A stretch of DNA of 64,000 nucleotides, taken from Dysidea avara (taxonomy: Eukaryota > Porifera > Demospongiae > Dictyoceratida > Dysideidae). Positions 1 through 64,000 of this stretch are shown in pieces. The notes beneath the pieces were generated by a model. It had not been told where the DNA came from. It was given only the letters and a program-made list of their open reading frames with translations, and ran no database searches. Each line of letters begins with the position of its first letter. Position 1 is the first letter of the stretch. Made by a program: the position numbers and the translations under genes. The DNA lies in NCBI RefSeq assembly GCF_963678975.1, contig NC_089273.1, positions 22,152,356 to 22,216,355 of the forward strand, read 5' to 3'.

Positions 1-470
1 ATTTAGTGAAAGTGTCCTAGCTGATAATTACATACACACCATAGCTTTCAGAAACATAGCAACAAGTAGTCTTTAATCTTTGTTTATATACATCATGTTC
101 AGCTGGTTATCACGCTAGCAATAGTAAATTGTAGTCACAACATGTATAGTGAAGCTATCTAGGTTTATCATTACTATAGCAGAGACTTCAGTATGTTTTT
201 TTAGAGTATATATAACTGCTCATGAACTAGTCAGCCAGGTAGCCTTGTTTACACCATGATCACACATTATGGGCATGGTCATGTGTACATATCAGTTTAC
301 TATTCACATCGGATGGCTGCAGGTTTGGGTCCAGTCATGGATTTTTTTTTCTCCTTTCTGCACCTTTTCAAACATACTTTATATATTATTGGAATTTTCA
401 ACTAGAGTAGGGACCATAGCACATCAATAAAAAGTACTGAAACAAGCTGATGTAGTGAATGATATTATAT
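1..470. other. non-coding stretch, nothing recognised
   Basis: AT-rich sequence without a convincing open frame, RNA gene or repeat structure. Short homopolymer T runs only. Confidence 0.5.
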
Positions 471-474
471 AAAT

Positions 475-573
475 CACAGTAAAACAATAAGAAGTGTTAT
501 ATCCCTACTGTACATTTCCATTTTGGTATCTTGAGCACAGTAGGGATATAACACTTCTTATTGTTTTAATGTG
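475..573. repeat. perfect-stem inverted repeat (foldback/MITE-like)
   Basis: Two 37-nt arms (475-511 and 537-573) are reverse complements with a single mismatch, separated by a 25-nt loop. The arms include the run AAGTGTTATATCCCTACTGT. The structure would fold into a strong hairpin. It is probably a small foldback transposon or a remnant of one. Confidence 0.8.
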
Positions 574-663
574 ATTCCAAATTTTTCTGTGTACTTATTT
601 GTTAACTTATTTTTGTAAACAATTATTATGACTGGTGAACCTGCGCATACCATGAAAGAAATG

Positions 664-951
664 GCGCCACATGCCCCAGCTATATCAATTATCATCTGAA
701 AAGTGAAGTATATCCATTATGCTTCATTGTCAGCTACATTCAACCTGTTACACAGTGTTTCGGATCAAGAACTGTTCGAAAAGCACCTCTGCAATCCATG
801 CGTACCAAAAGAAAGAAATGGTACTGCGTGCCCCAGTTATATCAACTATCGTCTGAAAAGTGAAGTATCCATTATGCTTTGTTGTCAGCTATGTTCAACC
901 TGTTACACAGCAGTACAAATCCAGAACTGTTCGAAAAGCACCTCTACAATC
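664..951. repeat. two-copy direct duplication (~130 bp units)
   Basis: Positions 664-797 and 826-951 are clearly homologous, sharing CTGTTCGAAAAGCACCTCT and CAACCTGTTACACAG at the same spacing. The copies have diverged by scattered substitutions and small indels. They lie directly upstream of a LINE reverse-transcriptase fragment and may be part of the same old insertion. Confidence 0.7.
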
Positions 952-1002
952 AAAATAGCCACTATGAAAAATACAGATGATTTCCATTATGCAGGGAAGC
1001 CA

Positions 1003-1500
1003 TCACGTGCTACCACCAAATTGACACTTGAACTCTCTCATCTGAACTCTCTGGATCCTAGGAAGTCCACAGGTCCAGATGGCTTGTCTTAGGTTCCTGA
1101 AAGAGATAGGCTGCTCCATTGGGTACCTTATACTGTTAACATTCATTGCAGAGTGGAGTTGTTCCTTCAGACAAGAAGTGCTCACATATACTCCAGTTCA
1201 TAAAGGTGCATGGTGCTTTGGACAATCCTGGCAACTTCAGACCAATCTCTGTTGTGTCTGTTAATTCTTGCTGTTTTTTTGTTCATGCATTTTTTCAGTC
1301 ATTCTTATAATTTGCCTTAAGTTAATTGTTGCATTTGTATCCACGTATATTTGTTTTGTATGCATGTGTTAAGTTTGTACTTGTTAGCTAGCTATGTTCA
1401 TTAATTTTGTCTGTACTGTATGCTGCTCTGGCAAGGAAGAATGGTAGTTGCCAATTGTCAGAGACTCAGAGGGTAATTTATAAATCAATCAATCAAATCA
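1003..1500 (+). pseudogene. degenerate LINE reverse transcriptase fragment with 3' tail
   Basis: At about 1036-1092 the plus strand encodes LDPRKSTGPDGLS, the conserved motif near the start of non-LTR retrotransposon reverse transcriptases. Downstream, broken frames still show pieces of the next motifs (PVHKG at about 1193; NPGNFRPIS-like coding after frameshifts at about 1230). A 3' end with an imperfect hairpin and an ATCA-repeat tail (about 1477-1500) completes the picture. Several frameshifts and stops make it non-functional. It is a 5'-truncated, decayed LINE copy. The family is not the same as the better-preserved copies elsewhere in this window, judging by its tail. Confidence 0.7.
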
Positions 1501-1940
1501 GTCTGATAATTTAACAAACTTTTATTGCTAACTCACGAAGAAAATTTCTTGCTGTACAAACTCCAAAATTAATATTTATTGAATTTATAAACTGACAATA
1601 GCTAACAGTGAAAGTGCACACACCGTCTGGTCTAACAACTGTCTACACAACCAGAGCAACAATAACGTGGTAGAATAAAATCAGTGTAGCAGGTCAAAGA
1701 GTCTGGGTAAACTTATAGCAATGAAAGTCATACATGGAGTGAAGCATATACAGCTACAAAAGGGAAGACAATGATATTGTGGGTGACATTCTGGGAGCAT
1801 GATTCCCACCCAGCAAGATTTCTTTTAAAATTTGAAAGCATTAAAACTTTCACCTTGTTATTAAAAATACATTAACAAGCTACTGGCAGTTAGTGGCAGT
1901 TAAGAGACAGAATATGAGACTGTTCTATAGAGTGGCCAGC

Positions 1941-1970
1941 TGACTGCTCTATTAGAGTATCTCGATCTTT
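1941..1970 (-). repeat. dispersed TACTCTAATAGAGCAGTCA motif
   Basis: TGACTGCTCTATTAGAGTAT then CTCGATCTTT, the full reverse-complement form. No recognised transposon surrounds it. The next copies are at 4541-4586 (two units, within the Helentron-like element) and mirrored at 42766-42815. Confidence 0.8.
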
Positions 1971-2329
1971 TGTAATGTAAGTTCGTATAATAATATTATC
2001 TCATGTTTTAAAGGAGGGGAGACTACTTGCATGAGTCCTCTTCTGCATCAATAAACCATCTTTAGTGCAAAAATAATAGTTGCTTGTAGTATTGTGCACG
2101 TGATCTCCCAGCTCCCGGTCCCGGTTTTACCAAGAAATCTCCCGGTCCCGCTCCCGCTCCCCTCCCGGTTTTACCAATACCCGTCAGACAGTTTTAAAGA
2201 CTCAAAGGTAAAAAAATTTGGAAACAAGATTCAACGCGCATTTAAGGTGAGAAATAAGGTGAAATCCTACCAGTGGTGTTATTACAAAAAATGTTTATTG
2301 CTTTAATAGTTTCAGTTGTTGTGAGGCCA

Positions 2330-2805
2330 TAGTCTGGCGCCGCCCGCCCCTTCGCAAAAAGTAAGGGTCTGGTGAAATACAAATACCTAATCATTTCATA
2401 AGGAATTCAATTAGACAGCGCACGTAATGCTTGTTACGTCAGATAATTGCACTTCAATTCGAACAAAAGCATTGTGTTGCCAAGGCGATTTCTGTGTGAA
2501 CGTCATTGGCATGCACTAATTGGCTAGCGCCGAATCTGGGCGCTAGAAATGATTTAGTATCTGTACAGTCTATTTCAGGTTGGTTGTCCACGCAAGCCAA
2601 ATGCAAAAATATCACGTGAATAGAAATAACCAATGAAATTTCACGCCAGGCGGACGGCGCTAGTTTAAACTGAAAGCTACTGATCTCATTGGCTACTTTC
2701 AAGCACGTGACTTTTAACACTTCGTTTCTCTAGTCAACCAACCGGAAATAGACTGTATTTCACCAGACCCTTACTTTATGCGAAGGGGTGGGCGGCGCCA
2801 GACTA
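2330..2805. mobile_element. Mutator-like (MULE) MITE with 9-bp target duplication
   Basis: About 50-bp terminal inverted repeats (2330-2380 and 2755-2805) start with TAGTCTGGCGCCGCCCGCCC. The element is flanked by an identical 9-bp direct repeat GTGAGGCCA (2321-2329 and 2806-2814). A 9-bp target duplication with long terminal inverted repeats is typical of Mutator-like elements. No transposase is encoded, so it is non-autonomous. The internal region carries the same sequence as the partial copy at 41371-41560, and the same termini bound 36626-40940. Confidence 0.85.
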
Positions 2806-2982
2806 GTGAGGCCACTGGTGAGGTGTATTGTCCGGAGAATCTGTGCTGAACACCGAATCTACTGCTGTATACTGATTATACTCAAGAAATGAGAGGTGAT
2901 TTCGACGACGAATTATTGCTGAACTAGTGCATCATAAGTTGAAAGACTGAGACATCACGGGATTCTACGATGGAGTAAAGAT

Positions 2983-3139
2983 CCTGCTGTAACAATATTC
3001 ACTCACTGCTGTAACAATATTCACTCACTGCTGTAACAATATTCACTCACTGCTGTAACAATATTCACTCACTGCTGTAACAATATTCACTCACTGCTGT
3101 AACAATATTCACTCACTGCTGTAACAATATTCACTCACT
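2983..3139. repeat. 22-bp tandem repeat, about 7 copies
   Basis: The unit CTGTAACAATATTCACTCAC plus TG repeats about seven times almost without change. It is a young minisatellite with no coding potential evident. Confidence 0.9.
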
Positions 3140-4599
3140 GATGAACAGCGTCTACTACACTTTCAGTGTTTATTAAAAAATTTGGCGAATCCGCTAATTT
3201 CGCCAAGATTTTCCGCTATACAGTATATAAACAAATTTTGTAGCAGCTTCATTTTAGGTCATACTGAAGGTACTTCTTGGTCTTAGTTTCATGTAACCAA
3301 TACTGCCAAGGTACAAGGTATTGTGTGTGTTCAATACATCTGAAACATTCAGTTTTGTCTGTAGTTTTTAATATTATTATTATGTATACCAGTAGTCAAC
3401 AAATTTACAACACAACTATAGCTTATCTCTGGTGCACCAATTTGATAGCTATAAAGCTGTACATTAAGTGCATGTAAAATATTAGCTATAAATCTGCGGT
3501 ACAACTCCTTAGCTACCTTGCATGTACATTGTACTTTTGGGTGGAAGTGACTGGTAGAGTTGCTGCCTCAACCACGTGCATGCTGTTTTGCCATCTGTAA
3601 AGTGCTAAATGCATGCAACTATTTTAGTGCATGGCCTTCTGCAAAGGTAACCTTAGGGTCCTGTTCAATTGTGCTATTTTGGGATTTTTCCAATAGAAAG
3701 AGGCAGAGAGGAGACAATTACTTATAAGTTATAACTCCACTAATCCTACATCAAGACACACGGTAGTGTGTCGTGCGGCCCAAGAAGCCGGCGCGTAACA
3801 CCCGTGAGTATATTGACAGGAAGAAAGAAAACGCAATTTTCGCACCTCCGTAGCTCTGTGCTTCCTTGATGAAACAAGACGATTTTTGCTGTGGACATTC
3901 CCTCCAACTGCAGCACTCCACATTCCAAATTTGAGCGAAATCGCTTCGCGCGTTCCCGAGATATGCGACTTCAAAAATTGGCTCAGTTTCTTCGTTTTTT
4001 TTTTCTTCTTATTTTTCTTTTTCTTGTCGCACACTTACAAAAACTGCTATAAAACGCGAACGCGTTATCCGGTTGCCTTGAAATTTGGCACACAGAAGGG
4101 GGATATAAAGGCGCATCTTGGTACCAACTTTGGCTGGAATACGATAAACAGGCAAAGAGTTATGAGCGATTATTCACGAAAAATAACACCAATATGTTGT
4201 CACGCCTACAGGGTAAACCGCGTATGGGAAGAAGCTGAAAATCGGTGGGTGAATAGGTTAACTATTGAACCTCAAACCTTTTGTGGTTTGAAAGAAATCG
4301 AGCTAAAAAACAGGAAGATACAACGAAAAAACCAACAGTGTGTAACAATTACGCAATCGAGATTAGCTAATAAAAAAACGACTACTTGCCACGCCTACCA
4401 GATAAACCGCTTGGGGTAATGCTTTGAAAATCGTTGTACAGATGGAATAATCATCTTAGAAAGGCTCATCAATGGTGTAGAAGAATCAGACTTAAAGCCA
4501 CGGAGTTATAACACGAAATCCAACTTGGTGCAGCAAGTGCGAGATCGAGATACTCTAATAGAGCAGTCATCCTAATAGAGCAGTCACTCTGAAGAGAAT

Positions 4600-7235
4600 T
4601 CAAGAGATCAGCTAGAAACAAGAAACCTGTATAGAGATCAGCTACACACAAGTCACCCTGTAGAGAGATCAGCTAGAAGAAGTTACCTTGTAGGGAGTTC
4701 ATGCAACTATGGAAAGAGATAGTTCAGCTAGAAAAAATTACCTTGTAGAGTTCAGCTACAAAGAAACCACCATGTAGAGAGTTCAGCTACAAACAAATCG
4801 CCCTGTGGAGAGATCAATAGAAGAAGTTACCTTGCAAAGAGTTCAGCTACAAAGAAACCATCATGTAGAGAGTTCAGATACAAACAAATCTCCCTGTAGA
4901 GAGATTAGCTAGAAGAAGTTACCTTGTAGAGAGTTCAGCTACAAAGAAACCATCATGTAGAGAGTTCAGCTACAAACAAATCTCCCTGTAGAGAGATCAG
5001 CTAGAAGAAGTTACCTTGTAGAGAGTTCGGTTTCAAACAAATCACACTGTAGAAAGATCAGCTAGAAGAGGTCACCTTGTAGAGAGTTCAGTTACAAAAA
5101 AACCACCATGTAGAGAGCTCAGCTACAAACTAGTGACCTTGTAGAGACATCAGCTAGAAGAAGGTACCTTGTAGAGAGTTCAGCTACAAAGAAACCATTC
5201 TTTAAAGAGCTCAGCTGCAAACAAATCATCTGTAAAGAATTCAGCTACAAATAAATCACCCTGTAGAAAGATGAGCTAGAAAAAGTTACCTTGTAGAGAG
5301 TTCAGTTACAAAGAAACCATCATTTAGAGAGTTCAGCTTCAAACAAATCACCTGTAGAGAGTTCAGCTACAAACAAATCACCTGTAGAGAGTTCAGCTAC
5401 AAACAAATCTCCCTGTAGAGAGATCAGCTAGAAGAAGTTACCTTGTAGATCGTTCAGCTACAAACAAATCACCCTGTAGAGAGATCAGCTAGAAGAAGTT
5501 ACCTTGTAGAGAGTTCAGCTACAAACAAATCACCCTGTAGAGAGATCAGCTAGAAGAAGTTACCTTGTAGAGAGTTCAGCTGCAAAGAAATCACCCTGTA
5601 TAAAATTCTGCCATGAACAAATTGCCCTGTAGAAAGATCAGTTAGAAGAAGTTACCTTGTAGAGAGTTCAGCTACAAAGAAACCATTCTGTAAAGAGCTC
5701 AACTGCAAACAAATCACCTGTACAGAATTCAGCTACAAACAAATCACCCTGTAGAGAGATCAGCTAGAAGAAATTACTTTGTAGAGAGTTCAGCTACAAA
5801 GAAACCACCATGTAGAGAGTTCAGCTGCAAACAAATCACACTGTAGAAATACAGCCACAAACAAATTGCCCTGTAGAAAGATCAGTTAGAAGAAGTTACC
5901 TTTTAGAGAGTTCAGCTACAAAGAAACCACCCTGTAGAGAGATCAGCTAGAAGAAGTTACCTTGTAGAGAGTTCAGCTACAAAGAAACCACCATGTAGAG
6001 AGTTCAGCTGCAAAGAAATCACCCTGTAGAAAATTCTGCCAAAAACAAATTGCCCTGTAGAAAGATCAGTTAGAAGAAGTTACCTTTTAGAGAGTTCAGC
6101 TACAAAGAAACCATTCTGTAAAGAGCTCAGCTACAAACAAATCACCTGTACAGAATTCATCTACAAACAAATCACCCTGTAGAGAGATCAGCTAGAAGAA
6201 GTTAACTTGTAGAGAGTTCAGCTACAAAGAAACCATCATTTAGAAAGTTCAGCTTCAAACAAATCACCTGTAGAGAGTTCAGTTACAAACAAATCTCCCT
6301 GTAGAGAGATCAGCTAGAAGAAGTTACCTTGTAGAGAGTGAAGCTACAAACAAATCACCCTATTGAAAGATCAGCTAGAAGAAGTCAACTTGTAGAAAGT
6401 TCAGTTACAAAGAAACCACCATGTAGAGAGTTCAGCTACAAACTAGCCACCTTGTAGAGACATCAGCTAGAAAAGTTACCTTGTAGAGAGTTCAGCTACA
6501 AAGAAACCATTCTGTAAAGAGCTCAGCTGCAAACAAATCACCTGTACAGAATTCAGCTACAAACAAATCACCCTGTAGAGAGATCAGCTAGAAGAAATTA
6601 CCTTGTAGATAGTTCAGCTACAAACAAATCTCCCTATAGAGAGATCAGCTAGAAGAAATTACCTTGTAGAGAGTTCAGCTACAAAAAAACCATTCTGTAA
6701 CGAGCTCAGCTGCAAAACAAATCACCTGTACAGAATTCAGCTACAAACAAATCACCCTGTAGAGAGATCAGCTAGAAGATATTACCTTGTAGATAGTTCA
6801 GCTAGTTAGAAGAAGTTACCTTTTAGAGAGTTCAGCTACAAAGAAACCATTTTGTAAAGAGCTCAGCTGCAAACAAATCACCTGTACAGAATTCAGCTAC
6901 AAACAAATCACCCTGTAGAGAGATCAGCTAGAAGAAATTACCTTGTAGATAGTTCAGCTACAAACAAATCACGCTGTAGAAAGATCAGTTAGAAGAAGTT
7001 ACTTTGTAGAGAGTTCAGCTACAAAGAAACCATTTTGTAAAGAGCTCAGCTGCAAACACATCGCCTGTACAGAATTCAGCTACGAACAAATCACCCTGTA
7101 GGGAGATCAGCTAGAAGAAGTTACCTTGTAGATAGTTCAGCTACAAACAAATCTCCCTGTAGAGAGATCAGCTAGAAGAAATTGCCTTGTAGAGAGTTCA
7201 GCTACAAAGAAACCATCATGTGGAGAGTTCAGCTG
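4600..7235 (+). repeat. ~61-bp tandem repeat array (about 40 units) inside the Helentron-like element
   Basis: The monomer alternates two half-units: GTTCAGCTACAAACAAATC followed by ACCCTGTAGAGA, then GATCAGCTAGAAGAAGTTAC followed by CTTGTAGAGA. Variants have gained or lost half-units (for example AAGAAACCATC and CTGTAAAGAGCTCAG forms). The homologous inverted copy at 41755-42720 has only about 16 units, so array length differs strongly between copies of the element. Confidence 0.9.
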
Positions 7236-7249
7236 CAAAGAAATCACCA

Positions 7250-7355
7250 CTGCCCAAATTTCAAGGCAATAGCTCTTTCCAATCTGAAGTTATCAATTGT
7301 CAAAGTTGGCAAATTGGATGTGTGTGGAAGGCCCCTTTTTGCAAATCCGGTCACA
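7250..7355 (-). mobile_element. fragment of the TGTGACCGG MITE family
   Basis: The stretch ending GCAAATCCGGTCACA matches one end of the complete element at 18003-18241, including the adjacent TTGGATGTGTGTGGAAG segment. The other end is missing. It sits at the 3' edge of the tandem array of the Helentron-like element. Confidence 0.65.
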
Positions 7356-7521
7356 TATGTATTATATATATAATTTGTACATTTACTGATAAAATATTTA
7401 AAGTATATCTACTTCATCTTTACTTCTTCCTGTAGTAAAGAAAAAAAAACATAGGTTAAAAAAGTCCCAAAGCTGGCCATAGGCCGGCTTTGGGGTATAC
7501 AAATGCAAAAAGAAATGAAAT

Positions 7522-7836
7522 CTAATCCAAAACAGCCAAGCTGTAAAAAAGTGTGCGGCCCTCAGAAAGGCTATGGTGAAAAAAGATGTGAAATCCAAGG
7601 TGGCGGCCAAGAAATGGCTGTGATGGTAGGTTAATGGTAAAAATTTTAATAACGACAATTCAGGTGAATTTTTGTGCCACTTCACAAAATTTACCTGAAT
7701 TGTCATTATTAAAATTTTTACCATTAACCTACCATCACAGCCATTTCTTGGCCGCCACCTTGGATTTCACATCTTTTTTCACCATAGCCTTTCTGAGGGC
7801 CGCACACTTTTTTACAGCTTGGCTGTTTTGGATTAG
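7522..7836. mobile_element. foldback element with ~150-bp near-perfect arms
   Basis: From CTAATCCAAAACAGCCAAGC at 7522 to its reverse complement ending at 7836, the sequence is a nearly perfect palindrome with a short asymmetric centre near 7670-7690. Open frames on opposite strands here give almost the same protein because of the symmetry, so they are not genes. It immediately follows the Helentron-like element, as if inserted at its 3' end. Confidence 0.85.
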
Positions 7837-8333
7837 ATAATATTATAATGGATTTTTAAAAACCAAGTGTTTATGAGATCTTCATTGCAGGGTAAACTGC
7901 ACACAAGACTATGCTACGTAAATAAAAACTATTCCCATTAATTTTAAAATTCTCCTGGAATTGCTACTGGGTCATTCCATGTCAAATCAACCAGGAATTT
8001 AGGGTCACCTCTCAGATTTTGACGAAACTTGGTGTGGTTGTAGTACCTGTGGTGCTTATCACTGGTGCACATTTTTAGCTCCATACACCACATAGTTTCT
8101 GATTTACAACCTCAAATATTTTGAATATTTCATGAAAAATTGGTTCATCTGTAGATACAAAATCAATCGTAACTTCACACTGATATTTTTAAACACAATT
8201 TTCAAATATGGAAGACTGTTGATTGACCTTTCCAGTGATCCCTAAATTATGGGATATCTACTTAATTATGGTTTTAAGGTACTTTATTGAAAACTTTAAT
8301 CCTTTATGTTTCAAAATTCTGCTTGAAACTCTT

Positions 8334-12281
<3,948 letters not shown>

Positions 12282-13217
12282 TGGGCAACTGCCCCCAAAA
12301 TATGTCATACCTTCATATATATGTGCTGATGTGTGCATGTACAAAGATTGTGTTAATTACCACAAAGGCCTATTACAGTTGTATGTCAATCAACAGTTCT
12401 TGCTATACAAAATAATGCTACAAAAATAGATTATAGATACAAAACTACACAATACAATTATTCAATCACCGTTACACTAAGGCAGCTACAAAGCATCAGT
12501 TCTCTTTGATTATTTATATAAAGATGCTTAAAGTTTGCACTGTAGGTTTGAATTAGAGCTGCTTAAAGTTTTGCATTGTGGGTTTGAGTTAAACATATTG
12601 GTTTAGTTAGGGGCATTGTTGTGAAACAAAAAGAATTGAATGAGTCAGCATTGCATAGTTTAGTTACTAAGCATCACTAAATAATAATTTTTGCATTGTG
12701 GGGATTGTTTTTCCACAGAGTACATTTCAACTGCATGAAAAGATGCCTAAAAACATTCCCAACCTATATGTCTAAGTGTTTATTTTAGCACCTTAGGTTA
12801 CTTTATTCATCCACAAAGTGGTTATTTGGTTTAAAATGGTATCACTCAACCAGTGAAGCCCACAATCATTTCTTTTTTGTACCCACAATTTAAACCCACA
12901 ATTGATGTTTGCAAACCTCTGTATAAAAGTAATGTGGTGAATACAGGTTTGTCTTCCTTCACCTATTAGGTGAGCATACCAGAGTGATATATATTACTTA
13001 TACCATGGCCATGAGGGATTGCCTGATATGTATGCCCAAACCCAAGAGCCAAAGCTGAAAAGCCGTCTGACTGTCATGCCGCTTACTCACCAAACTCGGT
13101 GCAAATCGACGCAATCTGTGCTGATAATGAAGCACTCATCATCCAGCTACTCTAAGATTGTTATCACAAGTTCACATGTGCTTCCGTTCATTCTCTACAG
13201 TGCAGAAGCATAGATAC
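12282..13217. other. non-coding; possible decayed copy of a foldback family
   Basis: No gene is seen. At about 13010-13050 the sequence GGATTGCCTGATATGTATGC resembles the arm of the foldback at 59793-59945 (GATTTGCCTGATATGTACAC), so an old relative may be here. The rest is featureless AT-rich DNA. Confidence 0.35.
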
Positions 13218-13279
13218 TATATGCTACGTAGCATATAATATCTTTGGTAGAAGGCCAAGATGTAGTCATTCCTTTGAAA

Positions 13280-13364
13280 GCCACAGCACATACTATTCAA
13301 GTGGTATGTATAGAACGCCTGACTAGTATGTAAGAGGTCGTGGGTTCAAATCCATGTGTGTGGC
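13280..13364 (+). pseudogene. tRNA-like sequence (tRNA-derived pseudogene or SINE head)
   Basis: The ends GCCACAG and GTGTGGC can form six of seven acceptor-stem pairs. There is an A-box-like TATTCAAGTGGT and a good B-box GGTTCAAATCC, and the region just after the end contains a run of seven T, a typical RNA polymerase III terminator. The CTGACTAGTA...AGAGGTCGTGGGTTCAAATCC part resembles threonine tRNA (AGU anticodon). The anticodon stem is poor and the length (about 85 nt) is large, so a working tRNA is unlikely. A perfect 20-bp palindrome (TATATGCTAC followed by GTAGCATATA) lies at 13218-13237. Confidence 0.4.
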
Positions 13365-16300
13365 ATATTTTTTTCTTTCTATTCAATATCTTTTTGTGCA
13401 CACCTTTTTTAAAACATGACTTTTAGCTCATCATATCTTTCTTCTCCCCAACAACTTACACACCTACAAGAGGTCACAATTTCAAATTACATAAGGAGAG
13501 TTTTAACAAGTTTGCAAGGGCTTACACATTTTTGAACAGGCTAGGGTAATTAATGATCATGACTGGCCTATTACATTGTTAATACTGATTCATTAACTTC
13601 ATTTAATATCCTCTTAACATTGGACTGATTATCATTATTTTTATAATAGTTGATTTGTATACATGTAATTGAGAAGGATTCACAGGCTATGCCTTTTCCT
13701 GAAAATTAAGAATATCTACATCTTTGTTTTAAGCACATAGGTGTGCACTGACATGCAAAACTGTTTGTTCAGATTTACCTCATTACTGCTGTAGTAAATA
13801 GGCAGCTTGCATGATTGGACAGATACTACTGTGCATCTGAAAAATGTTAATACTGGAACCATGCAGATACCGTAGTTTACACTGAGGCAACTGTGTCTGA
13901 CCTGGCACAACTGTTTTACTATAATCATGCTTACGTGCTGTCACTTTAAAGGATTATACATTAACAAAAACTGAGTTTTTATATGGCAAGAGGTACATGT
14001 GTCACTGCAACATCAGAACTGAAAGTGCATAGCATAGGACACGTTCTGAACCTTTGCTTGCAATGCTGTAACTGTAATTGCAAATTGTGTTGGCTTTAAA
14101 TTATGCCCAAGTTCATTTTGCTTTGTGACAGTTGGTAAGGTAAAAATCATCTAGAAACTGAAACTGTACCGTGTGTACACCACCTGTAATGTAGGTATAC
14201 TGTATATACAGTTGCCTTAGCTTGCATGCAGTTTAACTAATTAGCCTTGCATGCTCATTGTTTCACTATATGTACTGCATAAGGATCATGTACTTTAAAG
14301 CACTATCGACACACATGCTACACAGCAAATGTAGGACACTAATATTTATGCTTGGTTCCCAATATATTATTGTTGCATTAGTTGTCTTGCATGTAAAGCA
14401 GCGAAGGTTTTGTTTGTTCTTTACAGCACAATGAAGTCACTGGTAGGGAAGACACACTGAATAATTGAACTACATTCCTCAAAACCACAAACAATAAACT
14501 TTAGTGTTTTGCATCATTAGTTTCAGCACGATGGCATAAGGAAACCTCATGCTCTTTAAAATTGTGACATCACCATGTACTCTACATAGCTACATGAGCA
14601 GTGCTTTAATGTGGAGATGGTCCTGCATGTAGAGCAGGTACCAATGCTAGTTCATGGATATAGCCAATTTTATGTGTAGTTTAGTACTGTAATTACTGTA
14701 TGCGTACTCTAGAAGAGATTCCATTTTTCTGAATTAGCTAGTAATGAGTTGGAAATAATATGTACTGTCTTATTTGTCATTGGGTATCACATTTCAGCAG
14801 ATAAAATCTACTATGTATTTCTGGTGAGTGAAATGTTTGTACCTACAATACAATTTATTACATTTTCTTACTTTCTTTCTGATATTAAAAGATAGCCATG
14901 GCAAGTCACAACATGTTCTGGTATGCTTGTGTGGTATGTGTGACTGTGACCTCATATTGTGTAACACAGTATTTTTTAATTTTTTGCAGAGTTAATCTAA
15001 TCAGAAGAATTCAATAATGTCTTGTTTTATGGAAACCCAATTTACTTTATGATAGTTATATTTCTCTAGGGTTCTGTTTATCTAGGGTTCTGTATATGTA
15101 TTACAATATCGTGATCACCAAGGCCAGATAAAATGTCAATAGTATAATATTATTATTTATTGTTGGTAAAAACGAGTCAAGTATACTTTGATGTCGAGTT
15201 GGTTGGATTACTATTAAATTCTAAACCATGTTCCTGTATTATTATCAATAAGAGAGCAGTGGGTAGCAACATGTGTTCTGTTTAAGAAGAGAGACATAGC
15301 TAGCTTCCCAGTCTATTCAAGGTGCAAACTGAGTATGCTATTCTCCTCTTGTAAATTACAGAATCTACAATTTAATTGCATGGAGGGAAGAATCTTCTGA
15401 GTTTCGGAAATAGCAAACTAATAATTATTTTACGTATAATTATATATTTAAGTCTGGTCACCAGAGTACCCAGCTAGTTAATGCACTAGCCACCACCCCA
15501 GCACTGGTGGAAAGTACCTGATAGCTGCAGTGGTAGCAGATATACCTATGCCACTACTAGCCGCAACAACTCTTGTCTGTACCCAAACTTATAACCAGAG
15601 TTAATATGCATATGATACAACACAACACAAGTGAGAAATAGGAATGTTTCTTCCATTGGTCTGTTTTTATTTCTTGTTCTTAATACACATTCATCATTCT
15701 CTACATAAGATATACTTTAGCATTTCTATCAGAGATCGCCTAACATGTTTTTTGCCAAAATCCTACTGTAATAGAACACTCACCTAAACACCACCTTAAG
15801 AACCCCCCAAACCACAAAAGAAACCTTAAAAGTTATTTATGGGAAGTATAGGTCCTCTGGAAAATATAAAGTCAATATAAAAGCAGTTTTTTTAAATAAC
15901 TGCAATACGTATGCCATCTTATTATTTTTCCACAGGCTAGAGCAAAATGTGAATACTTTTTGGAGATAAAAACTACATAAGTTACCTTCCTATGAATTTC
16001 TTCACATCCATGACCTATTTTTAAATGCATAATATTACAATGATAGCACCCATTCTTAAGCAAATTTGCTTCTTTTAGGTTCACTTTGTCATTGATCTTC
16101 TGACTTACTGTAGTCTCTGCAAGGGTAACAAATGTGTTATTGTATTGTACTGTATTGTATTAGTGCTTTACAGTGAAAATGTTAATAAGTATCCAATATT
16201 TTCATGTTAACACGTTCATTTAGAAACCCTATATCATTACCTATATTAAAACTAAGTTCATACCAGAGCAACAATGTTGTTGTGTACCACTGTGCACTTG

Positions 16301-16470
16301 ACTTACTGTGATCACATAGCTGCACATGCCTATATGATAAATTAGAAACCACACTATTGTTGACCACAGCATGCTATACTCTACCTATAGTTGGATATGT
16401 CAAAGCTGTATACAAAGTGTAAGGAAACAATACACTGGTGTTTGCTAACACTGATTGTTAGCTCAACACT
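13365..16470. other. long non-coding stretch
   Basis: AT-rich sequence with no credible coding exon or RNA gene. Short open frames lack splice-site context and sequence complexity. No clear repeats were identified by eye. Confidence 0.45.
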
Positions 16471-16645
16471 CCAGCATACTAAACACACAGAGATCTCTAT
16501 TTGGACTCAAATAAACGTTTATACAGAAACACTATTAGTACTTATTTGCCCCTGATTTATGGAGAAACTACTGTTTTTTTTCTTAGTTTCTACCATATCC
16601 ATTGAGTCCAAATAGAGATCTCTGTATGTGTGTTTAATATGCTGG
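16471..16645. repeat. foldback with ~40-bp arms
   Basis: CCAGCATACTAAACACACAG at 16471 continuing through AGATCTCTATTTGGACTCAA to 16510 is matched by its reverse complement at 16602-16645 with a few mismatches. The loop of about 90 bp has no coding content. A MITE-like or foldback insertion. Confidence 0.8.
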
Positions 16646-17371
16646 CTTGTTTGACTCTTGTTTCTCTATTTTATTCAGTAATTTCTATTCCTATGTTTTA
16701 ATTTTTAAAATTACTTTTACACTAGTACCGTATTAAAGGAGCAGAGTAGGACGCTATCTATGGCTAAAACCTCTCATCTCAGTGAGAACTTATTGTTATT
16801 CAGTTCCTAGCCTGACTCACCAATCACACACAATATCACTCTAACTCACTACACCTCAACTCCTTCCATCCTCACTACTAGGTGATACAAGAGAGGTTGC
16901 CTATACCTGAAGATATCATACTCTACTAGTGGACATTTAATCATGGATGGAGAAAGTGAATTGAAGTTATAGTTATGCCACAGAACTTTGTAAAATGGGG
17001 AATTTGGAATAATGGAATAAGCAAAACTTACCTTCTGCAGACTATGCAAATAGTTATATGCTCTATTGTAATTATACTTTTTTAAATCTTGTAACAGCTT
17101 TATATGGCATGCCACGATGATGGATAGGTGCATTTTGGTTGTCAATGTTGTACATTTGGTGTTTAACACCATTCATACTGGACAATATAATCACAGTTAT
17201 TTCCTAGGCAATAACTACTGTACTGTCCAAGTAAAATGCTTTGAAGTATGGCTTCATAGGGACATAAGTAGGGATTAATTGTCCACTAGTATATAACTTC
17301 AGGTGTAGGTGATCTCCTTTGTTTTATCCCTAACCGAACTTTAAATTGATATTTTACTTGTACTTGTATAG

Positions 17372-17514
17372 AGACTATTGTATGCTGTTCTTATGTACAA
17401 GTGAATGTAAAATGACAGGATTTATTTACTTTGCTACATATAGTTTACAGCAAAGTAAATAAATCCTCTCATTTTTTTACATTCACTTGTACATAAGAGC
17501 AGCATACAATAGTC
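17372..17514. repeat. foldback with ~63-bp arms
   Basis: The arm GACTATTGTATGCTGTTCTT starting at 17372 is mirrored by AAGAGCAGCATACAATAGTC ending at 17514. The arms are about 95% identical, with a loop of only about 15 nt. It would form a long hairpin if transcribed. Confidence 0.85.
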
Positions 17515-18002
17515 TTTATACAAATACAGGTGGAAGGCTAGCAAAAATTCATTTTGGATTGACATCAGCTGCACAAATGAGAACATATGCAGGTGCCAGT
17601 GAATGGTTAATGCTTCTCGGTTTTGCATCTCTGACATAATTATACGTAACTACATAACTGAAGGAATTCTGGTTTACATTGGTGCTTTCAATGGTTACAT
17701 TTCTGTTTTCAAATTTAGTGTTTCCTTAGACTTAGTACCAATAATTATTTTCAATGTTTACATTTGGTACTGCTGCAATATTTCAATGGTTCCAGTGGCC
17801 AGGTGTTTTCAGTGTTTCAATGTTTACATTAGTGATCCAGTGTATGTTTACATTGGCCATAAGGCATGTCTGGTAGTTTATACTGGACTTTGTACTATTG
17901 AAAATTAAATATTGCTTCTTATACAAATGACATTAGAGCTTTGTGCATTTGGGACCCAATCAATACTACTAAGACAACATGAAGGTAATTAAAAAGGATA
18001 TT

Positions 18003-18241
18003 TGTGACCGGATTTGCGAAAAGGGGTCTTCCATGCACATCCAATTTACGATCTTTGACAATTCATAACTTGAGATTGGAAAAAGTTATTGACTTGAAAT
18101 TTGGTCATAGGTGAGCACCAACAAAGGTTAATGGACGGAGAAAATTTCAGGATTGTATCTTTCTTGAACACAAAGTTATGGTCTTCCAAGTTCATAGAAT
18201 TGGATGTGTGTGGAAGACCCCTTTTCACAAATCCGGTCACA
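18003..18241. mobile_element. complete MITE, TGTGACCGG family
   Basis: The terminal inverted repeats begin TGTGACCGGATTTGCGAAAA and extend about 50 bp through GGGGTCTTCCATGCACATCC; the right end mirrors them. The 239-bp length and lack of coding capacity identify a MITE. Other members are listed at 19797, 25937, 26939 and 51580, with fragments at 7355, 11432 and 46896. Confidence 0.85.
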
Positions 18242-19796
18242 TTTGCTGATGGCAGGGAAAACACAAACTTTCGTGATCTTTCCTCCATTGATTGTTACCG
18301 TGATAGCCATGAGTAATTTTTTAATAATACATTATTACCTATAGCATGCAGTAAAAATTATTATTATTACATTCCTATTTGTTAAAGTGAATCAGATTTT
18401 AACATTATGCCACACATTAAATACTGCATCATGCAGTTGGAGTCATGATCAGTTGAACCTGATATTTGCTTACAATTAATTTTTATGGACAAGTGTTGTC
18501 CATAACCTTGGAACATGTCAGGCTAATGTGATACCCAACCGAAAAATAATTAAGCCTGTTCAATTAGTTACTATCCTGTCAGTCAGTGCAACTGGAAAGA
18601 AAAAGGAACTATTTTAAAATTTTACAGAATTGCTTTGAAGGCAAACCAAAACTCACTATTTTCCTAATGACAGATTTGTTATAAGAGGTGAAAGTGTTAG
18701 TACACTATTATGTAGATGGATGATAAATCTGGGCATGACTGTCCCATTGTAGATTTATTCAGTCTGGTTGTATGACATTGTCACATTTGCAGCCATTCTT
18801 AATTAGGCCACATAGTAATCATTTAAATCATACTGTGTCCAGTTGTGTTATCAGAAAGGTTTCCTGCTACCAGGAAACCAGAAAACCTGTTACCAGGAAC
18901 CCTATTCCTGCTAACGGGAAACTTACATATCAAAACATATGTATGGGATTTGTCAAATCAAGCATTTTCAGGTGGTCAACATTAAAAGTTTTCAAAACAG
19001 TGTGTTAAACCTTTGAAAATTAAGAATTATGCATTAAATAAATCTAATATCTGTTTAATATCTTTTTTGAAACCTCAACTTGGTAAAACAGGCTGATCAT
19101 AAAATCTCATCATTCCTTGTCATTTATTGTCCAATACAAAATACATGTATTTTACACTACGCACAAAAACACTAATTTACAACCTTTAACTCACAAAATT
19201 TCTACAGCACACCATACAATAAAAGAAAGCCCTTGAATTTCTCTATCCAATTCCGACCGTACAAATGGGAAAATGTTGCCATAGCGACAGTTATTTACTG
19301 CTGATAATGACATAATAAGCGCTCCATACATTAACATATTGGAAAATTTAATTATCTCGGCGGGAAAATCCCAATTTACAAGTTGTTATCCTCAACCAAA
19401 TTCGCTAAGTTTGGTATCACTCTACGCAGCGAAGGATGCTTAATAAGACTCCGACCGTACAAATTGTTAAACAGGTTAGTTTAAAGAAATATGTTTGAAA
19501 ACACGTGTTTTTACGGGCATTCTGAACACGTAGATTTCGCGGTACAAGACTCATTTTTAGCTTCCCCTTCGTTACTACACAAAGAACTTACACATGAATC
19601 GAATCGCCTTTCAACAAGGAATCTGATAAACCAAACTTCGTGTCTGTCAACCAAAGTACGCAGAAGTTATGGCGCCTTGTTTAGAAGACGGTGTTATTTT
19701 ATACGAAACGGGCGTAACCCATTCGGAAATCCGGAATATCTTACACAAGTTTTAATATGAACAGGAAACCAGCACATGTTGTTCCGTATATAAATA
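18242..19796. other. non-coding stretch with local duplications
   Basis: No gene is recognised. The phrase CCGACCGTACAAAT occurs twice (about 19254 and 19451), and 18860-18910 contains a short degenerate repeat of ACCAGGAA(A/C)CC. The content around 19380-19740 is somewhat richer in GC and may be an old transposon segment. Confidence 0.35.
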
Positions 19797-20526
19797 TGTG
19801 ACTGGATCTACGAAAACCGTTCTTATCGCCCAAGACAGGAAGTTTGATTTTTTCACACAAACACAAAGCTTAATGAATGCACTATCAAGTTTCACTGCCA
19901 CAGTCGACCAGAGTAAAGTGGTCTGCTTTTGCTGGCTGCTTTTCTAGAGCACAGTGGCGAGCCGTACGAGTGGTCTGGGGTCTTGATGGAGCCCTGGCCA
20001 ACCAGGAGCCCGATGGCTGTGTGTGGCTGTACAGCTCTGTGGTGTTGGACAATGACCTGTGTTGTAAATTTCCTTTCATTTTAGCCAGTTCTGAGCCCTG
20101 AATGGCCTATAACTTGGCCTAATTCATCCCAGCACGTCTCTTTTCAATTTTTGAACACCATCTTGTCCGCCTTCCAGGGCCCCCGTCTCCCACCCTTGTG
20201 GAGCTCGCCTCCCACCCTTGTGGAGCTCACCTCCCACCCTTGTGGAGCTCGCCTCCCACCCTTGTGGAGCTCGCCTCCCACCCTTCTGGAGCTCGCCTGA
20301 TACAGACAACCTCGGTTTAAAAACTATCTAAAATGGCAGGAAACTTAGCTGTTGACTACTTCTTCAGTGGATGATCAGGAAGGTAAGAAATTGTTGTGAA
20401 ACGTGTGAAAATTTGGTATGCGTAGCTACCACCATTGGCCAGCTACAACACACAGAATATTTAAAAGCGACGTTTCTCGATACTTTTAAATGGGCGATAA
20501 GACTGGTTTTCCCAGAGACAGTCACA
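19797..20526. mobile_element. diverged TGTGACYGG-type element with internal minisatellite
   Basis: The left end TGTGACTGGATCTACGAAAA and the reverse complement of the right end (TGTGACTGTCTCTGGGAAAA) match at most positions, giving degenerate terminal inverted repeats around about 730 bp. The interior includes a 22-bp minisatellite and no intact coding frame. It looks like an older or longer relative of the 18003-18241 family. Confidence 0.6.
20187..20297. repeat. 22-bp minisatellite, 5 copies
   Basis: The unit GCCTCCCACCCTTGTGGAGC plus TC repeats five times with one or two changes. It is GC-rich compared with its surroundings and lies inside the element at 19797-20526. A minus-strand open frame across it (about 61 codons) is a by-product of the repeat. 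Confidence 0.9.
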
Positions 20527-21722
20527 TATATGATTGCAGAGCTATTAATAGTGCACACAATATGCACCAAGAGTTCGTAATATGAACTCTTGATAGCACT
20601 GCAGTAGCATACACAAATAATACTTAAAATACCACATTTCCTTCACTACTACTATTTTAAGTGAATTAACTGCTGTATAAGTGCTATATAGAACTATTAT
20701 AATGCCTACATGCATGGATCAATGAGACAAAACACATCACAAACTTAATTGTCCCAATATTATTCAGAATTGGAATAGTATTATGTGGTCTCCTCAATCT
20801 AGGTAGTGTTTGGACTATATAGTATATAGTTCTAATATATAGACAGTACTGGCACATGATTTTTGCTGAGCTGAATTTACATTAAAACATAATACAAATA
20901 GCTAATTATAGAAGGAAGTTACCTGCAATAGATGGTTTTATGACCCTTGATGTATGGTTTGCACGTATTGGCCATAACATTGTTACTGTTAACTCTATCC
21001 AGATATGTTGCTTGCCTATCACTTAGGTAGGTAAGAGCTTTGTACTTTCCATCAACGAAATGAGTTGGCTATACAATTTGTTCATACTAGGTAGGGATTT
21101 TTCTCACATCACAACTGTACTTTGTGTAACTATCACTTAGCTATAGCTTTAATTTGCTGCATGAGGTAGTCTGCTGCAATGACAGTAGATAATTTTTATT
21201 ATTATTTTAAACATGAAAAAGTTTACTATTGCAGCATAATTTATGGGCGGCTTAGTTATAGTTCTCAAGCAGGGTTCTGGTGCAACTTCTAGACAGTGAA
21301 TGTAGTTTGTTGCTTCAGCAACAAACAGAAGTTAACAGGCTAGCTTCCTGGAGTGGTGGGTCAGGAGCAGAAATCAACTTTTAGCACCATCTGTCATCTG
21401 GTTGCATAAGTGCATATCATAATTAAATTCCACATTCCTTTATAGTAGTGGAACTGAGTTGTATCTGCCACAATTGTCTAATTGTGTCATCTGTGCATTT
21501 GGTGCCCGGTTTTAGTTTCTCAGCAATCAGAGGTCTAACTAGAGAAGTTGGAGGTCTAACTAGAGAAGTTTCCCACCCACCCTCCCTGCTAGCCTGCTTT
21601 CTTGAGATGTAATTGGCAGCTGGGGTGGGGCGCAAATTGCTGAACTTAGTTAAAAGTAATTCAGTCCAAAGATGCGTGTGTTATCACTAATGCGACTTAA
21701 CAATAAATGCTATGTTCAAACT

Positions 21723-22200
21723 GGTTTCGTTTGTTGTGACTAAATGTGCCTATGTTTGTTGTGGCTAAATGTGGTTATATGTTGCGATTATATGTGCTTA
21801 TGTGTTGCGATTATATGTGCGATATTTGTTGCGACTAAATGTGGTTATGTGTTGCGATTACATGTGGTTATGTGTTGCGATTACATGTGGTTATTTGTTG
21901 CGATGTGCGTAATGTTTGTTGCGACTGAATGTTTGTAATGTTTGTTGCGACTAAATGTTGTAATGTTTGTTGCGACTTAATGTTTGTAATGTTTGTTGCG
22001 ACTAGATGTTTGTAATGTGGGCTGTCACTGAATGTCGGTAGTGTTGTAATGTAATGTTGGGTATAGGTACTGTGGGCCGTGAGTACTGTTGGGTGTAGGC
22101 ACTATTAGGTGAAGTTACAATTGGACATAAGTACTGTTGGGCGTAAGTACTGTTGGGCGTAAGCACTGTTGGGTGTATGTACTGTTGGGCGTTATTAATG
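21723..22200. repeat. two adjoining minisatellite tracts
   Basis: From 21723 to about 22020 the phrase TTTGTTGCGACTAAATGT(GG/TG) repeats with variants (TGTGTTGCGATTA). From about 22060 to 22200 a different ~17-bp unit, GTACTGTTGGGCGTAA, repeats several times. Both lie upstream of the left copy of the duplicated secreted protein gene and have no clear counterpart in the right copy. Confidence 0.8.
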
Positions 22201-23008
22201 TCTTGTAAGTTACATCATCAATGGTAGCATTAAGCGTGGCACGACTGGGACAGTGATAACACACGATTCTCCTTCAAGCAAATGCGCCTTACCTCAGTTG
22301 CCCTACCTCCCCCAAAGAGTTGTATGTACGTATGTGTGTACATGTATGTGAAGTGATGTTTCTATGTAGTTATCATGTGAAGTAATGTGTTTAGCGGTGG
22401 AAGGGTGGTTTGTGTAGGGCATGCCGTACCGTGCCGTGATGTGTCATGAAGGTAGCATGTTAAGTATTGTAAAAATGAAACCAACGAAATTAATCATAAC
22501 AGATCCATTCTAGGTTGGTAGCAAACTTACTACACTCCATTAATAAGTGGAATGCCAAGAAAATGATCTATGTACAATTTTTCTAACAATAATTGGATGA
22601 AGCTAAATCAGTTTCCCCCACAAATTCAGTTGTAATATTGCTACTTTGATTAATTTCTACAAAACCATCACTCCCACAACTTTTATCACACTAAGCGCCT
22701 CTAATAACTAACAGGTCTTGTAGCTTGCTTCTATTATGACTTCTTTCTATTCTTGGGTATAAGTCATGATACATTTTGTGCTAAGAGGTGCTATTATGTA
22801 TGTAGATATTATTGTAGAAGAGTGAAAATCAGCCTTAATGTCACATTTTGACAGCCCAGATATTTATGACCAAAATGGCACATTTCAAGTACAATAAATT
22901 AATTGTTTCATGTGTTACATCAAGACTGATTATCCAAAATCCAGTCACAATATATTATGCTGATTGTTTACACATTTGACTACTGCTGATTAAAATCACC
23001 TAGCATGT

Positions 23009-23207
23009 GGTTAACCAATGATTTCGTACAAAGTACTACATCACTCACCACACACCTACAGTACATGTGGGCAAATGCATAGCTACTGATTCCATACAAA
23101 TGAATGTGAAGGACTAGCTATATAAAGGCTGTTGTGCTACAGTCTGGTGTATCCTGCAATAAGTGTTAAAAGAAGAATTGTCTGTTGCTGATCAACTGAC
23201 CTCAACC
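23009..23207 (+). promoter_or_regulatory. TATA-type promoter and 5' leader of the left secreted protein gene
   Basis: GCTATATAAAGGC (TATA at 23119-23126) lies 82 bp before the start codon. A CCAAT-like AACCAATGATTT sits at about 23013. Both elements and the stretch between them are conserved at 45662-45840 upstream of the paralogue, while flanking DNA is not, which supports a functional promoter. Confidence 0.65.
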
Positions 23208-23957
23208 ATGCTACTTATCATTTTACTTGGGCTGATTTTGGGAGCTAAAGCACTTTCAGTTGAGGAGATGCTGGAATTTGGAGGGAAAAGATTTCAAGAG
23301 TTAAACCAAGGTATGCATTGTATTCAGTGCTAGACAATAAGGCATGCTGATGTATTTTCACAAACTACAGATAAATCACTGCCATTAAGAGACCATGATT
23401 ATTTGAGACTTCAGTTCTTAGGGGCAAAAGATGCCTGGCTTGGTTGTCCTGATAGTGATGATAAAGTGTGTGATCTACGACGATGTCCAAGTGTAAATCA
23501 AAACTATCGCTATCCTGGAAGATGCTGGGGAGAAGAGTTCCAAATCATTAGTGCAGGTGTCAACTTTATCCCAATCAAGTCTGGCCAACAAATTCGACTG
23601 CGTTATGCTAGTGAAAACAACACATGGATGGGATGTCCATTTAACAAACGCTGTGATAAAAGGACCTGCCCAGGAACAACTGAAGAAGGAAAAGAGTTTG
23701 TAATGGGTAAATCAGCTAGATTCGCTGGTGAAGCTTTTTACATCTATGCAAGAGGGAAAGCAAATGGTGCAGTAATCTACAATGGTGATGTAGTGATGCT
23801 TTACTATCCCCACGAAGGACTGTACGTGTCCATTCAAGGAGAGAATGAACTTGATAATACCAGTATCGACTTTTGTCCTGGAGCTGCTCCACCAGCCTAC
23901 CTTAGCTATGCCATGTGCTCTAAGAATTCATTCCGTGTGTATCAATACACTGACTAA
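23208..23957 (+). CDS. secreted cysteine-rich protein with three internal repeats, paralogue 1
   Basis: Two exons: 23208-23310 and 23371-23957, joined across a 60-bp GT-AG intron after one base of codon 35, give 229 aa. Residues 1-16 (MLLIILLGLILGAKAL) are a signal peptide. The mature part has three similar units: LQFLGAKDAWLGCP...RCPS...GRCWGEEFQI, then RLRYASENNTWMGCP...RTCPG...GEAFYIYARG, then VMLYYPHEGLYVSIQG...FCPG...MCSKNSFRVY. Threefold repetition of short beta-rich units suggests a beta-trefoil, as in many lectins and fascin-like proteins; this is inference and I do not recognise the exact family. Compared with its paralogue at 45841 it has lost one cysteine (SARFAGEAF instead of SNRCYGEIF), leaving nine. 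Secretion is likely; ligand and role are unknown. Confidence 0.85.
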
Positions 23958-24477
23958 ATTGAGCTTTGTAACTAACTCTGCATTATAGCTTTGATTTTGC
24001 AAGTACAGTACATAAATATTGTACCACCTGTATTCATTGTTATTTTTTCAAATAGAATTAGTAATATGTAAGTTCAACAGGTATCATCATAAGTACAATT
24101 TAAGTATACTTTCATGATTACACTGCATGTACTGTAGGTAAACTGTATATAACTTTCAGGATGTACATACATATTCACATGTCCAATTGTCTGACAGATC
24201 TTAATGTAAAACAACTTTCACTTGAAAATGACAAAGACAGTGGTGATAAGACACTCCTATTCAGTATAAAATAATTCCATAACATAATAATGGACATTTG
24301 GAGGAAGTAGTTGATGTGAGGGGGGCTGACCAGAGTATAGAATCTCCGGCAGCAGCCAGGAGATCTGAGGGACTGTGCCTCCCAGATGCTGCAGCCATTT
24401 TAGCTTCAAAGTTCACCAGAAGTATAATTATCCATAAGAGCATTTCAACCAAAAAACCAACCTTTAGTCAAAAGTAT

Positions 24478-24726
24478 TTAAAACTGGCCATTTGTGGTAA
24501 ATAAAATCTCTATTGGCAAAGTTTCAACTGTTGACTGGGTTATAATAAACATACAGCATTTATAAGCACCTGGAAACACATCGTACAATGGTAAGATACC
24601 AACTCTCAAAGTATAAGTGGTTGGATTACCGCTGTAGGCAAAGCTTCCTTCATTTTTAGAACACCTTTCTATGATGCACTTTGATTGCTCTTTTAGGGAA
24701 CTTGAGTATTCTATAAAGAATATCAA
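24478..24726 (-). other. possible orphan exon, unassigned
   Basis: A minus-strand open stretch reads CIIERCSKNEGSFAYSGN then PTTYTLRVGILPLYDVFPG and AYKCC, preceded by an acceptor-like TTCTTTATAG. Its composition looks more protein-like than neighbouring frames, and the C/Y pattern is ectodomain-like. I could not connect it to other exons and no domain is recognised. It could be a decayed exon or chance. Confidence 0.2.
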
Positions 24727-25126
24727 TCTTTTTCATGGTTTTTAGCCCCACTTCAAGAAGGATAATATAGGCGAGATATCACTCTGAGGAGGGATAGCCT
24801 CCTCAGTAGATTAGCCCTCCTCAGCAGACCAAGGGAGACTTCAGCTGTTAGCCCTATCTTCCCCCTTTATGCATTTGGGTAAAGTTCTTACAATAATAAT
24901 AGCTGCAAGAAAAGATAAACTTAATTTAGTTCATATGAAACACACAGCTGCAGTGTATATGTAGAGGACACCTTATCCTGTAATGCACGTAACCATGTAT
25001 ATATGTATATTGTATAAGCAAAAAACTTCAATCTCAATTTTCAAACAGTAGTTTTCATTCCATTATATGTATTTTGTATACAAGTTGTATACATGAAACC
25101 AGCTCATGCCATTTAACATGCTGATT

Positions 25127-25199
25127 GGTGTGGCAACACCCCGGGGAAGTGTGCACTCAGCATTTTCGAGCAGTGCACATCCCTGGGGTGCAATCACCA
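25127..25199. repeat. short GC-rich hairpin element
   Basis: GGTGTGGCAACACCCCGGGG and CCTGGGGTGCAATCACC form an imperfect inverted repeat around GTGTGCAC...GTGCAC. It is richer in GC than the flanks and probably a small foldback remnant. Confidence 0.5.
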
Positions 25200-25936
25200 C
25201 TTACCATGTATTTAGTATGTGTGCATACAAAATATAGACATGACAATAAAAATTGTGATGTTTTCCTAGCTATACATACCACCCTTTCACCGCACCTAGC
25301 TCTATTGCCTACTTTTTCCTAGTTCTAACCACAATAACATTTTCCACAAAGCCATAAAGTGTACGCAACAACACCAAACAAACAAACACTCATGCAAATA
25401 TATACCACATAACATATTGCACAATTGCCATAACATATACATAACAGCACAAAACACAAATCACATTCATATAGATATCTATACACAAGTACTTTGGAGA
25501 AAGGGCAACTGAGAAAATTGTGGGAGTGGGGCGTAATAACTTTTGCATAAGCCACGCAGACAAGCATTGTAGATATGGCACAAAACATAACCGGATTTAC
25601 AGTTGACCATGAAGCAAATGTGTCTTCCAATTAGTACAAGATAGCTGCAACACACCATAATATTATATGCATAGCAACACAACGTGATAGCAGCAACGAA
25701 TGAATAATCATACAAGTTAAATTTAGCGTAATTGATTCGGTTTGGCCATGCACAGATAATTAGCTCTTCATCCACCTGCCCTTGGACCTCAGTTGCTGTT
25801 TAACTATATATGTGTATCTAAGTTCAGTGTCAGTAATTGGACGCACAACAACCAAGCAAACAATGTATCTAAGTTATACATACAAAGGTTCAATTTTTAT
25901 ATGTGGACAACCATACAAAGAGCATACAACAATATA

Positions 25937-26187
25937 TGTGACCGGATTTGCGAAAAGGTACCTTTTTCACACACAAAATTTGACCCATTTTTTGAACTTT
26001 GAAGTTTCATAACTTTTGTATCTTTGCATGTATTTGCCTGAAATTTTCCATGAGTGCAGCTAAAGTATCTGGCCACAGTTTGAAACTAAGAGCAAGTTAA
26101 TCAGTATAAGGAGTCAAATGTTGCATTATTTTGTTTGCTAACATGTAAAATGTGTGTAAAAGGTACCTTTTTGCAAATCCTGTCACA
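25937..26187. mobile_element. complete MITE, TGTGACCGG family
   Basis: Left end TGTGACCGGATTTGCGAAAA followed by GGTACCTTTTTCACACA. The right end mirrors it (TGTGTAAAAGGTACCTTTTT then GCAAATCCTGTCACA). 251 bp, no coding content. The flanks read TA on both sides, compatible with a short TA-type target duplication. Confidence 0.85.
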
Positions 26188-26938
26188 TATGCACTGGAAC
26201 ACATACTTAATGCATGGTTTTGTGTGGGAGGGAGGGAAGAAAGTTTTCTGTCTGCGAACACACCATGCACTATGGCATGATCTCGTGATCTCAAACCTGT
26301 TAATCCAGTTTATTACAATGAATCATTATAATGATGTCATTACATCTCATGTATCCTACAAGATTGATTCAAGTGTTTACCTGAAACAAATGCATTAATT
26401 TCAGTTTGTGGTGCTAGCACTGGGCTGCTTTGCTAATGTACAATGTTGCTCTAATGGACCTTACAGTCATCTCATGGATTCTGTGTTGCTGAATTTAATT
26501 ACTTTACCCGAAAGGCTATAGTTTATCACAAAAGGATGTTGGCTTTATTTACCATGGTATGATACATGGGTTTGCACTGTATCCATTCTACACCCACACC
26601 AAGGCATGTTAATTTCAGTTTATTGCATTGCAATGAATTACATTAAAACCATTTTGGCCCCACCATTATGTTGTGATGGTTGAAACTTTTACCTGTGAAA
26701 GGTGTAGTCACTGCCATGGAGAGCAAGGGACTTAATTAGTGTAAAATACCAAAAATAATTTGCATTTCAAGTTCAAATTTAGTCTAATAAAAATACTTTT
26801 CTGGATGTCATTGCAAACTTTACTTGTTGTGTCACTTATACATTGTCTTTAAAGTTATTTGCAGCTCAAGAGTTTCAAAGATTGATAAAAACCTACTATC
26901 ACTATAGTCAGTAGTGCACATACTTTAAAAACACAAAA

Positions 26939-27166
26939 TGTGACCCGGTCTGCGAAAAAGGGCCTTATAGCCTTTCAAAATTGTCAAGTTTGACTATCCT
27001 AATGTTTTCAACCTATCACCTTCATATTACACCAAACCATAGTGCTATGATAAGGGTATAGGGGACCAAATTGCAGGGTGATACCATATTCACAAGTTAT
27101 GTTACAGGTTGCCAAGTAAATGCAACTGAAAAGGCTATAAGACCCATTTTCGCAGACCGGGTCACA
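26939..27166. mobile_element. complete MITE, TGTGACCCGG subfamily
   Basis: The terminal inverted repeats TGTGACCCGGTCTGCGAAAA and the mirrored TTTTCGCAGACCGGGTCACA surround 228 bp. An inner inverted segment around ACCTATCACCTTCATATTAC is homologous to a partial copy at 46896-47080 in the right segmental duplicate, inserted at a different place. Confidence 0.85.
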
Positions 27167-27584
27167 AATATAGTCTTGTATATAGCTACCTGCCAGTTGT
27201 CTTTAGTATTGTGTGGTGAAGACATGGGACAAAAGCATGCAGTGGATTGCAATCCTTTTAACAATCCTAGGCACAAGAAGACAAGTTTAAGGTTAGTGTT
27301 ACATTGGATGTGCAAAAACATTCCTACTCTTATATACCCTTGACCAGAGGATATATGATACAAGACACACAACAGCACAGCAATTGTCGTATGTACATAA
27401 TGTATCATATTATAATGCTACTTGAAGTATAAGGGTACCATACACTTAGATTTTTGAGCTGATAATATAATTAGAGCAGTACAATAGATTACATACAATA
27501 TTTGTACAATAACAGATGTGAAGCTATAATAAAAGTACATGAATGAAGTTCCTAAAAATCCACATTCTCAATGATTGACATTAT

Positions 27585-27785
27585 TAAATATTCATCTCTC
27601 TATATACATGCACCAAATTAATGGCAAGAATATTTCTCTAGATTTTAATCTGCTCTAAGTCATCGCTAAATTCACCATAATCTTCTGATCTTGTATACGT
27701 GTAGTTTTTATTTATTTTTATTAAGGCTTTACAGCACAATTGCTGAAGGTCTGTAGGACACCTTCCAGTAATACAAATCAAAGAT
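27585..27785 (-). pseudogene. broken copy of the last HECT exon
   Basis: The minus strand from an acceptor at 27786 reads SLICITG and, further on, YTRSEDYGEFSDDLEQIKI then a stop. It aligns with the functional last exon at 50149-50366. Three lesions separate it: a ~57-bp insertion (27705-27762) that looks like a LINE 3' tail; loss of the bases encoding the STC catalytic motif, with a stop directly after QIKI; and loss of about 75 bp encoding the C-terminal residues. No earlier HECT exons are found upstream (27900-28500), so this is an isolated pseudo-exon carried by the segmental duplication. Confidence 0.8.
27705..27762 (-). mobile_element. tiny LINE-like 3' tail inserted in the HECT pseudo-exon
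   Basis: On the minus strand the insert reads CAGACCTTCAGCAATTGTGC then TG, with the hairpin CAGCA-ATTG-TGCTG, and ends in a TAAA-type repeat. Hairpin plus short microsatellite is the 3'-end pattern of the LINEs in this window (for example 33127-33246). The matching exon at 50149-50366 lacks it. Confidence 0.6.
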
Positions 27786-28544
27786 CTACAAATATGAACA
27801 AGCACAATTAGACATGTAGTGTATTCAGTAGCATGCACCAAAACAGCAGGTAAGGGTACAATGTGGTGATTTGTGTCTTTATCTATAGTGCAACATATAA
27901 GTTAATGTGCCTGCAAAATTACGGTTTGTGGCACAAACTGCATCCCATCACATAACAGGTCACAGCTCTGTTCTGCCATGGTATAGAATATTGACATTCT
28001 GTAAATTATTTGTATCAAAATGCCAAATAAGGGCTGAAAATTACATCACCATAGTATAATGACATAATAAAGATATGAGTCATGAAAGTATGAAAAGCAG
28101 GCAGATTTTATGTGTCCACTAGCAACTGGCAACATTACAGATATGTATACCAACATTTCATATAATTATCATATGTCAGTTCAACTCAGTTGTGAATGAA
28201 TAATTCTGCCAGTTTCGGATGACAAGTTTTTTTTCAAATATATGTATATTGGTCACAGCATTATTTTTTGCCAAACAATTAGCAACTATGAGTATGGATG
28301 GAGTAAACCAATTTTGCCAGTTTTAGAAGAAAAAAAACTTCTTGCAAAGTTGGAGAAAAGTTTGAAGTAAATTTTAAATACTGAATTTTTGTGTTTTTAT
28401 TACAAATTTCTAACAACTTATGTAACAATTAATTTTTGACAGTAGCTATCTATAATTACTTCTTTGTAAAGGACAATTCTAGTAGCAATCAGGAAAACAA
28501 AAAAAGAAAATCTTTACACTGTAGTTGTGCATGCATATAGCTAT

Positions 28545-28865
28545 CAGTGGCGGATTTAGGGGGGTTTCAAGGTTTCCTCGGAAACTCCTTTGAAAAATGA
28601 TTACATAACAATTAAATGTTTTATTTATTGCGGCGTGCGCCTCGATCGAGATACTCTAATAGAGCAGTCACAGTAGCTATTAAAGCAGTGTGTAGCAAGT
28701 TATTTAAGGTATTTTATGTACTATCAATAAGCTGTGACCTTTTGTTTTTGGTGTCACCTTACCAAACCAGACAATGTAGTGCAAACTTTTGTGTATCTCA
28801 TGTCAGTGTATATCTCCACCTTCTAAACTGGAAACCCCCTTTATAAATTCCTAGATCTGCCACTG
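28545..28865. mobile_element. MITE with CAGTGGCGGAT termini and 5-bp target duplication
   Basis: The ends CAGTGGCGGATTTAGG and CCTAGATCTGCCACTG are inverted repeats, followed inward by a mirrored GGGGGTTTC. The 5-bp direct repeat GCTAT flanks the element (28540-28544 and 28866-28870). The interior includes one copy of the dispersed TACTCTAATAGAGCAGTCA motif at 28652-28670. No transposase. Superfamily uncertain. Confidence 0.75.
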
Positions 28866-29178
28866 GCTATGGTTATGTTCTACAAACATCATATCAACAA
28901 AATGATTTACAGTGAATGTACTTAGAAATACAGCTTAGTGTCTGCGGAGTTCTATAATAGCAACAGGTATAGGCCTGATTGCCATGAATATGGCTTTGCT
29001 ACTCAGATCAATTGCTACTCAGATCAATAGCTATTCAATATCTAAGTGAACCAAATTTGCATCAAAGTGGATGTCATCATTGCAATATGCATTTAAATAT
29101 AGGTCATAGACATGGAGAAGGTTTGTGTTTATAATATCTTTCGATTGTGGAAGTGTAGTGACAAATTTCTATCTTGCC

Positions 29179-30201
29179 ATGCCTAAACAACAAGGACGTA
29201 AAACAACCCGTCAAAAGGCTCGTAATAAAGGAAAACCTTACCCAAGATCTGAGCCAGGAGATGGTGAGGAAAACGGCACTGGGGAACCTTTACCCTGCCC
29301 CATCTGTGAAGAGGTCATAAAAGAATCAACGGACGACGCACCTGGAGACGAAGCTATCTTTTGTGAGGGTCAGTGTGAAGCGTGGTACCATCGAAGGTGT
29401 GCGGGAATTTCCAAGAGCGCTTATGAATCAGCAAGTGAGTCAGAGAATCCCTTTTATTGTATGTCATGCTTGCAAGTGCACTACAACAACGAAATTTCCC
29501 AATTAAAAGAGCAAATAGCCGCACTATCCTCAAAAATCCTTGGCCCTTCTGAAGGAGACAGCAGTCAACAGTCTACTCGAACCTCAGTATCTGGTCGTGG
29601 CAGCAACACGACTACCCAGTCCTCAAGTACAGCCCTGCCTAATGGTGTAACCAACTCATCTCACAAAATGGCCAGCACTGAGTCTACCTCAGCAAGAAAA
29701 TTCAATGTCGTACTTTTTGGCATAGCAGAATGCTCCAAAGGCACTAAAAAGTTTGAACAAGATAATTTAGATTTAAATAAAGCTACTGCCATCCTAACTG
29801 AGGTGGATAATTCGGTGCAGCCCTTTTCTATCAGAGACACTGTGAGGTTGGGAAAATACAATCCTACAGGTCGTCCTAGACCAGTCTTGGTTACGCTTAA
29901 CAGATCCTCAGATGTTGCTTCTTTGCTTTCCAAAAGGGCTCAAGTGAAGTCACCTTATGTTATAAAACCCGACCTTTCATGTGAAGCCAGAACTATTGAA
30001 TCCCACCTACTCAAAGCCAGATGGTCTCTGCTTCAAGCTAAGACTCCAAAATCTGACATTAAAATCCGAGGAGATAAACTGTATGTGAAGGGAAAGCTAT
30101 TTGGCCAAGCTGATACCACAGGCTTCACACCTGGCTCAGCATCTCCAAATGTATCCACTGTTGCTACCATGGATACTACCACTACAACTTCCTCTACTTG
30201 A
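29179..30201 (+). CDS. LINE ORF1 protein (PHD finger, coiled coil, RRM-like)
   Basis: The 340-aa protein starts at MPKQQGRKTTRQKARNKGK, chosen because the basic N-terminus is typical and the upstream extension is hydrophobic and unlike ORF1. Residues 40-97 form a PHD-type zinc finger: CPIC...CEGQC...WYHRRC...FYCMSC. A short coiled coil follows (about 104-120, NEISQLKEQIAALSSKI), then a Ser/Thr-rich linker and an RNA-recognition-like domain beginning at FNVVLFGI (about 175). ORF1 proteins of this layout bind the element RNA and act as chaperones in the ribonucleoprotein. It ends in a UGA that lies in the same frame as ORF2. Confidence 0.88.
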   Translation: MPKQQGRKTTRQKARNKGKPYPRSEPGDGEENGTGEPLPCPICEEVIKESTDDAPGDEAIFCEGQCEAWYHRRCAGISKSAYESASESENPFYCMSCLQVHYNNEISQLKEQIAALSSKILGPSEGDSSQQSTRTSVSGRGSNTTTQSSSTALPNGVTNSSHKMASTESTSARKFNVVLFGIAECSKGTKKFEQDNLDLNKATAILTEVDNSVQPFSIRDTVRLGKYNPTGRPRPVLVTLNRSSDVASLLSKRAQVKSPYVIKPDLSCEARTIESHLLKARWSLLQAKTPKSDIKIRGDKLYVKGKLFGQADTTGFTPGSASPNVSTVATMDTTTTTSST

Positions 30202-33045
30202 CTCCCTTCTGGGGTACAAATCTGCATGCAGAACTGTAGGAGCTTGACAAAAAACCTTCGATTTTTCCAAAATTTTATATATGCTTCAAATTTCAAAATA
30301 ATTGGCCTGTCTGAAACATGGTTATATAATGCTGTGCTTGATTCTGAAATTTTGCCACATGGGTATACAATTTATAGAACAGATAGAGGTTCCCGTGGTG
30401 GTGGGGTGATGATTGCTGTTGGTCATGAGTTTCCAAGTGAACAGATTCCAAGCCCTCCTAATCTGGAGGTTGTTACTGTTTCTATATCATTGGTGCCGGC
30501 TATAATCTGTTGTATGGTGTATATACCTCCAAATTCCACTGTGGAATATCATACTGAACTTATTAACTATTTACAATCCCTACCCGGTCATGTAATAATA
30601 TTTGGTGACTTTAATATGCCTGATATCGATTGGTCCACTCTTGCTGGAGGCTCAACAAGTTCTAACAATTTTTGTGAGTTCATATTCCAATCTAACCTTG
30701 AACAACTAGTGACTTGTCCAACTCATAAACATGGTAATCTGCTTGATCTAATTTTGACTGACAGTGCCGATAACATAGTTGACTTAACTGTTCACCCTCT
30801 GGAATACCAGTGCATTTCATCAGACCACCACTTGATTACCTTTGCCATCTGCTGTAAGAATATTATACCAAAGCCTGTCACTAAGGAGACATTTAATTAT
30901 GCCAAAGGTGACTATGCTGGCCTTAATGAATACCTATTGAATTGTGACTTTGGTGTAATTTGCAATTTAACAGATGTAGAAGAAATCTGGAACATATTAA
31001 AGAACCATATCCTTTCCGGTATGAACCTTTTTATTCCTAAAGTGAAAATAAGAGTACGTCAATTTCCTGTATGGTTCACTTCTCATCTACGTCATCTTAT
31101 TAAGTGTTTACGGACACTTCAGCGAAAATACAGTAAAGAACCTACTACTAACAATTTTCAAAAGTCCAGTGCTCTTTCCAAGATGCAAGCAAGGCGGCCA
31201 AATCTAACTACGAACGAAACCTTATCCAAAACTTTGCGACAAATAGAGATCCAAGAATATACAGATATATAAAACAATTTACTAAGTCTCATACTCTACC
31301 TCCACAGTTACATTTCAATTCTAATGTAGCCAACACTGATCATTATAAAGCTGAGCTTTTCAATCAGTACTTTTTCTCTGTTTTTACTAGAAGTACTTCC
31401 CTAGAACCAAATCCTAATGATTTAAGCATTCCAGCCAACTCCCTGGACACAATAAACCTAACAGAGTCTGATGTGTTTAATGCTCTTGTTAATCTTAATC
31501 CACACAAAGCAACTGGAATTGACTACATAGCTCCTAGCATTTTAAAAAATTGTGCCACCTCTCTTGTGGCACCACTGTTTCGCCTATTTACCACCAGCTT
31601 AAACACCAGTGTAATTCCAACTGAATGGAAGACACATAAGATTACTCCAATTTACAAAACTGGTGATAAGACATCTGTCAAAAATTACCGACCCATTTCC
31701 TTGTTATGCAATGTTTCAAAAGTGTTAGAAGACCTGATATATGTTAAGATGATTGGTACTGTGGCTAAGTGTATTACCCCTTGTCAATTTGGTTTCCAGA
31801 GTAACTCATCAACCCTACAACAATTACTTTTATATCACCACCAACTGATAACTTCCAAGGATGAAGTGGACGTTGTTCACATAGACTTTCGAAAGGCTTT
31901 TGACAGTGTGCCGCACAATTAACTATTGGTGAAACTCTGGAACATTGGGATCACTGGAACTCTTTGGAAGTGGTTTAAATCATACCTATGCAATAGGGTA
32001 CAATGTGTTTCTATCAACAACTGTTTGTCTAATTGCTTACCCGTATTGTCAGGTGTACCACAGGGGAGTATACTTGGCCCCTTACTCTTTCTAATTTACA
32101 TTAATGACCTTCCCTCTGCTATTCATTCATCCAATATGTTTGTCTTTGCTGATGATACAAAGTGCTTTATGAAAATAAAGTCTGAGTTGGACATCCATAG
32201 ATTTCAAGAAGATTTGTCATCAGTTTCTCACTGGAGTAATAACAATAACCTTGCCTTCAGTGTTCCAAAATTTATATTTTTACGTTATCACAACATATTT
32301 AATTCATTTTATACCATCAATGGAAATACCATTCCTTGCTCTGATAGCTGTAAAGATCTTGGTATCTATTTCTCTGATAGTTTATCATGGAGATTACACT
32401 ATCAAGACATTACTTCTAAAGCTTATAAATCTTTTGGATTACTTCGCCGCATATTTAAGGAAAGTTACTGTTTGGAGACTAGGAAGAATCTGTATGTTTC
32501 AATGATTAGATCTACTTTAATGTATTGTTCTTGCTTGTGGAAGCCATATTTACTATCTGATATTGAACTGTTAGAAAGAGTACAAAGGAGGGCAACCAAA
32601 TATATTCTTAATGACTACACCAGTAACTACAAAGAAAGGCTTTTGAGACTGAAACTTCTTCCACTGATGTATATTTACGATTTAGCTGACATCATTTTTT
32701 TTTATAAAATCAGTAAAATTTCAATCTGAAAAGTTCAACATATTAAACTTTGTAGAATTTATCTCTGGACCCACAAGATCAGCAGGTTACAAACTTAGAC
32801 ACATGATAGCATCTAAAAACAGCGTAATGAATTCCTACTTCTACCGTATACCCAGATTGTGGAACAGCTTACCATTAATTGACCTATCCCAAACCCTCCT
32901 AACTATCAAATTCAAACTCAAGAATTATTTTTGGAATCATTTTGTTAACAATTTTGACAGTAATAACCTATGTACTTTTTATTTCCGTTGCCCCTGTTCC
33001 AAATGTTTAAACATTCCAGCTCCTACAAACTATTTTATTCTTTAA
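30202..33045 (+). pseudogene. LINE ORF2 (endonuclease and reverse transcriptase), lightly damaged
   Basis: The frame continues directly from the ORF1 stop; the first AUG is at 30226. Endonuclease motifs are present in order: QNCRSL, LSETWL, GDFNMPDIDW and SDHHLI. After a frameshift near 31185 the coding resumes with ASKAAKSNYERNLIQNF and the RT motifs NPHKATGIDYI, KNYRPISLL, HIDFRKAFDSVPHN, SGVPQGSILGPLL and the catalytic FADD at about 32146. A stop at 31920 replaces the residue after PHN. A second frameshift in a T9 run near 32700 is followed by the C-terminal tail ending at 33045. It would copy RNA by target-primed reverse transcription if intact. Confidence 0.88.
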
Positions 33046-33427
33046 CTTGTACTCTTTATAGCTACCCCTTGTAATTATTATTTGTAGTTATATAGCTTAT
33101 TGTAATTTGTAAGTAATTAATTATGGCTACCAGTGCAAGACACTGGTAGACCTTCAGTTCTGTAATTTAATTGTTATAAGCTCTTAAATATTGTTTAATT
33201 TTGTTTATTGATCTGTACAGTTCTGTAAAGTATTAATAATAATAAGGTAGGAGTTTAGTGGCAGATCCATGCATTCCATTTTGATTCTAGCCCTTGCTCT
33301 AGCCAATTGTAGCTATATACAGTAATCTGGGAATGTGATAACTAATAATCACTCCTCATTGGTCTTTCACTGTCCCAGAACTTTTAAAAGTGGATGGCTG
33401 CAAGAAATAAAGTTAACATGATAATTA

Positions 33428-33530
33428 TGCACTTGTCAATTTCATTCCCCACCCCGGGCGTCTCCACACCCCAGGTGGGGATTTGACACTGCTTCTTGTC
33501 CCCACCCTTCGGGGAAATTGACAGTTGTCC
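33428..33530. mobile_element. solo end of a GC-rich Harbinger-like MITE
   Basis: TGCACTTGTCAATTTCATTC followed by CCCACCCCGGG is the terminal sequence of the complete element at 48440-48767. GGGGATTTGACA and GGGGAAATTGACA repeats follow inside. The opposite end is not found nearby, so it is a fragment. Confidence 0.55.
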
Positions 33531-33642
33531 AATTCACTGACCGATTTTCGGTAGTTGCATTTCTACATAGGCGGCGGAGACGGGGAGGTCAGGGGGACCA
33601 CCCCCCCCTACCCCCACTTTTATGGGACACTGTTTACAAGAA

Positions 33643-33700
33643 AAGATCGAGATACTCTAATAGAACAGTCAGGAATCTGGATACTCTAATAGAGCAGTCA
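33643..33700 (+). repeat. two tandem copies of the dispersed TACTCTAATAGAGCAGTCA motif
   Basis: AAGATCGAGA plus TACTCTAATAGAACAGTCA at 33643-33671, then a second copy GGATACTCTAATAGAGCAGTCA-like at 33680-33700. The same motif recurs throughout the window (see findings). Confidence 0.8.
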
Positions 33701-34213
33701 TAGTATTCAGAGAACAGTGTAGCAAGCTACTTAGCTACGTATGTGTATAGGTGTAGTTATAAATAAGGAGATTAAGGAGATATAATTGATGGAGAGCAGC
33801 TATTGTCAGCAGGCTGGGACCTTTTTTTTCTTTTGGTCTTCAACTTACAGGCTGGCCTGGCCCCCTCACTCTTTGGCCTGCTCCACCGTCCCTGAATTTT
33901 CTAAACAATAAAATCGCACTTTCTATTATTTTACTAGCTACAGGTGTACCAGGTTTATTTGTCGTAATTGTACATACTTATATAGTTAAGTAACTTAGGC
34001 CACTCCAAGTCATACCTTAGTTTCTGGTCACTCCCAAGCCTACAAATGGATGCGGGCGGGCGGATGATCAGGACTTCAGGGCTATAGACTCTATACTGTG
34101 ACAATATACTGTATGGTATTATTATTTGCTCAATTTAGCAAATTCATGTTGATTTTATACTTAACCAACAACATAAGTAGTTGTGCTTCGGCAAAAAATG
34201 CACTAGGAAAGTT

Positions 34214-34233
34214 GTTGATGGATCATGGCTAGC

Positions 34234-34267
<34 letters not shown>

Positions 34268-35604
34268 GTTACTGAGCAGACAGCACAGCTGATATGCTCA
34301 GGAAAAAAAAAAGCAATCATAAAATGAATTTAGCTACGTAGTTACAAAGATTACAGTTATTGGGTTCCATACAATGTTTGCAGTTCCGCTGAAAAAGAGT
34401 CAATATTGTTGCTCTCAATGATGGAAGATGGTAAGTTGTTCCAATCCTTAATTGATCTGGAGAAAAAGCTCTGTTGGTATGAATAGGTAGATGAATTTGG
34501 TAGAATAAAACGATGTGGGTGATATAGTCTGGTGGATCTTGTCATTGAAATAAAATGAGGAGGAATTGACAGTGAATAATCTTGATGTATAATTTTAAAA
34601 AGTGCTTGTAATCTGGATATTTTACGTCTCAGCTGAAGGCTTGGCCAAGAAAGATGCTGTAACATAGCTGTGACTGAACTGAATCGATTGAAATCATTTA
34701 GGACCCATCTAGCTGCCCTACGCTGTACTTTCTCTAGCTGTTGAATATTGTTATGGTGGTATGGGTCCCAGATGACTGCAGCGTATTCCATTGACGGTCG
34801 TACTATCGTAAGGTAGGCTGTTGCTTTGATGTTAGACGAGCAGCAACTCAGATTGCGTTTCAAGAAGTTTAATGTTCTATTGGCCTTAGCAGCTATATTA
34901 CTAATATGTGGAGACCATGATAGTTTGTTATCCAATATAACACCAAGGTAGGAGTGTTGGTTTGATGTACCCAAGTTGTGATTGTTTAGCTTGTAGTTGA
35001 AAATGATTGGTGATAATGATCTGGTAAACTGCATAATAGTACATTTGGTTACATTGAATCTTAATTGCCACTTAGTTGCCCATTCGTGTAGTTGATCAAG
35101 ATCATGCTGAAGTTGAATGGCATCCTCCTTGGTGGTGATAATTCTGTAAAGTAAACAGTCATCAGCAAATAACCGTAGTGGCGAATTTACATGTTCTGTT
35201 ATATCATTAATGTATAGAAGAAACATCAAAGGGCCGAGAACCGTCCCTTGAGGGACTCCTGAGTGAACAGCTATCGAGTCAGAAAAAGTACCGTCCAAAG
35301 CTACTTGCTGTGACCTTCTGGTCAGCCAAGTATTGACCCACTGACAGATGTGATCGTTGATACCATAGTGTCTTAATTTAACTAATAGTCTTTGATGTGG
35401 GACACTATCAAACGCTTTAGCAAAGTCAAGGAGAATGACATCGGTTTGTTTCTGTTGGTCTAGAGCATGTGACAAGTCTTCTATCAGTGAAATAAGTTGG
35501 GTAACACAAGAGTGCTGGGATCTGAAGCCGTGCTGGGTATCAATGAGAATGCTATTTGAGTTTAAATGATTCATTATGGAATGATATATAATATGTTCCA
35601 TAGT
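34214..35604 (-). mobile_element. 5'-truncated LINE with reverse transcriptase, minus strand
   Basis: A single open frame (34357-35601, 414 codons) encodes the reverse transcriptase from MEHIIYHSIMNHL to the C-terminus, including LLDFAKAFDSVPH, SGVPQGTVLGPLMFLLYIND and the catalytic LFADDCLLYRI. The upstream endonuclease and ORF1 are missing, a typical result of incomplete reverse transcription. The 3' end on the minus strand has a CTGAGCA...TGCTCAG hairpin and an AAT-repeat tail (34214-34267). The protein closely resembles the LINE at 36782-39700, so it is the same clade. The open frame suggests a fairly recent insertion. Confidence 0.9.
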
Positions 35605-36300
35605 TATACACTGATGTATAGCATTTAAGTATATATTTATTTATTTATTTAGAATATACTATAGGAAATGTTTTGCTCATGTAGCTACTTATGCTTTCCA
35701 AGTGAAATAAATGTCTCATTAGCTATGTCAGGAAAGTATTACTATGACTTATAGCTAAGTTGTTCAAATGATCATGATACACAATGAAATTTAACTTCTA
35801 TTTTCACATCAGAAATTCTTCATTCAAATGTAAAGTCTTAGCCCACTAGCTATGTGTTTCCAGCCTTCTATTCAGTAACCTTGAGAAAAGTAACTGTCAA
35901 AGTTTTGAGTCATTGAGTGCTCCAGACTACTGTTTTTTAGTGATCATCTGGGAATGTTTAAACTATAAGGGTTTCTACTTGCCAATCTAATTTTAGTTAT
36001 GGAAAAGTTTAAGTTTAAGCTCACCGAATGTTGCCGGCTTTCCATACCCCTGTAGTGTTCAGTGATAAGGAATTAGACTAATCATTAGAGGACTACATTT
36101 GAATTATAAAGTTAAAGCTATGGCCCATCTGCATGGACTAGTAGTTAATGCTACTGAAATTACTTTGGTTACAGAAGCTTTAGTAACAGTTATAATCTGA
36201 ACAGCTATATAATCAAGGACAAAACTAGCTATAGTTAGAAACATTTTATTAGTGTGGCATATATACCTAATATATACCTATATATTAGAGTTAAGAGTAG
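35605..36300. other. non-coding stretch
   Basis: AT-rich, no gene or repeat recognised apart from a short ATTT-type run at about 35634-35650. Confidence 0.4.
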
Positions 36301-36302
36301 TG

Positions 36303-36353
36303 TGACTGCTCTATTGGAATCCCTGAATGCTCTATTAGAGTATATCGATCTTT
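36303..36353 (-). repeat. dispersed TACTCTAATAGAGCAGTCA motif, one full and one partial copy
   Basis: Reverse-complement copies: TGACTGCTCTATTGGAAT (partial) at 36303 and TGCTCTATTAGAGTATATCG then ATCTTTT at 36328-36353. Confidence 0.75.
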
Positions 36354-36499
36354 TGCAGTAAAAAATAAGTGTCTTGCTGGGTCACGTGCACTTAAGCACC
36401 TGTAATATTAATAATAGTCCTCATAAACTAGGGTTTCAGGTTTACCATGCGGGCGGGTGACCAGAAACTAAGGTTTGACTTGGTGTGGCCTAATGGAAA

Positions 36500-36583
36500 T
36501 TGTACACATGTAATTGCACATCAGCATTATACCCCGGGAGGGTCCTGCTGATTAACAATAAATAAATAAATAAATAAATATTA
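36500..36583 (+). mobile_element. LINE 3' end remnant
   Basis: An ATCAGCA...TGCTGAT hairpin is followed by ACAATAAATAAATAAATAAA, the hairpin-plus-microsatellite signature of LINE 3' ends in this window. No coding part remains. Confidence 0.5.
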
Positions 36584-36781
36584 CTAGTCTCATGCACGAA
36601 ATATGCGCTTAGTCATCCTTGAGGTTAGTCTGGCGGCGCCCGCACCTTCGCGTAGAGTAAGGGTCTGGTATGCTTAGTATTATGATTATGATTATGATTA
36701 TGATTAGATACTGGAAAGACAGCACTCAGTGCTGGTTACATCCAGGAGGGGGGGGGACCCTCAAAACAAAAAGGGGGTTAA

Positions 36782-39700
36782 TTACAACAAATCTAGTCCA
36801 AAAATACAATTATTAAACTGTTCTAGTGACTCTGTATCGATGATGTGATTAGGGAGGTTATTCCATTGCTTGATAGTTCCTGGAAAGTAACTCTGTTGGT
36901 AAGCAAGTGTTCTAGTTGGAGGAATTATATATCTGTATTGGTGATGCAATCTAGTTGGATATGAAGTAGGCTTGAAATACTCAGGGAGCTGGATAGATGG
37001 CAAAGCGTGATGTAATACTCTATATAGTAAGTTCAAACGATCAATACATCTTCTGCTCTGTAGGCTCTTCCAATGCAGTTGATCCAACAGGTAAGTGACA
37101 CTACTCATTGGATTGTAATCCGATGCTACCCATCTTGCAGCACGACGTTGTACCTTCTCTAAAGTATTAATTAAGTATAGCTGGTGAGGGTCCCAGACAC
37201 AACTAGCATATTCCAGCAGAGGACGTATTGATGTTAAATAGGCTGTTATCTTAACTTCTTTGGAGCATTTACTTATATTACGTTTAAGAAAGTTGAGACT
37301 TTTAGTTGCTTTGCCGCAAAGATGATCGATGTGGTGGGACCAAGACATTGATTGGTGGAATATGACCCCTAGATATGGATGCTGACTCTTCAGTTCCAGA
37401 GCTTTATTGTCAATGCTGTAGGTGGTGAGCATGGGAGTTTTGCTTCTTGAACAACGTAGAAAAACACACTTTTCAACATTTAGTTTCATTTGCCAAGTTT
37501 TAGCCCAGTGGAAGACTTTATTTAGATCTTGTTGTAGGATACTATTGTCTTCTTCTGAATCAATAATTCTGTAAATAATACAGTCATCGGCAAAGAGACG
37601 AATCGAGGAGTTGATATTTGTAGATATGTCATTGATGTAAAGTAGGAACATTAATGGCCCAAGTACAGTGCCTTGTGGGACACCTGACTTTACTGGAACA
37701 AACCTGGAAGTTACATTATTTAGCACTACTCTTTGTTTGCGTTGTGTTAGCCAAGCCTTAATCCATTGATGAAGGTCTCCTTGTATTCCATAGTGTGATA
37801 GTTTCTGTAATAATCGTTTATGAGGAACTGAGTCAAAAGCTTTTGAGAAATCTAATAAAATTAGATCTATTTGTTTCTGTTGGTCCATTACCTTTAAGAT
37901 TTCCTCTGTTAGCATTACTAGTTGGGATTGACATGAGTACTTAGGCCTAAAACCGTGTTGGCAATTATTGAGGATATTATTTTGGTCTACATGATTCATA
38001 ATTGAGTGAAAAACAATATGTTCCATTACCTTGCAACAGGTAGAGGTAAGAGAAATTGGTCGATAATTATTAGCTGAGTTTCGGTTGCCTTTCTTATGTA
38101 CAGGGACAACATTTGCTGTTAGCCAGTCAGTTGGAAGATTGTTGGTGGTAAAAGATTGAGTAAAAATTACCTGGAGTATAGGTGCAATTTCAGCTCTGCA
38201 TAATTTCAGTATTTGCGTAGGAATCCCATCAGGACCTGGAGCCTTGCTAGTATCCAATTGTTGAAGTAAGTTTTCAATTCCTTCGGTTGAAAATATAATG
38301 TGGTCACAAATGGGATACGTAGGAATGTCTAGATTTGGAGTTTCGTTATCTTCGTCAGTAAAAAAAGTGTAGAACTGATCATTAAATGCATTAGCAATGT
38401 CAACAGAAGAAGTAAGCAGGGAGTCATTACTTTCTAAGGTGGTAACGTTTGGATGGTCTTTCTTTAAGTTCTTGATTAATGACCAAAATCGTTTTCTGTT
38501 GTTGCAGTGGGAGTCGTCAAATAGGTATTTACAGTAATTGTTATGAGCTTTATCAACTAAACTGTTAACTTCGTTCCTTAGCTTCCTGTACGCTTTCCAT
38601 TCGTTTTCATTTTGTGTAGCCTTAGCTTTGTTGTACAATCTACGCCTTTTAGATATCTTACGTTTAATTTCTCGATTTAGCCATGGAGCTTCTTTGCGAT
38701 TCTTGACCATTCTTGATGGAACGTGCCTGTTCGTCATTTCAAAAATCATATCTTTGAAATTATTCCAGTTATTTTCAACAGGTCTTTTGTAGGGATCACT
38801 CTGGAAGAACAGGTCTTTAAAAGCTCTAACATCTTCTAGCATTGATTCTGTGTTTGCTTTGTGAAAAAGGTAAGTTCTGTGCGGATTGTTATTAGGTGCA
38901 TCGCAAGTTGTATACAATGTAAAAGTAACTGCTTCATGGTCTGACATTCCAGGTACAACCTTGATGTTGTCAATAAGATATGGTGATGTTGTCAGGACTA
39001 AGTCCAATACGTTATCGTTTCTCGTAGGTTCAAGTATCTGTTGTTCCAAGCTGAAATCATTAATTACGTCAACAAACAGGTTATTCACTTCTGCTCCATA
39101 TGTTGGTCCAGGTTTAACATGACCGATTCCGTCACTCCATTCTATACTAGGAAAGTTAAAGTCCCCTGCTAGTATAATATTAGATTGGTTTCCTTTAGTT
39201 CTACTGATGTGTTGAAGGGCCTCTTTCAAACTTAGGATAGGGTTGCTTAGAGCATCAGGTGGCCGGTAAAATGAGCAAACAAGGCATGGCTCATTAGAGA
39301 CTGGGTAAATTTCAGCCCATATCATTTCAGCATTTTGTGATAAGTTGGGTTGTTCTGTGAATTTCAAGTTTTTTGTAAAGGCGAGAAATACCCCTCCTCC
39401 TCCAGAGGTTCGGTCTTTCCTTATCACAGAGAAATCGTTAGGAAATATTTCAGCAGTGGAGTAGGTTTCATCTAGGTGTGACTCACATCCTATTATAATA
39501 TGGGGTCGGTTTTCAAAAATTAAAGTTTGGAGCCTCCCTCTTTTGTTTAAGCTCCTTAGACTGCAGCAATTAAAACTAAGTACTCTCAGCTCAGATTTGT
39601 TGTTGTTTGTGCATGTGTAATTAGAATCATTTAGGGTGGGATTATCAGTGCTGGGGAGTGAGTTACTAGTAATTATGGTCTCCTCGGCACTATTGTGCCG
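36782..39700 (-). CDS. LINE ORF2: endonuclease-reverse transcriptase
   Basis: The frame is open from 39700 to the stop at 36782 (972 codons). The region before the endonuclease has no in-frame AUG; the first endonuclease motif is SFNCCSLRSLNKRG (about 39570), followed by GCESHLDE, GDFNFPSIEW and SDHEAV. The reverse transcriptase shows SKAPGPDGIPTQIL, NYRPISLTSTCCKVMEHI, LLDFSKAFDSVPH, SGVPQGTVLGPLMFLLYIND and the catalytic LFADDCIIYRI, then a conserved C-terminal tail (EKVQRRAARWV). It nicks target DNA and primes reverse transcription there. Because no AUG precedes the endonuclease, expression probably depends on recoding from ORF1 (see the signal at 39685-39706). Confidence 0.92.
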   Translation of the reverse strand, partial: RHNSAEETIITSNSLPSTDNPTLNDSNYTCTNNNKSELRVLSFNCCSLRSLNKRGRLQTLIFENRPHIIIGCESHLDETYSTAEIFPNDFSVIRKDRTSGGGGVFLAFTKNLKFTEQPNLSQNAEMIWAEIYPVSNEPCLVCSFYRPPDALSNPILSLKEALQHISRTKGNQSNIILAGDFNFPSIEWSDGIGHVKPGPTYGAEVNNLFVDVINDFSLEQQILEPTRNDNVLDLVLTTSPYLIDNIKVVPGMSDHEAVTFTLYTTCDAPNNNPHRTYLFHKANTESMLEDVRAFKDLFFQSDPYKRPVENNWNNFKDMIFEMTNRHVPSRMVKNRKEAPWLNREIKRKISKRRRLYNKAKATQNENEWKAYRKLRNEVNSLVDKAHNNYCKYLFDDSHCNNRKRFWSLIKNLKKDHPNVTTLESNDSLLTSSVDIANAFNDQFYTFFTDEDNETPNLDIPTYPICDHIIFSTEGIENLLQQLDTSKAPGPDGIPTQILKLCRAEIAPILQVIFTQSFTTNNLPTDWLTANVVPVHKKGNRNSANNYRPISLTSTCCKVMEHIVFHSIMNHVDQNNILNNCQHGFRPKYSCQSQLVMLTEEILKVMDQQKQIDLILLDFSKAFDSVPHKRLLQKLSHYGIQGDLHQWIKAWLTQRKQRVVLNNVTSRFVPVKSGVPQGTVLGPLMFLLYINDISTNINSSIRLFADDCIIYRIIDSEEDNSILQQDLNKVFHWAKTWQMKLNVEKCVFLRCSRSKTPMLTTYSIDNKALELKSQHPYLGVIFHQSMSWSHHIDHLCGKATKSLNFLKRNISKCSKEVKITAYLTSIRPLLEYASCVWDPHQLYLINTLEKVQRRAARWVASDYNPMSSVTYLLDQLHWKSLQSRRCIDRLNLLYRVLHHALPSIQLPEYFKPTSYPTRLHHQYRYIIPPTRTLAYQQSYFPGTIKQWNNLPNHIIDTESLEQFNNCIFGLDLL

Positions 39701-40578
39701 TTTTTTATTATGTAATTCTTACCATCTTTGTTCATCTCATTTAGTTGGTTTCTTAACATTTTGTTCTTCTTTTGTTCAAGTGGCGTGCAGTCAGCAGATA
39801 CGTAAACTGGCTTTTCTTGGTTTAAATTATTTCCATTCTTAAGTTTAGACTTGTTTCTCAAAATTGCAACTTTATCTTGGAGGTTGGAAACGGTGACTTT
39901 GAGTAAGCGGGCTCTACCACCTTTCTTTCCGATTCTGATAGCATTAGTAACTAAGGTTTCCACTCCTAAACTTTCGGTAAACAATGATGTAGCTGTTTTA
40001 ATATCATCTCTCTTTCTGGTTTGTGGGTCTTCTTCCTTTGATTCTTCTATATTGTGCAAAATTAGATTAAGCTGTCTTTTTTCTTTTTCTTTCTGCTCAA
40101 AAATGATAGAAGAAGTCAAGTGGGCAACAGATTCTTCATCACTGGGGTCAGGGGTTATCTTTGACAAGGGTTTGTTGTAATTCTCTAATTGTTCATTTAT
40201 TCCCTCCACAATTCCAGTGAGTTTTTCTTCTACTGCTTCAAGCCTTGCATTGACATTCTGCTGCTCCTGTTGGAGTGCGGATGTACCAGAATCTACTTTC
40301 AGTGCGAAAGCAACTTTTGTATAGCATAACGTACAGAAAAACATAATTTTCTCACTGCTACCACTCAAAATGTTATACTCGTTTTGAGTTAGACCTGCAC
40401 ATATTCTGTGTTCCCACTTACAGCACCACTGACATTGTACAGCATCTTTCTTAGCTTCTTTTTTACAAGTAACACATTTCTCGACTTGTGGGGCTTGTTT
40501 AGTTTTCTTACTATCTCTTTTGGGAGGTGAGGTGTCTTCTGGTAGCTTGCGTTTGATGATTGAGGTTTGGCTAGCCAT
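39673..40578 (-). CDS. LINE ORF1 protein (PHD-like finger, coiled coil, RRM-like)
   Basis: 301 aa from MASQTSIIKRKLPEDT. The basic N-terminus is followed by a PHD-like zinc finger at residues 35-85 (CVTC...CQWC...WEHRIC...FFCTLC), a coiled coil at about 98-165 (rich in Q, E, K) and an RNA-recognition-like domain from RQLNLILHNIEES (about 168). A C-terminal domain ends NGTIVPRRP. It is expected to coat the element RNA and escort it. The last codons overlap the ORF2 frame, and the ATA AAA AAC codons near the end form a slippery heptamer. Confidence 0.9.
   Translation of the reverse strand: MASQTSIIKRKLPEDTSPPKRDSKKTKQAPQVEKCVTCKKEAKKDAVQCQWCCKWEHRICAGLTQNEYNILSGSSEKIMFFCTLCYTKVAFALKVDSGTSALQQEQQNVNARLEAVEEKLTGIVEGINEQLENYNKPLSKITPDPSDEESVAHLTSSIIFEQKEKEKRQLNLILHNIEESKEEDPQTRKRDDIKTATSLFTESLGVETLVTNAIRIGKKGGRARLLKVTVSNLQDKVAILRNKSKLKNGNNLNQEKPVYVSADCTPLEQKKNKMLRNQLNEMNKDGKNYIIKNGTIVPRRP
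39685..39706 (-). promoter_or_regulatory. candidate -1 ribosomal frameshift signal joining ORF1 to ORF2
   Basis: On the minus strand, in the ORF1 frame, the codons ATA AAA AAC give the heptamer A AAA AAC (39706-39700), a classic X XXY YYZ slippery site. It is followed at once by the perfect hairpin CGGCAC-AATA-GTGCCG (39700-39685). A -1 slip enters the ORF2 frame, which is then open to 36782. The stem starts closer to the heptamer than the usual 5-9 nt spacer, which weakens the case. Confidence 0.5.
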
Positions 40579-40956
40579 CTCAGCGATGTTGTTCTAATTA
40601 ATGCCCACTATGACCAAAAACAAACAGAGACAAACGCATGTACTGCAATAACAAACAACTGGCCTTTGGTGGTACCGTTAAAATCGCCACGGTACAACAG
40701 CTGGAGAGCTTAGGAGTCGATTTGACGAGTTGAGAATGTAGTATAGTAGAGTTGTACCCGATTACCAAAAACTGGTGCAACCAATCAGAACGCACCACGT
40801 TTAATCAGCGCATTTTTGTTTATGTTACGTCAAAAGAATGAATCAAATGCCCAACTCGGTGATACCATAGATATTATCTATGGTGATACTAAACATAGCA
40901 TACCCTTACTCTATGCGAAGGGGCGGGCGCCGCCAGACTACTTTGAGGTGTTGTCT

Positions 40957-41100
40957 AATCCCCTACTAGGGGGTGGGGGGCCTGGGGGCCTAGCCGGATT
41001 TGACAGCCGATTTTGCCCAAGTAGTGGGGAATTTGACACCACGAATTGTCAAATCCCCCACCCGTGGGGTGGGTGGGTGGGCATGATATTGACAAGTGCA
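40957..41100. mobile_element. fragment of the GC-rich Harbinger-like MITE family
   Basis: It ends GGCATGATATTGACAAGTGC plus A, the mirrored terminal sequence of the family at 48440-48767, preceded by GGGGATTTGACA-type inner repeats and G/C runs. Its left end is missing. Confidence 0.55.
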
Positions 41101-41230
41101 TTTAAAAGGTGCTTATTCAGTAATGAGGTGCTTATCCTGTAATGAGGTCATTGAGGTGTAGGAATTAATAAAGATATTGTAATTAGGCCGCCGCATAAAA
41201 ATTAAATAATATTGTTTTCCGAATTCCCAC

Positions 41231-41370
41231 CTGTATCAAGACACACGATAGTGTGTCGTGCGGCCCAAGAAGCCGGCGCGCCACACCGTGAGTATATTTA
41301 CAGGAAGAAAGAAAAACGCAATTTTCACACCTATGTAGCTCTGTGATCCCTTATCCGATTGGAACTAAAT
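41231..41370 (+). mobile_element. left-end fragment of the Helentron-like element
   Basis: ATCAAGACACACGATAGTGT then CGTGCGGCCCAAGAAGCCGG and the next 90 bp match the start of the element at 3745. The homology stops where a Mutator-like MITE terminus begins at 41371. Confidence 0.75.
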
Positions 41371-41560
41371 TTGTAGTCTGGCGCCGCCCGCCCCTTCGCA
41401 TAAAGTAAGGGTCTGGTGAAATACAGATACTAAATCATTTCTAGCGCCCAGATTCGGCGCTAGCCAATTAGTGCATGCCAATGACGTTCACACAGAAATC
41501 GCCTTGGCAACACAATGCTTTTGTTCGAATTGAAGTGCAATCATCTGACGTAACAAGCAA
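41371..41560. mobile_element. partial Mutator-like MITE
   Basis: It starts with the terminal repeat TAGTCTGGCGCCGCCCGCCC and continues with sequence that matches the inside of the 2330-2805 element in reverse orientation (GCGCTAGCCAATTAGTGCAT). It is cut off at about 41560 by the Helentron-like copy, so its second terminus is missing. Confidence 0.75.
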
Positions 41561-43615
41561 TTGTATTTGTATTTGTATACCCCTTTTTGTATTTGTATAC
41601 CCCAAAGCCGGCCTATGGCCAGCTTTGGGACTTTTTTAACCTATGTTTTTTCTTTACCACAGGAAGAAGAAAATATGAAATAGATGTACTTTAAATATTT
41701 TATCAGTAAATGTACAAATTATATATATAATACATATATTGATTACAGAAATCTCCATGGTGGTTTCTTTGTAACTGAACGATCTACAAGGTAACTTCTT
41801 CTAGCTGATCTCTCTACAGGCTGAATTGTTTGTATAGATGAACTATCTACAAGGTAACTTCTTCTAGCTGATCTCTCTACAGGGTGATTTGTTTGTAGCT
41901 GAATTCTGTATAGGTGATTTGTTTGCAGCTGAACTCTTTACAGAATGGTTTCTTTGTAGCTGAACTCTCTAAAAGGTAACTTCTTCTAACTGATCTTTCT
42001 ACAGGGCATTTGTTTCTGGCAGAATTTTATACAGGGTGATTTCTTTTCAGCTGAACTCTCTACAAGGTAACTTCTTCTAGCTGATCTCTCTACAGGGAGA
42101 TTTGTTTGTAGCTGAACTATCTACAAGGTAACTTCTTCTAGCTGATCTCTCAACAGGGTGATTTGTTTGTAGCTGAATTCTGTACAGGTGATTTATTTGC
42201 AGCTGAGCTCTTTACACAATGGTTTCTTTGTAGCTGAACTCTCTAAAAGGTAACTTCTTCTAACTGAACTTTCTACAGGGCAATTTGTTTGTGGCTGAAT
42301 TTTCTACAGGGTGATTTCTTTGCAGCTGAATTTTCTACATGGTGGTTTCTTTGTAGCTGAACTCTCTACAAGGTAGTTTCTTCTAGCTGATCTCTCTACA
42401 GGGAGATTTGTTTATAGCTGAACTATCTACAAGGTAACTTCTTCTAGCTAATCTCTCTACAGGGAGATTTGTTTGTAGCTGAACTCTCTACATGATGGTT
42501 TCTTTGTAGCTGAACTCTCTGCAAGGTAACTTCTTCTATTGATCTCTCTACAGGGCGATTTGTTTGTAGCTGAACTCTCTACATGGTGGTTTCTTTGTAG
42601 CTGAACTCTACAAGGTGATTTCTTCTAGCTGAACTATCTCTTTCCATAGTTGCATGAACTCCATACAAGGTAACTTCTTCTAGCTGATCTCTCTACAGGG
42701 TGACTTGTGTGTAGATGATCTCTACGCAGGTTTCTTGTTTCTAGCTGATCCCTTGAATTCTCTTCAGGGTGACTGCTCTTTTAGGATGACTGCTCTATTA
42801 GAGTATCTCGATCTCGCACTTGCTGCACCAAGTTGGATTTCGTGTTATAACTCCGTGGCTTTAAGTCTGGTTCTTCTACACCATTGATGAGCCTTTCTAA
42901 GATGATTACTCCATCTGTACAACGATTTTCAAAGGATTACCTCAAGCGGTTTATCTGGTAGGCGTGACAAACAGTCGTTTTTTTTTATTAGCTAATCTCG
43001 ATTACGTAATTGTTACACAGTGTTGGATTTTTCGTTGTATCTTCCTGGTTTTTAGCTCGATTTCTTTCAAACCACAAAAGGTTTGAGGTTCAATAGTTAA
43101 CTTATTCACCCACTGATTTTCAGCTTCTTCCCATACGCGGTTTACCCTGTAGGTGTGACAACATATTGGTGTTATTTTTCGTGAATAATCGCTCATAACT
43201 CTTTACCTGTTTATCGTATTCTAGCCAAAGTTGGTACCGAGATGCGCCTTTATACTCCCCTTCTGTGTGCCAAATGTCAAGGAAATCGGATATGGCGTTC
43301 GCGTTTTATAGCAGTTTTTGTAAATGTGCGACAAGAGGAAGAAAAATAAGAAGAAAAAAAACGAAGAAACTAAGCCAATTTTTGAAGTCGCATATCTCGG
43401 GAACGCTTGAAGCGATTTCGCTCAAATTTGGAATGTGGAGTGCTGAAGCTGGAGGGCATGTCCACAGCAAAAATCGTCTTGTTTCATCAAGGAAGCACAG
43501 AGCTACGGAGGTGCAAAAATTGCGTTTTCTTTCTTCCTGTCAATATACTCACGGGTGTTACGCGCCGGCTTCTTGGGCCGCACGATACGCTACCGTGTGT
43601 CTTGATAGCTGAAAA
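41561..43615 (-). mobile_element. inverted copy of the Helentron-like element
   Basis: In reverse complement this repeats the organisation of 3745-7510: the 3' hairpin (GCCGGCCTATGGCC near 41612), the ~61-bp tandem array (41755-42720, about 16 units), the unique region, and the start ending TACCGTGTGTCTTGAT. The open frame in the unique region is not conserved with 3745-4420 as a protein. Comparison shows about 1.7 kb less array here. Beyond 43615, CTGAAAACAAAGCATAATGG continues and recurs at 47913, probably another old element. Confidence 0.7.
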
Positions 43616-43706
43616 CAAAGCATAATGGCTACTTTGGATGCATGTAGTTGGAATGTGTGTTCAGATGAAAATTATCAGCCTGGCGCCATTCTTTTGATGC
43701 AGTATA

Positions 43707-43978
43707 CAGGGGCGGATCCAGGAGGTGGCAAGGGGAGGGGCACAAACAGGCTAAGTTGTAGGTGGTTGGAGAAAGCCAGTTAGTTGCTGCATTTTTGAAG
43801 CAACAAAAAAATCACCACTTAGTAGTGTCTCACTATTGATTTTTGAAATTTTGGCTTTTGTAGATGGTTGTGGAGTCTTAAATACTGTGTGATTTTAATC
43901 AGAAGTATATGGTTCCTCCAAAAGGTTAGGAGGAGGGGGGGCATTTGCCCCAAATGCCCCATCCTGGATCCGTCATTG
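43707..43978. mobile_element. MITE with CAGGGGCGGATCCAGG ends and 5-bp target duplication
   Basis: The ends CAGGGGCGGATCCAGG and CCTGGATCCGTCATTG are imperfect inverted repeats. GTATA flanks the element on both sides (43702-43706 and 43979-43983). The interior has GGGG-rich edges and no gene. Same type as 28545-28865. Confidence 0.75.
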
Positions 43979-43983
43979 GTATA

Positions 43984-44889
43984 TTTGGATTGACCTTTAC
44001 AGCTACAAAGTTCATTCTCACAACACTGCACTTTTATAGAGTAAACATTAATGCTATTACAGCCAATTATATGAAGCCAATTAACATATATTGTGTATGT
44101 GGTAGAGCTTGAATTGTATTTGCTTACAATTTTACTTGTGTCATAGCTTTCAGTCTGTAAACAGGAAAACTATAGGAAAACTTGACAACTGTACACAGCA
44201 TGATAAAAATTATTTAAGAACTAGCCTTCAAATATGGCAATGTCAGTATTCATCTACAATGTGACTGAATGTGTCAGATTGCACTAGCTATAGCTAACAC
44301 AACATACACATAAACAAAGCAACCACATTCCCTTCGACAGGTTAACCAATTTTACAGTGGATGCTACACCATACTGAGCCAGGTTTAAAAAAAAAAACAT
44401 TCAAAACACTGCACAGAACTGTCTGTATATGCAGGGTCTGCATGGAGGAATGCCCCATGTTTTTTAAAGATGTATGTTTTTGTGATCTTTTTTATTCCAA
44501 TTGAATAAAGATGAAAGGCTTTGGCTTGTTTAAAAGAGTAACAACAGGAATTCATTATTTTTTGCAATGATACAGGAAAGTGTAAAATTATGTAATTGAG
44601 ACTCATATACTTGTGCATGTGGATCAAACTACAGTACATTAAATTATAATAGTAGTAGTTAATTAGTTATCAGCCAAGTTCATACACTATCTAACAGGAG
44701 GAATGGTGACTCCTGATGTTTGGATTGGCAATTACCACATGTTGTTCTATTGACTCTGAAAGTCTGAATACTATATACACCTGTATACTTTTGTGGTGTG
44801 GGAAAGCTTTATCTATTGTGAGAGCAGTACCATTATGAACAATTAAGCTGTAAGGGACAGTCAAGATTCTAATCTACCCATGCCATAGG
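43984..44889. other. non-coding stretch
   Basis: No gene or clear repeat recognised. Short open frames here lack splice context and conserved motifs. Confidence 0.4.
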
Positions 44890-45661
44890 TAAACAAACAT
44901 GTAATTAATACTTATAGCTTTAACTTGTTGCATGAGATTTTCTCCTGTAAAGTATAGCTCCAGTAGATAATCTCTTGTATTTATTAACATACAAAAGAAA
45001 ATATTATTCAGGGATGGCTCTAGAAATGGTGTGCCAGTTGCAGATATTAGTTCTTAGTGAGGAAACTTGTGGTGCAATCCCCAGATACCGAGAAAGGTTC
45101 ACATTCCAAAAAACAACTGATGAAATTCAACATATTAATCAATTTTATTATACAGACTCATAAAAGATGCAATATTTATATTTCATAGCCATCCAAAATT
45201 TGAATGGATTCAACAGAAGTTGTGATGGGCCTGGTATACAACCAAGATGTAACCAGTATGTAAACAGATCTAGATTTCTTTCAAACTTCACAATTACTTA
45301 AATCATGTTGCAAAATCACTATTTCAATGTGTATTTTAAAATTACTCCCCAGCTACATAGTAAAATAAGTCACATACATGTATAAAAGGTCTTTTGTAGC
45401 TTTCTATGAAAGGTTTTCATCTTTTCATGCTGTGCCATTCAGGGTCTATATTATTTAGTGCCAAGAGCTGATTCGTATTGATACATTTATAGTACGTAGA
45501 AGAGTGTCAACTCAAAAAGAGCAAAATCTCTCTTTATACATGATTATTATATTTTGATCATGTGAAGATGTAATCTGTAACAGGAGATATACAACATATA
45601 CTCATAGTTTAATGCTGGCTGCCTAGCTAGCTAGTTAACCTCATTCACCACATTCCTATAA

Positions 45662-45840
45662 GTGGTTATTAACCAATGATTTCATACAAGTGCTGCATCA
45701 CTAACCAGAAGCCTACACCTGGACAAACGATTCCCTACAAGTGAACATTTAGAACAAGCTATATAAGGCTGCTCAGCTACACTCTGAAGTATCAAGCAAG
45801 TGCAAGGTACTTTGTAAACTGTTGCTGATTGAACTCAACT
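45662..45840 (+). promoter_or_regulatory. TATA-type promoter and 5' leader of the right secreted protein gene
   Basis: GCTATATAAGGCT (TATA at 45760-45767) lies 73 bp before the ATG. AACCAATGATTTCATACA at about 45671 matches the left promoter. Conservation with 23009-23207 is clear. Confidence 0.65.
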
Positions 45841-46579
45841 ATGCTACCTATCATTTTACTTGGGCTGATTTTGGGAGCTGAAGCGCTTTCAGTTGAGGAG
45901 ATGTTGGAACTTGGAGGGAAAAGGTTTCAAGAGTTAAAACAAGGTATGAATTGGGTGCAATACTAGTTAAAAACAAACATACTGTTATATTTCACAAAAC
46001 ACAGATAAATCACTGCCGTTAAGAGACCATGATTACCTGAGACTTCAGTTTTTAGGGGCTAGAAACGCCTGGCTTGGATGTCCTGATAGTAATAAAGTGT
46101 GTGATCTACGTCGATGTCCAAGTGGAAATGAAAACTATCGCTATCCTGGAAGGTGTTGGGGAGAAGAGTTCCAAATAATTGGTGAAGGTACCAACTTGAC
46201 TCCAATCAAGTCTGGCCAGAAAATTCGACTGCGTTATCCCCGTGAACACAACACATGGATGGGATGTCCACAGAACAAGCGTTGCGACAAAAGAACCTGC
46301 CCAGGAACAACCATTGCAGCAAAAAACTTTAAAAGTAATCGATGCTATGGTGAAATATTTGTCATCTACGCAAGAGGGAAAGCAAATGGTGCAGTAGTCA
46401 ACAATGGTGATGTAGTGATGCTTTACTATCCTCATGGAGGACTGTATGTGTCCATTCAGGGAGAGAATGATAATGATGATACAAGTCTCAATTTTTGCCC
46501 TGGAGCTGCTCCGCCAGCCTACCTTAGCTATGCTATGTGTTCTAAAAATTCTTACCGTGTTTATCGATACACTAACTGA
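45841..46579 (+). CDS. secreted cysteine-rich protein with three internal repeats, paralogue 2
   Basis: Exons 45841-45943 and 46005-46579 with a 61-bp GT-AG intron at the same position and phase as its paralogue give 225 aa. The signal peptide is MLPIILLGLILGAEALS. The repeats are LQFLGARNAWLGCP...GRCWGEEFQI, RLRYPREHNTWMGCP...SNRCYGEIFVI and VMLYYPHGGLYVSIQG...YRVYRYTN. Ten cysteines, an even number, would allow full pairing. The middle repeat retains the RCYGE cysteine that paralogue 1 has lost, which suggests this is closer to the ancestral state. A beta-trefoil fold is inferred from the threefold pattern. Function unknown; possibilities include lectin-like recognition. Confidence 0.87.
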
Positions 46580-46895
46580 ATCAAACTTTGACACTCACTG
46601 TGCATATTAGCTTTGATTTTGCACTGCATTATAGTTGATAGACAAGTACAGTACATATTGTACCTGTATGTATTGTCATTGTTTTCTAATAATATTAGTA
46701 ATGTATAAATTCAGTATACAGGTATCACAAGCACATTCACATGGATGACACTGCAAATTAGAGGTGTATGATAACTTTATAAACATACCAACATCTCAAT
46801 ATTTCTTGAGTATCTAGATATTCATAACAATTTCATGTTTTTGTCAACTGCGCGCCATATCATGGCAGGTGAAGTAAGTGAATTTCAAATAAATT

Positions 46896-48180
46896 TGTGA
46901 ATGGATCTGCAAAAGGCAATCTTATAGCCTTTCAAATGGGATGCACCTGGCAACCCTTGTGAATAATGTACAACACAACGTACCACTAATGCTTGGTGTA
47001 ATATGAAAGGTGATAGGTCAAACCCATGAGGAGTTATGATTAATAAACTTTTAAAATTTTATCCCTAGTGAAAGCAATCAATTATCGATTTCTGCAAATG
47101 TACCTTCGCCATCAAAAATTTAATAAATGTCCGATGAAATTATGAGTGCCTATAAATGACATCCATGCAAAATTTCAGCACCGCAATTTGAGCTTTTGTA
47201 AAACATGCACACATATAAACACACAATGGTCATTTAAGGGCTCTACAGTAATTAATAGTGGAACAACTAGCTCCCAGTCAATTGTAAGTGCTTCTCTTTG
47301 TTTTGTTCTTGACCATTCAGTGGTTTCCAGATGTTTTCTAGGGAAAGCATGGTGGCATACTTGAACTGTGGTCATGGAGATGAGTATTATGTAGGCTTCC
47401 TAAGCTTCTCAACAGTTGGCTAGTTGGCTAGGTGGTAGTATGTTATTCTGGACTATATTCTCACCAATCTTTGCCTACATTACAGCCTTGGGTCATGCCA
47501 GTTCATCAGTCAACTCCACTGTTGAAGTTTCAGTGAGTGCTGGTCTTGATCGTGGTTTGGCTGTTCCCTTTATATTGTTTGGTGAAGTAGAAATTAACAT
47601 ATAGACTGTCATGGGCTCTCAAAGTGACAAAGAGTAAATGCAATTGATGGCGCAGACTGAACTTGCTTTCAAAAGCACTATACATACAGAAGTTAATGAA
47701 CTGTTCATTCCTTTATCAGTAGAATTAGCTATAACCTTTAACAAACATAACACACTCTTGTGAACTCCACCGTTTTTGTTAGTTTAACACCTGTCCGATG
47801 AAACATCTGTTTCTGGTATTTGAATCAATCCGATAAATGAATGCTTAGCTACACTATGACAAACACATCAATTGCTAAAATTTGTAACACTGTAACAGGC
47901 TGTATACTTAGCTGAAAACAAAGTGTAATGGCTACTTCAGTTTTTCAGTGATTGATACACGTAGTTAATGCCATTCTTTTGATGCGGTAGATATGTGCAG
48001 GATAATAATTTATCATTATATTACAAAAATGTAAACAAATAAGTCTGATTTAGAGTCACAGAAATAAAACGTAGTGAAACAAGGAGGTATAAAGCTGTCA
48101 TCATGACTAGTTTAGCTGTAGCAGCTGATATAAGCAGTGCATTATCAAACAGTGCGGTAGTATATACTGTTTAAGTAGGG
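46896..48180. other. intergenic region with transposon fragments
   Basis: At 46896-47080 there is a one-ended fragment of the TGTGACCCGG MITE subfamily (CTTGGTGTAATATGAAAGGT). At about 47913-47990 the stretch CTGAAAACAAAG(T/C)(G/A)TAATGGCTAC matches 43615-43697. A 62-codon open frame at 47416-47604 with hydrophobic start has no recognisable family and is probably chance. Confidence 0.45.
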
Positions 48181-48439
48181 ATGCCCCCAAAATGACATAC
48201 GCCACCTAAAATTCCACCAATCCTAGAAACATCATCTTATGTGACGAATATCACCTTTATGACATAATATTAGTCCATCTAACATCAAATACAGTATTAA
48301 AAATAAGAAAACACATAAAATACAGGCAGCCAGATATAGAGTTAAAAAAAAAATCATTGAAACTTGAACTGCCTGACCACAGTTGCAAGGCTGGAGGCTA
48401 AACAAAGCAGCACACAGCCACCATTTTACACCACAATAA

Positions 48440-48767
48440 TGCACCTATCAATGTATTGCCCCACCACCCCCCCCCCCCCTCGGGCGTAAGTGGGGCTTTA
48501 CAGGGGGAATTGACACGAAACTGCTGCCCCACTATGGGGCAGTTGACGATCGTTCATTAAACGCCCAAATATTTTTTGTTGTAACTTTGCTTCGCTATGT
48601 CAAATCCCGAGTAAATCCCGCGTTGCAACTAGGGCCAACAGTGGGGATTTGACACGATAGGTTTGCCCTACTATGGGGCATTTGACATTCGGCTGTGTCA
48701 AATCCCCACTATAGCCCCATATATGCCCGAGGGGGGGGGGCAGTGGGGCAATACATTGATAGGTGCA
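48440..48767. mobile_element. PIF/Harbinger-like MITE with GC-rich arms
   Basis: The termini TGCACCTATCAATGTATTGC then CCCAC and the mirror GTGGGGCAATACATTGATAG then GTGCA enclose 328 bp. TAA flanks both sides (48437-48439 and 48768-48770), a 3-bp target duplication typical of PIF/Harbinger. Long C and G runs and mirrored GGGGATTTGACAC-type segments make the whole element foldable. Confidence 0.75.
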
Positions 48768-49275
48768 TAACAAACTCACCAGTGGGATATGCCGTTTAAG
48801 TTTGTACCTTCTGCACCTTGTCTTTCCTTTTATCAGACTGATTGCCTTGTTGTTGTTGCAACAAAACCATATCGAGACGTTTCTTTTCCATATCAACAAT
48901 TTCCTTGAGCAGTATATTTAGACACCATAAACTTATTTAAGTGCTTACGGTTGGTAGATATACCTGTAACTTCACGATAGGTTCAATGTCACGCCTATTA
49001 ATTAATTAATGCGATCTTGGTTGATTAATAACAATCAAGCACTGAGACCAAACCTCTTAACAATCTATCACAATGACACACCCCATCCTAGCTGTATTCA
49101 TAATGCTAACACAATGAAAATATGTAATAGTCAGGGATGCGCTGATTTTGCCAGCAAAATGTTTGGAAAATACGTTGGTAAAAGCAAAGAGCAAAATGCT
49201 GGAAAAATAGGTGGAAAATTGGAAAAATGGGCACCAAGGAATGGCAATTTAACTTAGCACATTTTGTATGAAAAA

Positions 49276-49405
49276 GATCGAGATACTCTAATAGAACAGT
49301 CACGCATAGTATTAGGACAACCTATGCTCATAGGAAATGGTGAGTAAAGATCGAGATACTCTAATAAAGCATTCACTATGTATGAAATATTCTAGTAGAG
49401 CAGTC
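49276..49405 (+). repeat. cluster of three dispersed TACTCTAATAGAGCAGTCA motifs
   Basis: Copies at 49276-49303, 49350-49376 (AATAAAGCATTCAC variant) and 49388-49405 (TTCTAGTAGAGCAGTCACA). A further weak copy lies at 49587-49611. No transposon ends were recognised around them. Confidence 0.75.
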
Positions 49406-50148
49406 ACACATGCTTGTAAGCTTGATTAATTTTTACTGATGCTCAGCAAAATCAAAAAATTTCGAGCAAAAATATTGAGCAAAATAGGGAAGAAATAAAA
49501 GAATTGCTGGAAAGAAAAATAGGTGGGGAAAACAGCAAAATGGGGTCATCCCTAGTAATAGCGACACATCCCCTAAAGCCTGACTTGAGATACTCTAATA
49601 CAGTAGTCACTCCAATGGTACAGTCACACATGCATAACTGTATGCCATAACAAAAAACCTAACAAACCAGTATGTTAAAAATTTTTAAGGAAGTAAAGAT
49701 CTAAGCAATAAAAAGTACTGAAACAAGAGATGAATGTTCCTTACTTTGGCATTGAACAAAATGATTGTTATAACATGCCTTCCCACCGAGCTATGCCATA
49801 ATACCATCATTCATCTCTTGTTTCACTACTTTTTATTGCTGAGATCCCTACTTCATTTTTAAATTAAAAATGGTAGCATGAAATGAAGTTCTCCCTAAAA
49901 TCTTCACACCAATCAAAATACAAAAACACTCTATACAACAACAAAGCAAACGTATGCACATAATGGAGTATCATACAATGTCACTTGAAGTGTAAGGGGA
50001 GATACACATAGATACTTATGAGTTGATAATAGTCAGAGTAGTACAATACAATGTTAACACAATAATAGATGTGAAATGAAACAAAAATGAAGTACCCAAA
50101 ACTCAACATTCTTAATGTCTACCACACATTGTCAATAAGTATATTAAA

Positions 50149-53100
50149 TCAAACAGTGTTGTATCCATAGTCATCAATAGTTGCAGCATCCATTATAGAT
50201 TTGAATTTGTAATATTCATCTCTCTTACATACACCAAATGGCAAGAAGATTTCTCTAGAACATGTACTGATTTTAATCTGCTCCAAGTCATTACTAAAAT
50301 TCACCATAATCTTCTGATCTTGTATACATGTAGTTCCAGTAATACAAATCATAAAGCTTTGAAGATCTATAAATATAAAAAACACAGTACTTTAAGCATT
50401 TTATTAATGTCACCTACGTATGTGGCATTAAATGTATTCAGTAGCAAAACAACAGGAAAGGGTCTATGTGGTACAATGTATATAGGACCTGGCAATTTGT
50501 GTGTTTAAAAATAGTAAACACCATACACAAATAGGCACCTTTTGGCTTTTTTTGGCTTTTGCCTTTTGGCTTACATTTTAAAGTTGCTACTGTATACAAC
50601 TTGACAAACCTTCTTGTGAAAGACTAGAAATGTACTGCTTCAGAAATTCCATTGCAATGGGATCTTCATTGCCACTACCCACACACAACGCACTGACAAC
50701 TTCATTAGCACTGATTTCTCCAGTGAATATAAACATTGGAGCAAATGCATTAGGGAAGCTCTGTATTAAGTCCAGCATTTTAACTTTTCTTAACCCAACT
50801 TTGAACTGGTCAAGTAGTATCTTTATACTGAAGAGTGCCTCATGTACCTTCAGCAACTGTATAACCTGGTCCTTGTTATCCAGCTAGAAAACATTAGTTT
50901 GTAGCAGTGATCAGCCACACACATACACTAATACTATTCATGTATTACATTATATATACCTGAGGTGACAAAGCTATTATATTATGAGATGACAAAGCTA
51001 TTACTATGTTATGTTGTTTGACGGTTTATTCCTCTTAATTAAACCCTTTGAGACCAAATTATTTTTCAAGTATGGAGGAACGCATAACTTTTTGCGTTCT
51101 AAGTAAACCACCAGTCTTCTGTGAAATGAAGACGAATTACACTACGCAGTACTTGTGATGTAACAGGCAATGTTGTCTCTACTAAATGTCCTACGTATAT
51201 TCTTGAGGCACGTAACCTTTTGTATACCAATTGAATTGTCATTATGTGCTGAGTCTAATGGTATTAACTTTAATGGGATGAGAAGCATGGTTGAGATATG
51301 GCTGATCAAAGTAATGGATGTACGTAGGGTAACGGCATTCTAGCTATAATGGAAAAGCTACTTTTTTAATTAAAGATTTTTTTCGAACAAAGGAATGCTT
51401 CATGTCATTATGTAGAAATTTCATGGTAAGTATTGTGGTGTTAGCAAATTGTTTCTACTGTGCAGAGATACAAAGTAATACGGTATATACAAGCCTATGT
51501 GGTAGCGTCCAATATATTGGACTTTGGTAGCCAAAGGCTAAGTTTTAACATTTACATATGTTAGAAATTGCACATTATTTGTGACCGGATCTGCGAAAAC
51601 CCGACAAAATAGCACAAGCCTAAATTTCCAGTATAAAGTATTGAAAACTATTGGTGAAATATTTGTGTATTATCGAAAAAAATTTGTAAATTTTTTGAAT
51701 GCCTTTTTCGTAGTAAAGGAAGGGACTAACAATAACAATGTGGATATCATCTTATTCACCTACGCAAGAGGAGTTAGAAAATGTTTGTTTCATTGTAGTA
51801 GACCCAAGGATTCACAAGTTATGAGCGTTTGTTCACGTCCCATCGAAGCGATCGTACTTGATGAATTTTTCTTCATACGAATTTCACCTTTGTATCCAGT
51901 GAAGAAAGGTGATAAAAGGACAAACGTACCCAGTAAATAATTTCCGTATTCATGGCAAACACAATGGTGAAAAGTTCAGCTCAGTACGTCCATCCTTTCG
52001 TAAGTTACAACCGTTTTAGTAACCACCTGTAATTTATTTTCCCTATACTTGCTGTACAAATCGATTTTTCTGTTGTTGCTACTTTGTAGGACTGTAACTC
52101 CACAAGTTATTGGCATATGAGGCTGAAACTTTGCTAGAGAACACACTTTGCTAGAGAACACACTTGGCTAAGCAGATTATAAATATTTAATAAACAGGAA
52201 TTTGAAAACTGCACTATTGTGTCGGATTTTCGCAGATCCGGTCACATTAGAAAGTTGTATAGCCTTCATATCAGAAAGCAGAGATGCTACATACACATGT
52301 ACCCCAACATAACGTGTATATAATATAAAATTGTGTGATGCAGACTATGATGTATTAGTAACATACATAGCTAGTTGACACTACACATGTACTGTAGTTA
52401 CCATTCATTGCTCACCTTTACTTGCATGTTTACTTTAGCAGCTTCCAACAAGTCTTGTGCTCCTTCAGTATTGCATGCTGCAGCAACTTCATCAACAGTG
52501 CTAGCCTCATTGAGCTACAGTACACAATACACATGCACATGTACTACAGTTTTTAAAATCATAATGTGTTGGATTGAATATGAATATCTAACATAGAGAT
52601 GCTTCAAGATCTATGCAAAAATGGCTTATCTTAATAAAAGTGCATAAATGTGCCACAATAAACAAGTGTGTTATTATCAGTCCAATTAGATTATGGTCAT
52701 AAAAAGTATTTGCTCTGTAATGCGTAGCTATCTCAGTTTTAATAACCATCCATTTCCTTGAGACTCACTCATATGAAGCATGATTTAAATACAGTATCTG
52801 ACAAGCCCCATAACTTTGGTCTATTACTGACTCAAGCATTTAAAATGTGTATTTATTGATAACGGATTCAGCTACCTGTATATCATTAAACAGAGGCAAG
52901 TATGGAAAGCTATATGTGTACATTAATTTTGTAAACACAAGTACTGTACACTTACGTAGATCTACTATAGTGAGTTGCAGTTAAATAATATAAAAATCTA
53001 AACTTACGTTTGTGGTAAGAAAATTACAAGCAGCCCCAATATCATCATCAGTATAGTGCAGCATAGCTGTATTTTTGCCTGCAGCAATGTACCAGTAGCA

Positions 53101-56100
53101 GAGGGGACTTAAATAAGGAAATCCAATGCCTTCTTGAATAATGCTATGTCCAACTATGCAACCCAGTACTTTAAAAATCTCTGTGTCTGTAGCAGATGCA
53201 CTGTAGTATGGTCGAAGGCGATATTTTTTGCCTTGAAAGAGGTGACAGTGTTGATTTGCAGAAAGCTGTTTTAAAGTTCTGGTGTACATTTGACGCCGTA
53301 CACCACCAGCATCAATGGTTGGAACATTTTGTAAGTGAATTACAATGTTAAAATTTGAAAAATCAACATCAGGATCTTTGTAAAAATCAATAAGATCAGA
53401 GCATTGTGTAGTTTGATTCATTTTAATGATCTTGACAGGATAATTCTGGGACTTGGAAAACAGTCTTATCAATATTTTTTGCAAACTGGGACCTGACGTA
53501 AGAAACTCCACAGCATCATTTACATCTTGATCAGTTAGTTCTAAAGTTGATATTATTTGTTTTCTTGAGAATTTGCTGTTACACACTTCCCATACTTGTC
53601 CGACTAATCTTTCATCACAAGTGTGATATGAATGATCCATGTTGTCACTGTCTATAACAATTTCTTCAGGTTGTTGGTCTTGATGATCATCTTGAGAGGC
53701 ACTATCAGGTAGTGTACCAGTGTTAGCATCAACAGCCTCACTAAAACATCAAGTTGACAATAATGATATTAAGTTCATATACAGTGAATAACCTCAATAA
53801 GTAAAAAAAAAACATGGCAATATCTGAATGTTATGAGATTAGCTATGCATTCTTTACTGAAACAATTAAGGTGTAAAGGGCAAAGGTTAAAAAAAGGAGG
53901 CAGCCATGAAATGGTCACAGAAATGAATAAATTTAATAGCTTGTCTTTGCATAATATTGCAAGTCCCAAAGCCAGCAATACCCAGTTTTCCTGTCTTTTC
54001 TTAGACTACAGGATTAACGTAATCAAAATGAGTAAAGGATAATTATTAAACAGTATTGCTACAAAGGTTAATATCATCTACAGTGTACACATGTATGTAA
54101 AATTACATAGGTCAAACAACATTTGACACACAGTATAATCACTTACTTTATGGGTTCGTTTCTTACAGTATAATTATTATCTGCAGCAGAGAAAACTGAA
54201 TCATCAAGAATTCTATATCGATGATTTCTAGAATTCCGTTTCAAGAGTTTCTATTAGAAATTAAAATACATTAAATCATGGTAGATTGTATGCCACTATA
54301 ACTGATATATTACTATATGCAGTAAACTGGCTGTATATGAGCACTAACGTGTATAGCTATTATTGCATACTGGTTGGGTAAATGTATACACTGTAGCCTA
54401 CTGTTTCCATATTTATTACATCAAATAATTTTATGAGACTGTACAGTAAATAAAATACTACAAGTGACATAAAAATTTTCATAACTGAGTTGCTTTTCCA
54501 CGAATAAATTTTTCGATTTTCATACACACTCACATAACTGTACCGTACACACTTTAGGTACAAAAACCTTGCTGCAGCTGTATGGCCAATAAAGTGTACA
54601 ACTCGATTAACTATTGTTATGTACAGTATGCTAAAGCACTGCTTTGCTTGGGGTAAGTAGAATTCTAGGAAATAAAAATGGGATGGGAATGGAAAAAACC
54701 AATGGAAAATGCATCATAATGCCAATGTAAAGACAGCACAATGCTCTTTGCAGCATTGTTGGTCCTTCTGCTAAAATGATCAAAATACTCTATTAGAGCA
54801 GTCAATCAAGAATGTTTTGTTTTTGTTAACTATCCCACCAGGGAGTATGTAACAGCTGCAGTATTTATCAAGCTGAGGTGGCTTCAATAAGCAGATTAAG
54901 GACAATATAAACAGTCATGTGCTTCAGCCTGACAAGCAACTGCTGCGTATTTCCCATCATTATAACTTCTTATATGGAAGCAACATACAAAGCTTGTAAC
55001 AGGCACTGTCAGTTATCGAGAAGCTAGAATACTCTTCACGTTAGACAGTCAAATCTTTAAAATGATTTTGATTCAAAGAGTAACTACGTAACTTTCAGTG
55101 TTGATGACTTAGCTAGTCCAGCTAGACTCCATAATTTCACAGGTTTTCAATGCAGGTGCCTGTTGAGATAGTTCATCAGTCAATTTTGACTGCTCTGATA
55201 GAGTGTTTCAATGCAAGTGACTGCTCTACTAGAGTATTTTGAATGTTTTAGCGGAAGGATCCAACCATGCTACAAAGAAGCATTATTCAGTCTATATAAT
55301 TGACATGATGACCTTTGTCAAGCATTTTCCATTGGAAGTTCCCTTTCCCATTCAAGTTCTCATCTTGTTCCTATTTTCCTAGAAATATAGTTATCCCTTT
55401 ACTTGTGCTATGTGAAAATTTAAACAGGTGTCAATGATAATATAGTACTCAGGTACACACTCTGTGCTATATCAGCATCTTGGCACTGCATCTTGTACTA
55501 ATTTTCTACGTAGAACTTGTACTTACGTAACTGCAAAATATGTGTACACAAGAGTAGTTGATAAGTGCATTGTGCAAATACTGCATATGGCATATAAAAC
55601 AATACACAGATTCTTATCTCGATCATCACCAGTGTTAGAGTCTACAGTATAGTAAGTCACAACAACTCCTTACAACACTTACTCTGCTAATGCAAATGTA
55701 GACAATCACCAATGCAACCGAAGCTAAACATAAGCATAGCACTCCAACACCAATTCCAATATATTGTAGTAGACCAAGTTTTTGTTTACCACATCCATTA
55801 TCTATAAAATTAATATAGAATGGTAAACACACGCACAATTAAACCGGTTATGGTATAATTAATGGTAATGTTTCCACGTTACAAGCAATTGATAATTACA
55901 TAGGGTCTAAATAGCTAGACTTTAACCTATAGCTTACACTACCCCGGTATATGTAAATTTGTATCCTTCCAGGCCTTGCATTAGTGACTTCATTTTTGCT
56001 GTGGTGACACAGTAAGTACCTTTGTGCTACATAATAGTTATACTGGCACAATGTGGAGTGAAGGCCCGGGCTATAGGACACGAGTGAAATGAGGGCGCTA

Positions 56101-57987
56101 CTAAGGGCCTGAGGGTTTATAAATTTCATAGACTCCACATTGTGCCCGTAAAACTGCTTTAGACTCTATTTCACATTACACTCAAATTACTTACTGCAAT
56201 TCACTTTATTTTCGTGCAAATAATTTCTGTGATAAAAATTTTTGTGCAAAAATATTTTCATATAATTTACGTAAATGACTGCTCTATTAGAGTAATTTGA
56301 TCTTGTATAAAAATTTTTGTGCAAGAAATTTTCGTATAAATTTTGCATACGAAAATTATTTTACAACAAAAAAAAAACCTAATTACGGTACCTCATCCAT
56401 GGCTGTTTCTGCTGTAGGCTCAGCAAAAGTGGTTGGTTGTCTTATGATAATACTATTGTCATGGCAACTATGCATGCTCACGTGACAAAATAAGCTCCCT
56501 CGTTACATCACTGCATGTGAAAAGTGGATACTGATTGGATAAACCTAGTTTTGAGCATATGTTATATTGTGCCTCAAGGCGTGGAATATATTAGACAACA
56601 AGGTGGAGTAAATGAGATTTATTACCCACCTAAAACAGCCTAAATAGAGTCTAATAAAATGTAATTACATTCTGTAAATCCCTGTCATCTGGAGGGGCAT
56701 TGCCAACAAAAAATTGCTATAAACAGATACATGTTCTGTGCTTTAGTTGCAACAGTTTTCAGTATTGCAACAGTATTGCAGCAAGATTAGTCGCCACATT
56801 TTCTGGTATGGAGCTTGTGTCAAGGAAAAGTACTAATGGGCCATATTAGTGCCAGATGACTAACCCCTCCTCCTACTCACTTCATTATTTCTAAAGTTTA
56901 ATAATTTCTCCACTGCAAACAATTATTATTATAAATTGCTTGCTTCAGTGGCATATACCAAACACATATACAAATGACCCATCCAGTTCCTACCTGTAAT
57001 ATTCAAAATTGCAAAAGACGTAAAGTTATCAGGAGCAAGATCATCTGTACAAGTGTACACAGTTCCATTATCCTGTGGATGTGCATGATTAATCTGTAAT
57101 CCTACTATTTGTGATGGACGGTTAGAGTTCTTCAGCAGGACATAGTTTGGTGATGAATGAGTAATGATGGTGCCATTCACTTTCCATGCTGCATCTCGTA
57201 CAAGTACTGTGCCACCATCAAGTGTAAATGTAACTGTGCAATGAAGTTGGACACTAGTGTATGCACACACATGACCCGGACCAGTGGCTGGCTTTTCAAA
57301 ACCTGAAAATGTATACTGCACATAACTATACATACAAGCATATACTGTATATATGTAACTGTTAAAATGGGATAAATTGTCTTGTGTTGCAGTACATGTC
57401 TAAGGTAATAGCTTCCTTTTTATATGTAATATCAGAACAGCTTTGTCACATTGTGTTCATATATAAACTGTACATGGCTGCTTTAGCATGGCTATAATGT
57501 AATATCATTTGGTGCCAACCATTATTCCAATATTAATTTTTAGCTACAAGGCTGTACATATAAGTACCTAGCTATTACACAAACCGTTATTTGAAAACTG
57601 AGATTATATAACCTTCCCATAACCCAAGACTCCAGCTTGCTTTGCATACTATTTCTGTCTTGCAATACAATGTACGTATCTAGCTACTGAAGCAAAGGCA
57701 AACTGTGATTGTGTCCTTGAGCCCCAACTTGCTTTCATAACCTCTGAAAATAGAATGTAAATATACATCACATCAGAAATAAATTAGTTACGTAACTAAA
57801 GCACATTGTGTATAATTGTATAGAATTTACTTTATGGTGCTACATGAGTTTTCTAGATAATTATGTTACACAACATTACATATAAGTACAGTTAGTATAG
57901 TTACTTACTAAAAATCCCTGAACCTCTACTGCTATCTGCTACTTGCCAATTATTGCAAAGTAGACTGAACAACACCAAAGAAAACAT
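50149..57987 (-). CDS. Ig-domain transmembrane HECT-type E3 ubiquitin ligase (predicted receptor ligase)
   Basis: Eight coding exons: 57987-57909, 57302-56994, 55801-55683, 54250-54147, 53740-53008, 52514-52416, 50883-50610 and 50366-50149. All introns are GT-AG and phases match throughout, giving 644 aa. Residues 1-17 are a signal peptide (MFSLVLFSLLCNN). Residues 27-129 form an Ig-like domain: VQLHC, AAWKVNG, DNGTVYTC; several N-X-T sites. Residues 141-166 are a transmembrane helix (YIGIGVGVLCLCLASVALVI) followed by basic KLLKRNSRNHRYR. A UBA-like segment lies at 246-287 (FSRKQIISTLELTDQDVNDA). HECT spans about 289-644: IDAGGVRRQMY (346-356), FPYLSPLCYWYIAAG, catalytic C608 in STCSREIFLP, aromatic Y641 four from the end. 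HECT enzymes take ubiquitin from E2 onto this cysteine. A membrane-anchored cytosolic ligase with an extracellular Ig domain is inferred. A separate HECT gene starting at Met238 is the main alternative. Confidence 0.78.
51580..52246. mobile_element. TGTGACCGG-family element, 667 bp, in an intron of the HECT receptor gene
   Basis: The termini TGTGACCGGATCTGCGAAAA then CCCGAC and the mirror GTCGGATTTTCGCAGATCCG then GTCACA. It is longer than other members and has a 119-codon open frame (51581-51940) with no recognisable domain. It lies in the 1.5-kb intron between the exons at 52416-52514 and 50610-50883. Confidence 0.8.
52600..53007. other. intron sequence of the HECT receptor gene
   Basis: Between the donor at 53007 (GTAAGTTTAG on the minus strand) and the acceptor before 52514. 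No repeat or RNA gene recognised. Confidence 0.6.
54655..55385. mobile_element. inverted-repeat element in an intron of the HECT receptor gene
   Basis: 54655-54805 and 55190-55385 are diverged reverse complements. Shared pieces include TCCAATGGAAAATGC-type, TTGTTGGTCCTTCTGCTAAAA versus its GTTGGATCCTTCCGCTAAAA counterpart, and AAATACTCT(A/T)(T/G)TAGAGCAGTCA at the inner edge. The inner part has extra tandem copies of the dispersed motif (55190-55215 and 55223-55245). It lies in the intron between the transmembrane exon and the juxtamembrane exon. Confidence 0.6.
56041..56150. repeat. short inverted repeat in an intron
   Basis: TACTGGCACAATGTGGAGT at 56041 and ACTCCACATTGTGCCCGTA ending at 56150 are inverted copies with one mismatch. 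The rest of the intron (55802-56993) contains one dispersed-motif copy at 56277-56306 and no recognised exon. Confidence 0.6.
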
Positions 57988-59792
57988 TGAATCTACACAT
58001 GCAAAAAAACATATGTATGGAGTTAAACAACTGCTGGGAATTATTGGCAATTTGACAAAATTTTCTACATTTTATTAATAATCATCCCCTCAACACCAAA
58101 TTTGTAGAGACTGCAATCTACTGTTATAGCTTATTATAACCACACAATATTATAATTTATAATTATACAATTATACATAATACTTACTGTAGAACAATTA
58201 GGAATTCGATTATAGAGTTTTTTTAGACAATGGCAACTACAAAGCCATTATATAGTTATAAAGTACAAAAATCTGCCTGGACAAAACCACACATAAAATT
58301 TCACAACTTATCAATCTAGTATAACGCAATAAACATTGCTAGCCTGTTGACAGCTAAAGCAATTATCTCCAAGTCTGGTTTTCAGCAAGTGAAATTGTGC
58401 ATAATATTATATGTATGCATGTGGCCACTGATTTGAGGCGTACTAAAGTAACTATAATCCTTCTCCTTACTGTTTCCCTTCATTAGTAGTGCTAATATCA
58501 CTTTGAAAAATCATCTACAATGCTTATATAATCAACTATCAAAAAGTATGCAAAGATGTCACCTTTCCTGCAATTGTGCATGAGGGACCGGCTATCCCTG
58601 TTACAGTTCAATTAAGGATGTGACTGTTACAGAATAGTACAGGGGTTACTAAAACATTCGACATAAGCTAGAGAGCGTTTAGTAGGCAATGCTACAATCA
58701 ATTCTGCCATATGGCAGTTGTGGCGGTGAGCTGGTCCCTTCTCTGTGATGTATCTAGCCAGTTTCATACAGTAGCTAGCATATTATATCACAGCAAACAT
58801 TAATGTTGTGTGACAAAAGTGGTTGCATGCTATACATTTTCCTTAGATGATTAAGTTTAGATGCCACAAAACTATTTGAAGTGCTTACTTAAGCTACTGT
58901 ATGAGGTAGAAGATATCTGTAGTTGCACTTATAAAACACTTACATGGTCCGAACACACCCTTAAATGATCAGAACACAGAGCCACACCTTAACATTCACA
59001 CAATGTGGTGTCCATACCCTGTAAACATCTAGCTACAATCAGCTGCAATTTTGTTACAGAAAACAATACATAGCAAAGAAAAAATAAATTTAAAAAGAAA
59101 ATACATGACATACAATACAATACACTTATTCACGACAAGCAGGGAATCAGTCTAATTAAAGCAGTCCCATCCATGTATACATAACATGTACAATGAAGCC
59201 ACCTAACTTCAAAGGAAAATTTCAGGGTACGTATCTTATAAACCATGGTACATTTAAGTTAGGCCTTGATGTGGGACCAGTACCGCCGAATTCTTTATAT
59301 AGAAACTCTAGCAGAAATTGATTGTGGGAAATTATTATTTGTCATGTGACGAAAACGATACTTTCGATTTTGCATCCTACAATACTCAGACCGAAGCGAT
59401 TTGTCAACCTTGCCTTCCTATGAGTTGAGAAACGTTGGTTTAAGGTGTTATAGCACATTCAGAAGCAATTTGCCGTGTTTTGGAATGTGGACACACCCAC
59501 TTTTTGAGTAACACAATATAAACACTCTACAGTGAAGCTTACCCCTATAGATGTTTAGTAAATGTTGTAAATAGTCTATAAAACAATGCAGCAGCTTTAA
59601 ACACTCGTAAAATCGCTAAATTGAACTTTTCCAGGATACTCTTAGGGCTAGCCGGTTCATGTTTACAACGTAGTCACAACGTTTTGTACCACAATCGAAC
59701 TTTGCAAGTTGGTCTATATAATGAATTCAGTGTTCTGACTCGTATCTTGGGTGGTTAACCACCCACGGGCTATCAGCCTGCATTGGGCATGG
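57988..59792. other. upstream region of the HECT receptor gene; no further gene seen
   Basis: An acceptor-like GCATGTGTAG ends 5 nt before the receptor ATG on the minus strand, so a 5' UTR intron is possible. No clear TATA box. From about 59230 to 59700 the composition is less AT-rich and contains no coding exon I can support. Confidence 0.4.
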
Positions 59793-59945
59793 TACATATC
59801 AGTTGTATAATGTGCCCTCGTGATTTGCCTGATATGTACACCCACGCGCTCTCGGGCCTAACGGCCCTCGAGCCTGGGGTGTACATAACGGCCCAAGAGC
59901 TCGTGGGTGTACATATCAGGCAAATCACTCGGGTACATGATACAA
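59793..59945. mobile_element. foldback element with ~56-bp arms
   Basis: TTGTATAATGTGCCCTCGTG at 59793 leads through GATTTGCCTGATATGTACAC and CGCGCTCTCGGGCC. The reverse complement runs from GGCCCAAGAGCTCGTGGGTG to CATGATACAA at 59945. A third copy of the inner arm (CTCGAGCCTGGGGTGTACAT) lies in the loop. A decayed relative is at about 13010-13050. Confidence 0.75.
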
Positions 59946-59989
59946 CTATTACATAAACAGGGTTTGAGTGATAAAAAACTAGTGCAACT

Positions 59990-60815
59990 CAGGGACAGAT
60001 CTAGGATTTATAAAAGGGAGGGGCTAGCTCAAGGTACTAATCTCTTGGGTGAAGGTCTGGGGGCATGCTCTCTCCAGGAAATTTTTGAAAAATAGATGCT
60101 AAATACTGCAATTTGGAGACATTTCCACATAAAATGCATATTTCTGCCTGTAGATATTTTATATACTGCCTTTATATATATATATATATAATTATATATA
60201 TGACTCTCTGCAGCATTTGCTAATGGAAAGGTTTGGGTAGGTTCAGACAACCAAGCACATGATGCACCCTCTCACAATTGTGTGTATGATAGAAAATAAT
60301 GTCGAAACTGGAAATTTGAATGATACAAGATTGAATCTGATAGCACTATCAATGGAAATTGTGTACCTGAATTAAGTATACCAGTACCGGTAATAACTAC
60401 ACAAGTAGATGAATCAAGACTTTTAAACAGACCAATGCACTTCATTGTATGTATAGGCGCAGGCAGATTTGGAAAAATTCCATAACAGAACCAACTTTTA
60501 TGCCCACACTAAATGTTCTATTAAGAGTAGTTAGGTGACTGCTCTATTAGAGTATCTTGATCTTGTACACCTCCAATGCTGATCCGGGTCCTTGTTGCAT
60601 AAATTTTAGCATAAATCCACTGATAATACCTTGGACAGACGTTTATAAGGTGGTTTTATGAGTATTTGTATTATTAGTGATCATATAATTATGCTACGAC
60701 AAAATTTCATTATAATCCTCAGCATATTGATCAAGTAAAGCCAAAAAGTAAAGCCAAAAAGTGAGGGGGGGGGGGGGCTTCAGCCCCCAAATCCCACTCC
60801 CTAGATCCGCCCCTG
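59990..60815. mobile_element. element with CAGGGACAGATCTAGG / CCTAGATCCGCCCCTG ends
   Basis: Terminal sequences match the CAGGGGCGGATCCAGG type seen at 43707 and 28545, about 825 bp apart. Inside are a GGGAGGGGCTAG edge, mirrored by GGGGGCTTCAGCCCCC, a TA-dinucleotide run at about 60173-60199, and one dispersed-motif copy at 60537-60568. No matching target duplication was found, so the two ends may not belong to one insertion. Confidence 0.5.
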
Positions 60816-61624
60816 CCTAGCTATGTTGTAATAGCTACCTTTATTTACAACATAGCTATGAGGGAAAATCCCCACTTTGGTGGTAACAATTTAAAGATTT
60901 CCCACATAGCTGTATTTATACAGCTACTATCATTCATTGTTATATTGTTTCACTAAAGTTCATTGCTAGAACCCTAGTTCATTTAATTTTAATGATATAT
61001 AGTTTCTTACCAGTGGAGTTTAGGTTTTGAATGCCAGCGTCGTAAGTCATCTAGATCATCCAGGTTATTAGGGTTACATATTTTGTCTGGGTCAAGTGGA
61101 TTTCATGTGCTATATTAACATTTGGGTCTGACCCAAAAGAGATCGCATGTGATCATAAATTAACAAGCTCAACCGTATTGATGAAAATACAGCTGAACAT
61201 ATAATATGCAAACAAACTAACATGAAGCCATATCACTTTTCTGTATGGATACGTGAAGCCATGTCCATTTATTAGGACTCAATGTTGCTGCTAGTAGGCG
61301 CTGCCAAGGCCCACTTATGGGAAATATAGATTGTTATATCTGCTTGTACAATTATATGGAGCCACACCTACTTATTGATTGCGCTTTGGTAGCTATTTTT
61401 TTCCTAGCAGACAATCCTTTCAATTGTGCTAATCTATATGCTATCAATGCAGGACTAAATGGCAGGGCTTTAATAGAATTTTTAATCCAACATTTGGTGC
61501 ATGCCTTTGATTTTATTAATGCAGTTCACAGCCTCATCCTGATTACTATTCAGGTCAGTGGGTCAACTAGATCAGTAGCACTGTCCCAATTATAACCCTG
61601 GCCTGTTGCATACAATGCATCCAA
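60816..61624. other. non-coding stretch
   Basis: An open frame of 92 codons at 61317-61595 has no recognisable domain or splice context. No repeat identified. Confidence 0.35.
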
Positions 61625-62377
61625 TAAGGTAAATGAGGGTAATTCCGGACACTCTTTGATAAAATTACTATAACACTGCACTCACAACGAGTTAGCACAA
61701 GCTCTAGGAATCGTTTTAAAGCCTATCTTATGGTACATCTGCAGTACAAATTTCGTTTCGATACAATCAACTACTGAGGGGTTATGAGCCGAAATTTAAC
61801 AGTGTGTAAAAATACAACATGCGTCTAATTCCGGACACTTCGAATAACAAACATGTAGCACCTTCTACAGGTTACCAATCCTCTTTAAAAGTGTAAAGAC
61901 TAAAGTACCACTCATCTGGAGTTTATAAATCAAGTAGAAAGTTCATACTCTTTGGGAGGAAGCAGCAATACATATTTTAAAAAGTTTATGTAATTCGCGA
62001 ATATTTTCTTTGTATTTCAATAGAACAGTTGCTGAAAAATCGACTGCCACTCAGACTGTGTTTCATGGATTCTTATGATTTTTGTTATGCAATTACCCGA
62101 AGGTATGATCTTCTTATAAATCTTTGAAAATCGAACATATGAGCTTGGGCTGCCTAACATTTTCAAAGTTTTTGAACAAAAATACCCTTGATTACGCTAC
62201 AAATTTGTGCCAAACTTCGCGATGGAATAACGCATTCGCTTCAATTTTGGTTTTGTAGATAGGCCATAGGACACTGCATTAGCATACCAAATTATAGGCC
62301 CAGGGATTCTACTGTTGTTGAGAACGATCTAAGTGTCCGGAATTAGCCGCTGTCCGGAATTACCCGCACTTACCTTA
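61625..62377. mobile_element. non-autonomous DNA element with GTAATTCCGGAC ends
   Basis: Left end TAAGGTAAATGAGGGTAATT then CCGGACAC. The right end in reverse complement is TAAGGTAAGTGCGGGTAATT then CCGGAC: about 26 bp with two mismatches. Extra internal copies (TAATTCCGGACA at about 61830; GTGTCCGGAATTA at 62333) suggest nested or sub-terminal repeats. 753 bp, no transposase. Confidence 0.75.
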
Positions 62378-62718
62378 CTATGGTGCTTATTGTCTATCTA
62401 ATGCCTCTGTAGGGTCACATACAGCTGGACTATTATCCTTGGCCAACTAACAATGGGTTATTTGGTTTAGAGTTTAATACCATACCTGTTTCACTGCCCA
62501 TACAAAAGTCTCAATAGTAGCAGTGAAATTTATCCCGTATTTCACTGGTAGCAGTGAAAAAGTTGTAATTGCTATTTCATTGGCTAGAATTTATGTTAAC
62601 TGTTAACAATGTTACGCTAATTAGTGTTGACGCATGTTTAGTACATAGTGACAAATTTCTACATAGCAACGCTAAATGCACAGCATGCGCATATGCAGCG
62701 AGTATGGTATTAACTGGG

Positions 62719-62872
62719 AATAGCATGGGTAGCAGTGAAATTTGGGATAAATACCACTCTTGTTGTATTGGAAATGGTAAATTTCACTCAGCTTCGCCTT
62801 GTGAAATTTATCCCCATTTCCAATACAACACTCATGGTATTTATCCCAAATTTCACTGCTACCCATGCTATT
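62719..62872. repeat. foldback with ~70-bp arms
   Basis: AATAGCATGGGTAGCAGTGA at 62719 continues to about 62787 and is mirrored from 62802 to 62872 with few mismatches; the loop is about 15 nt. Sub-repeats of GTAGCAGTGAAATTT also occur just upstream (62518 and 62548), so this may be the end of a larger structure starting near 62480. Confidence 0.8.
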
Positions 62873-62879
62873 ACTAGTA

Positions 62880-64000
62880 CTAATCATGATTAGAGTGCCA
62901 CACCCTTGGCTTTTCAAGCATAGCACATTTCAATCTAGAAAGGAAACTGAAAAATATGATTTCCCATCTTTTATACTCTTTTGAAAGACCTTGGGTGACA
63001 GACTGTTAATCAAATAATACATTAGTCTGCTAATCATGAGATATACTAGCTATAGACCTCGGTAGACCTATAGACGGCTATACAAATACTATTCTTTCCC
63101 AAATACAGAATGATTTATGTACACACACACACACACACACATACACGCATGATTTTAATATCTGTTAGTATAGACTGCATGACTTACTGCAGTTTGATTA
63201 ACTCGGCATGGAACAAGTGCCTTCCTTCGGTCGTTAAAGTCAGGATGAAAGAATAACAAACTTCGTGGGACTAACAATCGAAACCACACAAAGTGTGGGT
63301 GAATACTAACAATCAAACCATAATGTGTTGGGGGGAAATAGTGGGAAACTCCCATGACCTCGCCCATGACACAGCTTGGAATAATTATATTAGAAGCGCT
63401 TGTACATTACAGTGATGAGTGTAGAAGTGACCTAGGAAATGACATAAGGTATGGTGGCAGGTAAAAATAGTTCATTTTAAGCTATTTAGCGATGACATTG
63501 TCCTTTTACGTAGCTACTAGCTAGACATGCTAGTCAACAATTATCTCCTCATGGCGCTTAATAATATTTTAACAGGCGCTTATTGACTTAAATTGATTAG
63601 TGGCGCGTGTGATTGATAGTGGAGAGTTTGTACACTTACGGACAATAAGATTCGTTGTCGCGTTCTACTGACCAAGAGATTGGGCGATTCTATATCCTTT
63701 TGATATAGCAGCCACCCATTGACAGATTTCAAGTCTTACTAGCTATTCAGTCACTGCAATCCGACTGGATGAATGAGATATCGAGACAACGGCTAGCAAC
63801 GAGATAATCATATTGCTTGTAACTAGCAACTTGTGACCACTCAGTAAGTCGAAGCATATCAAGCCTATTGTAGCTATAATGTGTGTTTAGGTGACAGTAT
63901 ACCCATTGTGTATCAGTTTGTGTTGCCCCCCCCACCTAAACCGGCTGTAAAAGGAATTGGTGTGGAAACTGTAAACAAATGTTGAGGAAAGTCCCTAATT
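62880..64000. other. non-coding stretch with short AC repeat
   Basis: A dinucleotide (AC)n run at 63121-63140 is the only clear repeat. No gene is supported to the end of the window. Confidence 0.45.

What the first reader, a model, noticed from the sequence alone, without database searches (positions are those of the whole stretch)
50149..57987. Predicted receptor-type HECT ubiquitin ligase: signal peptide, Ig, TM, UBA-like, HECT
Seen: eight exons with GT-AG borders and fully compatible phases (1,1,0,2,0,0,1) give one 644-aa reading frame. An Ig exon with symmetrical phase-1 borders is followed by a TM exon, then a basic juxtamembrane exon lacking any in-frame ATG, then the UBA-like/HECT exons. 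Known: HECT E3s form a thioester on a C-lobe cysteine (here C608 in STCSREIFLP); transmembrane E3s that I know of are mostly RING types. Inference: this would be a single-pass receptor that ubiquitinates substrates directly on ligand binding. I know of no established Ig-TM-HECT receptor.
Basis: partly seen in the sequence, partly recalled or inferred. Interest (0 to 1): 0.92.

Follow-up and report, generated by a model that had tools for sequence, protein, structure and literature searches.

The report
Cell-surface Ig receptor with HECT ligase
An animal genome, probably a sponge's, appears to encode a cell-surface receptor whose inner half is itself a ubiquitin-attaching enzyme of the HECT type, a combination for which I found no published description in the open papers searched.

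Summary
HECT is clear (6.4e-10); the Ig exon is weak alone but firm through its family. One gene or two was the open question, and paralogues in the same assembly favour one. The two nearest HECT relatives lie downstream, on the same strand, of the two best foreign Ig exons. One relative (C2b) keeps the Met-less juxtamembrane exon with the same phases. The other (C3) keeps the TM exon's phases and the HECT exon's phase-2 acceptor. The three HECT-linked Ig domains group together, with moderate support. Cys608 and a -4 aromatic are present; C3 has lost the Cys. Gaps: C2b's TM exon not found (50 kb unseen), C3's juxtamembrane exon weak, no transcripts, no structure. Ligand-triggered activity is inference. 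Verdict: probably a real receptor-type HECT E3, a new architecture of known domains.

The parts
57909..57987 (-). Exon 1: start Met and predicted signal peptide (MFSLVLFSLLC...), exit phase 1
   Evidence: hydrophobic start found by a screen, which also gave another candidate start at 59111; no convincing counterpart within 1.5 kb upstream of the 7 foreign Ig exons screened
56994..57302 (-). Exon 2: single Ig domain, phase 1-1, four N-glycosylation sequons (N69, N105, N119, N127)
55683..55801 (-). Exon 3: transmembrane helix, phase 1 in, 0 out
   Evidence: C3 paralogue exon with the same phases
54147..54250 (-). Exon 4: basic juxtamembrane segment without Met, phase 0 in, 2 out
   Evidence: homologous exon in the C2b paralogue
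53008..53740 (-). Exon 5: acidic linker, UBA/CUE-like helices, start of the HECT N-lobe, phase 2 in
52416..52514 (-). Exon 6: HECT N-lobe
50610..50883 (-). Exon 7: HECT N-lobe end and hinge region
50149..50366 (-). Exon 8: HECT C-lobe with presumed catalytic Cys608 (STCSREIFLP) and -4 aromatic Tyr641; stop codon

Best explanation
One gene encodes a type I single-pass membrane protein: signal peptide, one Ig domain with glycosylation sites outside, a TM helix, a strongly basic juxtamembrane segment, an acidic linker, UBA/CUE-like helices and a C-terminal HECT domain inside. Shown by sequence: intact frame and splice sites, HECT and Ig identity, same-order paralogues, conserved junction phases and E4. 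Inferred: the Ig domain binds a ligand or a partner on the same or a neighbouring cell. Clustering, or capture of a partner, brings the HECT next to its substrate; Cys608 takes ubiquitin from an E2 as a thioester and passes it to the partner's cytosolic tail or to the receptor itself, driving internalisation or signalling. I put about 0.8 on the architecture and about 0.4 on this mechanism.
For: Intact 8-exon frame. HECT 6.4e-10, profiles matching TOM1, E6AP, AREL1 and HUWE1. Ig family. Two paralogues with Ig and HECT exons in the same order and strand: C2b, Ig 22898268 to E8 22716594, about 182 kb; C3, Ig 32760038 to E8 32800606. Of 1115 phase 0-to-2 exon candidates in 639 kb (both strands counted, some loci overlapping) the best non-self match to window E4 is the C2b exon just 5' of its E5: 2 of 5000 shuffles reach its score; NG86 dN 0.32, dS 1.31 over 17 codons, with 60-nt flanks only 37% and 28% identical. 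C3 TM exon phase 1-0; E5 acceptor phase 2 in window, C2b and C3, with no Met before the UBA/CUE-like helices in C3. HECT-linked Ig domains group at 83/83. Post-TM stretch SRKLLKRNSRNHRYR fits the positive-inside rule (recalled). Cys in 3 of 4 and -4 aromatic in 4 of 4 aligned genes; the '-4 phenylalanine' is described in a passage of PMC3738095.
Against: No RNA data. The TM exon of C2b was not found in the 37 kb seen of its 87-kb Ig-to-E5 interval: hydrophobic frames there lack fitting splice borders; 50 kb unseen. The C3 E4 is only a weak candidate: 287 of 5000 shuffles reach its score against window E4, 14 of 5000 against C2b E4. The window and C3 TM exons resemble each other little (59 of 5000 shuffles). 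No convincing signal exon upstream of paralogue Ig exons. C2b E5 has a Met near its start and the window's E5 has Met238, so a separate HECT start is not excluded there. C3 lacks the Cys. The Pfam and PDB alignments stop before the Cys region, so the Cys rests on motif reading. An AATAAA lies in the TM-to-E4 intron at 54417. No fork of the Ig tree reaches the tool's mark for strong support.
Confidence: 0.65

Rival explanations
1. Two neighbouring genes: an Ig-TM receptor with a short tail and a cytosolic HECT ligase, which were duplicated together as a block.
For: A seemingly unfused neighbour exists: the Ig-TM gene at C2:22222378 is followed on the same strand by an unrelated ORF (recalled as PARP6/8-like) with an early Met of its own. 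Reading through donor 55682 meets a stop after 15 codons. AATAAA in intron 3. Met in E5 of the window (residue 238, at 53640) and of C2b.
Against: E4 is open, under amino-acid constraint, Met-less and phase 0-in in two paralogues, so it needs an upstream coding exon with phase 0 out, which the TM exon provides in the window and in C3. C3 E5 has no Met before its helices. Order and strand are kept across 182-kb and 40-kb loci.
Confidence: 0.15
2. One gene, but the HECT acts mainly on the receptor itself or as a binding scaffold: a self-removing or pseudo-enzyme receptor rather than a signalling E3.
For: The C3 relative has lost the Cys (VSPHFREIYFP) and changed N-lobe residues (DVRSLRHQ for DAGGVRRQ). 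Instability through self-ubiquitination is called a common feature of transmembrane E3s in a passage of PMC4021871. A passage of PMC11354881 says HECT E3s have a conserved His two residues from the Cys; the window has Ser606 and Arg610 there.
Against: The window, C2b and C15 keep the TC motif and the -4 aromatic.
Confidence: 0.15
3. Alternative splicing yields both a short Ig-TM form (ending after exon 3) and the full Ig-TM-HECT form; the short one is the main product and the full one a minor by-product.
For: Stop 15 codons after donor 55682 and a polyA-like AATAAA at 54417.
Against: HECT exons are open and similar in paralogues, which a by-product would not explain.
Confidence: 0.1

Closest known systems
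HECT E3 ligases (E6AP, HUWE1/TOM1, AREL1; G2E3-like by recall)
   Same: HECT N-lobe by Pfam and PDB profiles; TC motif and -4 aromatic. Likeness to G2E3-like proteins is recalled, from no call.
   Different: Known HECT E3s that I recall have cytosolic or nuclear N-terminal modules, not a signal peptide, Ig and TM.
Transmembrane RING E3s (GRAIL/RNF128, RNF43/ZNRF3, the PA-TM-RING family)
   Same: Single-pass, ectodomain outside, E3 inside (recalled); GRAIL is reported to capture and ubiquitinate transmembrane proteins across the membrane (a title in the reference list of PMC4021871). This is what it may work like.
   Different: RING, with no E3 thioester, and a PA ectodomain rather than Ig. Not a member.
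Receptor tyrosine kinases and Ig-TIR receptors of sponges
   Same: Ig ectodomain, one TM, signalling domain inside (recalled; two PDB matches of the Ig profile are titled 'Cell recognition molecule, long form' and 'Receptor tyrosine kinase (Fragment)'; their sponge origin is recalled).
   Different: The inner domain is a HECT rather than a kinase or TIR.

Membership tests
HECT E3 ubiquitin ligase | HECT domain over the curated score | tested here: met
   PF00632 39.6 bits against a cut-off of 23.9; 4 of 4 members of A3 match HECT at E<=1
HECT E3 ubiquitin ligase | Catalytic cysteine in the C-lobe TC motif | tested here: met
   Cys608 in STCSREIFLP, aligned with C2b and C15, lost in C3; read by motif, since Pfam and PDB alignments stop before it
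HECT E3 ubiquitin ligase | Aromatic residue four from the C-terminus (-4 Phe) | tested here: met
   Tyr641 in the window; Phe, Tyr and Phe in C2b, C3 and C15; role in a passage of PMC3738095. Tyr in place of Phe is a deviation
HECT E3 ubiquitin ligase | E2 binding and ubiquitin thioester formation | not testable with these tools
   needs biochemistry
Immunoglobulin superfamily | Ig fold with the Cys pair and Trp | tested here: met
   Ig_2 2.4e-4 for the exon alone (below Pfam's cut-off), 16 of 16 aligned exons match at E<=1; PDB profile matches; Cys, Trp and YxC positions present. No structure could be predicted
Single-pass type I receptor | Cleaved signal peptide and TM with cytosolic C-terminus | tested here: inconclusive
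   hydrophobic start and a TM stretch of mean hydropathy 2.76 with a basic inner flank; no dedicated predictor, no localisation
UBA or CUE domain | UBA or CUE fold that binds ubiquitin | tested here: inconclusive
   EDD UBA 0.049, nothing credible in the PDB, CUE 6e-4 in relative L047, none in the other relatives scanned
PA-TM-RING E3 | PA and RING domains | tested here: not met
   Only HECT and a weak EDD match at E<=10 in Pfam

The most novel reading that the evidence does not exclude
A family of at least three receptor HECT ligases, one a receptor pseudo-ligase without the catalytic Cys, lets a cell turn contact or ligand recognition by an Ig domain straight into ubiquitin transfer, as receptor kinases do with phosphate, perhaps in self/non-self or microbe recognition.
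Probability: 0.3. Interest if true: 0.85.

Novelty: new variant of a known kind. Interest (0 to 1): 0.62.

Why it matters
If true, a receptor would carry a thioester-forming ubiquitin ligase as its own enzymatic tail, a signalling layout parallel to receptor kinases. The transmembrane E3s that I recall are RING types; the review consulted covers only those (PMC4021871, start of abstract and passages). It would make direct, ligand-controlled HECT activity testable, and the Cys-less relative offers a natural counterpart.

Tried and rejected
Chance assembly of unrelated exons: rejected, because order, strand and phases recur at two other loci. UBA as a firm label: rejected. C15 as a fourth receptor: left open; its HECT exon has a phase-1 acceptor, and no match to the Ig or TM and no convincing TM frame was seen in the 4 kb left before the contig end. 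C5:36711098: in 1.5 kb upstream one open frame passes hydropathy 2.0, an IY repeat. The 12 Ig places on C1: no HECT match listed lies near them (the one on C1 is at 17.1 Mb); their downstream DNA beyond about 1.5 kb was not read. Searching TM exons by protein: no paralogue found. NCBIfam: 0 families. Papers: multi-term searches, of which I saw listings only (7 of 7 papers, 15 of 57, 12 of 12, 15 of 122, 20 of 91, 15 of 18, 8 of 64, 8 of 20), and a phrase search for transmembrane, membrane-anchored, membrane-spanning or receptor-type HECT or HECT receptor (0 papers), showed no Ig-TM-HECT description; passages were read of PMC8195603, PMC5560861, PMC4021871, PMC11354881 and PMC3738095. The 2013 HECT survey (PMC3673628) is not held, so prior notice there is possible.
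Full report
Observation. On the minus strand eight exons between 57987 and 50149 join through seven GT-AG introns with exit phases 1,1,0,2,0,0,1 into 1935 nt, 644 aa. The assembly is unnamed (G000, 550.8 Mb, 108 contigs; the window is C2:22152356-22216355).

Domains. Pfam gives HECT at 6.4e-10, over its cut-off. A profile of nine HECT-type exons finds TOM1 (2.8e-6) and E6AP (1e-4) in the PDB, and a profile of four genes' HECT exons finds AREL1 (1.4e-4), TOM1 and HUWE1. The Ig exon is weak alone (2.4e-4, under Pfam's cut-off) but belongs to a family of phase 1-1 exons of which 16 of 16 aligned match Ig_2 at E<=1 and whose profile matches titin and contactin at 1-2e-10. It carries four N-glycosylation sequons. 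The TM exon is followed by SRKLLKRNSRNHRYR, which by the positive-inside rule (recalled) puts the HECT in the cytosol. The UBA-like label is unproven; a soluble relative scores CUE at 6e-4, just under its cut-off.

One gene or two. One search (Ig to E5 start as query) gave 22 matches, 5 of them the window's own exons and 17 Ig exons elsewhere: five close ones on C2 and C3, twelve on C1. One search (HECT as query) gave 39 matches, 4 of them the window's own. The best two foreign HECT loci sit downstream, on the same strand, of the best two foreign Ig exons. C2b on the minus strand: Ig 22898268, E5 22810710, E6 22760643 (found at 9e-4), E7 22739770, E8 22716594. C3 on the plus strand: Ig 32760038, E5 32778154, E7 32788350, E8 32800346; no E6 was found. 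The other three close Ig loci (C2:23033398, 22222378, 23271123) have no HECT match downstream on their strand, and none lies near the twelve on C1. These searches score only the best candidates, so absences are not firm. Searches with the C2b and C3 HECT proteins and with another Ig exon gave the same sets.

Junction exons. In C2b a scan for phase 0-to-2 exons with a basic start found KCLKWKFRNNRYTTLTDCDDSSVVFTPPT ending AA|gtaagtga, just 5' of E5; the window has KLLKRNSRNHRYRILDDSVF... ending AA|gtaagtga (the same scan gives one candidate in the window's interval, two in C3's). It is the best non-self match to window E4 among 1115 candidates in 639 kb, both strands counted, some loci overlapping, with ten loci of the window's own gene left out (score 39, next independent one 35). 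Two of 5000 shuffles reach the score. Over 17 aligned codons 6 are identical, 3 synonymous and 8 changed (NG86 dN 0.32, dS 1.31), while 60-nt flanks are only 37% and 28% identical. Neither E4 has a Met, so if coding it must be spliced from an upstream exon of phase 0 out. The TM exon of the window and that of C3 (GSGCKKSDELQ...ILLFK|gtaagc) both enter in phase 1 and leave in phase 0; so does the TM exon candidate of the C2:22222378 gene. As a control, the phase 1-to-0 TM screen gives 6 candidates on the whole minus strand and 2 on the plus strand of the window, 5 of the 6 in the Ig-to-E4 interval, 3 of those being the model's exon with alternative donors. E5 enters in phase 2 in the window, C2b and C3, and in C3 it has no Met before the HECT-linked helices. 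In a tree of 11 Ig exons (window, the five close ones, five of the twelve on C1) the three HECT-linked Ig domains form one group (83/83) apart from the others, though no fork reaches the tool's mark for strong support.

Gaps and results against. The C2b TM exon was not found in the five stretches seen (about 37 kb of 87 kb); 50 kb were not available. The C3 E4 candidate is weak and C3 may have an extra linker exon of phase 2-2 (my reading). Window and C3 TM exons are barely alike beyond hydrophobicity (59 of 5000 shuffles). C2b E5 has a Met near its start, and the window's E5 has Met238. No signal-peptide exon was found within 1.5 kb upstream of six of seven foreign Ig exons screened, and only a repeat-like candidate at the seventh. 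C15 has a HECT gene of this type with a phase-1 E5 acceptor and no Ig or TM recognised in the 4 kb left before the contig end. A seemingly unfused Ig-TM gene followed by an unrelated gene exists at C2:22222378, so mere neighbourhood is not proof. C2b spans 182 kb against 8 kb in the window, which is odd and unexplained.

Catalysis. Cys608 sits in STCSREIFLP. C2b and C15 keep TC; C3 has VSPHFREIYFP instead. A residue four from the end is aromatic in 4 of 4 (Y, F, Y, F in window, C2b, C3, C15), matching the -4 phenylalanine described in a passage of PMC3738095. The Pfam and PDB alignments stop before this segment, so the assignment rests on the motif. A His two residues from the Cys, described in a passage of PMC11354881, is absent.

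Mechanism. Shown: frame, domains, paralogy, phases. Inferred: surface display, ligand or partner binding by the Ig domain, clustering or capture, thioester on Cys608, transfer to the partner's tail or to itself. The nearest working analogue is GRAIL, a transmembrane E3 reported to capture and ubiquitinate transmembrane proteins across the membrane (reference title in PMC4021871). In membership terms it is a HECT E3 by the tested features and not a PA-TM-RING protein.

Novelty. No paper in the searched open library holds the phrases transmembrane, membrane-anchored, membrane-spanning or receptor-type HECT, or HECT receptor; the parts of the listings seen show no Ig-TM-HECT protein. The 2013 HECT survey is not held. 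I rate it a new variant of a known kind: known domains in a receptor layout that I did not find described.

Noticed in passing
G000 C3:32800300-32800650 (L074): The C3 HECT paralogue has VSPHFREIYFP where the TC motif with the catalytic Cys should be: a possible receptor pseudo-ligase.
   Followed up: partly
L043, L044, L045, L059; L046, L047, L051; L048, L049, L053, L057, L061; L052, L055, L063: Several groups of near-identical HECT-bearing copies scattered over chromosomes, some with stops: HECT genes seem to be multiplied, perhaps with mobile elements.
   Followed up: no
G000 C1, 25.4-43.3 Mb (L019-L030): A large group of Ig exons, those read being phase 1-1, related to the window's Ig, possibly a diversified receptor cluster.
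   Followed up: no
L034, C2:22222378 onward: A neighbouring Ig exon with a TM exon candidate, followed by an ORF that I recall as PARP6/8-like; Pfam finds nothing in that ORF.
   Followed up: partly
window 9297-11036: A perfect run of 580 GTA units (1740 bases) without one interruption, open in five frames.
   Followed up: no
window 29110-33045 (+) and 36782-40593 (-): ORFs that look like LINE reverse transcriptases by eye (not scanned), each with an upstream ORF matching a PHD finger (3e-6, over cut-off; and 1.9e-4, under it).
   Followed up: no
window 23334-23957 (+) and 45971-46579 (+): Two similar ORFs of about 200 aa, rich in Cys, with no Pfam family over cut-off.
   Followed up: no
L032, about 4000-8500: A retrotransposon-like stretch (recalled as Bel/Pao-like) lies between the TM and HECT exons of the C3 paralogue.
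   Followed up: no
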